DNA from: Tolumonas auensis DSM 9187
Lineage (GTDB): Bacteria > Pseudomonadota > Gammaproteobacteria > Enterobacterales > Aeromonadaceae
Assembly: GCF_000023065.1 (NCBI RefSeq)
Contig: NC_012691.1
Coordinates: 1,346,501-1,410,500 of the forward strand
Length of the DNA: 64,000 bases
Direction of reading: 5' to 3'
The translations under genes and the position numbers were made by a program. This document shows positions 1-64,000 of this stretch, piece by piece; position 1 is the first letter of the stretch; the number at the start of each line of letters is the position of its first letter. The notes under the pieces were generated by a model that made no database searches, had not been told where the DNA came from, and saw only the letters and a list, made by a program, of their open reading frames with translations.

Positions 1-64
1 CACGGCCTGTTAATTTCGTAATGGAAACCAGTGACCGGCGGCCTGAACGACCGCCGAGATGTAA

Positions 65-1180
65 TTAGTGTTTGTTCTGCGCCTGAACCAGGCGGGTGAA
101 GGCGTTGCCGTCACCGTCAAACAGGTAGCAATGCTCTACCGGTAACTGCACACCGACAGTCTGACCTGCAGAAATCGGTGAACGTTCAGCGTTACGGACA
201 ACCCATGGTTCGCTGGCGTTACCGTTGTCGAGATAGAGGTAAGTTTCGTTACCCATGTGCTCAACGAACATGACGTTGGCCTGATATTGAGACTGTTCGA
301 TATTGCCCCACAGGATATGTTCCGGGCGAATACCCAGGTTTACGCTTTGACCTTCGGCATTACGTGGGGTGCTGATTGGCAGAACCAGTTGTTTGCCGTT
401 ATCCAGTCGGACTACACTCTCTTTTTCACCCGCTTGTACCAGGCTGGCCGGGATCAGGTTCATTTTTGGTGAGCCGATAAACTGCGCCACGAACTCATTG
501 GCTGGGTGGTCGTACAGCTCCAGCGGGGTGCCGACCTGTTCAATGTTGCCTTTATTCAGTACCACGATGCGATCCGCCAGTGTCATCGCTTCCACCTGAT
601 CATGGGTGACATAGATGATGGTGGAGCCCAGACGTTTATGCAGGTTGGCAATTTCCATACGCATCTGTACGCGCAAGGCGGCATCCAGGTTGGACAGTGG
701 CTCGTCGAACAGGAACAGTTTCGGTTCACGGGCAATCGCACGGCCGATGGCTACACGCTGACGCTGGCCACCGGACAGATCTTTCGGGCGACGCTGCAGC
801 AATGGTTCCAGTTGCAGAATGCGCGCGCTGTTTTGTACCTTGGCGTCGATCTCTTCTTTGGATTTGCCGGCCAGCTCCAGACCAAACGCCATGTTCTGAT
901 AAACGCTCATATGCGGATAAAGTGCATACGACTGGAACACCATGCCGATGCCGCGTTCAGAAGGGGTATCGTCGTTGACATAGGTATCATCGATAAACAT
1001 GCTGCCAGCGGAAATATCTTCCAGACCGGCAATCATGCGCAGCAAAGTGGATTTACCGCAGCCGGACGGGCCAACGATCACGATGAACTCACCGCTGTTG
1101 ACCTGCAGATCCAGTGATTTGATAACCTGAGCGTGTTCGCTGTAACGTTTGTTTAATTTCTCTAATCTCAAATTCGACAT
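65..1180 (-). CDS. Sugar ABC importer ATPase (MalK/UgpC family)
   Basis: This 371-residue protein is the cytoplasmic ATPase of a carbohydrate ABC importer. Visible motifs are Walker A (GPSGCGKST, residues 37-45), the signature LSGGQRQR, Walker B followed by DEPLSNLD, and the H-loop in YVTHDQVEAM. The last ~130 residues are the OB/TOBE regulatory domain of MalK-type subunits, including the GIRPEH motif. Length is normal for the family. It is the last gene of the cluster, 95 bp after the second permease. In the family such ATPases power uptake of maltose, trehalose, glycerol-3-phosphate or polyols; the substrate cannot be read from this subunit and some of these ATPases serve several importers. 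Confidence 0.93.
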   Translation of the reverse strand: MSNLRLEKLNKRYSEHAQVIKSLDLQVNSGEFIVIVGPSGCGKSTLLRMIAGLEDISAGSMFIDDTYVNDDTPSERGIGMVFQSYALYPHMSVYQNMAFGLELAGKSKEEIDAKVQNSARILQLEPLLQRRPKDLSGGQRQRVAIGRAIAREPKLFLFDEPLSNLDAALRVQMRMEIANLHKRLGSTIIYVTHDQVEAMTLADRIVVLNKGNIEQVGTPLELYDHPANEFVAQFIGSPKMNLIPASLVQAGEKESVVRLDNGKQLVLPISTPRNAEGQSVNLGIRPEHILWGNIEQSQYQANVMFVEHMGNETYLYLDNGNASEPWVVRNAERSPISAGQTVGVQLPVEHCYLFDGDGNAFTRLVQAQNKH

Positions 1181-1275
1181 GACTATACATCCTGTTCTGT
1201 GGGCGCTCTGTTCAGGACTAAGCGCGCCTTAACTAATCACAAAAGTTCGTTCAGATATTCGGGCGATGCCGGGAA

Positions 1276-2121
1276 TTAACCTTTCACCGCACCGCTGGTC
1301 AGACCGCTGACAATGCGTTTCTGGAATATCAGCACCAGCACAATAATCGGCAGCGTTACCACGACAGAGGCCGCCATGATGTTGCCCCAAGGCAGTTCAA
1401 ACTGAGAGGCGCCCTGCAACATCCCGATAGCAACCGGCACGGTGCGTTGTTCGTTAGAGATAATAAATGTCAGGGCAAACATGAACTCGTTCCAGGCACC
1501 GATGAACGCCAGCAGACCTGTTGTTACCAGCGATGGCCCCATGATGGGTGCGAAGATGCGACTGATGATGACCCACAGACTGGCACCATCCACGATGGCG
1601 GCTTCTTCCAGTTCGACAGGCAGCGATTTCATGAACGTTGTCAGCACCCATACCGTGAAAGGCAGTGAGAAGGTGGTGTAAGAGAGGATTAGCGCACCCA
1701 GTGAATCGTACAGACCGAGGAAGCGCACCAGTTCAAACATGCCTGACAGCACAGCCACCTGAGGGAACATGGAGACACACAGGATGGTGAACAGAATGTA
1801 TTTACGGCCTCTGAACTTGATACGGGCCAGAGCGAATGCCGCTGTAATGGAGACCAGCAGGCAGATCCCGACCGTAACGGTAGCGACGATGAACGAGTTC
1901 AGCAGACTGCGGGCAATACCATTGACCATCAGCGCATTAACATAGTTCTCCCAGTGGAACGATGTTGGCAGATAGTTGGTCAGGAACAGTTCCTGTCCGG
2001 TACGCAGCGAAGTCAGGATGGCGTTATAGAACGGGAACACACAGATAACACTGACCAGCGCTGCAGCAGCATAAATCAACGTCTGGTGAGTAATATGGCG
2101 TTGGCGGCGAGTTAACTTCAT
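1276..2121 (-). CDS. Sugar ABC importer permease, MalG type
   Basis: This 281-residue inner-membrane permease has about six hydrophobic segments. The EAA loop that docks on the ATPase is visible as EEAAIVDGASLWVIISRIFAPIMGP near residues 172-196. It is the MalG/ThuG-like partner in the heterodimeric translocation channel. The start codon overlaps the stop of the upstream permease by one base (TAATG on the minus strand), which indicates translational coupling. The substrate is inferred to be a di- or monosaccharide or polyol, as for its neighbours. Confidence 0.92.
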   Translation of the reverse strand: MKLTRRQRHITHQTLIYAAAALVSVICVFPFYNAILTSLRTGQELFLTNYLPTSFHWENYVNALMVNGIARSLLNSFIVATVTVGICLLVSITAAFALARIKFRGRKYILFTILCVSMFPQVAVLSGMFELVRFLGLYDSLGALILSYTTFSLPFTVWVLTTFMKSLPVELEEAAIVDGASLWVIISRIFAPIMGPSLVTTGLLAFIGAWNEFMFALTFIISNEQRTVPVAIGMLQGASQFELPWGNIMAASVVVTLPIIVLVLIFQKRIVSGLTSGAVKG

Positions 2122-3122
2122 TATTTATTCTCCTTGCCTTCGTCATTCATACGGCCGATGTAGAGGAAGCAGGCGGCAATACCGGCAACCATCATGAATA
2201 CCAGAACCGAGGCGGCGGAGCCGGAACCCATTTCCTGATAAGAGACCATTTGTTCACGGGCATAGCCGGAAATTGAGATAGTGGCTTCACTGTTAGAGGT
2301 GAGCACATAAATCAGATCGAACACGCGCAATGCATCCATCACACGGAAAATCAGCGCAACAACCATGGCCGGCATGATTAACGGGAGGGTAATGCGGGTG
2401 AAACGTTGCCATGCGGTGGCACCATCAACGCGTCCGGCTTCATAGAGATCCGAAGGGATCATCTGTAACGCTGCCAGCAGCATCAGCGCCATGAACGGCA
2501 CGGTTTTCCATACATCCGCGAATACCACTGCCCACATAGAGAGCGTCGGTTCGGCAATCCATGCCAGCGGTTCATGGATAAGGCCAACGCGGGTCAGCAG
2601 ATCGTTGATGACACCGTATTGATCGTGGAACATCCAGCCCCACATCTTTGCCGTAACGATAGTCGGAATTGCCCATGGCACCAGAATGGCGGCACGGACC
2701 AGCCCCTGTCCGCGGAATTTCTGGTTCATCAGCAGTGCCAGTAACATGCCGAAAAACAATTCAAAAGAAACAGAAATACCGGTAAACCAGAGGGTATTCA
2801 TGACTGCCTGCCACCACAGTGGATCGGCCAGCACACCAAAACTTTCCCCGTCCACCCAGGATAAATAGTTATCAAATCCAATCAGATTATATTCATCGGG
2901 GGTATCCAGTGCGGCATCGGTGAAACTGTAGAACAGGGTACGCAGTAACGGCCAGCCGGCCACCGATGCCAGCAGGATCAGCGCTGGCGCCACTAACACC
3001 CACGCGGCACGGCTGCGACGTTGTTGCAGACTGCGTTTCTTGGTATGGGAAATAGCTTCATTTTGCGGATTTGCCTTCGTAGTACTTCCTTTTGAAGGCA
3101 ATGACTCAGAATGGTGATTCAT
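2121..3122 (-). CDS. Sugar ABC importer permease, MalF type
   Basis: This 333-residue permease has a long hydrophilic, basic N-terminus (about 40 residues) before the first membrane segment and about six hydrophobic segments. The EAA motif appears as YEAGRVDGATAWQRFTRITLPL. I place the start at the ATG at 3122 and not at the TTG one codon earlier, because AGGAGT lies eight bases before that ATG. It is coupled to the downstream permease. It resembles UgpA/ThuF-type permeases and lacks the large periplasmic P2 loop of enteric MalF. Confidence 0.92.
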   Translation of the reverse strand: MNHHSESLPSKGSTTKANPQNEAISHTKKRSLQQRRSRAAWVLVAPALILLASVAGWPLLRTLFYSFTDAALDTPDEYNLIGFDNYLSWVDGESFGVLADPLWWQAVMNTLWFTGISVSFELFFGMLLALLMNQKFRGQGLVRAAILVPWAIPTIVTAKMWGWMFHDQYGVINDLLTRVGLIHEPLAWIAEPTLSMWAVVFADVWKTVPFMALMLLAALQMIPSDLYEAGRVDGATAWQRFTRITLPLIMPAMVVALIFRVMDALRVFDLIYVLTSNSEATISISGYAREQMVSYQEMGSGSAASVLVFMMVAGIAACFLYIGRMNDEGKENK

Positions 3123-3158
3123 CAACGTTTACTCCTTGTGGTAAGACAGCTGAACAGC

Positions 3159-3186
3159 GGTGCTGCCCGATGATCCGGACAGCACC
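3159..3186 (-). terminator. Intergenic hairpin between binding-protein and permease genes
   Basis: The sequence GGTGCTG...CAGCACC forms a stem, extended by CC/GG, between the stop of the binding-protein gene and the Shine-Dalgarno of the first permease gene. There is no T-tract. It is better explained as an mRNA-stabilising or partly attenuating hairpin, which commonly makes binding protein more abundant than the permeases, than as a full terminator. Confidence 0.55.
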
Positions 3187-3193
3187 ATCATGC

Positions 3194-4462
3194 TTACTTC
3201 CACTCTCTACCTTTGATGCGTTTCAGTTTCGCTTCCAGATCGGCCACTGCTTTCTCACCGGTTGCCCGGCCACTCAACACGTCATAGGCCGCGTTGAAAA
3301 CAGCTTTAGATACTTTCGGGAACTGAGACTTGGTTTCAACTGCAGGACGAGGAACTGCAGTGGCGAAGACTTCTTTGAATTCGGCCAGATATGGCGCGGA
3401 TGCAATTACTTCCGGATCTTCATACACATCCAGACGGGAAGGGGCAACACCCACAGTTTTGAACTGCATTTTCTGGGATTCGGCATCGGTCAGAATACGG
3501 ATCAGCTGAACGGCTGCTTCAGGACTTTCGCTGTAAGCACTGACTGCCCACTGCCAGCCACCCAGAGTGGCAGCGTGCTGGCCGTCTTCACCGCCTTTCG
3601 GTACCGGGATGACGCCAACCTTGTCTTTAACCGGGCTGGTTGGATCCTGTGCCAGGACATAAGCATATGGCCAGTTACGCATGAAAGCCGCATCGCCGTT
3701 CTGGAATACTGCGCGGGATTCTTCTTCCATATAGCCCAGCACACCTTTCGGAGAAATGGTGCCGATCCAGCTCGCTGCGGTATTCAGTGCTTTGGCTGCC
3801 TGAGGATTGTTTACGGTAATTTTGCCGTCTTTATCAACGAAGGTGCCGCCGTTGTAAGAGGCAATCCATTCCAGCGCATCACAGGTCATGCCTTCATACG
3901 CTTTACCCTGGAACACAAAACCCCAGAAATTTTTCTTGCCGGCTTCACGTTCACCTTTCTGGATTTTGGCTGCAATACGGGCCAGCTCTTCCCACGTTTT
4001 TGGTGGTTGTTCACCGTATTTTTCCAGCAGATCTTTACGGTAGTACATGGCACCCGCATCCAGGAATGCCGGAATTGCCTTGACCTTGCCGTTTACTACG
4101 TCGTTGTTCCAGGCGGACTGGAAGAATTGAGGTTGCAGGTCTTTCACATGATCAGTCAGATCCAGCAGATGCTTGTCTAACACACCCAGCCATACGGTAT
4201 CAGCCTGGAACACATCGACTGCTTTGCTGTCTTTGGCGGCGAAAATTTGCTGGAACAGGCCCAGTTTTTCATCAGATGCCGGAGGTAACTGCACAAATTC
4301 CAGTTTATGCGGTGTTTCTTTTTCAAAGCGGGCTTTGATGTAATCACAATAGGATTTACCGGTACTGGTGCTGGCACATTCCATTTTCAGCGTATCGGCA
4401 TGTGCGGTATTCAGTGCGCCAGCGACCAACGTAGCGATAAGACCCAGGGTGTGTTTTTTCAT
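3194..4462 (-). CDS. Periplasmic sugar-binding protein of the ABC importer
   Basis: This 422-residue solute-binding protein belongs to the family 1 (MalE/ThuE-like) extracellular sugar-binding proteins. A Sec signal peptide is clear: KK, a hydrophobic core and an A-H-A cleavage site near residue 22. Family hallmarks include the segment from DVFQADTVW to AIPAFLDAGAMYYRKDLLEKYG and the later FMRNWPYAY. It delivers substrate to the two permeases encoded downstream. It is the first gene of the minus-strand operon, and its promoter region is shared with the divergent LysR gene. The exact sugar is not determined by the sequence; trehalose/maltose-type is the best guess. Confidence 0.93.
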   Translation of the reverse strand: MKKHTLGLIATLVAGALNTAHADTLKMECASTSTGKSYCDYIKARFEKETPHKLEFVQLPPASDEKLGLFQQIFAAKDSKAVDVFQADTVWLGVLDKHLLDLTDHVKDLQPQFFQSAWNNDVVNGKVKAIPAFLDAGAMYYRKDLLEKYGEQPPKTWEELARIAAKIQKGEREAGKKNFWGFVFQGKAYEGMTCDALEWIASYNGGTFVDKDGKITVNNPQAAKALNTAASWIGTISPKGVLGYMEEESRAVFQNGDAAFMRNWPYAYVLAQDPTSPVKDKVGVIPVPKGGEDGQHAATLGGWQWAVSAYSESPEAAVQLIRILTDAESQKMQFKTVGVAPSRLDVYEDPEVIASAPYLAEFKEVFATAVPRPAVETKSQFPKVSKAVFNAAYDVLSGRATGEKAVADLEAKLKRIKGREWK

Positions 4463-4600
4463 AGTAACCTCTCGTCATCTTTATTAGTTAGTTTGGCCGG
4501 GAAATCATCCATAAAGCATAGCCAGCCAAACGTTGTGATGCATGAACGGTTGCGATGTTAGAGAGCTTGAGTAGGAAAAAGAAATGCTTTATTTGCTGTG

Positions 4601-4623
4601 TGATATAGAATTAATCTATATCA
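4601..4623. promoter_or_regulatory. Perfect 9-5-9 inverted repeat, probable LysR operator copy 1
   Basis: The site is TGATATAGA, a 5-base spacer (ATTAA), then TCTATATCA, a perfect dyad. It lies between the divergent binding-protein and LysR genes, 139 bp from the former's ATG and 18 bp before the latter's ATG. An identical dyad with one spacer change is found at 6031-6053. The decamer GAAATGCTTT also sits at the same offset of 20 bases on the same side of both. Dyads of this kind in the gap between a LysR gene and its divergent target are typical binding sites of that regulator. Confidence 0.75.
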
Positions 4624-4641
4624 GGATGCCAGAGAGTGATC

Positions 4642-5568
4642 ATGGATAAGATTTTGCAGCAATTCCTTGAAGTAGCTACTTTGCAAAATGTGAGTCATGC
4701 AGCGAAAAAGCTTTGCCTCAGTCAGCCGACACTGACACATAACATGAAGAAGCTGGAAGAATCGCTGGATGTTCAGCTGTTTATCCGCACATCGAATGGC
4801 ATGAAACTCACGGAATATGGCGAAGTATTACTCGAGCAGACCCGGATCATGCAGCGTATCTATGACAACACGCTGACTAAAATGGAAATGCTGAAAGAGC
4901 GTCACGAGCGGGAGCTGAAAATCGGTTCAGGACATGCGTGGTGGTATCTCTTTCTGCGGGACATGATTGATACCTATCGCCACCTTCATCCGGCAGCCAA
5001 TATTCATATCGATATTGGTAATCACCTGCGGCAGATGGATCTGTTGCTGAGCGGTGATATTGATCTGTTTATTGGTCATGAAATTCCGGGGCTTAATAAA
5101 CGGGCAGGGGTGTTATTTATGCCGCTGTTTATTTCCCGAGATAAAGTATTTGTCCGGGAAGGGCATCCGCTGACCATGAAGACATGCAGCAAGGATGATC
5201 TGCAGGATTATCCGACGATTGAAATCACGCCGGATGAGGTGCGTCATGCGCATGTGGTGGAAGATCTCCAGCCGAAAAAACTGGAGCGGACACAATTGCA
5301 TCTTACTGAAAAGATCCTGTATAGCAGTAACTCAATCGTAACCTGTGTTGATATGGCCTGTAGCTCAAACGGGCTTTTGCCGTTTCCCGGCTCGATGGAA
5401 CCTTATTTTAAGTCATTTAAGCTGGTCAGCCTGACGCTGACGGAGGACTATACCAAAGGAACGATTGGTATTTACCTGATCAGAGAAAGACAGGATGATC
5501 CGCACATTCAGAATGTGCTGGAATTAATTCATCAGAGTCTGGAAAAAAACCGGCATTTGATTTTTTAA
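4642..5568 (+). CDS. LysR-family transcriptional regulator
   Basis: This 308-residue regulator has an N-terminal winged helix-turn-helix (residues ~1-60) with the family pattern ATLQNVSHAAKKLCLSQPTLTHNMKKLEE, then a linker helix and a two-lobed effector-binding domain. A GTG six bases upstream is also in frame, but AGAGAG at 4631-4636 is better spaced for the ATG at 4642. It is divergent from the sugar ABC importer and convergent with the EIIB gene. The duplicated dyad upstream of both suggests it controls both transcription units and itself. The effector is unknown. Confidence 0.9.
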   Translation: MDKILQQFLEVATLQNVSHAAKKLCLSQPTLTHNMKKLEESLDVQLFIRTSNGMKLTEYGEVLLEQTRIMQRIYDNTLTKMEMLKERHERELKIGSGHAWWYLFLRDMIDTYRHLHPAANIHIDIGNHLRQMDLLLSGDIDLFIGHEIPGLNKRAGVLFMPLFISRDKVFVREGHPLTMKTCSKDDLQDYPTIEITPDEVRHAHVVEDLQPKKLERTQLHLTEKILYSSNSIVTCVDMACSSNGLLPFPGSMEPYFKSFKLVSLTLTEDYTKGTIGIYLIRERQDDPHIQNVLELIHQSLEKNRHLIF

Positions 5569-5585
5569 TTCGCTGATTTGAAATG

Positions 5586-5610
5586 GCCGGGAATATAAAA
5601 TATTCCCGGC
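5586..5610. terminator. Hairpin between convergent lysR and EIIB genes
   Basis: GCCGGGAATAT and ATATTCCCGGC form an almost perfect stem between the two stop codons. The flanks are not T-rich, so it may act as a weak bidirectional terminator or 3'-end stabiliser. Confidence 0.5.
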
Positions 5611-5617
5611 AGCATGA

Positions 5618-5950
5618 TTAATCTTTACCGACTAAACCTGACAGCGCTTTTACTGCCCGCTGAACAGGATTCAGAGAATCAGATTCAGTGCTTTGCTGAG
5701 ATTGTTCCAGCAATGGCAGCAGTTCGTCATGAACCGCTTTTACTGTCCCCAGCCCCAGAATAATCTGATACTGACCAGCAGTGCGGAAGGTGCCGGTGAC
5801 TTCACTGATTTGAGCAAGTTTATGCTCATCGACAATAGAATCATCACTGAGTACAAACCGCAAACGTGTGGCACAGTAAACCAGCGAAATAATATTTTCG
5901 TTACCACCTAACGCGTCAAAAATATTCTGCGCTACTGTTTTTGCGTCCAT
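5618..5950 (-). CDS. Stand-alone PTS EIIB domain (glucose/sucrose superfamily)
   Basis: This 110-residue protein is a phosphotransferase EIIB domain alone. The phosphorylated cysteine is Cys26 in the motif YCATRLRF, and the C-terminal half keeps the family pattern TGTFRTAGQYQIILG. In sucrose, trehalose and beta-glucoside permeases this domain is followed by a linker and a membrane EIIC. Here the protein stops just after a linker-like segment (NPVQRAVKALSGL) and no EIIC is encoded next to it. A good Shine-Dalgarno (AGAGGAA) precedes the ATG. It may lend EIIB activity to an EIIC encoded elsewhere or act as a phosphorylation-dependent sensor. The LysR-type dyad upstream ties it to the ABC importer. 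Confidence 0.85.
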   Translation of the reverse strand: MDAKTVAQNIFDALGGNENIISLVYCATRLRFVLSDDSIVDEHKLAQISEVTGTFRTAGQYQIILGLGTVKAVHDELLPLLEQSQQSTESDSLNPVQRAVKALSGLVGKD

Positions 5951-6030
5951 GAGGGTTCCTCTTGTTATTGACCAAGTCTACTGCATCCTAATGATCATCA
6001 ATTTAATGCTGAAATGCTTTTTTGCCGCTC

Positions 6031-6053
6031 TGATATAGAAATAATCTATATCA
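6031..6053. promoter_or_regulatory. Perfect 9-5-9 inverted repeat, probable LysR operator copy 2
   Basis: TGATATAGA, spacer AATAA, TCTATATCA: the same dyad as at 4601-4623. It lies 80 bp upstream of the EIIB start codon, with GAAATGCTTT again 20 bases before the dyad on the gene-proximal side. Conservation of spacing and orientation argues for shared control. Confidence 0.75.
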
Positions 6054-6117
6054 TGCACAAAATAGAAGATGAAACACACAAATTAATAACCAATTCAGTC
6101 AGTTATGTCAGTAGTGA

Positions 6118-6133
6118 TGTGATTGGCGTCACA
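6118..6133. promoter_or_regulatory. CRP-cAMP binding site
   Basis: TGTGA-TTGGCG-TCACA matches the CRP core consensus TGTGA-N6-TCACA in all ten conserved bases. It lies 65 bp beyond the LysR-type dyad, 167 bp from the EIIB start and 136 bp before the start of the membrane protein gene on the plus strand. It could serve either divergent gene; control of the sugar-related EIIB gene is the simpler reading. Confidence 0.65.
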
Positions 6134-6183
6134 AATAATTAATGCGTTATTTATTACCGGAAGCAACTAAACTTGATATGAGA

Positions 6184-6253
6184 ACAGGCGAGAACGCCTG
6201 TAACGTCCTGTTCGTGACAGGTAACGAGAATAGAACGGGCATGGATCTGCCCG
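6184..6253 (+). promoter_or_regulatory. Structured leader with three short hairpins
   Basis: Three consecutive stem-loops precede the next gene: ACAGGCG/CGCCTGT with loop AGAA (6184-6201), CCTGT/ACAGG (6207-6221) and CGGGCA/TGCCCG (6236-6253). The third ends directly at the Shine-Dalgarno GAAGAGG. I do not recognise a known riboswitch class. The arrangement suggests control of translation initiation, but chance folding cannot be excluded. Confidence 0.4.
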
Positions 6254-6268
6254 AAGAGGTATTGAGTG

Positions 6269-7963
6269 ATGCCGGTGAGTCAGGAAAGATCGCAATATAA
6301 GTTTCATCTTGCTTTGATCGCTGGTGCAGGGTTGCTGTTTGCTATCCCGGCTTTTGTTAACGTCTATCTGGCGGGACATGATTTTTTCTTTCATGTCATG
6401 TTCAGTCATCATTTCACTGAACAACTCTGGCAGGGAGATCTCTATCCACGCTGGATGCAGCAGATGAATGCCGGTTTTGGCAGCCCGATATTTTTCTTCT
6501 ACGCACCCTTACCGTATTACATAACCAGTTTGCTTTCGCTGTTATTACCGGGCGATCTTACCGGCGCTTCAGCATTGATATTTTCAGCGACACTGGCTTT
6601 AATCGCTTCCGGAATAACGGCTTATTTCTGGCTAAGGGAATTCACCAGTTCTAAATTTGCTATGATACTTGCTATTGTTTATATGGCATTACCGTATCAT
6701 CTGGCGGTGGATTTTTATATACGCTTTGCATTTGCTGAATTATGGACATTTGTCTGGATGCCATTAATTCTGTTGCTGAGTTTAAAAATCAATGACGGGA
6801 AATTATCATCTATATTATGGCTTGCACTCAGTCTGGCTTTATTGATATTAACGCATCTGCCGACGTTAATTATTTTTATGCCGGTATTTGTTGGCCATTT
6901 TTTATTTATTCCGGATAAAACAAAAAGAAAGATTGTATTTGCTCATCATCTGATAGCCATTGTGCTGGCCTTTGGTATGTCGGCCATTTACTGGCTTCCT
7001 GCGATAACCACGCAGGAATATATCAACATGAAAAATATGTTTGCCGGCATGTATCACTATACCAATAATTTTCTGCTGACCGGACCGGGGTATGGTCACA
7101 GTACCATCCTCTGGCGTTATCTGACCTTTATTACGGTGCTGCTAAGTTCACTAGCCTACGGTGCGTGGCTGTTCAGCCGGATGCAGACACATCTCGCTAT
7201 CCGCAGAGAACTCAACTATTGGCTGGTTATTGTGTTTTTATCCTTTTTAATGACCATGCCTGTCAGCAGCTTTATCTGGGAATGGATCCCTGTTCTGCAG
7301 AAACTTCAGTTTCCCTGGCGGTTTAATACGCTACTGACATTAGCGGCAGTCACTGTTTTTGCGCTGGCGGTGTCGGAGCACGAAGACATTCAATTTCTCC
7401 TGCATGGCCGGAAGCCAATCGCAATATGGCTTTTGCTGCTGGGCGTGTTACTGGGAAGTGAACTTGTTTATGGATTTAAACCGATATTTATTAACCGCAT
7501 GGGACATGAGAATGTCACTAAATATTTAGTCACAAGCCGGAGTCCTCTTGAATATCGTCCATACTGGGTACCAGCAGAACGATTTTCTCTGGGTAAAATT
7601 GGCGCTTTTGCAGCCGCCATACCACAGGTAAAAAGTGATCAGACTGAAACCAGCTGGCAGATTAAAAAATGGCAGCCTCGTTCGGTAATCTTGGCTGTGA
7701 ATGCGGTGACGGAGAGCCAGCTGACGTTGCATCACTTTTATTATCCGGGCTGGTCAGGATTTATTGATAGTCCGGCTACGCAGTTACAGGTAAAACCATC
7801 AGCAACAGGATTAATCCAATTTCCGGTTCCTGCCGGTCAGCACGAAGTAACACTGACACTGCAGCCATTACCGGAAGAACGTGCAGGTATCGCAATAAGC
7901 TTCGCCGCAATTCTGGTATGGCTTGTTTTGGGGATATTCCGCTTTGTAAGGAGAACGTCATGA
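6269..7963 (+). CDS. Polytopic membrane protein, PTPS-related/GT-C-like
   Basis: This 564-residue protein has about ten to eleven membrane segments. The first is followed by a conserved loop containing AGHDFFFHVMFSHHF and DLYPRWMQQMNAGFGSP, and a soluble beta-rich domain fills the last ~130 residues. The loop pattern (H-D/H and DLYPRW) is that of the '6-pyruvoyl-tetrahydropterin synthase-related' membrane protein family, which resembles GT-C glycosyltransferases and YfhO proteins. A role in moving a lipid-linked sugar is plausible but not shown. Two starts are adjacent (GTG 6266, ATG 6269); I chose the ATG because of GAAGAGG at 6253-6259. Its stop overlaps the next gene's start (ATGA), which implies coupling to the dehydrogenase. 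Confidence 0.8.
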   Translation: MPVSQERSQYKFHLALIAGAGLLFAIPAFVNVYLAGHDFFFHVMFSHHFTEQLWQGDLYPRWMQQMNAGFGSPIFFFYAPLPYYITSLLSLLLPGDLTGASALIFSATLALIASGITAYFWLREFTSSKFAMILAIVYMALPYHLAVDFYIRFAFAELWTFVWMPLILLLSLKINDGKLSSILWLALSLALLILTHLPTLIIFMPVFVGHFLFIPDKTKRKIVFAHHLIAIVLAFGMSAIYWLPAITTQEYINMKNMFAGMYHYTNNFLLTGPGYGHSTILWRYLTFITVLLSSLAYGAWLFSRMQTHLAIRRELNYWLVIVFLSFLMTMPVSSFIWEWIPVLQKLQFPWRFNTLLTLAAVTVFALAVSEHEDIQFLLHGRKPIAIWLLLLGVLLGSELVYGFKPIFINRMGHENVTKYLVTSRSPLEYRPYWVPAERFSLGKIGAFAAAIPQVKSDQTETSWQIKKWQPRSVILAVNAVTESQLTLHHFYYPGWSGFIDSPATQLQVKPSATGLIQFPVPAGQHEVTLTLQPLPEERAGIAISFAAILVWLVLGIFRFVRRTS

Positions 7964-8721
7964 ATCGTTTGGAAAACAAAGTTGCCATTGTTACAGGGGC
8001 CGGAAACGGCATAGGTCAGGCGACTGCCATTTTGTTTGCAAAAGAAGGCGCGGCCGTTGCAGTTCTTGATACAAAAGAGGCCGATGGTCTGGAAACCGTC
8101 CGTCAGATTGAAGCTGCTGGTGGAAAAGCAAAATTCTGGCCGCTGAATGTATCAAAAGAAGCCGATGTAGAAGCCGTATTTGCTGATGTGGCTAAGACCT
8201 TCGGAAAAATTGATATTCTTATCAATAACGCAGGTATTACCGGCGCCGATAAATCTACTCATGAAGTCACAGAAGCGGAGTGGGATGCCGTATTTGCGGT
8301 GGATGTAAAAGGCGTATTTTTTTGCACCAAGCACGCATTGCCTTACATGAAAATGCTCGGTAAGGGCAGCATCGTTAACGTTTCATCAATTTATGGTCTG
8401 ATCGGCTCTAAAGGCGATTTAAGTCCGTATCATGCGGCGAAAGGTGCGGTAACGCTTATGACCCGGCAGGATGCGGTGACCTACGCTCCCGATAATATCC
8501 GGGTTAATTCGGTGCATCCCGGCACAATTCTTACCCCATTGGTCAAAGCGATCATGGATCAGCACGAAGGTTATCTGGAAATGATGAGTGCTAAACATCC
8601 GATGGGCCGGGCCGGTCATCCGGATGAAGTTGCCTACACCATGCTTTTCCTTGCTTCTGATGAAGCCAGCTTTGTTACCGGTGCAGCGGTGACGGTAGAC
8701 GGGGGATATACCGCGTTATAA
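7960..8721 (+). CDS. Short-chain dehydrogenase/reductase
   Basis: This 253-residue classical SDR has the dinucleotide-binding motif TGAGNGIG (residues ~12-19), the NNAG motif, the catalytic Ser in NVSSIYG and the Tyr-Lys pair in YHAAK. The C-terminal VTGAAVTVDGGYTAL is typical. Asp after the second strand (VLDTKE) suggests NAD(H) preference. The start is the ATG at 7960, which overlaps the previous stop and has AAGGAG nine bases upstream; an in-frame upstream ATG lies inside the previous gene and lacks a Shine-Dalgarno. The substrate is unknown; the nearest families are glucose or cyclopentanol dehydrogenases. An oxidoreductase coupled to a GT-C-like gene is unusual. Confidence 0.9.
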   Translation: MNRLENKVAIVTGAGNGIGQATAILFAKEGAAVAVLDTKEADGLETVRQIEAAGGKAKFWPLNVSKEADVEAVFADVAKTFGKIDILINNAGITGADKSTHEVTEAEWDAVFAVDVKGVFFCTKHALPYMKMLGKGSIVNVSSIYGLIGSKGDLSPYHAAKGAVTLMTRQDAVTYAPDNIRVNSVHPGTILTPLVKAIMDQHEGYLEMMSAKHPMGRAGHPDEVAYTMLFLASDEASFVTGAAVTVDGGYTAL

Positions 8722-8742
8722 AACGGTTCCCTGAGGGACTTC

Positions 8743-8775
8743 AGCCCGCCTTCAATTTGTGCGGGCTTATTTTTG
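8743..8775 (+). terminator. Rho-independent terminator after the SDR gene
   Basis: AGCCCGC and GCGGGCT form the stem with an 11-base loop, followed by TATTTTTGG. It closes the membrane protein-SDR unit. Confidence 0.75.
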
Positions 8776-8788
8776 GCGCAAAACGCTG

Positions 8789-9154
8789 TTATTGCGAAAC
8801 GATAGTGATTAGCTGGTGGATAAACTTTTCTACTGCGACGTCATTTTCAAACTCAAATGACAGACCATAATGAATTTCTTTTTTACCACCATGCGTTTTC
8901 TTTGGAAACCGGCTCATGCCGGCATGATGGAAATATTGATATTTACTGATGGTTCCCGGAATCGAGACCAGCATATCCCGGAATACTTCGAGTGCCGGAG
9001 GCAACACCATTTGTGCGGTTGACTTGTCATCGTGCAGATAGAAAGCGAACTTTGTACCCGGCAGCATGTACTCAGTAATTTTATCGGCCTGGTGTACGGT
9101 TCTGCATTCCAGTTTTCTGAGGCAGTCCTTCATCTCTGAATGTGATACTGACAT
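8789..9154 (-). CDS. Hypothetical protein, 121 residues
   Basis: I do not recognise this protein. It is a soluble, mixed-composition protein with no signal peptide or membrane segment. It is rich in His, Phe and Lys around GTISKYQYFHHAGMSRFPKK, and the C-terminus (EKFIHQLITIVSQ) looks like an amphipathic helix. The ATG at 9154 has GGAG seven bases upstream, which supports expression. It stands alone, convergent with the SDR gene and upstream of nothing obvious. Codon use does not differ visibly from its neighbours. Confidence 0.65.
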   Translation of the reverse strand: MSVSHSEMKDCLRKLECRTVHQADKITEYMLPGTKFAFYLHDDKSTAQMVLPPALEVFRDMLVSIPGTISKYQYFHHAGMSRFPKKTHGGKKEIHYGLSFEFENDVAVEKFIHQLITIVSQ

Positions 9155-9281
9155 TTACGACTCCGGTGAGATATTGCCTGCCATCCTGAAATTCAAGCGT
9201 ATCATTTTCAGAATTATTGCGCCCGTTATATGAGCGGATCCGGGATTATATTGCTGTGACTGGTTTGAAAACGGTGACGGA

Positions 9282-9357
9282 TGGTGTCCCCACCAGGACT
9301 CGAACCTGGATCTTACGCTTAGGAGGCGCATGCTCTATCCTGCTGAGCTATGAGGAC
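9282..9357 (-). tRNA. tRNA-Arg (anticodon CCU)
   Basis: The minus strand folds into a complete cloverleaf: acceptor GTCCTCA/TGGGGAC, D-stem GCTC/GAGC, anticodon stem TGCGC/GCGTA with loop CTCCTAA (anticodon CCT, reading AGG), T-arm CCAGG-TTCGAGT-CCTGG and an encoded CCA. The length is 76 nt. AGG is a rare codon in this type of genome, so this is the single-codon minor arginine tRNA. Confidence 0.95.
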
Positions 9358-9458
9358 GTAACGGTCTGCAATATGACAAAATTTTAATTATTTTTCAATA
9401 GCATCCTGACCGAATGCGTCTGATTGTAAATAACCATATTTATATCGCTGTATCTGTT

Positions 9459-10748
9459 TCAGAAAATATAACGCGCATAAATTTCAAATCGCTGGCGGGA
9501 TAACTTCTCTCCAAATTCGGTTTTCTGTTCCCGGGATAGCAGCATGGCCCGGGCGCGTAACTCAATATTTGAGAATCCGGTATAACTGATTTCCGGTGTA
9601 ACCTGAAAGCTGCCGTCGTCCAGATGGCTGATCAGTGTGACTGCGGGTGTGGTGTAAAGCCAGTCGAACGGTTCACTGGCACTGGCGCGCAGGTACAGGT
9701 AATTCTCCCCCGGATTCGCTTTACTGTAGCCGGATTGCATCAGTTGCCGGGCCTTCTGCCTCAGACTTGTCGCTGCATCAGGGCTGATGGCCGTATCAAT
9801 GAACTCATAATAGGCATCCAGTTCGGAAGAACTATAGCCGCGACCATTATGGAAATATTCAATAATCCAGGTGATTTCACGTTCGGTCAGATAACGTAAT
9901 CCCAGCAAATAACTGTCACTGTTCTTGGTTCCCTGGGTAACATTGCCGGAGGGAAGCAGGTAGTTTTGGGTTACGCCGTACTGATGCGCCCATTCACCAT
10001 GAATTTCCAGATTAGTGCTCAGATTCCGTGAGAAGTCCAGTCCGGCACTTTGTGCCCGTGCGCCTTCACCAAGCCACATCAAATCGATATCCGTATCCCA
10101 GGCCAGCAGATAGAGTTTTGCCGCCGGATTGAGGTATTCCTCACTGCCAAAATCAGGATTCAGTTCATCATAGGTCGGGATAATCACGGGCGTGAACGTA
10201 ATAGTACGAATGATACCTTCCCGTGTTTTCGTCCAGTCCAGACTGAGCATATTGAAGCCTTCACGCACTGTCTGCGGATCGGACGGATCTTTTGGGCGCT
10301 CAATAAAACCCACCGGATTCCACGCGTAGCCTTTACCCCAGCGTTGCACCCGTTTACCAATATCCAGAGAGAGATCAGACGATGGGCTCCAGCGAATGCC
10401 GCCATCCATGATCTTGTCGTATTCATGACTGCTGGTGAAGGCATCCTGCGCATAAAACGCCTGACCATGAAGATTGGCCACGCTGTTGGTCAGATTGAGT
10501 GTTCCGGCCAGATCCAGCGTGCCTGTGCTGCGATATAACCAGTCGCGTGGCGCTTCATCCGGATAGTTCAGTGTATAAGCAGCCCGTTCCGGCTGCAGGC
10601 GCAAGGCTTCCTGTTTGGCCTCAACGTAACCATTGAACTCAAACGTTTTCTTCTCATATTCGCTGGCATCGAAAGAAAAATCTTCAGCCAGCACACCAGA
10701 AGAGAGCATCGCCAGCAGAACGGGGAGTGTGGCGATCACTGCTTTCAT
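9459..10748 (-). CDS. Outer-membrane beta-barrel protein of an ABC/LolA-like operon
   Basis: This 429-residue protein has a signal peptide ending ...SGVLAEDF and then alternating beta-strand patterns through to a C-terminal phenylalanine (RFEIYARYIF), the classical outer-membrane barrel signature recognised by BamA. It resembles the DUF1302-like barrels found beside lipid or lipoprotein transport genes. Its start overlaps the stop of the LolA-like gene by four bases. It is the last of four coupled genes (ATPase, permease, periplasmic carrier, barrel), so it probably receives or exports the cargo of that pathway. The cargo is unknown. Confidence 0.8.
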   Translation of the reverse strand: MKAVIATLPVLLAMLSSGVLAEDFSFDASEYEKKTFEFNGYVEAKQEALRLQPERAAYTLNYPDEAPRDWLYRSTGTLDLAGTLNLTNSVANLHGQAFYAQDAFTSSHEYDKIMDGGIRWSPSSDLSLDIGKRVQRWGKGYAWNPVGFIERPKDPSDPQTVREGFNMLSLDWTKTREGIIRTITFTPVIIPTYDELNPDFGSEEYLNPAAKLYLLAWDTDIDLMWLGEGARAQSAGLDFSRNLSTNLEIHGEWAHQYGVTQNYLLPSGNVTQGTKNSDSYLLGLRYLTEREITWIIEYFHNGRGYSSSELDAYYEFIDTAISPDAATSLRQKARQLMQSGYSKANPGENYLYLRASASEPFDWLYTTPAVTLISHLDDGSFQVTPEISYTGFSNIELRARAMLLSREQKTEFGEKLSRQRFEIYARYIF

Positions 10749-11482
10749 TTACGCAATTCCTCAATGCGTGGCATGTAGCCCAGCGTAAAGACTTCCGGGG
10801 AGACGGACCGTTTTTTCAGTCCGGAATAGAGCATGACAGAGCGGTAACCTTTATATAGCGGGCTATCTGTTTCAATCGTCGCCGGTCGTTTGACACCGTC
10901 ACCGAAATCTTTCAGATCCTTGAAATGCAGTGTTTTAATCAGCATACCACTGCTGGCATAGGCTTCGATTTCCCGTGGTAACAGCAACGCTTTATCGACA
11001 GTCATTTTAAGCTGGTCATAAGCGACACTGGTATTTTTGGCTTTCAGTGTTAACAGATATGTGTCGCCCTGTTCGCTGAGAGTGGCGACATCGTACTCTT
11101 CGGTATAGTCCACCCGCATAATGTCGGCATTGTTGAATACACCGCCGGTGACTGACTGCAGGCTGGTGATGCGGATCGGTTTGCCGACATTCGGGATATA
11201 CAGCCACATGTTTTCTCCCTGACGCAATGTGGTACGCCCTTTATCACTGGCCGGGGAGAGAAACAGCGTCACGATCTTGTCGCGGCCGCTTTTAACCGAG
11301 TAGATAACAAACTCTTTGCGGCTGGCGTCAGGTTCGATATTGATCAGCTTACGGTATGACTCATAAGATTCCGGCTCCAGATTTCGATCGACCTTTTGCA
11401 GGATCTCCTTACCGTCCAATGCCATGGCTGCGGTTGGCAGCAAGAATAAACATACGGTCAGTATGTAATGCAGTAAACGCAT
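10745..11482 (-). CDS. Periplasmic LolA-fold (outer-membrane lipoprotein-sorting type) protein
   Basis: This 245-residue protein has a signal peptide (hydrophobic core LLHYILTVCLFLLPTAAMA, cleavage after AMA). The mature part matches the 'outer membrane lipoprotein-sorting protein' family, a half-barrel LolA-like fold that carries lipidated or hydrophobic cargo; blocks such as RQGENMWLYIPNVGKPIRI are typical. The longer reading frame begins inside the permease gene; I chose the ATG at 11482, with AGGAGA six bases upstream and directly at the signal peptide. It lies 13 bp after the permease gene and is coupled to the barrel gene. Confidence 0.85.
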   Translation of the reverse strand: MRLLHYILTVCLFLLPTAAMALDGKEILQKVDRNLEPESYESYRKLINIEPDASRKEFVIYSVKSGRDKIVTLFLSPASDKGRTTLRQGENMWLYIPNVGKPIRITSLQSVTGGVFNNADIMRVDYTEEYDVATLSEQGDTYLLTLKAKNTSVAYDQLKMTVDKALLLPREIEAYASSGMLIKTLHFKDLKDFGDGVKRPATIETDSPLYKGYRSVMLYSGLKKRSVSPEVFTLGYMPRIEELRK

Positions 11483-11495
11483 GTGAATCTCCTGT

Positions 11496-12740
11496 TCAGA
11501 CGTGATGCAATGCTTTAATTGGGTCCATGCGTGAAGCACGCCATGCGGGTTGCAGACTGGCCAGCACAGAAACCAGAACCGAAGCCAGTAATACCCAGCC
11601 CAGATCAGCCAGAGACACCGTTGGATGCAGGGTGATTATTTCCCGTCCGAAAGCAAATGTTGGCGGCATGGCCTGTAACAAAGCCAGGAACGCGAGACTG
11701 AGTAAAATCCCTGCAATGGCGCCAACCAGACCTAACAATAAGCCTTCATAAATAAACATACCCATGATGGTATTTGGTTGTGTCCCGATGGCAGCCAGTG
11801 TGCCTATTTCACGAATACGCTCATAGACCGCCATCAGCATGACATTCAGTACGCTGACCAGCACAATCGAAATCAGCATGATGCGGATAAACAGCGTCAT
11901 CAGGTCAATCATCTTGACGATATTGGCAAACGGCGACAGCTCTTTCCAGCTATGCAGTTCGGCGACCGGTTTATTATCTTTATTGCGGATCTCATCCAGT
12001 TGAGCGCCTAACTTTGTCATGACGGAAGGTAATTGTTCTATGTTGTGCAGGCGGATCGCGATTTCCATAATATCCGGCTGCTCCAGCCGCAGCAGCTCCC
12101 GGGCATCGCTGATATGAATGTAACCATCACGACCGCCGGGGCCGGTAACCGCCTCAAGCACACCGCGGACGATGAAATTTTTACCATTCACGGAACCGGA
12201 TGCGTTAGTGGCGACCAGAACAACCGAATCGCCGGTTTTCACTTTCATGCCTTTTGCCAGCAGGTCAGGGATCAGGATCTGACCCGGTTCAACCAGTAAG
12301 CCTTTCGGATCGCCGTCGCTGATGCGCTGACGCAAGGCGGGGACCGTTTTATCCTCAGCAACAGGATCAACGCCATTCAGCCGGATGCTGGTGCTTTCGT
12401 TAAAATTACTGAACATCGCCCCCAGTTTTACCCGCTCAGAATAGCTGGCAATGGCGGGCTCCGATTGCAGGATTGTTTCTACCTTTTTGACCGCGGCTGG
12501 TTTTAAATCAAGGTTAAGCGGCAGATTGTCGATAGAGGCGGTATAGCCTTTGTGATGGATCTGCAGATGCCCGAGCATGCTGTCAGTGATGCCACCCACC
12601 ATCACCTGTTTAAATGAACCGGCAGTAGCGACAAACAGCAGTAATGCGACAACACCGACAGCAATCAGTATCGCAGTCAGCAGTGTCCGCCGACGGTAAC
12701 GCATCAGATTGCGGGCTGACAGTTTGAGTAAGGCGATCAT
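11496..12740 (-). CDS. LolC/LolE/FtsX-like ABC permease
   Basis: This 414-residue inner-membrane protein has the MacB/FtsX topology: one membrane segment near the N-terminus (residues ~19-41), a periplasmic domain of about 240 residues, then three membrane segments from ~residue 283. The pattern YERIREIGTLAAIGTQPNTIMGMFIYEGLLLGLVGA, ending in ASLQPAWRASRMDPIKALHHV, is the family signature. Such proteins are mechanotransmitters: they push or extract cargo at the periplasmic face instead of forming a channel. The start overlaps the ATPase stop by four bases. Confidence 0.9.
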   Translation of the reverse strand: MIALLKLSARNLMRYRRRTLLTAILIAVGVVALLLFVATAGSFKQVMVGGITDSMLGHLQIHHKGYTASIDNLPLNLDLKPAAVKKVETILQSEPAIASYSERVKLGAMFSNFNESTSIRLNGVDPVAEDKTVPALRQRISDGDPKGLLVEPGQILIPDLLAKGMKVKTGDSVVLVATNASGSVNGKNFIVRGVLEAVTGPGGRDGYIHISDARELLRLEQPDIMEIAIRLHNIEQLPSVMTKLGAQLDEIRNKDNKPVAELHSWKELSPFANIVKMIDLMTLFIRIMLISIVLVSVLNVMLMAVYERIREIGTLAAIGTQPNTIMGMFIYEGLLLGLVGAIAGILLSLAFLALLQAMPPTFAFGREIITLHPTVSLADLGWVLLASVLVSVLASLQPAWRASRMDPIKALHHV

Positions 12741-13426
12741 TGTTTACCTCCGGCTGCTGACAGATATCCATCTTCCAGAATGAAGGTTTGTTCTGCTTCC
12801 TGCATGATTTTGGGATCATGCGTTGAAAAGAGAAAGGTGGTGCCGAAGTTGTCGCGCATTTGCTTCATCAAATTAAGAATACGATAAGCCGTATCATGAT
12901 CCAGGTTTGCCGTGGGTTCATCGGCCAACACCAGTTTGGGTTCACCGACCAGCGCCCGGGCAACCGCGACCCGTTGTTTCTGACCGCCGGATATCTGATC
13001 CGGCTTTTTATCGGCCTGTTCTGACATACCGACAGCTTCGAGCATCTGCAGCACCCGTTCCCGCCGTTTTTCCGCAGGCCAGTTGCGTACCATTAACAAT
13101 GGATATTCAACATTCTCAAACACCGTCAACACAGGGATGAGATTAAAATCCTGAAAGATGAAACCAATATTTTCCCCGCGGAAATGCGCGGCTTCCGTGC
13201 GTGAAAGGGTTGTGACGTTGCTACCGCAAACCAGTAACGACCCATTGCTGGGATGGTCCAGACAACCAATTAAATTAAGCAAAGTGGATTTACCGCTGCC
13301 CGAAGGGCCAACAATCGCAGCAAAAGCACCAGCCTGAATTGAAAAAGAGACGCTTTTCAATGCCGTGCTTTCAACTTCGCCAGTACGATAAGTTTTTGAA
13401 AGCTGCTCAGCCTGAATCAGAATCAT
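12737..13426 (-). CDS. LolD/MacB-type ABC ATPase
   Basis: This 229-residue ATPase has Walker A GPSGSGKST (residues 40-48), the Q-loop in FIFQDFNLIPVLTVFENVEYPL, signature ISGGQKQR, Walker B with LADEPTANLD and the H-loop FSTHDPKIM. The FNLIP/ENVEYPL region is diagnostic of the LolD/MacB/FtsE subgroup. It is the first gene of the four-gene operon and powers the FtsX-like permease. The genuine LolD works with LolC/E in lipoprotein release; the presence of a dedicated carrier and barrel here argues for a separate paralogous pathway. Confidence 0.9.
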   Translation of the reverse strand: MILIQAEQLSKTYRTGEVESTALKSVSFSIQAGAFAAIVGPSGSGKSTLLNLIGCLDHPSNGSLLVCGSNVTTLSRTEAAHFRGENIGFIFQDFNLIPVLTVFENVEYPLLMVRNWPAEKRRERVLQMLEAVGMSEQADKKPDQISGGQKQRVAVARALVGEPKLVLADEPTANLDHDTAYRILNLMKQMRDNFGTTFLFSTHDPKIMQEAEQTFILEDGYLSAAGGKQ

Positions 13427-13646
13427 GGCTGTTCTCCCGGGTTATTTGTTACTGGTTGATTTATCGAAGATTGTAAATTTCATTTATTAGTATCTATGAA
13501 TATAGCGATTTATCAGAACATAGCCAGAGTGATTCAGCCCATGGAAGCATGAATCTGTATCAGATAAGAATAAGTATGGCTGCGTTAACTGAAAATGGTC
13601 GGATGAGAATGGGGTTTACAGGGGGAGGCGGGCGGCTTTAAATAAG

Positions 13647-13669
13647 CAGGGAGCAATCAATGCTCCCTG
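13647..13669 (-). terminator. Rho-independent terminator after purC
   Basis: On the minus strand CAGGGAGC-ATTGATT-GCTCCCTG is followed by CTTATTT, just downstream of the purC stop at 13680. Confidence 0.7.
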
Positions 13670-13679
13670 TTTGTTCAGA

Positions 13680-14786
13680 TTAATCAGCAATCAGCTGATA
13701 TTGTTCACGCAGGATATCAACGATTTCCTGTTTCGGATTTGCACTTAAGTCCAGCTTGTGACCAACGATCTTCTCGGCAATACCAACATAGGTACGGGAG
13801 ATATCCATCATCACTTCTACCGGCAGCGCATTGTCACGCGCCAGAGCAGCACGCTCATGCATACGATCTTTATTCAGCAGAATATCCGGATCCGGGAAGC
13901 TGTTCAGCAGCCACTGACGGAAGCCTTCTTTCGACTGCTCGATGATTTTGCCTTCACGGTAAGCCGAACCTTCCCAGATACGGGAGCTGTCAGGTGTGCC
14001 GACTTCATCCATGTAGATCATCTTGTCGTTACCGGCGGCATCCTTGACGTAGCCAAATTCAAATTTGGTATCAACAAAGATTTCATCCAGACTGGCCAGC
14101 GCATCGCTGATCACGTTGAAGCCTTCTTTCAGTAATTTTTCATACTGATCAATATCAGACAGGCTCAGGAAATTGAACGCTTTGTAGTGACGTTCCAGAT
14201 CCGCACGCGATACGTTAACGTCATCCGCTTCCGGCACGCCATCCAGACCACGCATAATGCCTTTGGTTGATGGGGTGATCAGAATTTCCGGCAGTTTCTG
14301 TTCTTTCTGCAGACCTTCCGGCAGCGTGATACCACAGAATTCACGCTCACCTTTGCTGTATGAACGCCACATAGAACCGGTGATGTACTGACGGGCAATC
14401 GCTTCAACCATTACCGGACGGGCTTTCTGCACAATCCAGACGAACGGATGTGGAATGTCCAGAATATGGCTGTCAGCCAGTCCTTTTTCCTTGAACAGTT
14501 TGAACCAATGGCTGGAGATCGCATTCAGGGCAGCACCTTTGCCTGGTACGCCATTCAGGCCATCTTCGCCGTGCCATATGCAATCGAAAGCAGAGATGCG
14601 GTCACTGATCACCATGATAGCCAGCGGTGTATCGGCAGGAACGTCATAACCTTTTTCACGGATCAGACGAGCACTGTCTTCGGCAGTCAGCCAGTACACG
14701 CTGCGGACTTTGCCGGAATGCACAGGCTTATCAGTACGGATAGGGAGGTTATCGTTTACCGCAAGAACTTTATCTGCAAGACTCAT
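13680..14786 (-). CDS. purC: SAICAR synthase (phosphoribosylaminoimidazole-succinocarboxamide synthase)
   Basis: This cytoplasmic ATP-dependent enzyme joins CAIR and aspartate in purine biosynthesis. Recognisable segments are [10 protein letters not shown] (phosphate-binding N-lobe), the [21 protein letters not shown] block, [22 protein letters not shown] and the [11 protein letters not shown] motif. At 368 residues it is the long form seen in Vibrio, Shewanella and Aeromonas relatives; the E. coli enzyme is about 237 residues. The start ATG follows GAAGGGAACTCT. It is separated from ruvX by 98 bp and probably has its own promoter. No purine riboswitch was seen. Confidence 0.95.
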
Positions 14787-14884
14787 AGAGTTCCCTTCTA
14801 AAGAGATAGGCTGGTTTGAGAGGGCTGGATTGTAACAGAGTTCATCTGCTGCAACACTAGCCCGGATTTATAAATCGTGCCGGA

Positions 14885-15325
14885 TTACAACTCTGCACCG
14901 TAGTGCGATTCCATCCAGCTTTCCAGGATCAACTGGGCTGATACCGCATCAACTCTGCTTTTACCTAACGCCCGGTAGCCGCCATGTTCAAACAAGCGGG
15001 CTTTGGCATCGGTCGTGGTCAGGCGTTCATCTTTAAATTCAACCTGAAACCCAAAACGGCCGTGCAGGCGCTGGCCAAATTTGCGGGCGCGCTGCGTCAT
15101 TTCCTGCTCAGTGCCATCCATATTCAGCGGTAATCCGACGATCAGCAGATCCGGCTGCCATTCTTTCAGCAGTTTTTCAATCTGAGCCCAGTCAGGAATA
15201 CCCTCATTGGCTTTCAATGAGGTAAGCGGTGAGGCGGAGCCGGTTATTTCCTGACCGGTAGCGATTCCGATACTTTTAGTCCCGAAATCAAAGCCCATTA
15301 ACGAACGATTGCCGGCTTCCTTCAT
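14885..15325 (-). CDS. ruvX: RuvX/YqgF, RNase H-fold Holliday-junction resolvase-like protein
   Basis: This 146-residue protein has the RNase H-like fold. Acidic residues lie in [12 protein letters not shown] near the N-terminus, in the middle block [15 protein letters not shown] and at the C-terminus ([13 protein letters not shown]). In E. coli, YqgF is essential and is linked to 16S rRNA processing as well as to a putative resolvase role. Its start overlaps the yqgE stop by four bases, the conserved yqgE-yqgF arrangement. Confidence 0.95.
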
Positions 15326-15879
15326 GCGTGTCCGGCCTCCGGCGCTATCTGCCAGATATCAATACCCATAGATTTACTGGCCGCCAGCCAGCGATCTTCA
15401 ATCGGCGTATTAAAGATAATTTCAGAAGAAGCAGGAATAGTCAGCCAGGTATTATCCAGTAATTCCTGTTCCAGCTGTCCTTCTTCCCAGCCGGCGTAGC
15501 CCAGTGCAATCAGATACTGTTTCGGTTCCGCCGATGTTCCCAGCGTAGACAGAATATCCAGCGATGTGGTCATCATCAGCTCGTCAGTTATCGACTGGGA
15601 TGCATGAAAACCATCCATTGGGGTATGCAGTACAAAACCGCGATCGGTATTCACAGGTCCGCCTGACAGCACTGGTTTGCCTGACAATGGGAACGCGGTA
15701 TTGCCTAATTTCATCTGTGTCAGTAACTGGCAAAGATCGATGTCTAATTCCACATTCAGCACAATTCCCATTGCGCCTTTTTCGTTATGTTCACATAAAT
15801 AAATAATGGAACGCTCAAAGAGCGAATCGTTGAGCGTTGGCATAGCAACCAGAAAATAATTCTGTAATGACTGCATCAT
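15322..15879 (-). CDS. yqgE: YqgE (UPF0301/DUF179) family protein
   Basis: This 185-residue protein is a clear YqgE homologue: [12 protein letters not shown] at the N-terminus, then [22 protein letters not shown] and [17 protein letters not shown]. The biochemical function is not established. It lies between gshB and ruvX as in most gammaproteobacteria. Two adjacent ATGs are possible starts (15879 or 15876). Confidence 0.95.
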
Positions 15880-15895
15880 TCCTGAAGAGGGTTCC

Positions 15896-16852
15896 TTAAC
15901 TGGTTTTAGCCAGACGGCGCTCTATTGCATCCATCAGCAAACCACAAATATTGATATCAAATTCGGCTTCAATTTCCCGGACACAAGTCGGGCTGGTTAC
16001 GTTAATTTCAGTGAGACGATCACCGATAATATCTAAACCAACAAAAATCAGGCCTTTCGCTTTCAGTGTCGGGCCCACCGCACGGGCAATTTTCCAGTCA
16101 GCTTCGGTTAGCTCGCGTGGTTCGCCACGTCCGCCAGCGGCGAGATTCCCGCGGGTTTCACCCTGCGACGGGATACGGGCCAGGCAATAAGGGATCGGCT
16201 CGCCATCGACGACTAATACACGCTTATCGCCATCTTTAATCGCCGGCAGGTAAGTCTGCGCCATGCAATAGCGGGAGCCATGTTCAGTCAGTGTTTCGAT
16301 GATTACCCCAATGTTGGGATCATCATGTTTCATGCGGAATATGGATGCACCACCCATTCCATCCAGTGGTTTCAGGATCACATCCTGATGCTGCTGGTGG
16401 AATGAACGTAACTTGGCGGCAGAGCGTGTCACCAGCGTAGTGGGCGTATGCTCAGCAAACCAGGCGGTGAACAGTTTTTCGTTGGCATCACGCAGACTTT
16501 GCGGTTTGTTAACGATTAATGTGCCTTGGTCTTCCGCGCGTTCCAGCAGATAGGTCGCATAAATGAATTCGGTATCAAACGGCGGATCCTTACGCATCAG
16601 GATCACATCCAGCTCATGCAACGGCTGATCAACAACTTCACCGAGTGAATACCAGCAGGTGTAATCCTGGCGGACTTCCAGCGGGCGCATGGTAGCATAA
16701 GAAATACCCTGCTCCAGATAGAGATCACTCATCTCCATGTAATAGAGTTCGTAACCACGTTGCTGAGCTTCCAATAACATGGCAAAACTGGTGTCTTTCT
16801 TGATATTGATGGACTGAATAGGGTCCATCACGATGCCTAATTTAATGCTCAT
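15896..16852 (-). CDS. gshB: Glutathione synthetase
   Basis: This 318-residue ATP-grasp enzyme joins gamma-glutamylcysteine and glycine. The N-terminus MSIKLGIVMDPI and the segments MRKDPPFDTEFIYATYLLE, VILKPLDGMGGASIF and FVGLDIIGDRLTEINVTSPT are characteristic. The reading frame extends 11 codons upstream, but the ATG at 16852 is chosen because TAGGAGAG lies just before it and the protein then aligns with known GshB starts. It starts 8 bp after the rsmE stop, in the endA-rsmE-gshB-yqgE-ruvX run. Confidence 0.96.
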   Translation of the reverse strand: MSIKLGIVMDPIQSINIKKDTSFAMLLEAQQRGYELYYMEMSDLYLEQGISYATMRPLEVRQDYTCWYSLGEVVDQPLHELDVILMRKDPPFDTEFIYATYLLERAEDQGTLIVNKPQSLRDANEKLFTAWFAEHTPTTLVTRSAAKLRSFHQQHQDVILKPLDGMGGASIFRMKHDDPNIGVIIETLTEHGSRYCMAQTYLPAIKDGDKRVLVVDGEPIPYCLARIPSQGETRGNLAAGGRGEPRELTEADWKIARAVGPTLKAKGLIFVGLDIIGDRLTEINVTSPTCVREIEAEFDINICGLLMDAIERRLAKTS

Positions 16853-16860
16853 TTGCTCTC

Positions 16861-17592
16861 CTAAGACAGATCGCCGAAACGACATTGCAGCGCAGTAATC
16901 GCGGTCAAAGCGGCGGTTTCAGTGCGCAACACGCGTGGGCCAAGCAACATTTCCTGAAAATTATATTGTTCTGTTAATGCGATTTCGTCATCCGACAAAC
17001 CACCTTCCGGACCAATCACCAGACGAACACCATGAGTTGGTTCAGGCAACGTTCCCACAGAATATTGTGCTCGTGGATGCAACGTTAATTTCAGTTCGTC
17101 AGTAGGTTCAGCCAGCCAGTTTTCCAGTGACATTACCGGCCGTATCAACGGCACGGAGTTACGGCCGCACTGTTCACAGGCGCTGATAGCAATTTTCTGC
17201 CACTGTTCCAGTTTCTTATCCAGCCGATCGCCCTGCAGTTTAACGCCACAACGGGAAGACCAGAGTGGCGTGATCACATTGACACCGAGTTCGACCGATT
17301 TCTGGATGGTGAATTCCATCTTGTCACCGCGGCTGATCACCTGTCCCAGATGAATGGAAAGCGGTGATTCAACCGAGTGCGCTGAGAAATCAGTGATCTT
17401 AACGGTGACATGTTTTTTACCACTTTCAGTGATAACGGCCTGATATTGACCGCCTTGTCCGTTGAACAGACAAATCTCCTGATCGGGTACCATACGCAAT
17501 ACGCGACCGACATGATTAGCCGCATCATCATCTAAAGAAACGCTGGCACCCACATTCAGTGGTGAGTTTTGATAAATTCGTGGCACGCGCAT
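16861..17592 (-). CDS. rsmE: 16S rRNA (uracil1498-N3)-methyltransferase
   Basis: This 243-residue SPOUT-class methyltransferase modifies U1498 of 16S rRNA. An N-terminal PUA-like part begins MRVPRIY and the C-terminal knot contains [14 protein letters not shown] and [16 protein letters not shown], the SAM-binding trefoil-knot motifs. Length is normal. The gene begins at the base directly beside the endA stop. Confidence 0.95.
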
Positions 17593-18288
17593 TTATCGGC
17601 ATTGCTCCTTCACAAACCGGTTATGGTTACCCTGATATTTGGCAATCGCGTTGTCCCGCTGACATTCCCACGGTGTAACCGGATATTTCTTATTCCAGAC
17701 TTCAAACAGCTTCCGCTGCTGGTCGGCAATGGATAATTTATAGCGTTCCTGCATGTAGAAATAGGTGCGGGCAATCGCGCCGCGGCTGTGAGGCGGGGGC
17801 TGTACCCGTCTGGCTTTGAAATCGACAACCATCTCACATTGACCATACTGATCCGGCTTGGCATTCCATTCCGAATAGCGGTAATTGGCCCGATCACCAT
17901 TCACTTCACCCACGGACGGAACCAGATTATGCATATCGCCTTCCATCTGAGCAAAAACAGGATCTTTATCGATACAGTTTTTGCGGCCGCCTTGTTGCCA
18001 GCACTGACGCTGGTGGCCAAATTCCCAGGCTGGCACGATGTGTTCCCATTCAATACGATTGGCCCGGCTTTCCTGCTTCCGCACCTGATAGCCACAGGCT
18101 TCTAAATCCGGGGTTAATTTTTTGCCCTTATAAACGATGGGGCATTCGCAGTAAAAGGTGATCGGATGTTGTTTATACAACTCAGCGGCCATTTTCTTGG
18201 CCTGAACAAAGGTTTGATCCGCCAGTACTGTGCTTGTGAAGAAGCTGCAAACGGCTAAAACAGATATTGAAAGAATATTTTTTACCAT
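17593..18288 (-). CDS. endA: Endonuclease I, periplasmic DNase
   Basis: This 231-residue secreted nuclease has a signal peptide ([22 protein letters not shown]) and the endonuclease I core. The core contains [10 protein letters not shown], the beta-beta-alpha-metal nuclease motif with its catalytic His, and later [22 protein letters not shown]. Cysteines are numerous, in line with disulfide stabilisation in the periplasm. The open frame extends 34 codons upstream, but those residues do not resemble a signal peptide; the ATG at 18288 is chosen. Its promoter region is shared with the divergent DUF5718 gene. Confidence 0.93.
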
Positions 18289-18396
18289 AACCGCATATCT
18301 ATGGTGTAAATCACATGTTGCAAGGATAACATGCCTGCGATTTTTAACAGTAATCTTGTTGAGAATGCATGTGCATTCGGAAAGGAGCATGAGCAG

Positions 18397-19227
18397 ATGG
18401 AATTAACCAAATTGATTGGTTTTGGTGTGGCAGGTAATTTTGCCGGACATCTGGAACAAGCTGGGGAAGCCAGTGATTTTGTGAATGTGAAAGTGAAAGA
18501 TGCCATTCAGCCCAAGGCGATATTTCCGTTTTATGTCCCGCATATTGAAAACAGCTTTCTGAACGTATTCCCGATTTCTCATGATCGCATCCAGTTTCCG
18601 AGTGGTGCAGATAACTTACAGATCGAACCTGAAGTCTGCCTGATCTGCGATGTTGAATATGAAAACAACAAAGTTAAAGCATTACAGCCCTGCGAGTTTG
18701 CGGCATTTAACGATTGTTCTATTCGCCGTCCGGGTGCCCGCAAGATCAGTGAAAAGAAAAATTGGGGATCAGCCAGTAAAGGCATGTCTCCTCAGCGTAT
18801 TACCTTAGATAAATTTTCTTCAGGCGGTGAGCTGGATCACTACCATATCGCCAGTTTTCTGCGCCGGAACGGGGAATGCCATGCCTATGGCTTAGACAGT
18901 CCGGCAGTGGAATACAGCTATTTCCACGAAACCCTGCTCAACTGGGTTACAGACAAAATGAACCATCAGCAGGATGAAGGCCCGGCAGAAGATATTTCCG
19001 CTTTACTCAGAGCGGCACAATATCCGGAAAAGGTAATTATCAGCATCGGTGCGACCCGCTATACATCGTTTGGTGAGCAGAACTTCCTGCAGCCGGGGGA
19101 TGAAAGCGTTGTGGTGGTCTATGATGCGCGTCGTTATAACGCAGAGCAAATCAGTCAGATGGCCGCTACGGGTGAGTTTACAGGCGAGGGGATGAGTCTG
19201 CTGCGCCAGCTAGTGGTTGCAGCCTAG
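18397..19227 (+). CDS. DUF5718 family protein
   Basis: This 276-residue cytoplasmic protein begins [28 protein letters not shown], which I recognise as the DUF5718 family of Vibrio, Aeromonas and related genera. The function is unknown. The blocks [12 protein letters not shown] and YDARRYN, and the general layout, recall fumarylacetoacetate hydrolase-fold proteins, but no catalytic role can be claimed. The start is the ATG at 18397, with AAGGAG nine bases upstream; the open frame extends 22 codons further. Its last 50 bases overlap the 3' end of the convergent sprT gene. Confidence 0.8.
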
Positions 19228-19702
19228 AGCCACACTGTCGGCAACAATACTGTCTGTCACCGCGTAATATAGCGCGGTGACGACGTACCGATAATTCATG
19301 TTGCTGGCAATCACACCGGTAAGCATAAACGGCACCCTGTACCTTGGTCACATCCATTTTATGTGTTGTGCGGGGTGTAATGTTAAACACATCCTGCATT
19401 ACTTTCTGCCATTCCACGCCATGTGGTTTTACCCGGCCCCATACAGCATGCACCACTAAATGTGCGATTTCATGCGGGATCACCTCACGCTCAAACTCAG
19501 CCTGATTATCCTGCAATAAAACCGGATTAAGCCGGATATGCCAGTCGCGTAAGCGGGCAGTACCTGCACATTTACCACGTTGATCCAGAGTGATTTTCGG
19601 GTGGTTAAATTCACGACGGAAATGACGGGCAGCCAGAGCCAGATAATGGCTGGCGACGACTTCTATCTGAATCAGACTTGTGATGTTGATGGTATTTAGC
19701 AT
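19178..19702 (-). CDS. sprT: SprT family zinc metalloprotease-like protein
   Basis: This 174-residue protein has the zinc-metalloprotease motif HEIAH (His77, Glu78, His81) and a C-terminal zinc-ribbon with the CDC and CCRQC cysteine pairs. It matches the bacterial SprT family (related to eukaryotic Spartan); its bacterial role is not settled. It is encoded downstream of nothing in the same operon and converges on the DUF5718 gene, overlapping it by 50 bp. Confidence 0.92.
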   Translation of the reverse strand: MLNTINITSLIQIEVVASHYLALAARHFRREFNHPKITLDQRGKCAGTARLRDWHIRLNPVLLQDNQAEFEREVIPHEIAHLVVHAVWGRVKPHGVEWQKVMQDVFNITPRTTHKMDVTKVQGAVYAYRCDCQQHELSVRRHRAILRGDRQYCCRQCGSRLQPLAGAADSSPRL

Positions 19703-19749
19703 AAGCAGGATGAGGAGAATACTTCAGAGAGGAAGTATACAGATAAAAC

Positions 19750-19771
19750 AAAGGGGCCGGAGCCCCTTTCA
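19750..19771 (-). terminator. metK terminator
   Basis: On the minus strand GAAAGGGGCTCC-GGCCCCTTT is followed by GTTTTATC, directly after the metK stop at 19780. Confidence 0.75.
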
Positions 19772-19779
19772 ACAACTAA

Positions 19780-20934
19780 TTACTTCAGACCAGCCAGGTC
19801 GCGCAGCAATTCGGCTTTGTCGGTCTTTTCCCATGGGAACTCTTCGCGTCCGAAGTGACCATAAGCAGCCGTTTGTTTGTAAATTGGCTGGATCAGATCC
19901 AGCATCTCAATCAGACCATACGGACGCAGATCGAATTGATCACGTACCAGCTGAGTCAGCAGATCTTCATCAACTTTACCGGTGCCGAATGTTTCAACAC
20001 TGATAGAAGTTGGTTCAGCCACACCAATGGCATAAGAAACCTGAATTTCACAGCGATCAGCCAGACCGGCAGCAACAATGTTCTTCGCTACATAACGGGC
20101 AGCATAGGCAGCTGAACGGTCAACTTTAGATGGATCTTTACCGGAGAAAGCGCCGCCACCGTGACGTGCCATACCACCGTAAGTATCTACGATAATTTTA
20201 CGGCCAGTCAGACCACAGTCACCCATTGGACCACCGATAACGAAACGGCCAGTCGGGTTAATGAAATACTTGGTATTTTTGCTTACCCATTCAGCCGGCA
20301 GTACAGGCTTGATGATCACTTCCTGTACGGCTTCGATCAGATCAGTCTGACTGATATCAGGCGCATGCTGTGTAGACAGAACAACGGTATCGATACCTTC
20401 GATCTTGCCTTGCTTGTCATAAATGAAAGTGATCTGGCTTTTTGCATCCGGACGCAGCCATGGCAGTGTGCCATTCTTGCGTACTTCAGACTGACGTTTC
20501 ACCAGACGATGTGCGTAAGTAATAGGTGCAGGCATTAACACTTCAGTTTCGTTAGAAGCATACCCAAACATCAGACCCTGATCGCCGGCACCCTGTTCTC
20601 TCGGATCGGCGCGATCAACACCCTGGTTAATATCCGGTGACTGTTTACCAATCGCATTCAGTACAGCACAGGAATGAGCATCAAAACCCATGTCAGAATG
20701 GGTATAACCGATATCACAAACGGTTTTACGCACCAGTTCTTCGATATCAACCCATGCAGAGGTAGTGATTTCACCACCAACCAGCACCATCCCTGTTTTT
20801 ACGAATGTTTCACAAGCAACACGTGCTTTGGGATCCTGTTCCAGAATGGCATCCAGCACCGCGTCGGAAATCTGATCCGCGATTTTATCTGGATGTCCTT
20901 CAGCAACGGATTCGGAGGTAAACAGTTTTGCCAT
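19780..20934 (-). CDS. metK: S-adenosylmethionine synthetase
   Basis: This 384-residue cytoplasmic enzyme makes S-adenosylmethionine from methionine and ATP. It shows the family signatures [24 protein letters not shown] at the N-terminus, [12 protein letters not shown] near residue 115 and [19 protein letters not shown] near residue 265. Length matches E. coli MetK (384). It is divergent from tkt across 274 bp, a common gammaproteobacterial arrangement. No SAM riboswitch was recognised in that gap. Confidence 0.98.
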
Positions 20935-21208
20935 TTTAATTCTCTGTGTAAAAAGTTGAAGGCGATTGCAACCGGCACATTAACCGTATTGCAAATAGCA
21001 GTATCCACATCTGGACGTCTATCTATGTGACTATTGTCGCAGTCAATGCGGATATCGTCAATGTACGGTACTAATTAAGCAAGCGATCAGTACAGATAGC
21101 AGCCATGCGATAAAATAACCGAGATAACATTTGCGCAACCGGTGATCAGTTTGGGACAATATGCGCCTTACTTAAATGTACAGACCCAATTGAAAGCAGG
21201 AGTGACAA

Positions 21209-23209
21209 ATGCCCTCTCGTAAAGAGTTAGCCAATGCCATCCGTGCATTGAGCATGGATGCAGTTCAGAAAGCCAATTCCGGACACCCAGGCGCCCCGAT
21301 GGGTATGGCTGATATTGCCGAAGTGCTGTGGCGTGACTTTTTGAACCACAACCCGGCTAACCCAAAATGGAGCGAGCGTGACCGTTTCATCCTTTCCAAT
21401 GGTCATGGTTCCATGCTGCTGTACTCCCTGCTGCATCTGACTGGTTATGACCTGTCTATCGATGATCTGAAAAACTTCCGCCAACTGCATTCCCGTACTC
21501 CTGGCCATCCTGAATATGGTTATGCCCCTGGCATTGAAACCACCACAGGTCCGTTAGGGCAGGGTATTACCAACGGTGTTGGTATGGCGCTGGCTGAAAA
21601 AGTACTGGCAGCACAGTTCAACCGTCCGGAATTCGATATCGTCGATCACCACACCTATGTATTTATGGGTGATGGCTGCATGATGGAAGGTATTTCTCAC
21701 GAAGCCTGTTCACTGGCCGGTACCCTGAAGCTGGGTAAACTGATTGCATTCTGGGATGACAACGGTATTTCTATCGACGGTCATGTGGAAGGCTGGTTTA
21801 CTGATGATACCCCGGCGCGTTTTGAAGCTTATGGCTGGCATGTTATCCGCGCTGTGGATGGTCACGATGCCGCAGCTGTTAAAGCCGCAATCGAAGCAGC
21901 TAAAGCAGAAACTACTAAACCAACACTGATCTGCTGTAAAACAGTCATCGGTTTTGGTTCACCGAACAAAGCCGGTTCTCACGATTGCCACGGCGCACCA
22001 CTGGGTGCCGCAGAAATTGCCGCTGCACGTGAGTTCCTGGGCTGGAATCATGAGCCGTTTGTTATTCCTGCCGATATCGCTGCCGAATGGAATGCGAAAG
22101 ATGCTGGTGCAACTAAAGAAGCAGTGTGGAATGAGAAGTTTGCTGCATATGCAGCAGCACATCCTGAACTGGCTGCAGAATACAAACGCCGTGTGAATGG
22201 TGAATTGCCTGCCAACTGGGCTGAAGTATCACAAGCTTTTGTTGAAGATCTGCAAGCGAATCCAGCCAAAATCGCTTCCCGTAAAGCCAGCCAGAACGCT
22301 ATTGAAGCATTTGGCAAGCTGTTACCTGAATTCCTGGGTGGTTCAGCGGATCTGGCACCATCAAACCTGACCATGTGGTCTGGTTCTGAATCACTGACCG
22401 CGGATGATGCATCCGGCAACTATGTGCACTACGGTGTTCGTGAGTTCGCAATGTCAGCAATGATGAACGGTATTGCTCTGCACGGTGGTTTCATTCCTTA
22501 CGGCGCAACCTTCCTGATGTTCATGGAATATGCCCGCAACGCAGTCCGTATGGCTGCGCTGATGAAACAGCGTACTATCTTCGTTTATACCCACGACTCA
22601 ATCGGTCTGGGTGAAGATGGCCCGACGCATCAGCCGGTAGAACAGATCGCTTCTCTGCGTCTGACACCAAACATGAGCACATGGCGTCCATGTGACCAGG
22701 TTGAATCTGCGATTGCCTGGAAATATGCGGTTGAACGTAAAGATGGCCCGAGTGCACTGATTTTCTCCCGTCAGAACCTGACGCAGATGGATCGTACTCC
22801 GGCACAACTGGCGAATGTATATAAAGGTGGTTATGTCCTGCGCGACAGCGAAGGCACGCCGGAAGCCATTCTGATTGCAACGGGTTCTGAAGTTGAACTG
22901 GCGATGCTGGCAGCGGACGAACTGACTGCAAAAGGTCGCAAGATCCGTGTGGTTTCCATCCCATGTACTGATGCTTTCGATGCACAGTCTGCAGAGTACA
23001 AAGAATCTGTATTGCCATCAGCTGTGACTAAACGTGTCGCAGTAGAAGCAGGCATTGCTGATTACTGGTACAAATACGCAGGTCTGAACGGTAAAATCAT
23101 CGGCATGCACTCTTTTGGCGAGTCAGCCCCAGCCGAGCTATTGTTTAAAGAATTTGGCTTTACTGTAGAAAATGTGGTGCAAACTGTTGAAAGTTTGTTC
23201 CAGGCGTAA
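21209..23209 (+). CDS. tktA: Transketolase
   Basis: This 666-residue thiamine-diphosphate enzyme transfers two-carbon units in the pentose phosphate pathway. It has the N-terminal [11 protein letters not shown], the ThDP-binding [13 protein letters not shown] segment with the following WDDNGIS, and the pyrimidine-domain motifs [18 protein letters not shown]. Length and domain order are those of TktA. GCAGGAG lies eight bases before the ATG. A terminator follows, so pgk is a separate unit. Confidence 0.97.
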
Positions 23210-23221
23210 ATGCAATGTTAA

Positions 23222-23248
23222 ACGGGAGCTTCGGCTCCCGTTTTTTTC
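23222..23248 (+). terminator. tkt terminator
   Basis: ACGGGAGC-TTCG-GCTCCCGT followed by seven T residues, a UUCG-loop intrinsic terminator. Confidence 0.9.
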
Positions 23249-23516
23249 ACAGAAAATCTGTGTCAAGTATCGCGTTTGATGCATAAGCACAGTAAACTCT
23301 TTGCGTTTGAATGATTAGTTCGTCACAACATAACCGTATTGAGTATGACTTCAGTCCCCCCTGATTTATGTCAGGAAAAAAACAACACACACAACTGAAG
23401 TTCATCCCGCTATTTCCGGTTGACCTGCTAACTTCATAAGTTGCGCCTTATCAGGAAGATTAATAAGGCCAATGGCACTGACTTCGTTATATGTCTGAAA
23501 AATATAGGGGACTAAC

Positions 23517-24680
23517 ATGTCTGTTATCAAAATGACTGATCTGGATCTGGCTGGTAAGCGCGTACTGGTTCGTGCTGACCTGAACGTACCAGTGAAAGAT
23601 GGTAAAGTAACTTCTGACGCTCGTATCGTTGCAACTCTGCCGACCATCAAACTGGCTCTGGAAAAAGGCGCCAAGCTGATGATCACTTCTCACCTGGGTC
23701 GTCCGACCGAAGGCGAGTACAACGAAGAGTTCTCTCTGCTGCCAGTAGTTAACTATCTGAAAGACAAACTGTCCTGCCCGGTACGTCTGGCTAAAGATTA
23801 TCTGGACGGCGTTGAAGTTGCAGCTGGTGAACTGGTTGTTCTGGAAAACTGCCGCTTCAACAAAGGCGAAAAGAAAAACACTGAAGAGCTGGCCAAGAAA
23901 TACGCTGCACTGTGTGACGTATTCGTAATGGACGCTTTCGGTACTGCTCACCGCGCTGAAGGTTCTACCTACGGTGTTGCTCAGTTTGCTCCTGTTGCTT
24001 GTGCTGGCCCACTGCTGGCTGGTGAACTGGACGCGCTGGGTAAAGCGATGCTGAAACCTGAGCGTCCAATGGTTGCTATCGTTGGTGGTTCTAAAGTTTC
24101 TACCAAGCTGACCGTTCTGGAATCTCTGTCTAAAATCGCTGACCAGCTGGTAGTTGGTGGTGGTATCGCTAACACCTTCATCGCGGCTGCTGGCCACAAT
24201 GTTGGTAAATCTCTGTGCGAACACGACCTGATCGACACTGCGAAGAAACTGGCTGCTGAAACCAACATTCCAGTTACTACTGACGTTGTTGTAGGTAAAG
24301 AGTTCTCTGAATCAACTCCAGCTACTATCAAATCAGTTTCTGAAGTAACTGATGACGACATGATTTTCGATATCGGCCCTGATTCCGCTAAAGCACTGGC
24401 TGACATCATCATGAACGCAAAAACCATTCTGTGGAACGGTCCTGTAGGCGTGTTCGAATTCGACCAGTTCGCTAAAGGCACCGAAATCATTGCTAAAGCG
24501 ATCGCTGAATCACCAGCATTCTCTATCGCTGGCGGTGGTGACACTCTGGCTGCTATCGACAAGTTCGGTATCGCAGACAAAGTGTCTTACATCTCTACCG
24601 GCGGTGGTGCATTCCTGGAGTTCGTAGAAGGCAAAGTTCTGCCTGCAGTTGCAATTCTGGAAGAACGCGCTAAAGCGTAA
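23517..24680 (+). CDS. pgk: Phosphoglycerate kinase
   Basis: This 387-residue glycolytic enzyme transfers phosphate between 1,3-bisphosphoglycerate and ADP. It shows [31 protein letters not shown], the hinge, and C-terminal [13 protein letters not shown] with [17 protein letters not shown]. Codon use is strongly biased to GCT, GGT, CTG and AAC, as expected for a highly expressed gene. It lies upstream of fbaA as in enterics, but the epd gene that usually precedes it is absent. Confidence 0.98.
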
Positions 24681-24687
24681 TGATTTA

Positions 24688-24717
24688 ACGGGAGGCTGAT
24701 GTCTCCCGTTGTTTTGC
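24688..24717 (+). terminator. Hairpin between pgk and fbaA
   Basis: AACGGGAG and CTCCCGTT form the stem with an 8-base loop, followed by GTTTTG. It is probably a partial terminator, giving different pgk and fbaA transcript levels. Confidence 0.6.
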
Positions 24718-24793
24718 CAATCGGCAATAAATAATTTTTTAGCAACTCGTTCAACTCGTATTTTGTAGTTGAACATCTGATAGGACCTTTGAA

Positions 24794-25870
24794 ATGTCTA
24801 AGATCTTTGATTTCGTGAAACCAGGCGTTATTACCGGTGACGACGTACAGAAAGTATTTGAAGTAGCTAAAGCGAACAAATTCGCTCTGCCTGCTGTTAA
24901 CTGTGTTGGTACTGACTCAGTAAACGCGGTACTGGAAGCTGCAGCTAAAGTTAAAGCGCCAGTAATCGTTCAGTTCTCTAACGGCGGTGCTGCATTCATC
25001 GCTGGTAAAGGTATGAAACTGGAAGGTCAGAAAGCAGCTATCATCGGTGCTATCTCTGGTGCTAAACACGTTCACGCAGTTGCTGAAGCTTACGGTATCC
25101 CTGTAATTCTGCACACTGACCATGCAGCTAAAAAACTGCTGCCATGGATCGACGGTCTGTTAGACGCAGGTGAAAAACACTTTGCTGAAACTGGCAAGCC
25201 ACTGTTCTCTTCTCACATGCTGGATTTGTCTGAAGAGTCACTGGAAGAAAACATCGACATCTGCTGCAAATACCTGGAACGCATGGCCAAAATGGGCATG
25301 ACTCTGGAACTGGAACTGGGTTGCACCGGTGGTGAAGAAGACGGCGTAGACAACAGCCACATGGATCAGTCTGCACTGTACACCCAACCAGAAGACGTTG
25401 CTTACGCTTACGAGCGTCTGAGCAAAATCAGCCCACGTTTCACCATCGCTGCTTCTTTCGGTAACGTACACGGTGTTTACAAACCAGGTAACGTTAAACT
25501 GACTCCAAGCATCCTGGACGCTTCTCAGAAATACGTTTCTGAAAAATTCGGTGTTCCTGCTAACACTCTGAACTTCGTATTCCACGGTGGTTCAGGTTCT
25601 ACTCAGCAAGAAATCGAAGAGTCTGTAGGCTACGGCGTAGTTAAAATGAACATCGATACTGACACCCAGTGGGCAACTTGGGAAGGTATCCTGAACTACT
25701 ACAAAGAAAAAGAAGCTTACCTGCAAGGCCAGCTGGGTAACCCAGAAGGCGCAGACTCACCAAACAAAAAATACTACGATCCACGCGTATGGCTGCGTAA
25801 AGCTCAGGAAACTATGATTGCCCGTCTGGAACAGGCATTCAAAGAACTGAACGCGATCGACGTACTGTAA
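24794..25870 (+). CDS. fbaA: Class II fructose-bisphosphate aldolase
   Basis: This 358-residue zinc-dependent aldolase cleaves fructose-1,6-bisphosphate. Zinc-site and family motifs include HTDHAAKKLLPWIDG, ELELGCTGGEEDGVDNS, and FHGGSGSTQQEIEESVGYGVVKMNIDTDTQWA. Length equals E. coli FbaA (359). Codon bias is again that of highly expressed genes. It is closed by a strong terminator. Confidence 0.98.
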   Translation: MSKIFDFVKPGVITGDDVQKVFEVAKANKFALPAVNCVGTDSVNAVLEAAAKVKAPVIVQFSNGGAAFIAGKGMKLEGQKAAIIGAISGAKHVHAVAEAYGIPVILHTDHAAKKLLPWIDGLLDAGEKHFAETGKPLFSSHMLDLSEESLEENIDICCKYLERMAKMGMTLELELGCTGGEEDGVDNSHMDQSALYTQPEDVAYAYERLSKISPRFTIAASFGNVHGVYKPGNVKLTPSILDASQKYVSEKFGVPANTLNFVFHGGSGSTQQEIEESVGYGVVKMNIDTDTQWATWEGILNYYKEKEAYLQGQLGNPEGADSPNKKYYDPRVWLRKAQETMIARLEQAFKELNAIDVL

Positions 25871-25898
25871 TTCCGGAAAGATTTCTTTTCTGAATAAA

Positions 25899-25926
25899 AG
25901 CGCCTGCAATTGCAGGCGCTTTTTTA
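25899..25926 (+). terminator. fbaA terminator
   Basis: AGCGCCTGCA-AT-TGCAGGCGCT followed by a run of T residues, a long perfect stem. Confidence 0.9.
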
Positions 25927-26074
25927 TTGCGTAGATTATTATCTAATAAAGCAAATAACTATTTTGTATCAACGATGTATGTAAAGGCGATCTTATAACA
26001 AAAATCTTCTATAGTAACAATTGACGCCTTCAATCCTGGTATTCAGGTTTTACTCGGGTAGTTCAAGGATAACT

Positions 26075-28219
26075 ATGACAATGGCTAACGGGCAACATGG
26101 TTCATTACTGGAATGTTTGCTGTTTATGTCACAGCACTATGGCATGGCTAACACGCGTGAGGCGCTGACTGCCGGTCTGCCATTAAAGGATGGCATGCTG
26201 ACACCAGAGTTGTTTCCCCGGGCCGCACATAGAGCTGGTTTTGTTGTTGATTATTTTGCCTCTTCCTTAGAAGTTATTCCGACCTTATTGCTACCGTGCA
26301 TTCTGTTAATGAAGGATGGCCGGGCTGCCGTTTTGATCTCTGTTGATAAAGATGCATCGCAAGCTGTTCTGTTTGTTCCGGTAGGAAGTGTTGGTCAGCA
26401 AACCATTCCTTTTACTGTTTTAGAAAATGAGTTTTCGGGGCACGGGTTTTATATTAAACGCCGTTTGCAGTTTGATGACCGGGCACCGGAAGTGCTGAAA
26501 CCCCGCGAAGGGCATTGGTTCTGGAGTACCTTGTTCGAGTCATTACCTATCTATAAAGACGTCCTGATCGCATCGATTCTGATTAATGTTTTTGCAGTTG
26601 CCAGTCCGATTTTTATCATGAATGTTTACGATAAAATCGTTCCGAATCTGGCATTTGATTCTCTCTGGGTGTTGGCGATCGGGGTTTCACTGATCTTTTC
26701 TTTTGATCTCATCATCCGGCAACTCAGAAGTTATTTCATTGATATAGCTGGAAAAAAATCTGATTTACTGCTTTCCGCCAAAATCTTCTCTAAGGTTCTT
26801 GGTATCCGTCTGGAGTCAAGACCGAATTCAACGGGTGCTTTCGCACGTCATTTGCACGAATTTGAATCTATCAGGGAGTTTTTTACTTCAGCCACAGTTT
26901 CTGCATTGATTGATTTGCCTTTCGCATTCCTGTTTCTGCTGGTTATCTGGATATTTGCCGGTGTGCTGGCTGTCGTCCCTCTGATCGCCATCATTATTAT
27001 GATTGTGTATAGCCTCTATATTCAGGCTCCTTTGCGCCATAGCATTGAAGAAAGCAGTCGTCTGGCCGCGCAGAAGTATGCCACTGTTATCGAAGCTCTT
27101 GCGGGGCTGGAGTCCGTCAAGATCCATAATGCGGAAGGCCAGTTCCAGCATCGCTGGGAGCAGGCTGTCAGCCATATGGCAAATGTTGGTATTGAGACCC
27201 GCAAGATCACCAATATGGTGGGTGGTCTTGCGAGTTATGTACAACAAATGACGATGGTTGCGATTGTTGTCCTTGGCGTATATGAAATCTCGGAAGGTAA
27301 TCTGTCGATGGGGGGGATGATTGCGGCTGTCATGCTTTCCGGGCGCGCGATTGGTCCATTGATCCAGCTGTCTGTTTTATCAACCCGCTACAATCAGGCC
27401 AAATCTGCCTTGCTTCTGCTCGAAAACATTATGCAAAGCCCGTCAGAAAGAGAAGATGACCGGCACTATCTTGATTATGACCGTTTATCCGGACGGATAG
27501 AACTGGACGATGTTTCGTTCAATTATCCGGATATTGAACAGGCCGCACTGAAACATGTAACGCTTAACATCCAGCCCGGAGAGAAAATAGCGATTATCGG
27601 CCGCATTGGTGCCGGGAAAACAACACTCGAAAAACTAATATTGGGTCTTTATAAGCCAATAGAAGGGGCCGTCCGTCTGGATGGCTTTGAACTGCCCCAG
27701 CTTCATCCTTCTACAGTGCGGAATAATATCGGGTGTGTTCCTCAGGATTTTTCATTGTTCTACGGCACTATCCGTCAGAATATCCAGCTCGGTCATCCTC
27801 ATGCGACAGATGCTCAGATTTTGCGTGCTGCGCAGCGGGCTGGTGTCAGCCAATTTACGAACCATGATCCTAATGGTCTGGAAAGGCAGGTCGGTGAAAG
27901 TGGCAGAAATTTATCCGGAGGGCAACGACAGTCAATTGCACTGGCTAGGGCTATGTTACTTGATCCGCCTATTCTTATTTTAGATGAACCAACCGCTAAC
28001 ATGGATAACCGTTCTGAAAGCATAGTAAAACGGGAATTAGCTAATTTACCCGCAGATACGACGATGCTTTTAATTACTCACAGAACCTCCATGCTGGATA
28101 TCGTGAACCGAATCATTGTGCTTGAGCAGGGGATGGTGGTTGCTGATGGCCCGCGGGATTTGGTATTGCAGCAGCTTAAAGAAGGTAAGGTACGGGTAAG
28201 AGAGAATAATGATGTCTAA
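26075..28219 (+). CDS. lapB: Type I secretion ATPase/permease, LapB-like
   Basis: This 714-residue inner-membrane ABC exporter has an N-terminal C39-peptidase-like domain (~1-125) without an evident catalytic Cys-His set, six membrane segments (~160-420) and a nucleotide-binding domain. Walker A is GRIGAGKT (509-516), the signature LSGGQRQS begins at residue 613, and Walker B ILILDEPT is near 635. The degenerate C39-like domain is typical of exporters of large RTX adhesins, where it binds substrate and does not cleave it. The ATG at 26075 with AAGGAT upstream is chosen over an upstream in-frame start. It is the first gene of a lap operon. Confidence 0.92.
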   Translation: MTMANGQHGSLLECLLFMSQHYGMANTREALTAGLPLKDGMLTPELFPRAAHRAGFVVDYFASSLEVIPTLLLPCILLMKDGRAAVLISVDKDASQAVLFVPVGSVGQQTIPFTVLENEFSGHGFYIKRRLQFDDRAPEVLKPREGHWFWSTLFESLPIYKDVLIASILINVFAVASPIFIMNVYDKIVPNLAFDSLWVLAIGVSLIFSFDLIIRQLRSYFIDIAGKKSDLLLSAKIFSKVLGIRLESRPNSTGAFARHLHEFESIREFFTSATVSALIDLPFAFLFLLVIWIFAGVLAVVPLIAIIIMIVYSLYIQAPLRHSIEESSRLAAQKYATVIEALAGLESVKIHNAEGQFQHRWEQAVSHMANVGIETRKITNMVGGLASYVQQMTMVAIVVLGVYEISEGNLSMGGMIAAVMLSGRAIGPLIQLSVLSTRYNQAKSALLLLENIMQSPSEREDDRHYLDYDRLSGRIELDDVSFNYPDIEQAALKHVTLNIQPGEKIAIIGRIGAGKTTLEKLILGLYKPIEGAVRLDGFELPQLHPSTVRNNIGCVPQDFSLFYGTIRQNIQLGHPHATDAQILRAAQRAGVSQFTNHDPNGLERQVGESGRNLSGGQRQSIALARAMLLDPPILILDEPTANMDNRSESIVKRELANLPADTTMLLITHRTSMLDIVNRIIVLEQGMVVADGPRDLVLQQLKEGKVRVRENNDV

Positions 28220-29597
28220 TTCCGAACTAAACCAGAAACAACTGGATCTGCTTGATGATGCCTCTGCCGCGGTTTTATTGACGACGCCTATTCGTGCGAA
28301 ATTGTTACTCTGGAGCTGTTTTCTGTTTTTCATTGTGGCATTCATCTGGGCTGCCTGGGCTGAACTGGACGAGGTAACAAGAGGAGATGGTAAAGTGATT
28401 CCCTCGAAACAGTTGCAGGTTATTCAGAATCTTGAAGGTGGGATTGTAAAAGAAATCTTTGCCCGGGAAGGGCAAATGGTCGAAGAAGGCCAGGAGTTGC
28501 TGCGTATTGATGATACCCGGTTCCGCTCTGATTTCGGCGAGAAGCAGCAGGAACTGATCAGTGTACAGGGTGATGTCGCCCGTTTAAGAGCAGAGATAGC
28601 CAGTATTTCTGTATCAAATGACACTTCACTTCCCTGGCGTGAACAGGCGGTGATCAATGAACAGCCCATTATATTTCCTGAAGGTTATGAAGCCATTTCT
28701 CCTGAAAATGTCGCCCGGCAAAAGAACGCACTTCAGGCAAACATCAATAATCTCAATAACCAGCTGGTCATTATGGGGCAGCAAATCGAACAGAAAGAGA
28801 ATGAAATTCTGGAAATTAACAGCAAAATCCGCACGTTAGGTCGTAGTGTCGGGTTGGCTGGCCGCGAAGTAGCAATTAATCGTCCATTGGTAAAAGAAGG
28901 TATTGTTTCACAGATCGATTTATTAAAAATGCAGCGTCAACTCAATGACATGCAAGGTGAGTTAGAAAATGCAAGATTATTGTTACCGAAACAGAATTCT
29001 TTGCTAAGAGAGTCTATCCTTAAACGTAAAGACGTCGCTCTTCAGTTCCGAGTGGATGCGCAAAAAGAGATGGAAGAGAAGCAGAGTCGTCTTTCTCAGT
29101 TAAATGAAGGGCAGATCGGATTGAAGGATCGGGTGTCCAGAACCAGTGTTACATCACCTGTGAAAGGGACGATAAAAACACTGAAAGTTAATACTGTTGG
29201 CGGTGTTGTTCAGCCAGGTATGGACATTGTCGAGATAGTTCCGACAGAAGATACCCTTCTGATTGAGGCAAAAGTATTACCTAAAGATATTGCGTTCTTA
29301 CGGCCCGGGCTGAAGGCAATGGTGAAGTTTACCGCCTATGATTTCACAATTTACGGAGGATTAGACGGAAAACTTGAACATATCAGTGCAGATTCAATTC
29401 AGGATGATAAAGGTAACTCTTTTTATCTTGTCCGGGTTCGTACTGATCGTAGTTTTTTAGGTAGTGACGCTGAACCGTTGCCCATTATTCCGGGGATGAT
29501 GGCAACTGTGGATATTGTTACAGGTAAAAAAAGTGTTCTTGAATATCTGATGAAACCTATTCTGCGTGCCAAACAATCAGCACTGCGAGAACGATGA
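28209..29597 (+). CDS. lapC: HlyD-family periplasmic adaptor, LapC-like
   Basis: This 462-residue membrane fusion protein has one N-terminal membrane segment (LLLWSCFLFFIVAFIWAAWA, ~37-56), a lipoyl half-motif (GKVIPSKQLQVIQNLEGGIVKEI), a long coiled-coil hairpin (~110-310) rich in Gln, Glu and Leu, and the second lipoyl half and beta-barrel (SPVKGTIKTLKVNTVGGVVQPGM). It links the LapB exporter to the TolC-like outer-membrane channel. It overlaps the lapB stop by 11 bases. Confidence 0.93.
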   Translation: MMSNSELNQKQLDLLDDASAAVLLTTPIRAKLLLWSCFLFFIVAFIWAAWAELDEVTRGDGKVIPSKQLQVIQNLEGGIVKEIFAREGQMVEEGQELLRIDDTRFRSDFGEKQQELISVQGDVARLRAEIASISVSNDTSLPWREQAVINEQPIIFPEGYEAISPENVARQKNALQANINNLNNQLVIMGQQIEQKENEILEINSKIRTLGRSVGLAGREVAINRPLVKEGIVSQIDLLKMQRQLNDMQGELENARLLLPKQNSLLRESILKRKDVALQFRVDAQKEMEEKQSRLSQLNEGQIGLKDRVSRTSVTSPVKGTIKTLKVNTVGGVVQPGMDIVEIVPTEDTLLIEAKVLPKDIAFLRPGLKAMVKFTAYDFTIYGGLDGKLEHISADSIQDDKGNSFYLVRVRTDRSFLGSDAEPLPIIPGMMATVDIVTGKKSVLEYLMKPILRAKQSALRER

Positions 29598-29618
29598 AAC
29601 AGGAAGAGGATATAAGTT

Positions 29619-30920
29619 ATGGACAAAATATGTAAATTATCTGCGCTGGCCGTGTTTATCTGTTTGTTCACGAATACCGCAGGCGCTGCATCGTTAGAAT
29701 CGACGATAGCTCAATCGTTACTGGACAATCCGGAAGTAAAACAGGCGTATGATAACTATGTTACCAGAACGCATGTCGTTGGGCAGGCCGAAGCCGGTTA
29801 CTACCCTAAAGTTGATCTCTATGGTGGTATAGGGAAAGAGAAATATGACAATGATGATGTTTCGGATGACGGACACACATTAACCCGTAAAGAAATGGGC
29901 GTTTCTCTGACACAGATGTTGTTTGATGGTTTTGACACCAGCAGCAATGTAGACAGAACAAAAGCTGAAGCAATGGCGCAAAAACATGCATTGTTTGCTC
30001 AGGCAAATAATACAGCTCTGCGTGTGACTGAAGTGTATCTGAACGTATTACGCTCTGAAGAAATATATCAGCTTTCAAAAGAGAATCTGGCTACCCATCA
30101 GGCAATCATGGCTGATATCGGTAAAAGAACAGATTCAGGTGTTGGTTCCACTGCAGACTATATGCAGATCAAAGGTCGTGTAGCCCGTGCTCAGGCTAAT
30201 TTATCAGCCGCAGAAAATAATATGCTTGATGCCAAGGCTGAATTTTTCCGTGTGACTAACACTGAACCAATGGGCCTCACTCAGCCTGTCGCCAATGGTA
30301 AAGCACCGGCATCACTGTCTGAAGCAGTAGCATTAGCTCAGAAAGCACATCCTACTCTGCTATCTGCAGATCAGGATCTGGAAGCGACCCGTTTCCAATA
30401 CGAAGCCTCTAAAGCAAACTTTTATCCTAAGCTCTCTCTGGAAGCTGATCAGACCTTTTATGAAGATATTGATGGCCGGGAAGGAAGCATCGATAGAGGT
30501 AAAGTCATGCTGATGGCTCGTTATAACCTGTTCAATGGTGGTGCAGATACTGCGCAAAAACGGGCTACCGCATCTCAAATGGCTGAAGCAAAAGATGTAA
30601 AAATGAATGCTTCCCGTCAGGTGCAGGAAGGTTTAAGCCTGGCCTGGAATGCAAGAGACTCGTTGCTGAAACAAAAAGAGTTCATGCAACAACATGTGCT
30701 GGCCAGTTATGACACCGTAATGGCGTACCGGAAACAGTTCTTGTTAGGCTCCCGCTCACTGCTGGATGTGCTGAATACAGAAAATGAACTGTTTGAAGCA
30801 CGTCAGAGCGCAGTAAATACAGATTACGATGAACTGCATGCTGAGTACCGGATCCTGAATGCTACCGGCCAGTTACTGGATAGTGTCAGCTTTAAAGCGC
30901 CGGTTGAATGGCAGCAATAA
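29619..30920 (+). CDS. lapE: TolC-family outer-membrane channel of the adhesin secretion system
   Basis: This 433-residue protein has a signal peptide (LSALAVFICLFTNTAGAA) and two tandem TolC-type halves, each with long helical stretches and DNPEVKQA / HPTLLSADQ starts. The motif RKQFLLGSRSLLDVLNTENELFEARQSAVNTDYD is the conserved C-terminal helix pattern of adhesin-secretion TolC proteins. It forms the outer-membrane conduit, and in the LapA model the retention module of the adhesin stays plugged inside it. It starts 21 bp after lapC. Confidence 0.92.
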   Translation: MDKICKLSALAVFICLFTNTAGAASLESTIAQSLLDNPEVKQAYDNYVTRTHVVGQAEAGYYPKVDLYGGIGKEKYDNDDVSDDGHTLTRKEMGVSLTQMLFDGFDTSSNVDRTKAEAMAQKHALFAQANNTALRVTEVYLNVLRSEEIYQLSKENLATHQAIMADIGKRTDSGVGSTADYMQIKGRVARAQANLSAAENNMLDAKAEFFRVTNTEPMGLTQPVANGKAPASLSEAVALAQKAHPTLLSADQDLEATRFQYEASKANFYPKLSLEADQTFYEDIDGREGSIDRGKVMLMARYNLFNGGADTAQKRATASQMAEAKDVKMNASRQVQEGLSLAWNARDSLLKQKEFMQQHVLASYDTVMAYRKQFLLGSRSLLDVLNTENELFEARQSAVNTDYDELHAEYRILNATGQLLDSVSFKAPVEWQQ

Positions 30921-30930
30921 TTAACTGGTT

Positions 30931-31656
30931 ATGAAGTTTCTGACCATGCTTTGGTCTGATTTCTACGGGGGACGATATGCTCTGTTATTTCTGAGTGTAT
31001 TGTTCCTCAGTGGAAGCTCGTCGTTTTTACTGGCAGATGCACTTGATATAAAAGAGCGTCAGCTGGCAGATAAAGTGCAGGCCAAATATGGTGCGAGAGC
31101 TGCGCGCAGGGTTATCGACTGGCGATTATTAATTCAGCGCGCTCATGCAGAAAAATGGGATAAGCAACAGGCTTTGGAAGCAACCAACCGCTTTTTCAAC
31201 CAGCAGATATTTATTGATGATATCAAGCTGTGGGGGCAAAACGATTATTGGGCATCACCAGTTGAATTTCTGGCGGTAGGTGGTGGTGATTGTGAAGATT
31301 TCAGTATTGCTAAATATTTCACATTACGTGAAATGGGTATTACTGATGAAAGTTTGCGGCTTATTTATGTTAAGGCTATTCATTACAATCAATTTCATAT
31401 GGTAGTGGCTAATTATGCCACGCCAGCTTCTATGCCAGTGATATTGGATAATCTGGACCCTGTACTGAAACCAGCTAATTTACGAACAGATTTAGTGCCT
31501 GTATATAGTTTTAACGGTAGTCACTTGTGGTTGATGAAAGCTAAAGGTCAGGGGCAACTGGCAGGATCATCAGATCGGCTAAGTCTATGGTCAGGATTAC
31601 AAAAACGGCTCACTGCCCAGAATTTTAACCGGCCAATTTTAAATTTGGACAATTAA
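30931..31656 (+). CDS. lapG: Periplasmic transglutaminase-like cysteine protease, LapG
   Basis: This 241-residue BTLCP-family protease (PF06035 type) has an N-terminal hydrophobic export segment (~15-36). The Cys-His-Asp triad is visible: Cys121 in GGGDCEDFSIAKY, His156 in NQFHMVVANY and Asp173 in VILDNLDP. Acidic residues around the Cys fit the calcium-binding site known in LapG. It would cut the retention modules of the two adhesins encoded downstream unless held by LapD. It starts 10 bp after lapE and ends 2 bp before lapD. Confidence 0.93.
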   Translation: MKFLTMLWSDFYGGRYALLFLSVLFLSGSSSFLLADALDIKERQLADKVQAKYGARAARRVIDWRLLIQRAHAEKWDKQQALEATNRFFNQQIFIDDIKLWGQNDYWASPVEFLAVGGGDCEDFSIAKYFTLREMGITDESLRLIYVKAIHYNQFHMVVANYATPASMPVILDNLDPVLKPANLRTDLVPVYSFNGSHLWLMKAKGQGQLAGSSDRLSLWSGLQKRLTAQNFNRPILNLDN

Positions 31657-31658
31657 CC

Positions 31659-33581
31659 ATGACTCTCTATAAGCAAATTCTCGCTTTTGTGATATGTCTT
31701 TTTGCTGGCCTATTGATCATTGCTTATGCAGTGCAGTTTCAGTCAACCAGAGATTATCTGGCCGAACAGCAACGGATCTCCGTTATTAATACTGCCAATT
31801 CGGTCGGGCTGGCTCTGACGCCATATTTAGAGACCGGCGATAAAATTGGTGCTGAATCGGTAATTAATGCCGCTTTTGATGGTGGTTTTTATCAAAAAAT
31901 ACACCTTGACCTTCTGGCGTCCAAAGAAACAATTGAAAAAGTAAACAAAGTGGAAATTGAAGGTGTTCCCCGCTGGTTTACCGAGCTTAATTTTTTCAAG
32001 AGTGAAACTTATGACTCTGTTTTAACCTCCGGATGGTTGCAGCTTGGCAAATTAGAAGTAACAGGACATCCGGGAGATGCTTACTTTCAATTCTGGCGGG
32101 CAATGTCCAATCTGTTTTTTGCATATATCGCGTGTTTTGTGGTTGTTTCAATATTAGTGATTGCTGCATTACGTATTTTACTGCGGCCATTAGATCTTAT
32201 TCGCCGACAGGCAGTCGAAATTGAGAAGCATCATTTTAATAAATCAATTCCATTACCCAAAACGCTGGAACTCAAACAGGTTGTTCAGTCAATTAATACG
32301 CTTACGGTTAAATTAGCCAAACAGTTTAAAGAAGAGGCCGTTGCAGCGGATTCTTTACGGGAGCGCGCATTCAGGGATGCTGTTTCGGGGCTTGGTAACC
32401 GTGCGTATTTTATGGGGCAGATTAATGCGTGGATTGCGGAACATGGTACCGGTGGTGTGATGCTGATTGCCGTGGACGCGTTAGACGAAATATACCGAAT
32501 TGATGGATATAGCGCGCGTGACCAGATGGTGAAACAGGTTGCCAATATTCTGCACGCTAAATTAGCCACCTTTGGTGGCGCTGCTATTTCGCGGATAAGT
32601 GCGACAGAATATGCGGTTCTTTTGCCAGGACTGACCAGCGAAGAGTTACTGGATATTGCGCATGTGCTGAACGAGGCTATCGCTGATCTTATTGTGAATC
32701 CGCTGGAGATTGATTCGGCGTTTTCTGTAATCGGTATTGCGGTCAGAAATGAGGATGAGGATTTATCTGCGCTGCTCACGAAAGCAGATAGTGCACTACG
32801 TCGGGCCAGAAATGAACGCTTAGGCGCGGTAACGATAGAACATGCGGAAAAAGCCGATACTTTCGGGCGGTTAGCCTGGAAAGAAATTATTCTTGAAGCG
32901 CTGGAACATGATCAGTTTGATTTTCGTATCCAGCCAGTCACGATGATCACCGGGGAAATGAGTCTACCTGCTGAATTATTCACGGGGATCAGATATCAGG
33001 GACAGCATTTCAGCGCGGCGCAATTCATTTCTGCTGTTGAACTGTTTAAGTTGGGTGAGAAATTAGATCGCTATGTTCTTGATCACGCTGTCTCTGTGCT
33101 TCAGGCAAATCCGGGCATGAGGATGTCTGTTAACTTAACAATCAGTAGTATTTCATCTCTTCCATTTTTGAGTTATCTGAATGAGTTTTTTATAAAAAAC
33201 AGTGCAATATCCAATCGTATCGCTATCGAAATACCGGAAAATGCAATCATTCATCACCGTGAGTCGGTTAAATCTCTGAGTGAAATCTGCAGGCAATATA
33301 AGGTCATGTGGGGGATAGACCAATTCGGTCGTCACTTCCAGTCTCTGGAGTATCTGACCGAGCTGACACCTGTATATGTGAAGGTTGACCAGGGATATAT
33401 GAGCATTATCAGTAAAGATGAAAATGCGCAGAGTGTTCTGGCAGCCGTGTGCAGAACAGCACATAACGCAGGGGCAATAACAGTTGTCACCCGGGTTGAA
33501 AATGAGCAACAAATAGATTTGATTAATCAACTGTTCGTCGATGGATATCAGGGCATAGTGCAGCCAGCCCGTGAAATCTGA
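31659..33581 (+). CDS. lapD: Inner-membrane c-di-GMP receptor LapD
   Basis: This 640-residue protein has a first membrane segment (~6-25), a periplasmic LapD/MoxY-type domain (~26-150), a second membrane segment (~152-172), HAMP (~173-225), a degenerate GGDEF domain and a degenerate EAL domain. The GGDEF position reads SATEY and the EAL position reads AELF. The DDFG metal motif reads DQFGRHF. Loss of both catalytic motifs marks a receptor and not an enzyme. When c-di-GMP is bound to the EAL domain, the periplasmic domain sequesters LapG. It closes the lapBCEGD run and is followed by a terminator. Confidence 0.93.
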   Translation: MTLYKQILAFVICLFAGLLIIAYAVQFQSTRDYLAEQQRISVINTANSVGLALTPYLETGDKIGAESVINAAFDGGFYQKIHLDLLASKETIEKVNKVEIEGVPRWFTELNFFKSETYDSVLTSGWLQLGKLEVTGHPGDAYFQFWRAMSNLFFAYIACFVVVSILVIAALRILLRPLDLIRRQAVEIEKHHFNKSIPLPKTLELKQVVQSINTLTVKLAKQFKEEAVAADSLRERAFRDAVSGLGNRAYFMGQINAWIAEHGTGGVMLIAVDALDEIYRIDGYSARDQMVKQVANILHAKLATFGGAAISRISATEYAVLLPGLTSEELLDIAHVLNEAIADLIVNPLEIDSAFSVIGIAVRNEDEDLSALLTKADSALRRARNERLGAVTIEHAEKADTFGRLAWKEIILEALEHDQFDFRIQPVTMITGEMSLPAELFTGIRYQGQHFSAAQFISAVELFKLGEKLDRYVLDHAVSVLQANPGMRMSVNLTISSISSLPFLSYLNEFFIKNSAISNRIAIEIPENAIIHHRESVKSLSEICRQYKVMWGIDQFGRHFQSLEYLTELTPVYVKVDQGYMSIISKDENAQSVLAAVCRTAHNAGAITVVTRVENEQQIDLINQLFVDGYQGIVQPAREI

Positions 33582-33603
33582 GCTCTCAGGATTTAAAACT
33601 GAC

Positions 33604-33633
33604 AACAGGGTGCATAACGGCACCCTGTTTTTA
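33604..33633 (+). terminator. Terminator after lapD
   Basis: ACAGGGTGC-ATAACG-GCACCCTGT followed by TTTTAT, separating the lap machinery from the first adhesin gene. Confidence 0.85.
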
Positions 33634-33648
33634 TGCTGATGATTTTTT

Positions 33649-33780
33649 ATTCGATTTTCTGCATCAATTATCTTCAATCGGCGCACTCTTCGCGCATTCT
33701 TTGCAACGTTCATTACCCACCCGGTAACTAAACTTAGTTTAACAAAGTTGTAACTATTATTTACGCTGTTGGGGTGGGTT
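33649..33780 (+). repeat. Adhesin upstream leader, copy 1
   Basis: This 132-bp noncoding leader lies directly before the first adhesin ATG and has a same-length copy at 38893-39024 before the second. By eye about 86% of positions are identical, and the last ~40 bases are fully identical, including a G-rich ribosome-binding stretch GGGGTGGG. It probably carries the promoter and 5' untranslated region of both adhesin genes. Confidence 0.8.
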
Positions 33781-36700
33781 ATGAACAATCAAACAATTAC
33801 TGAAGTATCCCGTGTGACGTTTATCTCCGGTGCCGCAAAAGTTCGCACGCCTGATGGCGAGTTACACGATTTAAAAGTCGGGGATATTTTGCAGCCGGGC
33901 ACACAAGTCATACTGGCCGATGCCTCTGTTTTCGTTGTTGAAGCAACATCATCTGAAGTTCCCGGCGCCACTGCGCCTGAGGCTGTCGCGTCGACAGAAC
34001 TTCCTGCAGATCAACAACCATCCATGCCTGCCATGGGGGCTGCCGCTGCCGCCGGCGATGATGTGCTGGCTCAGATCAATCAGATGCAGCAAGCAATTCT
34101 GGCTGGTGATGATCCTACTCAGGCATTTGAAGCCGCTGCTGCCGGTGTGGCCGCTAATGCGGGCGGAAGAGGACCTGGCAGTGGTAACAGCGGGTTTATT
34201 GCTGTTGATCGCGTCGGTAATGCCACTATTGCAGCCGCCGGATATGACACTGCTGCTCGGGGCGCAGCACCGATAGCTCATTTTGATGATCCTGCGGCGC
34301 TGATGGAAATCGTAAATCGTCCGACAAGAGCTGCTCCGGATACCAATACCGTTAAGGAAGACACACCGGCAACAGGTAATGTGCTGGCTAACGACAGTGA
34401 TCCGGATGATGCTTTATCAGTCGCTAACTTTGTTATTAATGGACAAAATTTCTTAGCAGGTAGCACTGCCTCGTTAGATGGTATCGGTACATTAATAATT
34501 AATGCAGATGGCGGTTATACATTTACTCCTGCATCTGATTGGAATGGGGAAGTTTCCCAAGTTACTTACACCACTAATACCGGTGCTAGTTCAACGCTAG
34601 ATATTAATGTTACACCGGTGAATGATGACCCTGATGCGGTGAACGATGATCCTGATGCCAATCCTGACGCGTTAACCACCAAAGAAGACGTTCCGCTGAC
34701 TATCCAGCCCGCGATTTTGCTGGCGAATGATACGGATGTGGATGGCGATCTACTGAACATTCTCAGTGTGCAGGGGGCCGTGAATGGCAGTGTGTCACTG
34801 GTCAATGGCAATGTGGTGTTCACGCCGGACGCAGACTACCACGGTCCTGCCAGCTTCACCTACACCATCAGCGATGGTCAGGGTGGTACAGATACGGCGA
34901 TGGTCAGTATTGATGTCACACCGGTGAATGATGACCCTGATGCGGTGAACGATGATCCTGACGCGAATCCCGATGCGTTAACCACCAAAGAAGACGTTCC
35001 GCTGACCATCCAGCCCGCGATTTTGCTGGCGAATGATACGGATGTGGATGGCGATCCACTGAACATTCTCAGTGTGCAGGGGGCCGTGAATGGCAGTGTG
35101 TCACTGGTCAATGGCAATGTGGTGTTCACGCCGGACGCAGACTACCACGGTCCTGCCAGCTTCACCTACACCATCAGCGATGGTCAGGGTGGTACAGATA
35201 CGGCGATGGTCAGTATTGATGTCACACCGGTGAATGATGACCCTGATGCGGTGAACGATGATCCTGACGCGAATCCCGATGCGTTAACCACCAAAGAAGA
35301 CGTTCCGCTGACCATCCAGCCCGCGATTTTGCTGGCGAATGATACGGATGTGGATGGCGATCCACTGAACATTCTCAGTGTGCAGGGGGCCGTGAATGGC
35401 AGTGTGTCACTGGTCAATGGCAATGTGGTGTTCACGCCGGACGCAGACTACCACGGTCCTGCCAGCTTCACCTACACCATCAGCGATGGTCAGGGTGGTA
35501 CAGATACGGCGATGGTCAGTATTGATGTCACACCGGTGAATGATGACCCTGATGCGGTGAACGATGATCCTGACGCGAATCCCGATGCGTTAACCACCAA
35601 AGAAGACGTTCCGCTGACCATCCAGCCCGCGATTTTACTGGCGAATGATACGGATATTGATGGTGATTTGTTAAGTATTCTCAGTGTGCAGGGGGCCGTG
35701 AATGGCAGTGTGTCACTGGTCAATGGCAATGTGGTGTTCACGCCGGACGCAGATTACCACGGTCCTGCCAGCTTCACCTACACCATCAGTGATGACCACG
35801 GCGGTACAGATACGGCGACAGTCAGTATTGATGTCATCCCGGTGAATGATGACCCTGATGCTAATCCCGATGCGTTAACCACTAAAGAAGACGTTCCGCT
35901 GACCATCCAGCCCGCGATTTTACTGGCGAATGATACGGATGTTGATGGTGATTTGTTAAGTATTCTCAGTGTGCAGGGGGCCGTGAATGGCAGTGTGTCA
36001 CTGGTCAATGGCAATGTGGTGTTCACGCCGGACGCAGATTACCACGGTCCTGCCAGCTTCACCTACACCATCAGCGATGACCACGGCGGTACAGATACGG
36101 CGACGGTCAGTATTGATGTCACATCGGTGAATGACCCACCAGTACTGGATCTGGACGGCGACGATTCCACAGCCTCAGGGGCTGCTTACAATACTCACTA
36201 TGCTGCAGGAGGCACAGCGATATCTATTGGTGACATCAATGACATCGTAATCACAGATCCCGATGTATCCGACGATATCACCAGTGCCACTATTACGCTG
36301 ACCAACCCGCAGTCAGGCGACGTACTGACGGTAGGCACTTTACCGAGCGGTATTGCCTACAGCATCAGCCCGGATGGCTGGGTGGTCACGCTGACCGGTA
36401 GTGCCAGCCGGGATGCTTATGAAATGGCGATTGCGGCAGTCACTTTCTCCAATACACTGGATACGTTGTCATCAACCAATCGCACAATTGATGTTGTGGT
36501 TAATGATGGCGATATAGATTCCAATCATGCAATAACAACGATTGACATAAACCCATATGTTACTGTCAACATTGTTCAGGATCTGATGAGTGACGATCAG
36601 ACCAGTCAGGTGACCTTTACCTTCAGTGAAGCTGTGACTGATTTTACACAGACTGACCTGACAGTTACCGGCGGTACAATTTCCATGCCGGTAGATAGCG

Positions 36701-38166
36701 GTGATGGTATCCATTGGACTGCTATCTTTACACCAACTCCTGGTTATTCCGGTGCAGCGGAAGTGACAGTAGAAGATATGAGCTACTACGACCTGGCGGG
36801 TAATGCGGGTAGCAGTGGTTCAGATACTGTTTATATTTCCCCGATTTCTTATCAGGATGCAGATACTGGCTGGTTGATGAATGATGACTCTACTGCAAAT
36901 TCTTTTGATATGAAGGTTAGGGGAGGGAATATTACTATCGCTAAAGGCGGTACAATTTACTGGGATATATTGGTGAATGATACCAATAACGATGCAACGC
37001 TTACATTTGAGCTTGATAAGTTTGACCCCAATATGACGGTAACTTATGAAAAATTATATAGTGCTGACGGTAATATTATCTTCCGGGTTTATGTAACTGC
37101 TACAGCAGAAACAATCTTGGCTCCGGATGATCAGTTTTATATCAATGTAATAAATGCCAGTGGTAGAGCCATGGTGCTTAACTCTGATGAATTTGTCCGG
37201 CCACATAACAACTACAACGTTGACTATTCTGATCCTGATATCTTCGACAGCGGTACTATTGTACCAAACAACACGACCGCTGATCAGGATTGGCTAAGCA
37301 ACTATTCACAATACCCGGCAACTGACCCTGCTAACAGTATTATCAACGGCGGCGAATTCACTTCCGGCATCGTTCTACAGACCGGTGTAACACAGTCCTA
37401 CTATGGTGGTAATGATATCGTCTACGGCACAACCGGACATGACACATTGCTCGGTGGCGACGGTAATGATTTTATCTCCGGTCGGGCAGGAAACGATATG
37501 TTGTATGGTGGTGCAGGTAACGACACTTTAGTGGGTGGTTATGGCATCGATAAGCTATATGGAGATGATGGCAACGACATTCTGCTGGGTGGCCCAAGTA
37601 ATGACATCCTGGATGGTGGTAGCGGTATTGATACTGCGATGTACAGCGATGCGACTTCCGGGGTTACTGTGAATCTGAGCACTGGTACAGCTACAGGCGG
37701 GGATGGTACCGATATTTTCTCAAATATCGAAAATGTCACTGGCTCTAATTTCGGCGATACCCTGACAGGTAATGACAGTGTCAATGTGCTTGATGGTGGT
37801 ATCGGTGCTGATACGCTTACCGGCGGTCTGGGTAATGACATCCTGACGGGTGGCGATGGTGCGGATATCTTCAAATGGACATCAGCAGATATCACATCAT
37901 CTGGTGCTCCGTTTACAGATACCATCACCGATTTCTCCATGGCGCAGGGTGATTTACTGGATTTAACCGACGTACTGACAGGTGAACCGGTCAATGATCT
38001 GAGCAGTTATCTGAGTTTTGATACTTCAGGTAGTGATATGGTGATCTCTGTTCATGCATCCGGAGATGTGAACATTACTGACATGACTATTGTCATTCAG
38101 AATCCGACAGATAGTTTGAATGATTTACAAAACTATCTGCAGAATAGTACAGGGGTTATCCACTAA
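33781..38166 (+). CDS. LapA-like retention-module RTX adhesin 1
   Basis: This 1461-residue cell-surface adhesin shows, in order: a retention module (~1-165, beginning NNQTITEVSRVTFISGAAKVRTPDG); a candidate LapG site AAAAG (118-122) in an Ala/Gly-rich linker; one divergent and five near-identical ~102-residue cadherin/VCBS-like repeats (~183-783); two further Ig-like or cadherin-like domains; an unassigned ~135-residue domain (~1022-1156) also present in adhesin 2; RTX calcium-binding nonapeptides (GGxGNDxxx pattern, ~1205-1360); and a VC_A0849-type C-terminal secretion signal starting GADIFKWTSADI. There is no Sec signal; export is by LapBCE. The ATG at 33781 is chosen because the upstream TTG would place the ribosome-binding sequence inside the gene. 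Confidence 0.92.
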   Translation: MNNQTITEVSRVTFISGAAKVRTPDGELHDLKVGDILQPGTQVILADASVFVVEATSSEVPGATAPEAVASTELPADQQPSMPAMGAAAAAGDDVLAQINQMQQAILAGDDPTQAFEAAAAGVAANAGGRGPGSGNSGFIAVDRVGNATIAAAGYDTAARGAAPIAHFDDPAALMEIVNRPTRAAPDTNTVKEDTPATGNVLANDSDPDDALSVANFVINGQNFLAGSTASLDGIGTLIINADGGYTFTPASDWNGEVSQVTYTTNTGASSTLDINVTPVNDDPDAVNDDPDANPDALTTKEDVPLTIQPAILLANDTDVDGDLLNILSVQGAVNGSVSLVNGNVVFTPDADYHGPASFTYTISDGQGGTDTAMVSIDVTPVNDDPDAVNDDPDANPDALTTKEDVPLTIQPAILLANDTDVDGDPLNILSVQGAVNGSVSLVNGNVVFTPDADYHGPASFTYTISDGQGGTDTAMVSIDVTPVNDDPDAVNDDPDANPDALTTKEDVPLTIQPAILLANDTDVDGDPLNILSVQGAVNGSVSLVNGNVVFTPDADYHGPASFTYTISDGQGGTDTAMVSIDVTPVNDDPDAVNDDPDANPDALTTKEDVPLTIQPAILLANDTDIDGDLLSILSVQGAVNGSVSLVNGNVVFTPDADYHGPASFTYTISDDHGGTDTATVSIDVIPVNDDPDANPDALTTKEDVPLTIQPAILLANDTDVDGDLLSILSVQGAVNGSVSLVNGNVVFTPDADYHGPASFTYTISDDHGGTDTATVSIDVTSVNDPPVLDLDGDDSTASGAAYNTHYAAGGTAISIGDINDIVITDPDVSDDITSATITLTNPQSGDVLTVGTLPSGIAYSISPDGWVVTLTGSASRDAYEMAIAAVTFSNTLDTLSSTNRTIDVVVNDGDIDSNHAITTIDINPYVTVNIVQDLMSDDQTSQVTFTFSEAVTDFTQTDLTVTGGTISMPVDSGDGIHWTAIFTPTPGYSGAAEVTVEDMSYYDLAGNAGSSGSDTVYISPISYQDADTGWLMNDDSTANSFDMKVRGGNITIAKGGTIYWDILVNDTNNDATLTFELDKFDPNMTVTYEKLYSADGNIIFRVYVTATAETILAPDDQFYINVINASGRAMVLNSDEFVRPHNNYNVDYSDPDIFDSGTIVPNNTTADQDWLSNYSQYPATDPANSIINGGEFTSGIVLQTGVTQSYYGGNDIVYGTTGHDTLLGGDGNDFISGRAGNDMLYGGAGNDTLVGGYGIDKLYGDDGNDILLGGPSNDILDGGSGIDTAMYSDATSGVTVNLSTGTATGGDGTDIFSNIENVTGSNFGDTLTGNDSVNVLDGGIGADTLTGGLGNDILTGGDGADIFKWTSADITSSGAPFTDTITDFSMAQGDLLDLTDVLTGEPVNDLSSYLSFDTSGSDMVISVHASGDVNITDMTIVIQNPTDSLNDLQNYLQNSTGVIH
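34621..36129 (+). repeat. Five tandem ~306-bp cadherin-like repeats in adhesin 1
   Basis: Units start at 34621, 34927, 35233, 35539 and 35845. The first four are 306 bp; the fifth is 285 bp because seven codons at its start are missing. Units 2 and 3 are almost identical at the DNA level, which indicates recent duplication. Each encodes one extender domain with the DTDVDGD calcium-binding pattern. Confidence 0.93.
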
Positions 38167-38176
38167 AACAACGGGT

Positions 38177-38203
38177 GGGAGCAGCGTGTCTGCTCCCTGT
38201 TTA
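38177..38203 (+). terminator. Terminator after adhesin 1
   Basis: GGGAGCA-GCGTGTC-TGCTCCC followed by TGTTTATT, between the adhesin stop and the small acidic ORF. Confidence 0.75.
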
Positions 38204-38226
38204 TTCTTAACAGAGTAATTACGCAG

Positions 38227-38841
38227 ATGATTGACTGGATCAGTGTTGATGATGTGCTTTACCGGTGGGACGGACAAGAAATTGTCTGTGAGACGGGTGT
38301 TGGTTATTCAACAAGGATAGAAGGCAATCACCTGGATGGTTTAGAGATAAATGATGGTTCGGATAATGTTTCCGGACGGTTGTTTGTTGATTTTGCTGCC
38401 GGAACATTGGCGTATGAGCCATTTGATGATCAGCCGTCGGAGGAGGTATTGCATTACTCTCTTGATGGCAATGAAACAGAAGTGAGCTTATCGCAACTGC
38501 CTCTTATGGTTGCACTGAATGATGTGCTTACCGTTGAGGACGACGCAGATATCTGGTCATCCATTGCTAATACATCGCAGTATCATGTGGAGGCTCCGGG
38601 GGCTGATGTTTTTCATAATCCATCTGATTCTGTTGAACATACCGCTTTGCTGGATGACGGTGATACAACACTGGACCTGATATTGCAGAATATAGGTGAT
38701 ACGGCGCCGGTTGTGGCGGGCATACCTGATCTGATATCTGTCCCCGCTGATTTTGATAGCGCCTATCTCAATTCAGGACTAGCAGATCCTCTGGACTCAC
38801 TGCATTTCTATAATGCAGGCGGTAATGGAGAACACAGTTGA
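38227..38841 (+). CDS. Small acidic protein between the two adhesins, function unknown
   Basis: This 204-residue protein is strongly acidic, with no Sec signal, no membrane segment and almost no Cys. I do not recognise it. It begins MIDWISVDDVLYRWDGQEIV and has a middle segment LNDVLTVEDDADIW. It then has PGADVFH followed by a DDGDTTLDLILQNIGDT stretch, loosely resembling the GADxF...DxLDL layout of the adhesins' secretion signal. It lies 60 bp after adhesin 1, behind a terminator and before a second terminator. It could be a small type I secretion substrate, an adhesin partner or a decayed adhesin fragment. Confidence 0.6.
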   Translation: MIDWISVDDVLYRWDGQEIVCETGVGYSTRIEGNHLDGLEINDGSDNVSGRLFVDFAAGTLAYEPFDDQPSEEVLHYSLDGNETEVSLSQLPLMVALNDVLTVEDDADIWSSIANTSQYHVEAPGADVFHNPSDSVEHTALLDDGDTTLDLILQNIGDTAPVVAGIPDLISVPADFDSAYLNSGLADPLDSLHFYNAGGNGEHS

Positions 38842-38861
38842 TTATTTTTGTGTCTGTTGAG

Positions 38862-38890
38862 GGGCTTGCTCAGAAATAAGTAAGCCCTTT
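38862..38890 (+). terminator. Terminator after the small acidic ORF
   Basis: GGGCTTGCT-CAGAAAT-AAGTAAGCCC (imperfect stem) followed by TTTTC, ahead of the second adhesin leader. Confidence 0.7.
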
Positions 38891-38892
38891 TC

Positions 38893-39024
38893 ATTCGATT
38901 TTCTGCATTCATTATCTTCAATTGGCGCACATTTTGCGCATTCTTTTCAACGCTTGTAATCCATTTGGTAACTAAACTTAACTCAACAAAGTTGTAACTA
39001 TTATTTACGCTGTTGGGGTGGGTT
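38893..39024 (+). repeat. Adhesin upstream leader, copy 2
   Basis: Same length and order as the leader at 33649-33780, with about 18 differences concentrated in the distal part and a fully identical proximal ~40 bases up to the ATG. Confidence 0.8.
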
Positions 39025-42000
39025 ATGAACAATCAAACAATTACTGAAGTATCCCGTGTGACGTTTATCTCCGGTGCCGCAAAAGTCCGCACACCTGATG
39101 GCGAGTTGCATGATTTAAAAGTCGGGGATATTTTGCAACCGGGCACACAAGTCATACTGGCCGATGCCTCTATTTTTGTTGTTGAAGCAACATCATCTGA
39201 AGTTCCCGGCGCAGCGGCGCCTGAGGCTGTCGCGTCGACAGAACTTCCTGCTGATCAACAACCATCCATGCCTGGCATGGGAGCTGCCGCTGGCGATGAT
39301 GTGCTGGCTCAGATCAATCAGCTGCAGCAAGCAATTCTGGCTGGTGATGATCCGACTCAGGCATTTGAAGCTGCTGCTGCCGGTGTGGCCGCTAATGCCG
39401 GCGGAAGAGGGCCTGGCAGTGGTAACAGCGGGTTTATTGCTGTTGATCGCGTCGGTAATGCCACTATTGCAGCCGCCGGATATGAAACAGCTGCACAGCA
39501 TGCGGCACCACAGGCTCACTTTGATGAGCCTGCAGCGTTTATTCCAAGGGGTGATACGACGGCGCCTCTCGCTCCAACAGTCATAATTACCGATGATGTG
39601 AATAATGATGGTTTCCTTTCTAATGCAGAATTAGGGAATGCAACAACAGTTGATACACGTGTGAATTTACCTCCTGATGCTGTAGTTGGCGATACCCTGA
39701 TCATCACTGATGGTATTACCTCGCAGACGTTAGTGCTGACGCCAGATGATATTGCTGCAGGCTTCTACGATACAACATTTGCCAGACCTGCGGAGGGTGA
39801 CACTCTGACTGTGACCGCTACAGTTACTGATGCTGCTGGTAATATGTCTGATCCGGGTAGTGACAGCGCTATCCTGGACACCACCGCGACCGCGGCCCCG
39901 ACGGTCACCATTACTACGGATGGAGACAACAACGGCCGTATCAGTCTGGCCGAACAGGGCAGTGCCACCACGGATGCGGTACGTATCGGCATTCCGGTTA
40001 CTGCGGTGGCGGGCAATACACTGAACATGACCGACGGCATCACTCCGCAGATGCACGTGCTGACTGCAGCCGATATTACCAATGGCTACTATGACACCAC
40101 GTTTGCAAAACCGGCGGAAGGCGGGACATTGACGGTGACCGCTACGGTTACTGATATGGCCGGTAACACCTCCTTGCCGGGCAGTGACAGCGCGATCCTG
40201 GACATCACCGCGACCGCGGCCCCGACGGTCACCATTACTACGGATGGAGACAACAACGGCCGTATCAGTCTGGCCGAACAGGGCAGTGCCACCACGGATG
40301 CGGTACGCATCGGCATTCCGGTTACTGCGGTGGCGGGCGATACACTGAACATGACCGACGGCATCACTCCGCAGACGCACGTGCTGACTGCAGCCGATAT
40401 CACCAATGGCTACTATGACACCACGTTTGCAAAACCGGCGGAAGGCGGGACATTGACGGTGACCGCTACGGTCACTGATATGGCCGGTAACACCTCCCTG
40501 CCGGGCAGTGACTATGCGGTGCTGGACACCCTGGAACCTCCACGTCCGGTGGTCACCATTGTGGATGACAACAACCCGGACGACCATCTGCTGAATGAGA
40601 ATGAACTGGGCACAGACCATGTCCAGATCAGTGTGGACATTGATGAGGGCGAACTGGCGAACGGCGGCTATGTAACGCTGGAGATCACCAGCGGGGAAAG
40701 CCGGACGGTCGAGCTGTATCTGGCGAATGCCGGAGACGACGTCCTGACCAGCAGAACCCCGGGCGATACCCATGTCTATGCCTACGATGCGGCCACCGGC
40801 ATCATCACCTTTACCGAGCTGACACCGGCAGAAGGCGGTACGGTACAGGTGGAAGCCACCCAGACCGACCTGGCGGGCAATGAATCCCTGCCGGGCAGTG
40901 ACTATGCGGTGCTGGACACCCTGGAACCTCCACGTCCGGTGGTCACCATTGTGGATGACAACAACCCGGACGACCATCTGCTGAATGAGAATGAACTGGG
41001 CACAGACCATGTCCAGATCAGTGTGGACATTGATGAGGGCGAACTGGCGAACGGCGGCTATGTAACGCTGGAGATCACCAGCGGGGAAAGCCGGACGGTC
41101 GAGCTGTACCTGGCGAATGCCGGAGACGACGTCCTGACCAGCAGAACCCCGGGCGATACCCATGTCTATGCCTACGATGCGGCCACCGGCATCATCACCT
41201 TTACCGAGCTGACACCGGCAGAAGGCGGTACGGTACAGGTGGAAGCCACCCAGACTGATCTGGCGGGCAATGAATCCCTGCCGGGCAGTGACTATGCGGT
41301 GCTGGACACCCTGGAACCTCCACGTCCGCTGGTCACCATTGTGGATGACAACAACCCGGACGACCATCTGCTGAATGAGAATGAACTGGGCACAGACCAT
41401 GTCCAGATCAGTGTGGACATTAATGAGGGCGAACTGGCGAACGGCGGCTATGTAACGCTGGAGATCATCAGCGGGGAAAGCCGGACGGTCGAGCTGTACC
41501 TGGCGAATGCCGGAGACGACGTCCTGACCAGCAGAACCCCGGGCGATACCCATGTCTATGCCTACGATGCGGCCACCGGCATCATCACCTTTACCGAGCT
41601 GACACCGGCAGAAGGCGGTACGGTACAGGTGGAAGCCACCCAGACCGACCTGGCGGGCAATGAATCCCTGCCGGGCAGTGACTATGCGGTGCTGGACACC
41701 CTGGAACCTCCACGTCCGCTGGTCACCATTGTGGATGACAACAACCCGGACGACCATCTGCTGAATGAGAATGAACTGGGCACAGACCATGTCCAGATCA
41801 GTGTGGACATTAATGAGGGCGAACTGGCGAACGGCGGCTATGTAACGCTGGAGATCATCAGCGGGGAAAGCCGGACGGTCGAGCTGTACCTGGCGAATGC
41901 CGGAGACGACGTCCTGACCAGCAGAACCCCGGGCGATACCCATGTCTATGCCTACGATGCGGCCACCGGCATCATCACCTTTACCGAGCTGACACCGGCA

Positions 42001-42549
42001 GAAGGCGGTACGGTACAGGTGGAAGCCACCCAGACCGACCTGGCGGGCAATGAATCCCTGCCGGGCAGTGACTATGCGGTGCTGGACACCCTGGAACCTC
42101 CACGTCCGGTGGTCACCATTGTGGATGACAACAACCCGGACGACCATCTGCTGAATGAGAATGAACTGGGCACAGACCATGTCCAGATCAGTGTGGACAT
42201 TGATGAGGGCGAACTGGCGAACGGCGGCTATGTAACGCTGGAGATCACCAGCGGGGAAAGCCGGACGGTCGAGCTGTATCTGGCGAATGCCGGAGACGAC
42301 GTCCTGACCAGCAGAACCCCGGGCGATACCCATGTCTATGCCTACGATGCGGCCACCGGCATCATCACCTTTACCGAGCTGACACCGGCAGAAGGCGGTA
42401 CGGTACAGGTGGAAGCCACCCAGACCGACCTGGCGGGCAATGAATCCCTGCCGGGCAGTGACTATGCGGTGCTGGACACCCTGGAACCTCCACGTCCGCT
42501 GGTCACCATTGTGGATGACAACAACCCGGGACGACCATCTGCTGAATGA
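39025..42549 (+). CDS. LapA-like adhesin 2, N-terminal part, interrupted by a frameshift
   Basis: As read, this frame encodes 1174 residues: a retention module nearly identical to that of adhesin 1 (candidate LapG site AAAAG at 116-120), one divergent and two near-identical 108-residue Ig-like repeats, then five full 130-residue repeats and the start of a sixth. It ends after NNPGRPSAE because GGG at 42528-42530 replaces the GG found at the same place in every other repeat copy. Translation therefore lacks the RTX region and secretion signal. With one G removed the gene would run to 46621 and encode about 2531 residues. Either the gene is disrupted or the base is a sequencing error in a repeat. 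Confidence 0.85.
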   Translation: MNNQTITEVSRVTFISGAAKVRTPDGELHDLKVGDILQPGTQVILADASIFVVEATSSEVPGAAAPEAVASTELPADQQPSMPGMGAAAGDDVLAQINQLQQAILAGDDPTQAFEAAAAGVAANAGGRGPGSGNSGFIAVDRVGNATIAAAGYETAAQHAAPQAHFDEPAAFIPRGDTTAPLAPTVIITDDVNNDGFLSNAELGNATTVDTRVNLPPDAVVGDTLIITDGITSQTLVLTPDDIAAGFYDTTFARPAEGDTLTVTATVTDAAGNMSDPGSDSAILDTTATAAPTVTITTDGDNNGRISLAEQGSATTDAVRIGIPVTAVAGNTLNMTDGITPQMHVLTAADITNGYYDTTFAKPAEGGTLTVTATVTDMAGNTSLPGSDSAILDITATAAPTVTITTDGDNNGRISLAEQGSATTDAVRIGIPVTAVAGDTLNMTDGITPQTHVLTAADITNGYYDTTFAKPAEGGTLTVTATVTDMAGNTSLPGSDYAVLDTLEPPRPVVTIVDDNNPDDHLLNENELGTDHVQISVDIDEGELANGGYVTLEITSGESRTVELYLANAGDDVLTSRTPGDTHVYAYDAATGIITFTELTPAEGGTVQVEATQTDLAGNESLPGSDYAVLDTLEPPRPVVTIVDDNNPDDHLLNENELGTDHVQISVDIDEGELANGGYVTLEITSGESRTVELYLANAGDDVLTSRTPGDTHVYAYDAATGIITFTELTPAEGGTVQVEATQTDLAGNESLPGSDYAVLDTLEPPRPLVTIVDDNNPDDHLLNENELGTDHVQISVDINEGELANGGYVTLEIISGESRTVELYLANAGDDVLTSRTPGDTHVYAYDAATGIITFTELTPAEGGTVQVEATQTDLAGNESLPGSDYAVLDTLEPPRPLVTIVDDNNPDDHLLNENELGTDHVQISVDINEGELANGGYVTLEIISGESRTVELYLANAGDDVLTSRTPGDTHVYAYDAATGIITFTELTPAEGGTVQVEATQTDLAGNESLPGSDYAVLDTLEPPRPVVTIVDDNNPDDHLLNENELGTDHVQISVDIDEGELANGGYVTLEITSGESRTVELYLANAGDDVLTSRTPGDTHVYAYDAATGIITFTELTPAEGGTVQVEATQTDLAGNESLPGSDYAVLDTLEPPRPLVTIVDDNNPGRPSAE
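39559..40530 (+). repeat. Three tandem 324-bp Ig-like repeats in adhesin 2
   Basis: Two almost identical 324-bp units begin near 39883 and 40207, preceded by a divergent unit from about 39559. Each encodes 108 residues with the pattern APTVTITTDGDNNGRIS at the start and TDMAGNTSLPGSD near the end, a bacterial Ig-like fold. The following 390-bp repeats share the end motif and are longer relatives. Confidence 0.88.
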
Positions 42550-45500
42550 GAATGAACTGGGCACAGACCATGTCCAGATCAGTGTGGACATTGATGAGGG
42601 CGAACTGGCGAACGGCGGCTATGTAACGCTGGAGATCATCAGCGGGGAAAGCCGGACGGTCGAGCTGTACCTGGCGAATGCCGGAGACGACGTCCTGACC
42701 AGCAGAACCCCGGGCGATACCCATGTCTATGCCTACGATGCGGCCACCGGCATCATCACCTTTACCGAGCTGACACCGGCAGAAGGCGGTACGGTACAGG
42801 TGGAAGCCACCCAGACCGACCTGGCGGGCAATGAATCCCTGCCGGGCAGTGACTATGCGGTGCTGGACACCCTGGAACCTCCACGTCCGGTGGTCACCAT
42901 TGTGGATGACAACAACCCGGACGACCATCTGCTGAATGAGAATGAACTGGGCACAGACCATGTCCAGATCAGTGTGGACATTAATGAGGGCGAACTGGCG
43001 AACGGCGGCTATGTAACGCTGGAGATCATCAGCGGGGAAAGCCGGACGGTCGAGCTGTACCTGGCGAATGCCGGAGACGACGTCCTGACCAGCAGAACCC
43101 CGGGCGATACCCATGTCTATGCCTACGATGCGGCCACCGGCATCATCACCTTTACCGAGCTGACACCGGCAGAAGGCGGTACGGTACAGGTGGAAGCCAC
43201 CCAGACTGATCTGGCGGGCAATGAATCCCTGCCGGGCAGTGACTATGCGGTGCTGGACACCCTGGAACCTCCACGTCCGGTGGTCACCATTGTGGATGAC
43301 AACAACCCGGACGACCATCTGCTGAATGAGAATGAACTGGGCACAGACCATGTCCAGATCAGTGTGGACATTGATGAGGGCGAACTGGCGAACGGCGGCT
43401 ATGTAACGCTGGAGATCACCAGCGGGGAAAGCCGGACGGTCGAGCTGTATCTGGCGAATGCCGGAGACGACGTCCTGACCAGCAGAACCCCGGGCGATAC
43501 CCATGTCTATGCCTACGATGCGGCCACCGGCATCATCACCTTTACCGAGCTGACACCGGCAGAAGGCGGTACGGTACAGGTGGAAGCCACCCAGACCGAC
43601 CTGGCGGGCAATGAATCCCTGCCGGGCAGTGACTATGCGGTGCTGGACACCCTGGAACCTCCACGTCCGGTGGTCACCATTGTGGATGACAACAACCCGG
43701 ACGACCATCTGCTGAATGAGAATGAACTGGGCACAGACCATGTCCAGATCAGTGTGGACATTGATGAGGGCGAACTGGCGAACGGCGGCTATGTAACGCT
43801 GGAGATCATCAGCGGGGAAAGCCGGACGGTCGAGCTGTACCTGGCGAATGCCGGAGACGACGTCCTGACCAGCAGAACCCCGGGCGATACCCATGTCTAT
43901 GCCTACGATGCGGCCACCGGCATCATCACCTTTACCGAGCTGACACCGGCAGAAGGCGGTACGGTACAGGTGGAAGCCACCCAGACTGATCTGGCGGGCA
44001 ATGAATCCCTGCCGGGCAGTGACTATGCGGTGCTGGACACCCTGGAACCTCCACGTCCGGTGGTCACCATTGTGGATGACAACAACCCGGACGACCATCT
44101 GCTGAATGAGAATGAACTGGGCACAGACCATGTCCAGATCAGTGTGGACATTGATGAGGGCGAACTGGCGAACGGCGGCTATGTAACGCTGGAGATCATC
44201 AGCGGGGAAAGCCGGACGGTCGAGCTGTACCTGGCGAATGCCGGAGACGACGTCCTGACCAGCAGAACCCCGGGCGATACCCATGTCTATGCCTACGATG
44301 CGGCCACCGGCATCATCACCTTTACCGAGCTGACACCGGCAGAAGGCGGTACGGTACAGGTGGAAGCCACCCAAACCGACCTGGCGGGCAATGAATCCCT
44401 GCCGGGCAGTGACTATGCGGTGCTGGACACCCTGGAACCTCCACGTCCGCTGGTCACCATTGTGGATGACAACAACCCGGACGACCATCTGCTGAATGAG
44501 AATGAACTGGGCACAGACCATGTCCAGATCAGTGTGGACATTGATGAGGGCGAACTGGCGAACGGCGGCTATGTAACGCTGGAGATCATCAGCGGGGAAA
44601 GCCGGACGGTCGAGCTGTACCTGGCGAATGCCGGAGACGACGTCCTGACCAGCAGAACCCCGGGCGATACCCATGTCTATGCCTACGATGCGGCCACCGG
44701 CATCATCACCTTTACCGAGCTGACACCGGCAGAAGGCGGTACGGTACAGGTGGAAGCCACCCAGACTGATCTGGCGGGCAATGAATCCCTGCCGGGCAGT
44801 GACTATGCGGTGCTGGACACCCTGGAACCTCCACGTCCGGTGGTCACCATTGTGGATGACAACAACCCGGACGACCATCTGCTGAATGAGAATGAACTGG
44901 GCACAGACCATGTCCAGATCAGTGTGGACATTGATGAGGGCGAACTGGCGAACGGCGGCTATGTAACGCTGGAGATCATCAGCGGGGAAAGCCGGACGGT
45001 CGAGCTGTACCTGGCGAATGCCGGAGACGACGTCCTGACCAGCAGAACCCCGGGCGATACCCATGTCTATGCCTACGATGCGGCCACCGGCATCATCACC
45101 TTTACCGAGCTGACACCGGCAGAAGGCGGTACGGTACAGGTGGAAGCCACCCAGACCGACCTGGCGGGCAATGAATCCCTGCCGGGCAGTGACTATGCGG
45201 TGCTGGACACCCTGGAACCTCCACGTCCGGTGGTCACCATTGTGGATGACAGCAACAACGATACTTTATTGAGTAGTACGGAATTGGGGGATGACCATGT
45301 CCAAATCAGTGTAGACGTTGATGAGGACGAGTTGGCGAATGGTGGCTTTGTAACGCTGGAGATCACCAGCGGGGAAAGCCGGACGGTCGAGCTGTACCTG
45401 GCGAATGCCGGAGACGACGTCCTGACCAGCAGAACCCCGGGCGATACCCATGTCTATGCCTACGATGCGGTAACCGGCCTAATCACCTTTACCGAGCTGG

Positions 45501-45594
45501 AACCCACTGACGGGAATACCGTCCGGGTGGATGCTACCCAGACTGATCTGGCGGGCAATGAGTCCCTGCCGGCCAGTGATTATGCGGTTCTGCC
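40531..45594 (+). repeat. Thirteen tandem 390-bp repeats in adhesin 2
   Basis: Units begin at 40531, 40921, 41311, 41701, 42091, 42481, 42872, 43262, 43652, 44042, 44432, 44822 and 45212. The first twelve are nearly identical; the thirteenth is clearly diverged. The sixth is 391 bp because of the extra G. Units differ at a few positions: RPVV or RPLV, IDEGE or INEGE, EITS or EIIS, plus silent changes. These are shuffled among copies in a mosaic way. Each encodes a 130-residue Ig-like extender domain. Confidence 0.95.
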
Positions 45595-46621
45595 ACCGAT
45601 TACCTATGCTTCGGGAACTGGCTGGCAGATGAATTATAATAAAACTGACAATTCTTTCGACATGAGAGTTAAATCTCCTGGAACAGCGACCGCAACGCTT
45701 TATGCAGGAGCAACAATTCATTGGGATATCATCGTTCAGGACTCAGATCATAATGCGGCTATATCTGTATTAGCTGACGCTGAGATGCCTGCTTCGGCCA
45801 GTTTTCATGTTGATGAATTATATGCTGCAGATGGTCAGACTATATTCCGTGTCTATATGACAACCAGCGAAACGATTCAGTTATCTGAACCACAGGGCTT
45901 CGGAATTGACATACAGGTTGTGGATTCTGATGGGTCTGCATATCTAATCAATTCGAATGAATATATAGCACCACATGATAATTATAAGGAAGACTATTCT
46001 GAAACATTCAATCTAACTGATGTTCTAACTGGACACGACCAGGAATGGCTTAGCCCGGATACTGATGGTGGTGAGTTCACTAGCTTAACTCCTACTCCTG
46101 GTTCGGGAGTAACAGATCTGCACTATGGCGGAGGGAATGATGCCGTATATGGCACCGTCTACAACGATGGGATCTTTGGTGATGCGGGCAATGATTTCAT
46201 TGATGGGCGGGCTGGTGATGATACTCTCCATGGAGGAAGTGGGGAAGATGTGTTATTAGGTGGATATGGTACAGATACTCTTATCGGTGACTTGGGTAAT
46301 GATATTCTGACGGGTGGCGATGGTGCGGATATTTTCACATGGACGTCGGCCGATATCGGTTCAAGCGATACCATTACTGATTTCTCTATAGCTCAGCATG
46401 ATATGCTGGATTTAACTGACGTACTGACAAATGAACCGGCAAATGATCTGACTAATTATCTGAGTTTCGGTACCAACACGGATGGTGATGTTCTGGTCAA
46501 TGTTCATGCATCCGGAGACGTGAACATTACAGACATGACCATTGTCATTCAGAATCCGACAGATACTTTGACTGAGTTACAAACCTACCTGCAGAACGGA
46601 ACTGGCGTTATCCATAACTAA
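42531..46621 (+). pseudogene. Adhesin 2, C-terminal part beyond the frameshift
   Basis: This is the continuation of adhesin 2 in the next reading frame, with no start codon or ribosome-binding site of its own; the open frame reaches back to 42440 only by overlap. It contains the remainder of repeat 6, repeats 7-12, the diverged repeat 13, the unassigned pre-RTX domain shared with adhesin 1 (45599 to about 46020), RTX nonapeptides (about 46120-46330) and the type I secretion signal (GADIFTWTSADIGSSDTITDF, ending in the same pattern as adhesin 1). Without correction of the frame it would not be made. The intact frame over 4 kb argues that any break is very recent, or is an artefact. Confidence 0.8.
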
Positions 46622-46629
46622 AACAACCA

Positions 46630-46657
46630 ACGGGAGCAGCTTGTCTGCTCCCTGTTT
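46630..46657 (+). terminator. Terminator after adhesin 2
   Basis: ACGGGAGCAG-CTTGT-CTGCTCCCTGTTT, closely similar to the hairpin after adhesin 1. Confidence 0.8.
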
Positions 46658-46701
46658 ATGATGTGCTTTAACGGTGGTTATGTTGTCTGAGTTTGATGCT
46701 G

Positions 46702-46735
46702 AAAGGCTTACTTAAAAGAATTAAGTAAGCCTTTT
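46702..46735. terminator. Bidirectional terminator between adhesin 2 and ribA
   Basis: AAAGGCTTACTT and AAGTAAGCCTTTT form a perfect 11-bp-plus stem with A- and T-rich flanks on both strands, between convergent genes. Confidence 0.8.
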
Positions 46736-46759
46736 GTCATTGCAGTACCGGGTGTGAAA

Positions 46760-47353
46760 TCAATCGTGCAGCATATGGCCTAGTTTGCCGGCCTTGGTCG
46801 CGAGATAAAATTCGTTATAGGCATTTTTGCCTTCTTCCAGCGGCACGCGTTCAGCAACAGGAATACCATATTTTTCCATTGCCTTAATCTTTCTTGGATT
46901 GTTCGTCATTAAACGCAATGATTTAACATCCAGTAATTTCAGCATGTCGGCGCAAATCGTGTAATCACGTAGATCCGGCGCAAAACCAAGCGCTTCATTG
47001 GCTTCTACTGTATCAGCGCCCTGATCCTGTAAATGGTAGGCATGGATCTTATTCAGTAAACCAATGCCTCGGCCTTCCTGGCGGACATACAATAAAACAC
47101 CGCGTTCTTCTTTGGCGATTCGCTGAAGTGCTGCCTGTAACTGGAATCCGCAATCACAACGTAAACTAAACAAGGCATCGCCAGTGAGACATTCGGAATG
47201 AATTCGTGCTAATACCGGAGCATCTGTAGTGATGTCACCCATTGATAAGGCCACGTGATCTTTACCAGTCGCCTCTTCTTTGAATCCGGTCATAGTAAAG
47301 ACGCCCCAAGGGGTCGGCAATTCGGCACTAGCGACCAGAGAAACACTGCTCAT
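46760..47353 (-). CDS. ribA: GTP cyclohydrolase II
   Basis: This 197-residue enzyme opens GTP at the start of riboflavin biosynthesis. The zinc site is Cys55, Cys66 and Cys68 ([18 protein letters not shown]), and the catalytic segment [13 protein letters not shown] and [15 protein letters not shown] are present. Length equals E. coli RibA (196). It stands alone on the minus strand, convergent with the adhesin genes; no FMN riboswitch was seen upstream. Confidence 0.97.
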
Positions 47354-47547
47354 GGACTTCCTCTCTGCTTCATATAGGTTCTGTCCGATTGTGACGATTG
47401 TTGCCTATGCTGGCAACTGCAATTAAGAATAATTCAATTTGTTTCAGTCTATCATTCGAAAATTATCACCTGTTTATTCTCTGAGATGTAAAATTAGTTT
47501 AAGAAGTGTATAAAGGCTGCGGTATAAACTTGAGGTTCAGGTGAGTC

Positions 47548-47862
47548 ATGAAAAAATCAATTTTCACTATTATAGTTGCTACTCTGTTGGCTATATCCAC
47601 TTCTGCCTGGGCCGATGGCTCAATTCGTTGTGGTAACTCGCTGATTTCTGTCGGGGATCCAGCGGCCGTCTTATTGATAAAATGCGGTCGTCCGCTAACT
47701 GTGGATGATACGACGCGAGTCATTATTGATGACTATGGGCACAGACAAGTCATCAGAAGTGGCGAAGTCTGGACTATGTATATGGGACGGGATCACTTTA
47801 TACAGATGGTGACGGTTGAAGGCGGTATTATAACCAAAATTGTGGATGGACCCCGCGGTTAG
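47548..47862 (+). CDS. DUF2845 family periplasmic protein
   Basis: This 104-residue protein has a clear signal peptide (KKSIFTIIVATLLAISTSAWA). The mature domain has two cysteines (SIRCGNSLIS and LLIKCGRP), likely a disulfide, and the G-D...W pattern (SGEVWTMY) of DUF2845. The function is unknown; relatives are small exported proteins. A Shine-Dalgarno GAGGTTCAGGTG precedes the ATG. Its stop overlaps the stop of the convergent small ORF. Confidence 0.85.
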   Translation: MKKSIFTIIVATLLAISTSAWADGSIRCGNSLISVGDPAAVLLIKCGRPLTVDDTTRVIIDDYGHRQVIRSGEVWTMYMGRDHFIQMVTVEGGIITKIVDGPRG

Positions 47863-48089
47863 CTGAAGGTCATCATTTGTAGTGAACCCATCTTTTTGAT
47901 CTCTTTATTGATCTGAGAGAGGATTTTTTTCCATTTCACATTCTCTACATCGTCATAGCAGGCCCGGCCGGCATCAAAATGAAATGGCCCGGACTGATCA
48001 ATGTAAAAACTTCCCCGGTAATAGCTGCGGATATATTTGGCAATTTTTAAAGCCTGATGTTCGCGAAATGAACGATTCACAGAATGCAC
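47859..48089 (-). CDS. Hypothetical small protein, 76 residues
   Basis: This small basic ORF (HQALKIAKYIRSYYRGSFYIDQSGPFHFDAG...) has a plausible protein-like composition, but no recognised domain, signal or membrane segment. Start codons available are GTG at 48089 or GTG three codons later, neither with a convincing ribosome-binding site. It converges with the DUF2845 gene, overlapping by four bases. It may be a real conserved hypothetical; confidence is limited. Confidence 0.4.
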   Translation of the reverse strand: MHSVNRSFREHQALKIAKYIRSYYRGSFYIDQSGPFHFDAGRACYDDVENVKWKKILSQINKEIKKMGSLQMMTFS

Positions 48090-48327
48090 CTACAGTTTGT
48101 TTTGATGCTGCTATGGTTTCATCTGTGAGTGTCTTTTTTGTTACATAAAAGTAATAATTTGATGAAGCTTATTTCAGACAGGGAATCGATTCAAAAAATC
48201 CTCACCCAACCAGCTTCTTATGAGGCTTTTTTTCCTGATTTTTTCAGGCTTTTTTTTTAGTCAAGACTGTCGATTGATCATCTTTCTGTCATAATGCGCC
48301 GCGTCTATCCACTGATGATTAATATAT

Positions 48328-49803
48328 ATGCTAGAAATGTTTAATGGACTCAGCTTTGAATTGGGTCTCGGTTTAGCTGTGGCATTGATATTTGTTCTTG
48401 CCTATGAATTTATCAATGGTTTCCATGATACGGCGAATGCTGTAGCAACTGTTATCTATACCAAAGCAATGCCTCCGCATATGGCGGTTGTTGCATCCGG
48501 TATTTTTAACTGTGCTGGTGTGTTAGCCGGTGGGCTGGGTGTTGCTTATGCCATTGTGCACTTGTTACCGGTAGATCTGTTGCTTAATGTGGCTTCAGCT
48601 CATGGTCTGGTGATGGTGTTTGCATTGCTGAGCTCTGCAATTTTTTGGAACCTCGGAACCTGGTACTTTGGTATTCCTGCTTCCAGTTCACACACTTTGA
48701 TTGGCGCGATCCTCGGCGTTGGCCTGGCGAATTCATTAATGACCGGTGTTGAAATAAGCAAAGGTATCAATGTGCAAAAAGCAATTGATATCATGCTGTC
48801 ACTGATCGTTTCTCCGCTGGTCGGATTATTAGTTGCCGGCGGTTTGCTGCTTTTATTAAAAAAATATTTTGCGACCTCGAAGATCCACAAAACACCTGAA
48901 GAGCGTCAGACATGGGACGGCAAAAAACGTCCGCCATTCTGGACTCGTTTCACGCTGATTGCTTCAGCGATGGGGGTGAGTTTTGTGCATGGTTCTAACG
49001 ATGGTCAGAAAGGTATTGGCATGATCATGCTGGTTCTGATTGGTATTGTGCCAGGTCAGTTTGTACTGAATATGGAAAGTACCAGCTATCAGATCGGCAG
49101 AACCAAAGACGCCGCGTTGCACATGGGTGATTTCTACCAGCGTAACAGCGTGTATTTGGATCAAATGATTGATTTGAAAAAAGTACCGAATGCAGAGATG
49201 CCTCAGGTATTTAAATGTGATTCAAAAGACTCAATGTCTTCTATCGCGACTGTGGCAAACCTGCTGGGCAGCACTGAGCACTATAATCAGTTAGATGTCG
49301 AAAAACGCAGAGAAGTTCGTCGTTTGCTGTTATGTCTGGATGACACGGCCAAGAAGGTAAGTAAATTACCTGGTATTCCGGCTTCTGAAATCTCAGATCT
49401 GAACAAACTGCGTAAAGACCTGACGCTGACCACTGAATATGCACCTACCTGGGTTATCTTCGCGGTGGCTCTGGCGCTGGGTGGCGGTACCATGATCGGA
49501 TGGCGTCGTATTGTTCTGACCGTAGGTGAAAAAATTGGTCAGAAGGGTATGACTTATTCGCAGGGTATGGCGGCTCAGATCACAGCTGCAAGTGCTATCG
49601 GCCTTGCCAGTATGAGTGGTTTACCGGTATCGACTACGCACGTTTTGTCTTCTGCTGTTGCAGGGACAATGGTGGCTAACCGTTCTGGTCTGCAGTCTGG
49701 CACCGTGAAAAATATCGTTTTGGCATGGGTGTTAACTCTGCCGGTGACCATCGCACTGTCAGCGGGTCTGTTCTGGTTTGGTACTTTTATCTTCGTTAAC
49801 TGA
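48328..49803 (+). CDS. pitA: Low-affinity inorganic phosphate transporter PitA
   Basis: This 491-residue inner-membrane symporter imports metal-phosphate complexes with protons. It shows the duplicated PiT signature: YEFINGFHDTANAVATVIYTKAM near the N-terminus and FVHGSNDGQKGIGMIMLVLIGI in the second half. About ten membrane segments and a central hydrophilic loop (~275-365) are present. Length and sequence follow E. coli PitA (499). The ATG at 48328 lacks a strong Shine-Dalgarno but aligns with PitA starts. Confidence 0.95.
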   Translation: MLEMFNGLSFELGLGLAVALIFVLAYEFINGFHDTANAVATVIYTKAMPPHMAVVASGIFNCAGVLAGGLGVAYAIVHLLPVDLLLNVASAHGLVMVFALLSSAIFWNLGTWYFGIPASSSHTLIGAILGVGLANSLMTGVEISKGINVQKAIDIMLSLIVSPLVGLLVAGGLLLLLKKYFATSKIHKTPEERQTWDGKKRPPFWTRFTLIASAMGVSFVHGSNDGQKGIGMIMLVLIGIVPGQFVLNMESTSYQIGRTKDAALHMGDFYQRNSVYLDQMIDLKKVPNAEMPQVFKCDSKDSMSSIATVANLLGSTEHYNQLDVEKRREVRRLLLCLDDTAKKVSKLPGIPASEISDLNKLRKDLTLTTEYAPTWVIFAVALALGGGTMIGWRRIVLTVGEKIGQKGMTYSQGMAAQITAASAIGLASMSGLPVSTTHVLSSAVAGTMVANRSGLQSGTVKNIVLAWVLTLPVTIALSAGLFWFGTFIFVN

Positions 49804-49831
49804 TAAAACCAGATCCTGACGCGTTAATTTG

Positions 49832-49854
49832 AAAGGCCAGCATTGCTGGCCTTT
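49832..49854. terminator. Bidirectional terminator between pitA and the GNAT gene
   Basis: AAAGGCCAGC-ATT-GCTGGCCTTT, a near-perfect stem with A and T ends, between convergent genes. Confidence 0.85.
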
Positions 49855-49855
49855 G

Positions 49856-50347
49856 TCATATCTGCTTTAGCATGTAGCTGGCACCTTCACCATATTGTGC
49901 CGCATCAATGGTGTACTCAACCGGCTGAAAGCCTTGTCGCTGCCAGTAGGTGATTGCCTGAGAAAGTGACACCAGCGATAATTCGTTAAAGCTGTGCTGT
50001 TTTGCCCATAATTGCAGATGCTGAAGAATCATCCTGCCACAACGTTTTCCCGCATACCCGGGTGCAATTGCTATATCGTGGATGTAGAGTAATTGCGGTT
50101 CTGACGGTGTTTCATAGATGGTGTGCAGGCATGCTGGCTTGCGGCGCCACGGATGAGCCAGACAATAACCGACGACATTATTCTGCCGATCGGAAACAGC
50201 CAGACAGGTTTCTGAGCCCAGAGTCACTTTCGAGCGTAAAACAGCTTCGGTTTCGGGGGTAATACCCGGATAAACGGTACTCTGGATGCTGAGGATGGCT
50301 GGCCAGTCAGTGTCATTAATTGAGCGGATAATCATCAAACTAAACAT
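49856..50347 (-). CDS. GNAT-family N-acetyltransferase
   Basis: This 163-residue protein has the GNAT core: strand 4 with LYIHDIAIAPGYAGKRCGRMIL, where APGYAGKRCG is the acetyl-CoA pyrophosphate-binding R/Q-x-x-G-x-G/A motif in variant form, and the C-terminal LSQAITYWQRQGFQPVEY. The substrate is unknown. Alternative starts (50347 or 50335) both lack a strong ribosome-binding site. It is divergent from the Nudix gene. Confidence 0.85.
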   Translation of the reverse strand: MFSLMIIRSINDTDWPAILSIQSTVYPGITPETEAVLRSKVTLGSETCLAVSDRQNNVVGYCLAHPWRRKPACLHTIYETPSEPQLLYIHDIAIAPGYAGKRCGRMILQHLQLWAKQHSFNELSLVSLSQAITYWQRQGFQPVEYTIDAAQYGEGASYMLKQI

Positions 50348-50401
50348 TATTTCTGTGAAGCACGTATTTTACGTCGATATGCTTAAATCAGCGAGGGAAG
50401 A

Positions 50402-50893
50402 ATGATGACGGAAGAATGGGTAGATATCGTCGATGAAAACAATAATGTCATCGGTACTGCTCCCCGATCCGAGATGCGTCGGCAGAAATTGCTGCATCGG
50501 GCTTCATATATTGCCATTACGAATGCGCAGGGGCAGGTCTATGTACAGCGGCGTACTGCCACGAAGGATTATTGCCCCTCGATGCTGGATGCCTGTTGTG
50601 GTGGCGTAGTCTCCGCAGGCGAAGATATCCTGGCATCAGCCTATCGTGAGCTGGAAGAGGAGATGGGCATCCGGGATGTGCCGCTAACGCCACATGGTTC
50701 ATTTTTTCATGCACATGACGAAGGCAAGGTATGGGGGGCACTTTTCAGCTGTCAGTATGACGGCGAATTAGCTCTGCAGGCTGAAGAAGTGGAGTATGTA
50801 TTAATGATGACACCACGGGAAATTCTGGCCCGTTCTGCAGAGTTTACGCCTGATTCGCTTGCTGCAATCCGCCTGTGGTTATCCGCGCAATAA
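50402..50893 (+). CDS. yfcD: Nudix hydrolase, YfcD type
   Basis: This 163-residue protein carries a complete Nudix box, GVVSAGEDILASAYRELEEE followed by MGI, matching GX5EX7REUXEEXGU. The N-terminal EEWVDIVDENNNVIGTAPRSEMRRQKLLHRASYI is shared with isopentenyl-diphosphate isomerase-like proteins, as in E. coli YfcD. It probably hydrolyses a nucleotide or other diphosphate; the physiological substrate is not known. GAGGGAAG precedes two adjacent ATGs (50402, 50405). Confidence 0.9.
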   Translation: MMTEEWVDIVDENNNVIGTAPRSEMRRQKLLHRASYIAITNAQGQVYVQRRTATKDYCPSMLDACCGGVVSAGEDILASAYRELEEEMGIRDVPLTPHGSFFHAHDEGKVWGALFSCQYDGELALQAEEVEYVLMMTPREILARSAEFTPDSLAAIRLWLSAQ

Positions 50894-50896
50894 GTG

Positions 50897-50922
50897 AAAG
50901 GCCGCTTCATTCTGCGGCCTTT
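50897..50922. terminator. Bidirectional terminator between Nudix and LtaS-like genes
   Basis: AAAGGCCGC-TTCATTCT-GCGGCCTTT with T-rich continuation, between convergent genes. Confidence 0.85.
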
Positions 50923-50931
50923 CTTTAAACA

Positions 50932-52833
50932 TCAATGAACCAGCTTCATGCGCCCCTCACTGTAGGCATCGCTGCTGAACTGATACCAGGCGATAGCTTC
51001 TTTCACCAGCTCCGCATTACTTTTGGCTGTTTTGGCAAAAGCATTTTCCAGCATCTGAACTTCAGGCTCTTTGCGTGGCCGCAGAATGACCAGACGATCC
51101 GGTGTCAGATAACCAAGCCCCTGATAAGTCGCAATAAAAGCTCTCTCCGGACCTTTGGGTGTCGCAAAAACATCCGCGCCCATGAAGTTTGATTTATAAG
51201 AGAAATTCAGCAAACCAAGCAGAGTAGGTGCAATATCCGCCTGACTCATCAGACGATCGACTTTCTGTGCCGGCAGGTGGGCTGGCGACCAGACAATCAG
51301 CGGAATATGGTAACGTTCTACGGGTAAATCAGTTTTACCGGCGCTGGATGAGCAGTGGTCTGCCACAATCACGAAAACGGTATCGTTATACCAGCTATGT
51401 TTACTGGCTTGTTTGATAAAATTACCAATCGCCCAGTCGGTATATTTTACGGCCGCGGCACGGCTGCCAGTTGGCATATCAATCCGGTTTTCAGGGAATG
51501 TATATGGACGATGATTACTGGTGGTCATAATATGCGCAAAAAAAGGTTTGCCTTTTTGGCTGGATTGATCAAAATCGCGCAAAGCCATGCCATACAAATC
51601 TTCATCTGCCACCCCCCAGACGTTTTCATGCGTGATCTGATCACTCTTTAATTCAAGACGATCTTTCACGTTATAACCGTTACTGGCAAAGAAGTAGTTC
51701 ATATTATCGAACGTGCCGTAGCCACCATACAGGAAGGAGGAAGAGTAGCCTTTACTGTTGAATACGCTGGCCAGTGAAAACAGCGATTCATTATCCGGAC
51801 GGCGTACGATGGATTGTCCCGGTGTTGGTGGCACAGCCAGCGATAAGGCTTCCAGCCCGCGCACAGTACGGTTTCCCGTGGCATACAGGCGGGTAAACAG
51901 CATGCCGGTATCCGCTAACTGATCCAGATTCGGCGTCAGGCTTTTGCTGTTGCCAAATTTACCTAAGTAGTCCGCTGAAAGACTTTCAACCGAGATCAAT
52001 ACTACATTCAAACGACGTTCGGCACCGGAATGCTTAATATCACGCCATATATCCGTACCTGATGTGGAGGTGAAATGAGCGTCTGGCGTAGAGAGTTGTT
52101 CACGAACAATTGCATTAGCAGAAGAATCATCTTCCGTCTGATAGAAATGACGGTAGTTCAGTTCGTTGTTATTAAAAGCATAAAACAGAGAATACAGTCC
52201 GCTTCCCGCCAGTTCATTCGCATAACGGTTTTCCCGCAAATCTTTTGCCTGACCGGATAATCCGAGATTAACCAGTAATTGAGCAATGATCAGGCCTGAC
52301 AGCATCTGTGTGCGTGGAATATGACCCCAGCGGATCAGAAATGGCAAACGGTTGATAAGAACAACCAGTACCAGACTGGTGAGAGCACATAAACTTAACC
52401 AGATCAGTAATGGGTAAGACTGCCGGATATTGCCAATGACTTCATTGGTATAAACCAGATAATCAACCGCGATAAAGTTAAAACGGCTTTCAAATTCATC
52501 CCAGAAAACCCATTCACTGACGGCCAGTATGACTAGGGAATAGGCTGCCATGATGCTGAAAATCCAGCCGGACACTTTCCATATATTATTTTTCCGCCAG
52601 CTTAACGGAATCAGGGTCAGCCAGAGCAGAACGGGGATCAGCACGTAACTCAGAGTTGCGAGATCATAAATAATGCCGCTGATGAATGAATAGCCGAGAT
52701 CGATAAATGAGAGGGAATTTTTTTCTGAAGCCATCACGGTCAGTACAATGCGACTGAGAGTGTTGGTGACGATAAATAAAAAACTTAACCAAATAGCAAA
52801 GCGGTAACGACTGACTGAACTGTTTTGTTTCAC
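50932..52833 (-). CDS. LtaS/MdoB-like membrane phosphoglycerol transferase family protein
   Basis: This 633-residue inner-membrane protein has five hydrophobic segments in the first ~200 residues and a periplasmic sulfatase-fold domain. Metal and nucleophile positions are visible: Glu283 (ISVESLSADYLG), Thr323 (GNRTVRGLEA) as the likely nucleophile, and VADHCSSSAG near the end for the second metal site. Family members move phosphoglycerol or phosphoethanolamine onto envelope glycans or lipids; in Gram-negative bacteria the substrate is often unknown, with periplasmic glucans a possibility. The start codon is GTG with a weak ribosome-binding site. It is divergent from the histidine kinase gene. 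Confidence 0.88.
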   Translation of the reverse strand: MKQNSSVSRYRFAIWLSFLFIVTNTLSRIVLTVMASEKNSLSFIDLGYSFISGIIYDLATLSYVLIPVLLWLTLIPLSWRKNNIWKVSGWIFSIMAAYSLVILAVSEWVFWDEFESRFNFIAVDYLVYTNEVIGNIRQSYPLLIWLSLCALTSLVLVVLINRLPFLIRWGHIPRTQMLSGLIIAQLLVNLGLSGQAKDLRENRYANELAGSGLYSLFYAFNNNELNYRHFYQTEDDSSANAIVREQLSTPDAHFTSTSGTDIWRDIKHSGAERRLNVVLISVESLSADYLGKFGNSKSLTPNLDQLADTGMLFTRLYATGNRTVRGLEALSLAVPPTPGQSIVRRPDNESLFSLASVFNSKGYSSSFLYGGYGTFDNMNYFFASNGYNVKDRLELKSDQITHENVWGVADEDLYGMALRDFDQSSQKGKPFFAHIMTTSNHRPYTFPENRIDMPTGSRAAAVKYTDWAIGNFIKQASKHSWYNDTVFVIVADHCSSSAGKTDLPVERYHIPLIVWSPAHLPAQKVDRLMSQADIAPTLLGLLNFSYKSNFMGADVFATPKGPERAFIATYQGLGYLTPDRLVILRPRKEPEVQMLENAFAKTAKSNAELVKEAIAWYQFSSDAYSEGRMKLVH

Positions 52834-53021
52834 GAGACAAAAACCTACTACAACAGAATGTCGCTATGGTACGCGAATTACCTTAGTACATCCTTAACGG
52901 TCAGGATTTGCGTTTCGGGAATGTGATTCAGCACCGAGGTGGGAGTCTGTTGTTACCAGAGACAGCGCAATAAAAATTAATATGCGGTACTCTTTCCGCG
53001 ATTTAGAAAACGGAGATGGTT

Positions 53022-55559
53022 ATGCAGCAATCGGCAGGTGTTTCAGCTCAAAAATGGGTATGGCGTGCAATGGTTCGCAGTGCTCTGGTGCCATTGGTTT
53101 TAGTTGAAACCGTATTGATTGCCGTTTATTTAATCAGTAATAACCTGATCCGTGAAACCAACATGGATTATCTGTATCAGAAAGCAGACAGCGAACTGCA
53201 AATATCTGCACAGAGAGAATCCGGAATTATCCGGGAACAGATCTTATCTATATCCCGTCAGACAGAAATATACAGAGCCGAGACAAAGCGGGTTTTAACC
53301 GATGAGCATTTCTTTGTCTCAGATGCAGAAAAATCAAATTATGCGGTGTCTACAAAGGGCGTTTTTCACTCAGTAAAAGATCTGAATGGTGCTGCATCTT
53401 TCTACTCTGCAGCGACACCATTATCAAAACAGGATCATGAAAAGGTCTGGCGCCTGTCTCAGCTTGATCCTTTAATGAAACAAATAAAAGAGAATAACCC
53501 GTTAATTGCAGCAGCCTATTTTAATAGCTGGGATTCCTACAACAGGATTTATCCCTGGTTTTTTACGCCGGATCAATATCCTGCAGATATGATTATTCCT
53601 GATTACAATTTCTATTATCTTGCTGATGGCAAAAACAATCCTTCACGCACGGCAAAGTGGACGGATGTTTATATTGATCCGGCCGGGAATGGCTGGATGG
53701 CATCCTGCATTGCCCCTGTTTATAACGGTGATTTTCTTGAAGGTGTGGTTGGGCTGGATATTACCGTTGGCTCCATCATTGAAAAAATACAGGGACTTGA
53801 GATCCCGTGGGGCGGATATGCCATCCTTGTTAACAATAACGGGAATATCATGGCATTGCCACCGGAGGGCGAGGTCGACTTCGGGTTGAATGAATTAACG
53901 ACACATAGTTATCAGGAAGCAATAAAAAAAGAAATATTCAAACCGGAACAATTTAATCTGTTTCTGAGAAAAGATTCTCAGCAGATAGTTGCTGATATAA
54001 AAAACAGTGTCAGTGGTAAAGGTTTTCTGACTCTGAAAGGAAATAAAAAGTTAATAGCCTGGAATACCATACCGGAAACACGCTGGAAGCTGATCACCAT
54101 TGTTGATGAAAATCAGATATATGCTGAAACCAATAGTCTGGCTAAGCAATTTGAACAGATTGGTTATCTGATGATTGCGGGTCTTGGTTTGTTTTACATG
54201 GTCTTTATTTTCTTTATCTGGCTCAGTTCGCGCTCTATGAGTAAATCGATCTCAGAACCTTTATTACATATGAAAGGGATGGTCGATCAAATTGGCAGGG
54301 AAGAGTATCAGCTGGATAAACCTGAGTTCAGAATTGCAGAGCTGCAGGGTACAGCCAGCGCGATTGTGAATATGGGGAAAAAGCTTGATGAGATCACTTG
54401 TGCTCTGCGACGGGCAAAAGAAGATGCTGATTCGGCTAATAAAACGAAAGGTCTGTTTTTATCCAGCATGAGTCATGAACTGAGAACACCACTTAATGCC
54501 ATTCTTGGCTTTGGTCAATTGCTGCAGAAGGATGATAATAAATTATCAGTCCGGGATCGAAAGGATTATATTGACGAGATCATGACTGCGGGCACGCATC
54601 TGCTTAATCTTATTGATGATGTACTCAATCTGTCTCATATAGAAAGTAAAGGCTCGTTATTAAAAATAGAGCCAGTTGATGCAATTCGGGTGATTAAAGA
54701 GTGTAATGAGATGCTGCGCCCGATGGCAGTAAAAGAGCAATTATCATTATCTGCAGAATTGCCGGAAACCATGGTGCTGGTGATGGCCGATAGTACTCGT
54801 CTTCGTCAGGTTTTGATTAATCTGCTTTCTAATGCGATTAAATATAATTATCTGAATGGGAAAATAAATGTTTCTGCTGAAATTAAAGATAAATATCTGC
54901 GCATAAGCGTTCGTGATAGTGGCAGAGGTATCTCTCCGGAAAAACAAACAGAACTTTTTACACCATTTAATCGTCTGGGACATGAGACTTCAGGAATAAA
55001 AGGTACAGGGATCGGGCTGTCTATTTCAAAGCAACTCATTGAGTCGATGAATGGCAGAATCGGATTTAGCAGTCAGTGGCAGAAAGGTTCAGTTTTCTGG
55101 ATTGATTTATTATTAGTCGACAGTCCGGTCGGATTATTATCTGATGCAGCCATTACAGATAATTACCCGGCAGAAATAACGCCTGAAAAATACCATATAT
55201 TATGTGTCGGCTGTGATCAGGAATCAGTCTGGCGACTGGAACGTCTGTCAGGGCAAAATCAGGTCATTATTTCTTCAGCTTTTTCCGCAGAAAACGCATT
55301 GACGATGCTGAATCAGATCCATCCCCATCTGATATTGGTTGATACCCATCTGCATGATATGGATGCGTATGTTCTGCTTCAGCAATTGCGCCAGTCTGAA
55401 ATCGCCAAATGTGTACCTGTCATTGCCGTAACGGATGCGATGATGTCCGTATCACAAATGGAGACGTCTGAATTAGCCTTCGATTATGTCCTGATTAGTC
55501 CGATGGATGTTTCGCATGCCTGGGCGGTAATTCAGAAAATGCTGAATTATATCCCCTGA
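53022..55559 (+). CDS. Hybrid histidine kinase with dCache sensor domain
   Basis: This 845-residue protein has a first membrane segment (~20-42) and a large periplasmic double-Cache domain (~45-375, with DVYIDPAGNGWMASCIAPVY and GVVGLDITVGSII). A second membrane segment (~384-405), a HAMP-like linker and the kinase core follow: His485 in MSHELRTPLNAILGFG, N-box RLRQVLINLLSNAIKYN, DSGRGISPE and GTGIGLSISKQL. A receiver-like domain closes the protein (~720-845) with Asp774 in ILVDTHLHDMD. The usual N-terminal acidic pair of receivers is replaced (CVGCDQ), so phosphotransfer may be impaired. No response regulator or diguanylate cyclase is adjacent. The ATG at 53022 is preferred, with CGGAG six bases upstream. 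Confidence 0.9.
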   Translation: MQQSAGVSAQKWVWRAMVRSALVPLVLVETVLIAVYLISNNLIRETNMDYLYQKADSELQISAQRESGIIREQILSISRQTEIYRAETKRVLTDEHFFVSDAEKSNYAVSTKGVFHSVKDLNGAASFYSAATPLSKQDHEKVWRLSQLDPLMKQIKENNPLIAAAYFNSWDSYNRIYPWFFTPDQYPADMIIPDYNFYYLADGKNNPSRTAKWTDVYIDPAGNGWMASCIAPVYNGDFLEGVVGLDITVGSIIEKIQGLEIPWGGYAILVNNNGNIMALPPEGEVDFGLNELTTHSYQEAIKKEIFKPEQFNLFLRKDSQQIVADIKNSVSGKGFLTLKGNKKLIAWNTIPETRWKLITIVDENQIYAETNSLAKQFEQIGYLMIAGLGLFYMVFIFFIWLSSRSMSKSISEPLLHMKGMVDQIGREEYQLDKPEFRIAELQGTASAIVNMGKKLDEITCALRRAKEDADSANKTKGLFLSSMSHELRTPLNAILGFGQLLQKDDNKLSVRDRKDYIDEIMTAGTHLLNLIDDVLNLSHIESKGSLLKIEPVDAIRVIKECNEMLRPMAVKEQLSLSAELPETMVLVMADSTRLRQVLINLLSNAIKYNYLNGKINVSAEIKDKYLRISVRDSGRGISPEKQTELFTPFNRLGHETSGIKGTGIGLSISKQLIESMNGRIGFSSQWQKGSVFWIDLLLVDSPVGLLSDAAITDNYPAEITPEKYHILCVGCDQESVWRLERLSGQNQVIISSAFSAENALTMLNQIHPHLILVDTHLHDMDAYVLLQQLRQSEIAKCVPVIAVTDAMMSVSQMETSELAFDYVLISPMDVSHAWAVIQKMLNYIP

Positions 55560-55714
55560 GGTAATACGGTTACCCCGGCCGCGATCCATGCGGGGTTTCT
55601 GATCGAGAATATTGCTTTCTACTGTTTCTGGATCGGGTCTGACCTGTTAGCATTCGCAGGCATGAACCGTGCAGACTGCTGGTCTGCCTGTGTTAACCGA
55701 TCTGGAGTCACGTT

Positions 55715-58700
55715 TTGTCTGATGCAATTCTTCGTTCGCTGCAAAGCCAGCTGTCTGAATGCCTTCCCGTTGATAAAATTCAGTTACAACGCCGCTTACA
55801 AGGCGTGCAGCGATTACCGGCTAATAAACAAGCCGCTGTTTTAACGATAATCGGGCAGGAGCTTGAAAAAGCGCGCGGACGGGCACTGTTACGTCAGCAA
55901 AATATTCCTCAATTGCATTACCCTGATCTGCCGGTAACCGATAAACGGCATGATATCGCTGACGCCATCCGTAAGCATCAGGTGGTGATTGTCGCGGGCG
56001 AAACCGGTTCGGGTAAGACAACGCAGTTACCGAAAATCTGTATCGAAGCCGGACGTGGTCTGCAGGGGATGATAGGGCATACGCAACCCCGGCGTCTGGC
56101 GGCGCGAACGGTTGCTGCACGTATCGCGGAAGAATTGCATTGTGAGCTGGGCTCTCATGTCGGCTACAAGGTTCGTTTTCATGATCAGGTAAACGAAAGC
56201 TCATATATCAAACTGATGACCGACGGTATCTTGCTGGCGGAAATTCAGAATGACCGGATGCTGACGCAATATGACACGATCATTATCGATGAAGCGCATG
56301 AGCGCAGTCTCAACATCGATTTTATCCTCGGTTATCTGAAGCAATTACTGCCCAAACGTCCTGATTTAAAACTGATCATTACCTCAGCGACGATTGATCC
56401 GCAGCGTTTTTCCCGCCATTTCAGTAATGCGCCGGTCATTGAAGTCTCCGGGCGTACCTACCCGGTGGAAGTGCGCTATCGTCCGTGGCAGGAAGAAGAG
56501 GACAGCGATCCGCTGCAAGGGCTGTTTAATGCCGTGGATGAGCTGTGCGTCGAAGGCCTTGGCGACATCCTGATCTTTATGAACGGGGAGCGCGAGATCA
56601 GAGATACCGCAGATGCATTGCGGAAACGGAATCTGCGGGATACCGAAATCCTGCCACTGTATTCACGCCTGTCGAATGCGGAACAAAACCGGATTTTTTC
56701 CCCGCACGCCGGACGACGTATCGTTCTGGCAACCAACGTGGCGGAGACATCACTGACTGTACCCGGCATCCGTTATGTGATCGATCCGGGTACGGCACGA
56801 ATCAGCCGTTATTCGTACAAAACCAAAGTACAACGCTTGCCTATTGAACCAGTCTCCCAGGCGAGTGCCAATCAGCGTAAAGGTCGCTGTGGTCGTGTCG
56901 CTGCGGGTATCTGTATTCGTCTTTATTCAGAGCTGGATTTTTTAGGCCGGCCTGAATTCACCGATCCTGAGATTCTGCGTACTAATCTGGCATCGGTCAT
57001 ATTACAGATGCTGGCATTAGGTCTGGGGGATATGAGCCGCTTCCCGTTTGTCGAAGCGCCGGATAGCCGCCATATCAAAGATGGTCTGCGTTTGCTGGAG
57101 GAATTAGGTGCAATCAGTGGCTCCATTGAAGGCAAACAGTCATTGCGGCTGACCCCACTGGGGCGGCAGCTGGCTCGTGTTCCGCTGGACCCGCGTTTAG
57201 CTCGGATGGTGCTGGCTGCGCCACAGTTTGGCTGTCTCGAAGAGATCCTGATCATTACCTCTGCATTGAGTATTCAGGATCCACGTGAACGCCCGATGGA
57301 TAAACAGCAGGCATCGGATGAAAAACATCGCCGGTTTGAGGATAAAGACTCTGATTTTCAGGCCTTTCTCAATCTGTGGAACTATGTGCAGGAACAGCAG
57401 GATACACTGAGTCAGAATCAGTTCCGTAAGCAGTGCCAGAAGGAATTTCTCTCTTATTTACGACTGCGTGAATGGCAGGATATTCATTATCAGGTGCGTC
57501 AGGCGACTCGTGAGCTGAGCTTGACGATTAACCAGGATGCTGCGCCAGAGCAGGCCATTCATAGCGCCATTCTTACAGGATTGCTGAGCCATATCGGGGT
57601 AAAAGACGGCGATAAATCTGAATACATTGGTGCCCGGAACGCCCGTTTTATGATTTTTCCTGGCTCTGGTCTGTTCAAAAAACCGCCCAAATGGAGCATG
57701 GTTGCTGAACTTACCGAAACGTCACGTTTGTATGGCCGTACCGCAGCCCGGATCCAGCCGGAATGGATCGAACCGCTGGCTCAGCATCTGATCAAAAAGA
57801 ATTACAGTGATCCGCGCTGGTCCAAAAAAGCCGGCGCGGTGCTGGCTTCAGAGAAAGTCACGTTGTATGGCATTACGCTGGTCGCCGATCGCGAAGTTCA
57901 GTATGGCACTATTGACCCTGTGGTCAGCCGCGAACTTTTTATTCGCCGGGCATTGGTGGAAGGTGACTTTGAAACCCGGCACCGTTTCTTCGCTGAAAAC
58001 CGTAAATTGCTGGCGGAAGTAGAAGCGCTTGAAGCAAAATCCCGTCGCCGCGATATTCTGGTGGATGATGAAACACTGTATCTGTTCTACGATGCGCATA
58101 TTCCTGCTGATGTCGTTTCTGCCCGCCATTTTGACAGTTGGTGGATGGTCGCAAGTAAAGAAACCCCGGAACTGCTCAATTTCGAACGTGAAATGCTGTT
58201 GCAGGGTGATGCGTCTCATATCAATGAACATGACTATCCGAATCAGTGGACGCAGGGACGGCTTAAATTCCGTCTTTCTTACCAGTTTGAACCCGGCGAA
58301 GAAGCGGATGGTGTCACCGTACATATTCCGTTGCCATTACTGAATCAAGTTGAACCGTTGGGTTTTGACTGGCTGATCCCCGGGATGCGGCATGAACTGC
58401 TGATCGCGCTGATTAAGTCATTACCGAAGCAGTGGCGTAAGAATTTTGTACCTGCCCCTAACTATGCTGATGCGTTGCTGGCATCTATTTCGCCGGAGCA
58501 GGGGCCACTACTGGATGCAGTTGAACGTCAGCTGAAACGGATGAGTGGCCTGACCGTGCCGCGCGAATGCTGGGACTGGAATGCGATACCCGATCACCTG
58601 AAGATGACCTTCAGGGTCATTGATGATAAGCGTCGGAAGGTTGCGGAAAGCAAAGATCTGCTGTTGCTGAAAGAGCAGCTGCGCGAACAGGTACAACAAA

Positions 58701-59596
58701 CCTTATCTCAGGTCGCGGATGATGACATTGAGCAGGAAGGGCTGACGCTATGGAGTTTTGGCCCTTTGCCACAGCAATATAGTCAGAAACGGGGCGGGTT
58801 TGAGGTAAAAGCGTATCCGGCACTGGTCGATCAGAAGGATTCTGTTGCGATTCAGCTGTTTGATTCACCGGCTGCACAGCAGTCCGCGATGTGGGCTGGT
58901 CAACGCCGGCTGGTGCTGTTAAACGTGCCGTCACCAATTAAATATCTGCAGGAAAAACTGCCGAATAAAGCGAAGCTGGGGCTTTATTTTACACCGTTCG
59001 GTAAAGTCGCGGACTTGATCGATGACTGTATCGCCTGTGGTTGTGATCAACTGATGCAGCAGCATGGCGGATTGTCATGGGATAGTGATACTTTCCAGCA
59101 GCAAAAAGAGCTCATCCGTGGTGAGCTTAATGAGGCTGTGGTGAAAATTGCCGCGCAGGTGGAGCAGATCCTGACCGCAGCACATGGTATCCGCAAACAG
59201 TTCAAAGGCAAGATGACGCTGGAACTGGCGTTTTCCCATTCAGATATTCAGGCACAACTAGAGCGCTTGATTCATAAAGGCTTTGTGACTGAAACGGGCG
59301 CGGCCCGGTTACCCGATCTGTTGCGTTATATGAAAGGTATAGAGCGACGGATGGAAAAGATCCCGGTCGATGCAAACCGTGATCGTATGTATATGCTCAA
59401 AGTGCAGCATGCCGAACAGGCTTATCAGCAGTTGCTGGGGAAATTACCCAAAGGGCAGGCGATACCGGAAGAGGTTCGCAATATCCGCTGGATGATTGAA
59501 GAACTGCGTATCTCTTATTTTGCCCAGGTTCTGGGGACACCCTATGCGGTATCCGATAAGCGGGTATTGCAGGCGATAGAAGCCATCAAAGTGTAA
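55715..59596 (+). CDS. hrpA: ATP-dependent RNA helicase HrpA
   Basis: This 1293-residue DEAH-box helicase has Walker A GETGSGKT (~95-102), DEAH at ~192-195 (IIIDEAHERSLNIDF), SAT, motif VI QRKGRCGRVAAGICIRLY, the HA2/OB region and the long C-terminal DUF3418 extension typical of HrpA (E. coli HrpA about 1300 residues). HrpA acts in mRNA processing and in rescue of stalled ribosomes. The start is TTG at 55715, with GGAG seven bases upstream and no better ATG. A terminator follows the stop. Confidence 0.95.
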   Translation: MSDAILRSLQSQLSECLPVDKIQLQRRLQGVQRLPANKQAAVLTIIGQELEKARGRALLRQQNIPQLHYPDLPVTDKRHDIADAIRKHQVVIVAGETGSGKTTQLPKICIEAGRGLQGMIGHTQPRRLAARTVAARIAEELHCELGSHVGYKVRFHDQVNESSYIKLMTDGILLAEIQNDRMLTQYDTIIIDEAHERSLNIDFILGYLKQLLPKRPDLKLIITSATIDPQRFSRHFSNAPVIEVSGRTYPVEVRYRPWQEEEDSDPLQGLFNAVDELCVEGLGDILIFMNGEREIRDTADALRKRNLRDTEILPLYSRLSNAEQNRIFSPHAGRRIVLATNVAETSLTVPGIRYVIDPGTARISRYSYKTKVQRLPIEPVSQASANQRKGRCGRVAAGICIRLYSELDFLGRPEFTDPEILRTNLASVILQMLALGLGDMSRFPFVEAPDSRHIKDGLRLLEELGAISGSIEGKQSLRLTPLGRQLARVPLDPRLARMVLAAPQFGCLEEILIITSALSIQDPRERPMDKQQASDEKHRRFEDKDSDFQAFLNLWNYVQEQQDTLSQNQFRKQCQKEFLSYLRLREWQDIHYQVRQATRELSLTINQDAAPEQAIHSAILTGLLSHIGVKDGDKSEYIGARNARFMIFPGSGLFKKPPKWSMVAELTETSRLYGRTAARIQPEWIEPLAQHLIKKNYSDPRWSKKAGAVLASEKVTLYGITLVADREVQYGTIDPVVSRELFIRRALVEGDFETRHRFFAENRKLLAEVEALEAKSRRRDILVDDETLYLFYDAHIPADVVSARHFDSWWMVASKETPELLNFEREMLLQGDASHINEHDYPNQWTQGRLKFRLSYQFEPGEEADGVTVHIPLPLLNQVEPLGFDWLIPGMRHELLIALIKSLPKQWRKNFVPAPNYADALLASISPEQGPLLDAVERQLKRMSGLTVPRECWDWNAIPDHLKMTFRVIDDKRRKVAESKDLLLLKEQLREQVQQTLSQVADDDIEQEGLTLWSFGPLPQQYSQKRGGFEVKAYPALVDQKDSVAIQLFDSPAAQQSAMWAGQRRLVLLNVPSPIKYLQEKLPNKAKLGLYFTPFGKVADLIDDCIACGCDQLMQQHGGLSWDSDTFQQQKELIRGELNEAVVKIAAQVEQILTAAHGIRKQFKGKMTLELAFSHSDIQAQLERLIHKGFVTETGAARLPDLLRYMKGIERRMEKIPVDANRDRMYMLKVQHAEQAYQQLLGKLPKGQAIPEEVRNIRWMIEELRISYFAQVLGTPYAVSDKRVLQAIEAIKV

Positions 59597-59630
59597 TCCG
59601 ATGACGTCAGACATTATCGGATAGGAAAAA

Positions 59631-59657
59631 AATTGGCCTCAGTTAAGAGGCCAATTT
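59631..59657. terminator. Bidirectional terminator after hrpA
   Basis: AATTGGCCTC-AGTTAA-GAGGCCAATTT with A-rich upstream and T-rich downstream flanks, between the convergent hrpA gene and the unknown envelope protein gene. Confidence 0.85.
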
Positions 59658-59688
59658 GTTATCTGACGATCAGCTATTTTTCTGCCAG

Positions 59689-61614
59689 TTATTTTTTCTG
59701 CGGTAATTCCATGCTGCCTTTGATAGTAATACCGTTTTGTTCAAAATCCATTCCGGTAAGCAGACGAACACCGCGCATTTCTTCCAGCATATTCACAACT
59801 TGCTGCACTTCTTTTTCTTCATCGGTCATGCTGCTTGATGCAGCGGATGCAGCGGATGCAGCGGATGCAGCGGATGCAGCGGATGCAGCGGATGCAGTGG
59901 CTGTGGCAGCAGAAGGCTCTGTAGTCATTTCAGCGGCCGAGGTTGCTGTTTCTGGCTGTACCGCATTCTCTGTTGCTGCCTGTTCGAACTGATGGCGTCC
60001 AAACTGAGCCATATCTGCCAGCAGACTGTAATCCAGACCTAACTGGTAGAATCCGTTAGCAGCCAGAGGCTGTTTAGCCAGTGAAGCGGCCAGCTTCGCA
60101 CCGGATTCTCCGGTAAAGATAGTAATGTGCTGACCGTATAAGCCCAGTTTTACTTTATCGGGTAACGGCAGAACCGGTGGTATAGGCAGATCGACGCTCT
60201 GACCATCGGCAGGCAGTTTTACCATACTTGCCAATTCCGGATTGACCATGCTCAGCATGCCCCACAGTTGCTGAGGTTGTTTGCCGGAAACAGAAGCAAC
60301 AAAAGAGAGTTTTTCAATGGCGGCGGGCATGTCAGCCGCATCATCTTTCAGCTTCAGTTCCTGCAGATTAAAACTAACGCCCTGCAGTCCCTGAACCATT
60401 GCCGTGCCCATCGCCAGCATGGATGGATTAGCCATCTTCAGGCTATTCTGAATGTCTTTCAGCGCGGTGCAGGTTACCTGGGCCTGAGTTGTCCGATTCC
60501 ACAAATCTGTAATCACCGGCGCCAGTTCATCAACGTTAAGACCAATCGCGAATTTACTCAGGGATTTATCATCTTTCCCATAGTCAGGTATAAATCCACG
60601 CAGTTTCTGCAGTGAGGTCATAGTCGCGGCATCTTTGGATTCAATTTTGAAGACGCTGTCAAAACGGATCGGATCACCTTTAGTATCCAGATTGGTATAT
60701 CCGAATACTTCTTTTGGCCACAATGCGGCTATATCTTCAATATCTTTCTGACATTCTGGTGTGCGATATTCAGCCAGATTTTTTGTGCTTTCACCTTCAG
60801 TCACTTTATCGAGTAATTTAGCCAGCGAGCTGTCAGCGCGAGTCAGCGTTTTTACTAACATTTCGTTGTTAATAAAGCCGATAGAGCTTTTACGGAATTC
60901 ATATGCCTGAACCAGCTTATCAAGTGTTCCGGCTTGCTTGAGTGATTGCGCCGGTTTCGTGATACCAAATGCGATAGACAGGTCATCTTCCGTGGCCATG
61001 TCACCCACATCCAGTGTCAGAACAGCAAAACCATCTTTTTTGCCAATAGCGAATGCTACCGGGTGTTTGCCCTGGTTAAAGAAATAGCGCTTATAGCTAA
61101 ACTCTTTAATTTTGGCTGTTTCTGCCTTGGCTTTTGTACGTAATTCAGCCGCTGTAATTAATTTGTCGAAATTAACTTCATTTTCTAATTTAAAACGTAA
61201 TACCGGGATGGCCCCAACGGTATAAAAAGCAGCGTCTAATTTATCAGCAAAACCGAAACTCTGAGGATTAACTGTTCCATTGGTGAGCATGGTCACATAT
61301 TCGGCATAAAGTCCGACAATAATTCTTAATCCATCATTCCATTCTTCAGGTTTTGCTTCGATTTCTTTTTGCAGGCGTTCTATTTCCTGCACGGATGCGG
61401 AAGTTCCGCCTGTAAATAACTGAGAGAAACGGGCTTGCAGCGGAGAAATAGTTTCCTGCCATGATGCAGGTTCAAGATCACCCATGAACACCAGTGTATC
61501 CGCGGGAACATAGGTCAGACTGGCGGCGGTAATATCTGATTGCTGCTGGATGGCGTAGTAGGCACCAGCACCGATAGCAGCCGCAATTGCTGCATATAAA
61601 ATCCCGTTTTTCAT
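59689..61614 (-). CDS. Large envelope protein of unknown function
   Basis: This 641-residue protein has an N-terminal export or anchor segment (NGILYAAIAAAIGAGAYYAIQ) and a large soluble periplasmic domain. I do not recognise a family. It has a repeated layout of strands and helices, two cysteines (TPECQKD and QVTCTALKD) that could form a disulfide, and an Ala/Thr/Ser-rich low-complexity linker near residues 563-595 encoded by a 9-bp tandem repeat. A short C-terminal domain (EEMRGVRLLTGMDFEQNGITIKGSMELP) follows the linker. It is monocistronic and convergent with hrpA. Confidence 0.8.
   Translation of the reverse strand: MKNGILYAAIAAAIGAGAYYAIQQQSDITAASLTYVPADTLVFMGDLEPASWQETISPLQARFSQLFTGGTSASVQEIERLQKEIEAKPEEWNDGLRIIVGLYAEYVTMLTNGTVNPQSFGFADKLDAAFYTVGAIPVLRFKLENEVNFDKLITAAELRTKAKAETAKIKEFSYKRYFFNQGKHPVAFAIGKKDGFAVLTLDVGDMATEDDLSIAFGITKPAQSLKQAGTLDKLVQAYEFRKSSIGFINNEMLVKTLTRADSSLAKLLDKVTEGESTKNLAEYRTPECQKDIEDIAALWPKEVFGYTNLDTKGDPIRFDSVFKIESKDAATMTSLQKLRGFIPDYGKDDKSLSKFAIGLNVDELAPVITDLWNRTTQAQVTCTALKDIQNSLKMANPSMLAMGTAMVQGLQGVSFNLQELKLKDDAADMPAAIEKLSFVASVSGKQPQQLWGMLSMVNPELASMVKLPADGQSVDLPIPPVLPLPDKVKLGLYGQHITIFTGESGAKLAASLAKQPLAANGFYQLGLDYSLLADMAQFGRHQFEQAATENAVQPETATSAAEMTTEPSAATATASAASAASAASAASAASAASSSMTDEEKEVQQVVNMLEEMRGVRLLTGMDFEQNGITIKGSMELPQKK
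59837..59899. repeat. 9-bp tandem repeat (GATGCAGCG)6 plus one imperfect unit
   Basis: Six exact consecutive copies (59837-59890) are followed by GATGCAGTG. On the coding (minus) strand each unit adds three residues of the Ala/Ser linker, so copy-number changes alter linker length without shifting the frame. Confidence 0.95.
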
Positions 61615-61696
61615 GTTTGTTATCCTAAGTGAGATGTAAAAATTAAATGCTAGTCAATTGTAAAAGAAATATTATTTTTTTCATTACTGTTTTTAA

Positions 61697-61724
61697 TTGA
61701 CTTCGGCTTGGAATGCTTTAGATT
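61697..61724 (+). promoter_or_regulatory. Predicted promoter of the cold-shock gene
   Basis: TTGACT (61697-61702), 16-base spacer, TAGATT (61719-61724). It places the transcript start near 61731 and leaves an untranslated leader of about 130 bases before the ATG at 61862. Confidence 0.55.
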
Positions 61725-61737
61725 GGTGTTAACTGAT

Positions 61738-61748
61738 TGAGCGACAGA
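61738..61748 (+). promoter_or_regulatory. Cold-box-like element in the csp leader
   Basis: TGAGCGACAGA agrees with the cspA cold box TGACGTACAGA at eight of eleven positions (TGA and ACAGA). It lies near the 5' end of the predicted transcript, as in the E. coli cspA mRNA. Confidence 0.5.
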
Positions 61749-61861
61749 GCTTAAGCGATACTCAGTGCCTTCTTATAGAAGTTCTTTGTTATCACTTCAA
61801 GCAAACCTCTTTCAGCGTTAATGGCCGAGAGGCTCAAGTATTTTGTGTTAGGAAATGTGTT

Positions 61862-62068
61862 ATGTCCGTACGTACTGGCAAAGTAAAATGGTTCAACGAA
61901 GCTAAAGGTTTTGGTTTTATTCAGCAGGATGAAGGTCCGGATGTGTTTGTTCACTTCCGTGCTATCAACTCTACCGGTTTCAAAACCCTGGCTGAAGGCC
62001 AACGTGTTCAGTTCACTGTGACTCAAGGCCAGAAAGGCCCACAGGCTGAAAACGTAACTGTACTGTAA
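61862..62068 (+). CDS. CspA-family cold-shock protein
   Basis: This 68-residue OB-fold protein binds single-stranded RNA or DNA and acts as an RNA chaperone. RNP1 (KGFGFI) and RNP2 (DVFVHF) are intact. Size and sequence are those of a CspA/CspE-type protein; the paralogue letter cannot be assigned. The long leader with a cold-box-like element suggests cold induction. GGAAATG precedes the ATG by a few bases, and a strong terminator follows. Confidence 0.95.
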
Positions 62069-62085
62069 TTTATACAGTAGCAGAT

Positions 62086-62114
62086 AAAAAAAGCGCCTTA
62101 GGCGCTTTTTTTTT
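62086..62114. terminator. csp terminator, also facing mdlB
   Basis: AAAAAAGCGCC-TTA-GGCGCTTTTTTTT, a strong bidirectional intrinsic terminator between convergent genes. Confidence 0.9.
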
Positions 62115-62152
62115 ACCTTTCAAATACATCCGACGACCGATTTCTGTTGCTG

Positions 62153-63880
62153 CTAGCTGAGCGTCATCTGCTGTAACTGATACAGCGTCGCATAGTGTTT
62201 GTTCGCAGCCAGTAACGCGCTGTGATTTCCCCGTTCAATGATCTTTCCATGCTGCAATACCAGAATTTCATCTGCATCGACGATGGTTGATAAACGGTGT
62301 GCGACAATCAGCCAGGCATGCTGGTGGCGGATAGAGGCGATGGCCTGCTGCAGATGATGTTCGGTCTGTGAGTCTACATTCGCGGTGGCTTCATCCAGTA
62401 TCAATATTGGCGGATGGGTAATCAACGCTCTGGCGAAAGAGAGTAACTGACGCTGACCGGCGGAGAGATTCTTGCCACCTTCCTGCAATGGCATTGATAA
62501 CGCTTCTGCAGGGTTCATGCTTTCAAACCACTGCACATGTGTTAACACCTGCACAATTTCATCATCACTGATATTCGTGCGTCCGAAGCGGATGTTCTCT
62601 GCCACGGTGCCGGCGAAGATAAACGGATCCTGCTGGATCACACCAATCTGTGAGCGCAGACTTTTCAGATCCCATTCTTTAATAGGATGCTGCTCAATCA
62701 TAATGTCACCGGATGTTACCTGATACATGCGGCTTAGCAGATGCAGTATGGTCGATTTTCCGCTGCCGGTGTGGCCGACCAGTGCCATCATTTTCCCGCG
62801 TTGCAGCTCCAGATTGATGTCCTGCAGAACCAGTTCACCATCCTTCTGGTAGCGAAAGTTTACCTTCCGGAAACTGATATTTCCCTGAACAGGCTGTTGG
62901 TATGTTCCTGATGGTTCTTTTTCTGTATCAAGCAGATTGAAAATGCGCTCGCCGGCGATTAACGATTGCTGGATCTGTGTTAACTGGTTGGTGAGTTCAT
63001 TCAGCGGCTCGATCATGCGGCCCATATAACTAACGAAGGCATAAATGACACCAACCTGAATTTGAGACGTGCCTTGCAGTGCAAACCAGCTCAGCAGTGA
63101 GCCCAGGGTGATGATATAAAGCAGGTCGATCATCGGACGCAGCAAAAAGCCGTTTAGCTGTAACACCTTCATTCTGGCCTGCAGATATTGCTGATTGGTT
63201 ACAGCAAATTTTTCGGCAAAGCGCTTTTCCTGTACCAGCGACTGAATGATCGGTATCCCTTGCAGTGTTTCGCTGAGCTGGTGATTGAGATCGGACAGAC
63301 ACTGCCGTGCCTGTCGTGACCAGGGCATAGAGCAGCGCTGATAAATTTGCATGATGACGACGGTGGCCAGCATCATTAATCCGCACAGACAAGCCAGTTG
63401 CCAGTTAAGCCAGAACATACCGCCTAAAATTCCGGTCAGTAAGACGATTTTCTGAATAGACTGACCGATCACCTGAATATAAAGCTGCAACAGCGTTTCG
63501 GTATCATTACCAATAGTGGAAATCAGATGTCCGGTCTGATGGCGGTCGAGATAACTGGCCGGAAGCCGGAGTGCAGCAAGGAAAGTCTCTTGCCTGAGAT
63601 TTTTGATGATGGCTTGTGCTGCTCGGCTGAACAGAAGCGCCTGCTGATAACTGCTGAAAGCGGCAATGCCTTGCAGGGATAAATAGGCAAGAACGAACAG
63701 GCCGATTTCATTCACAAACCAGAGACCAGCCGCAAGCCGGGTATCAATAAAGTATTTGATAAGCAACGGACCGCTGATTTCAGCCAGCGCAGACAGAAAC
63801 AGAAAACCCAGTCCGGCCAGTATTATTCGGGTGTATGGCTTGCAATAGGCGAGCAGACGTAACAGGGTCTTATTCATCAT
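62153..63880 (-). CDS. mdlB: ABC exporter half-transporter MdlB (SmdB)
   Basis: This 575-residue half-transporter has six membrane segments (~17-310) and a nucleotide-binding domain with Walker A GHTGSGKST, signature LSAGQRQLLSFARAL and Walker B ILILDEATANVDSQTE. It pairs with MdlA, whose 3' end overlaps its start by 11 bases on the same strand. In E. coli, MdlAB (SmdAB) is linked to drug efflux. Two adjacent ATGs (63880, 63877) are possible starts. MdlB is the last gene of the pair. Confidence 0.93.
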   Translation of the reverse strand: MMNKTLLRLLAYCKPYTRIILAGLGFLFLSALAEISGPLLIKYFIDTRLAAGLWFVNEIGLFVLAYLSLQGIAAFSSYQQALLFSRAAQAIIKNLRQETFLAALRLPASYLDRHQTGHLISTIGNDTETLLQLYIQVIGQSIQKIVLLTGILGGMFWLNWQLACLCGLMMLATVVIMQIYQRCSMPWSRQARQCLSDLNHQLSETLQGIPIIQSLVQEKRFAEKFAVTNQQYLQARMKVLQLNGFLLRPMIDLLYIITLGSLLSWFALQGTSQIQVGVIYAFVSYMGRMIEPLNELTNQLTQIQQSLIAGERIFNLLDTEKEPSGTYQQPVQGNISFRKVNFRYQKDGELVLQDINLELQRGKMMALVGHTGSGKSTILHLLSRMYQVTSGDIMIEQHPIKEWDLKSLRSQIGVIQQDPFIFAGTVAENIRFGRTNISDDEIVQVLTHVQWFESMNPAEALSMPLQEGGKNLSAGQRQLLSFARALITHPPILILDEATANVDSQTEHHLQQAIASIRHQHAWLIVAHRLSTIVDADEILVLQHGKIIERGNHSALLAANKHYATLYQLQQMTLS

Positions 63881-64000
63881 CTTCCTCTGTCAGAGCCTGT
63901 TCCAGTTGCTGATAGCGCCATGTCCGGGCATACCAGCCATCTTTTTCCAGCAATGAGTGATGAGAACCGGACTCCTGTTGCTCACCCTGTTCCAGAACAA
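63870..64000 (-). CDS. mdlA: MdlA (SmdA), C-terminal end only, cut by the window edge
   Basis: Translation of the minus strand from the window edge gives the C-terminus of an ABC exporter. SGSHHSLLEKDGWYARTWRYQ follows the usual H-loop region, and the frame ends in EEDDE before a TAA at 63870-63872. Position directly before mdlB and the overlap with its start identify it as the partner subunit. Confidence 0.85.
   Translation of the reverse strand, partial: VLEQGEQQESGSHHSLLEKDGWYARTWRYQQLEQALTEEDDE

Follow-up and report, generated by a model that had tools for sequence, protein, structure and literature searches.

A one-base insertion within a near-identical repeat splits a predicted LapA-type adhesin gene in the published Tolumonas auensis assembly

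LapA of Pseudomonas fluorescens and AhLap of Aeromonas hydrophila have an N-terminal retention module, a series of repeats and a C-terminal RTX region with a type I secretion signal, and the published description of these systems places a type I transporter and LapG/LapD genes beside them (PMC12077191). Other giant adhesin genes, the BAP genes of Acinetobacter baumannii, have been found split into two or more ORFs. Both mutation and sequencing error have been proposed as the cause, and the same report holds that sequencing error cannot account for every one of them (PMC4647330). Tolumonas auensis is a toluene-producing member of the Aeromonadaceae, and the chromosome of strain TA 4T measures 3,471,292 bp (PMC3236046). 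A literature search on Tolumonas and adhesins returned nothing on the locus described here, judged from titles and abstract openings.

As in the LapA and AhLap systems, a type I transporter and LapG/LapD-like genes adjoin two giant adhesin genes in T. auensis. All of them lie on the plus strand of the window, the whole stretch of 64,000 nucleotides that we analyzed (contig NC_012691.1, positions 1,346,501 to 1,410,500). The cluster contains an ABC transporter of the LssB subfamily (26021..28219; TIGR03375, 963.3 bits, cut-off 693.1; also PF00005 and PF00664), an HlyD-type membrane fusion protein (28209..29597; TIGR01843, 430.9 bits, cut-off 208.65) and a TolC-like outer membrane efflux protein (29619..30920; PF02321, 163.5 bits, cut-off 22). 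These are followed by a LapG-like periplasmic protease of the BTLCP type (30931..31656; PF06035, 41.7 bits, cut-off 27) and a LapD-like c-di-GMP receptor (31659..33581; PF16448, 137 bits, cut-off 25). Unlike their counterparts in the LapA systems, both of these proteins fall under the NCBIfam equivalog cut-offs (LapG, 218.2 of 320; LapD, 319.5 of 1020).

Adhesin 1 (33781..38166) is intact. A single frame carries the retention module (retention_LapA, NF033682, 83.1 against a cut-off of 50), RTX repeats and the type I secretion target (T1SS_VCA0849, 42.1 against 17.6). We set its start at ATG 33781 in preference to the TTG at 33769 chosen by ORF prediction, and likewise placed the start of adhesin 2 at ATG 39025 instead of TTG 39013. 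The two genes align at 91.5% identity in their 5' ends, with at least 81 upstream bases included (600 aligned positions), and at 78.4% in their 3' ends (417 positions); we therefore take them to be tandem paralogues. In the stretch 38000-39100, a promoter scan found two promoter-like sites where 2.9 were expected and thus gave no signal. The same stretch has four terminator-like sites, where 0.9 were expected, and one of these directly follows adhesin 1 (38177-38197).

A 204-aa protein without a Pfam or NCBIfam match follows adhesin 1 (38227-38841, plus strand). By tblastn, relatives with 33-67% identity (E 1e-24 or better) lie directly after an intact retention-module adhesin in all five Tolumonas-genus loci examined (L026 8844-9416; L027 10106-9501; L028 8500-9096; L050 5689-6285; L051 10259-10711). 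In genus g2, the same search gave a weak match after the adhesin of G083 (E 7e-5) and still weaker ones in G023 and G084. It gave none in G072 (two loci), G074, G012 or G006. Nor does a relative follow adhesin 2 in the interval up to 46760, where an opposite-strand gene comes next. The protein may belong to an unnamed accessory family of LapA-type adhesins.

Adhesin 2 has the same parts as its paralogue, distributed over two frames. The first (39025..42549) encodes 1,174 amino acids comprising the retention module (NF033682, 84.0 against 50) and the repeats up to the sixth copy, with no type I target. The second (42383..46621) overlaps it at 42383-42549 and holds the remaining repeats, the RTX region (PF00353, 45.4 against 23) and the secretion target (TIGR03661, 35.3 against 17.6). 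This division of domains agrees with the first-pass annotation, which had described an N-terminal fragment, unsecreted if the break is real, and a following 4-kb frame with the RTX region and secretion signal. Its further statement that the second frame has no start needs a small correction: ATG codons occur at 42440, 42464 and 42515, GTG codons at 42458, 42584 and 42800, and others lie between 42383 and 42900. No further stop interrupts the second frame over about 4 kb past the break, about 1 kb of which lies outside the repeats, and the frame is without signs of decay. Retention module and secretion target thus share one frame in adhesin 1 and not in adhesin 2, which departs in this respect from LapA and AhLap. 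Judged by its domains and neighbors, adhesin 2 is a further T. auensis repeat adhesin of the LapA type, with type I secretion predicted, and its frame is broken in the published assembly.

The break falls in a tandem array with a 390-bp unit (40495-45592; 13.1 copies, 5.1 kb). When the array is divided in codon phase, twelve of the copies (40549..45229; 4,681 bp) are near-identical, and copy 13, from 45230, diverges. Copies 1-5 and 7-12 are each 390 bp long, and their 55 pairs have a mean identity of 99.2%. Copy 6 (42499..42889) has 391 bp. As the first-pass annotation had noticed, its additional base is a G: the letters at 42528..42530 read GGG, where the 11 other copies read GG. The window has a single instance of the word AACCCGGGACG, at 42523-42533, and 11 instances of AACCCGGACG, which keep the 390-bp register on both sides of copy 6. 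The first frame ends at the TGA at 42547..42549, again as that annotation had it, and past copy 6 the reading phase has shifted from 1 to 2.

Differences among the 12 copies are confined to eight variable columns, seven SNPs and the one indel. By codon position, three of the SNPs are nonsynonymous and four synonymous (worked by hand). In six of the SNP columns each allele is present in at least three copies, and this mosaic suggests exchange between copies. The remaining SNP, one of the synonymous ones, is private to copy 10. Because the insertion is one of just two private differences in the array, it should be either very recent or not real; that is, it would postdate the last exchange touching that part of copy 6, or be absent from the organism.

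Two other features of this region deserve mention. A second tandem unit of 324 bp (2.2 copies, 39806-40530) precedes the 390-bp array. When array DNA was searched against 40 other genomes, no near-identical match was found. The search reported three weaker matches in G002 (96-100 bp, 74-76% identity) and stretches of 48 bp in G019 (85%) and G016 (83%). The three in G002 are also spaced 324 bp apart, and the 390-bp unit may have arisen from a 324-bp one by lengthening. A scan of the repeat against a wider contig collection, from which records of the organism's own genome were possibly excluded, confirmed no relative. Long open frames also run opposite the array on the minus strand (39730-42591, 953 aa; 42503-45064, 853 aa), probably as a side effect of the recurring codon pattern.

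What, then, is the extra G? Most likely, though by a small margin and at about an even chance, it is an error in the Sanger/454 consensus; adhesin 2 would then form one open frame in the organism. The genome report describes 5.2x Sanger and 24.1x 454 coverage, its account of the reads mentioning no Illumina data, with Newbler fragments joined by phrap in a hybrid assembly; gaps were closed and repeats resolved with finishing reads and shatter libraries (PMC3236046). This history favors an error, as do 12 copies at 99% identity with exact repeats of 703, 583 and 459 bp. In such an array a single read is not easily assigned to its position. The longest of these repeats is about the length of one Sanger read. 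The suspicion of a sequencing or assembly error raised in the first-pass annotation is therefore well founded. The change itself also points this way: it adds a single G to a short run and is seen in one copy, in contrast to six of the seven SNP columns, whose alleles are shared among copies, and the frame beyond it is undamaged, with RTX and secretion target above their cut-offs. Split giant adhesins for which error and mutation are the recorded alternatives provide a precedent (PMC4647330). On this reading we infer that the organism itself lacks the extra base.

Other observations weaken the case for a consensus error. The stated error rate after finishing is below 1 in 100,000 (PMC3236046), and the array, with just one other private difference, is not littered with errors. 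Errors of 454 sequencing typically fall in long homopolymers, and three G in place of two is not of that type. The report on the BAP genes denies that all such splits are sequencing errors (PMC4647330). As an internal control for indels, we aligned the rRNA copies of the same assembly (11 alignments: 23S from eight operons and 16S from three), leaving out the masked parts of the five of eight operons that are partly N-masked. Over 19,606 aligned bases there were nine mismatches and no gap bases; two of the 11 alignments compare the reference with itself, and without them 15,171 bases remain, again with no gap. The control is imperfect, since rRNA copies are flanked by unique sequence and their assembly differs from that of the array. 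A single indel over the 4,681 bp of the array, set beside zero in the 15,171 bp of rRNA, fits both error and mutation.

The absence of indels from the rRNA speaks for the rival reading, that the insertion is real and recent. It would then be a new null allele of adhesin 2 in the sequenced culture, yielding an unsecreted N-terminal fragment while adhesin 1 continues to use the adjacent type I and LapG/LapD-like machinery. We hold this reading more tentatively, at somewhat below even odds. With adhesin 1 intact, the cell might tolerate losing adhesin 2, and broken genes have precedents both in this genome, for which 42 pseudogenes were counted (PMC3236046), and in the split BAP genes (PMC4647330). 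The first-pass annotation proposed in addition that the cell would depend on adhesin 1 and that gene conversion from neighboring copies might repair the break; the scattered SNP alleles shared by the copies are in keeping with such exchange. Weighing against a real allele, the break affects one copy alone, the rest of the second frame is undecayed, and neither an independent read nor a sister strain supports it: the genomes searched contained no independent copy of the insertion site.

Related genomes show how often such adhesins appear interrupted. Within the genus, we found 14 retention-module matches in 8 of 11 genomes. Six share an uninterrupted frame with a matching C-terminus (adhesin 1 itself, G002:C2, G005:C5, two in G003 and G009:C11), and four are cut by a contig end (G009:C22, G010:C167 and the ends in G003 and G002:C1). 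The other four appear broken within a contig: adhesin 2; G009:C14, with a frame change between module and repeats; G007:C217, from an assembly of about 410 contigs; and G006:C5, with at least two frame changes within the repeats, judged by eye. Of the 75 genomes from the family, 68 carry a match. In the 14 of them that are assembled into no more than three contigs we counted 35 matches and kept 31, setting aside three in G012 that are weak (E >1e-6) and one in G003 that lies at the end of a contig. Modules in one open frame number 28 of these 31, with products of 992 to 6,110 aa; eight of the 28 frames were read to their ends and the other 20 judged by frame length. Two of the eight, in G074 and G012, lack the GGxGxD motif.

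The three modules of the 31 that appear broken are adhesin 2 and two of the four in G072. The two in G072 were judged by eye, on the frames that overlap or come after them, and one of the two is a weak module match (32% identity). Together with G009:C14 and G006:C5 in the genus, the three broken modules lend weight to a real null allele. Some of the breaks in other genomes may likewise be errors. At L049 (G006:C5) and L098 (G072), successive frames begin with an identical or nearly identical out-of-frame stretch. The break at these two loci seems to lie in several repeat copies, unlike the single-copy break in adhesin 2, and could reflect a systematic sequencing error or the spread of a break between copies.

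We also considered a reversible switch, in which recombination between copies turns adhesin 2 off and on and the break marks one of its states. The mosaic SNP alleles are what copy exchange would give. However, the insertion site contains no long simple-sequence or homopolymer tract, only three G where other copies have two, and a single genome in a single state has been seen, which makes such a switch very improbable. Its fuller form is a longer shot still: the near-identical, in-frame copies would let the cell drop its second LapA-type adhesin and later recover it, with the paralogue keeping up basal adhesion.

The least probable explanation, that ribosomes shift by +1 within the 42383-42549 overlap or that the second frame is translated by itself and released as an unanchored adhesin, draws on the overlap and on the start codons inside the second frame, but the shift site occurs in 1 of 12 copies and so is not conserved, we recognized no known slip motif at the break, and Shine-Dalgarno matches upstream of the candidate starts (at most four bases in 42383-42900), while compatible with internal initiation, do not discriminate, as the likely real starts at 33781 and 39025 also score four.

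Whether a consensus error or a mutation, the break in adhesin 2 is of the same kind as those in the split BAP genes and is ordinary for large repeat adhesins. Like a split BAP gene, adhesin 2 is a giant Ig-like repeat adhesin lying in separate ORFs; unlike our single genome, the BAP work compared many strains (PMC4647330). In finished Sanger/454 genomes, single-base breaks within near-identical adhesin repeats should not be equated with gene loss unless reads support them. If the insertion is real, one of the two tandem adhesins of T. auensis would have a null allele of recent origin, providing a natural contrast for the role of each paralogue.
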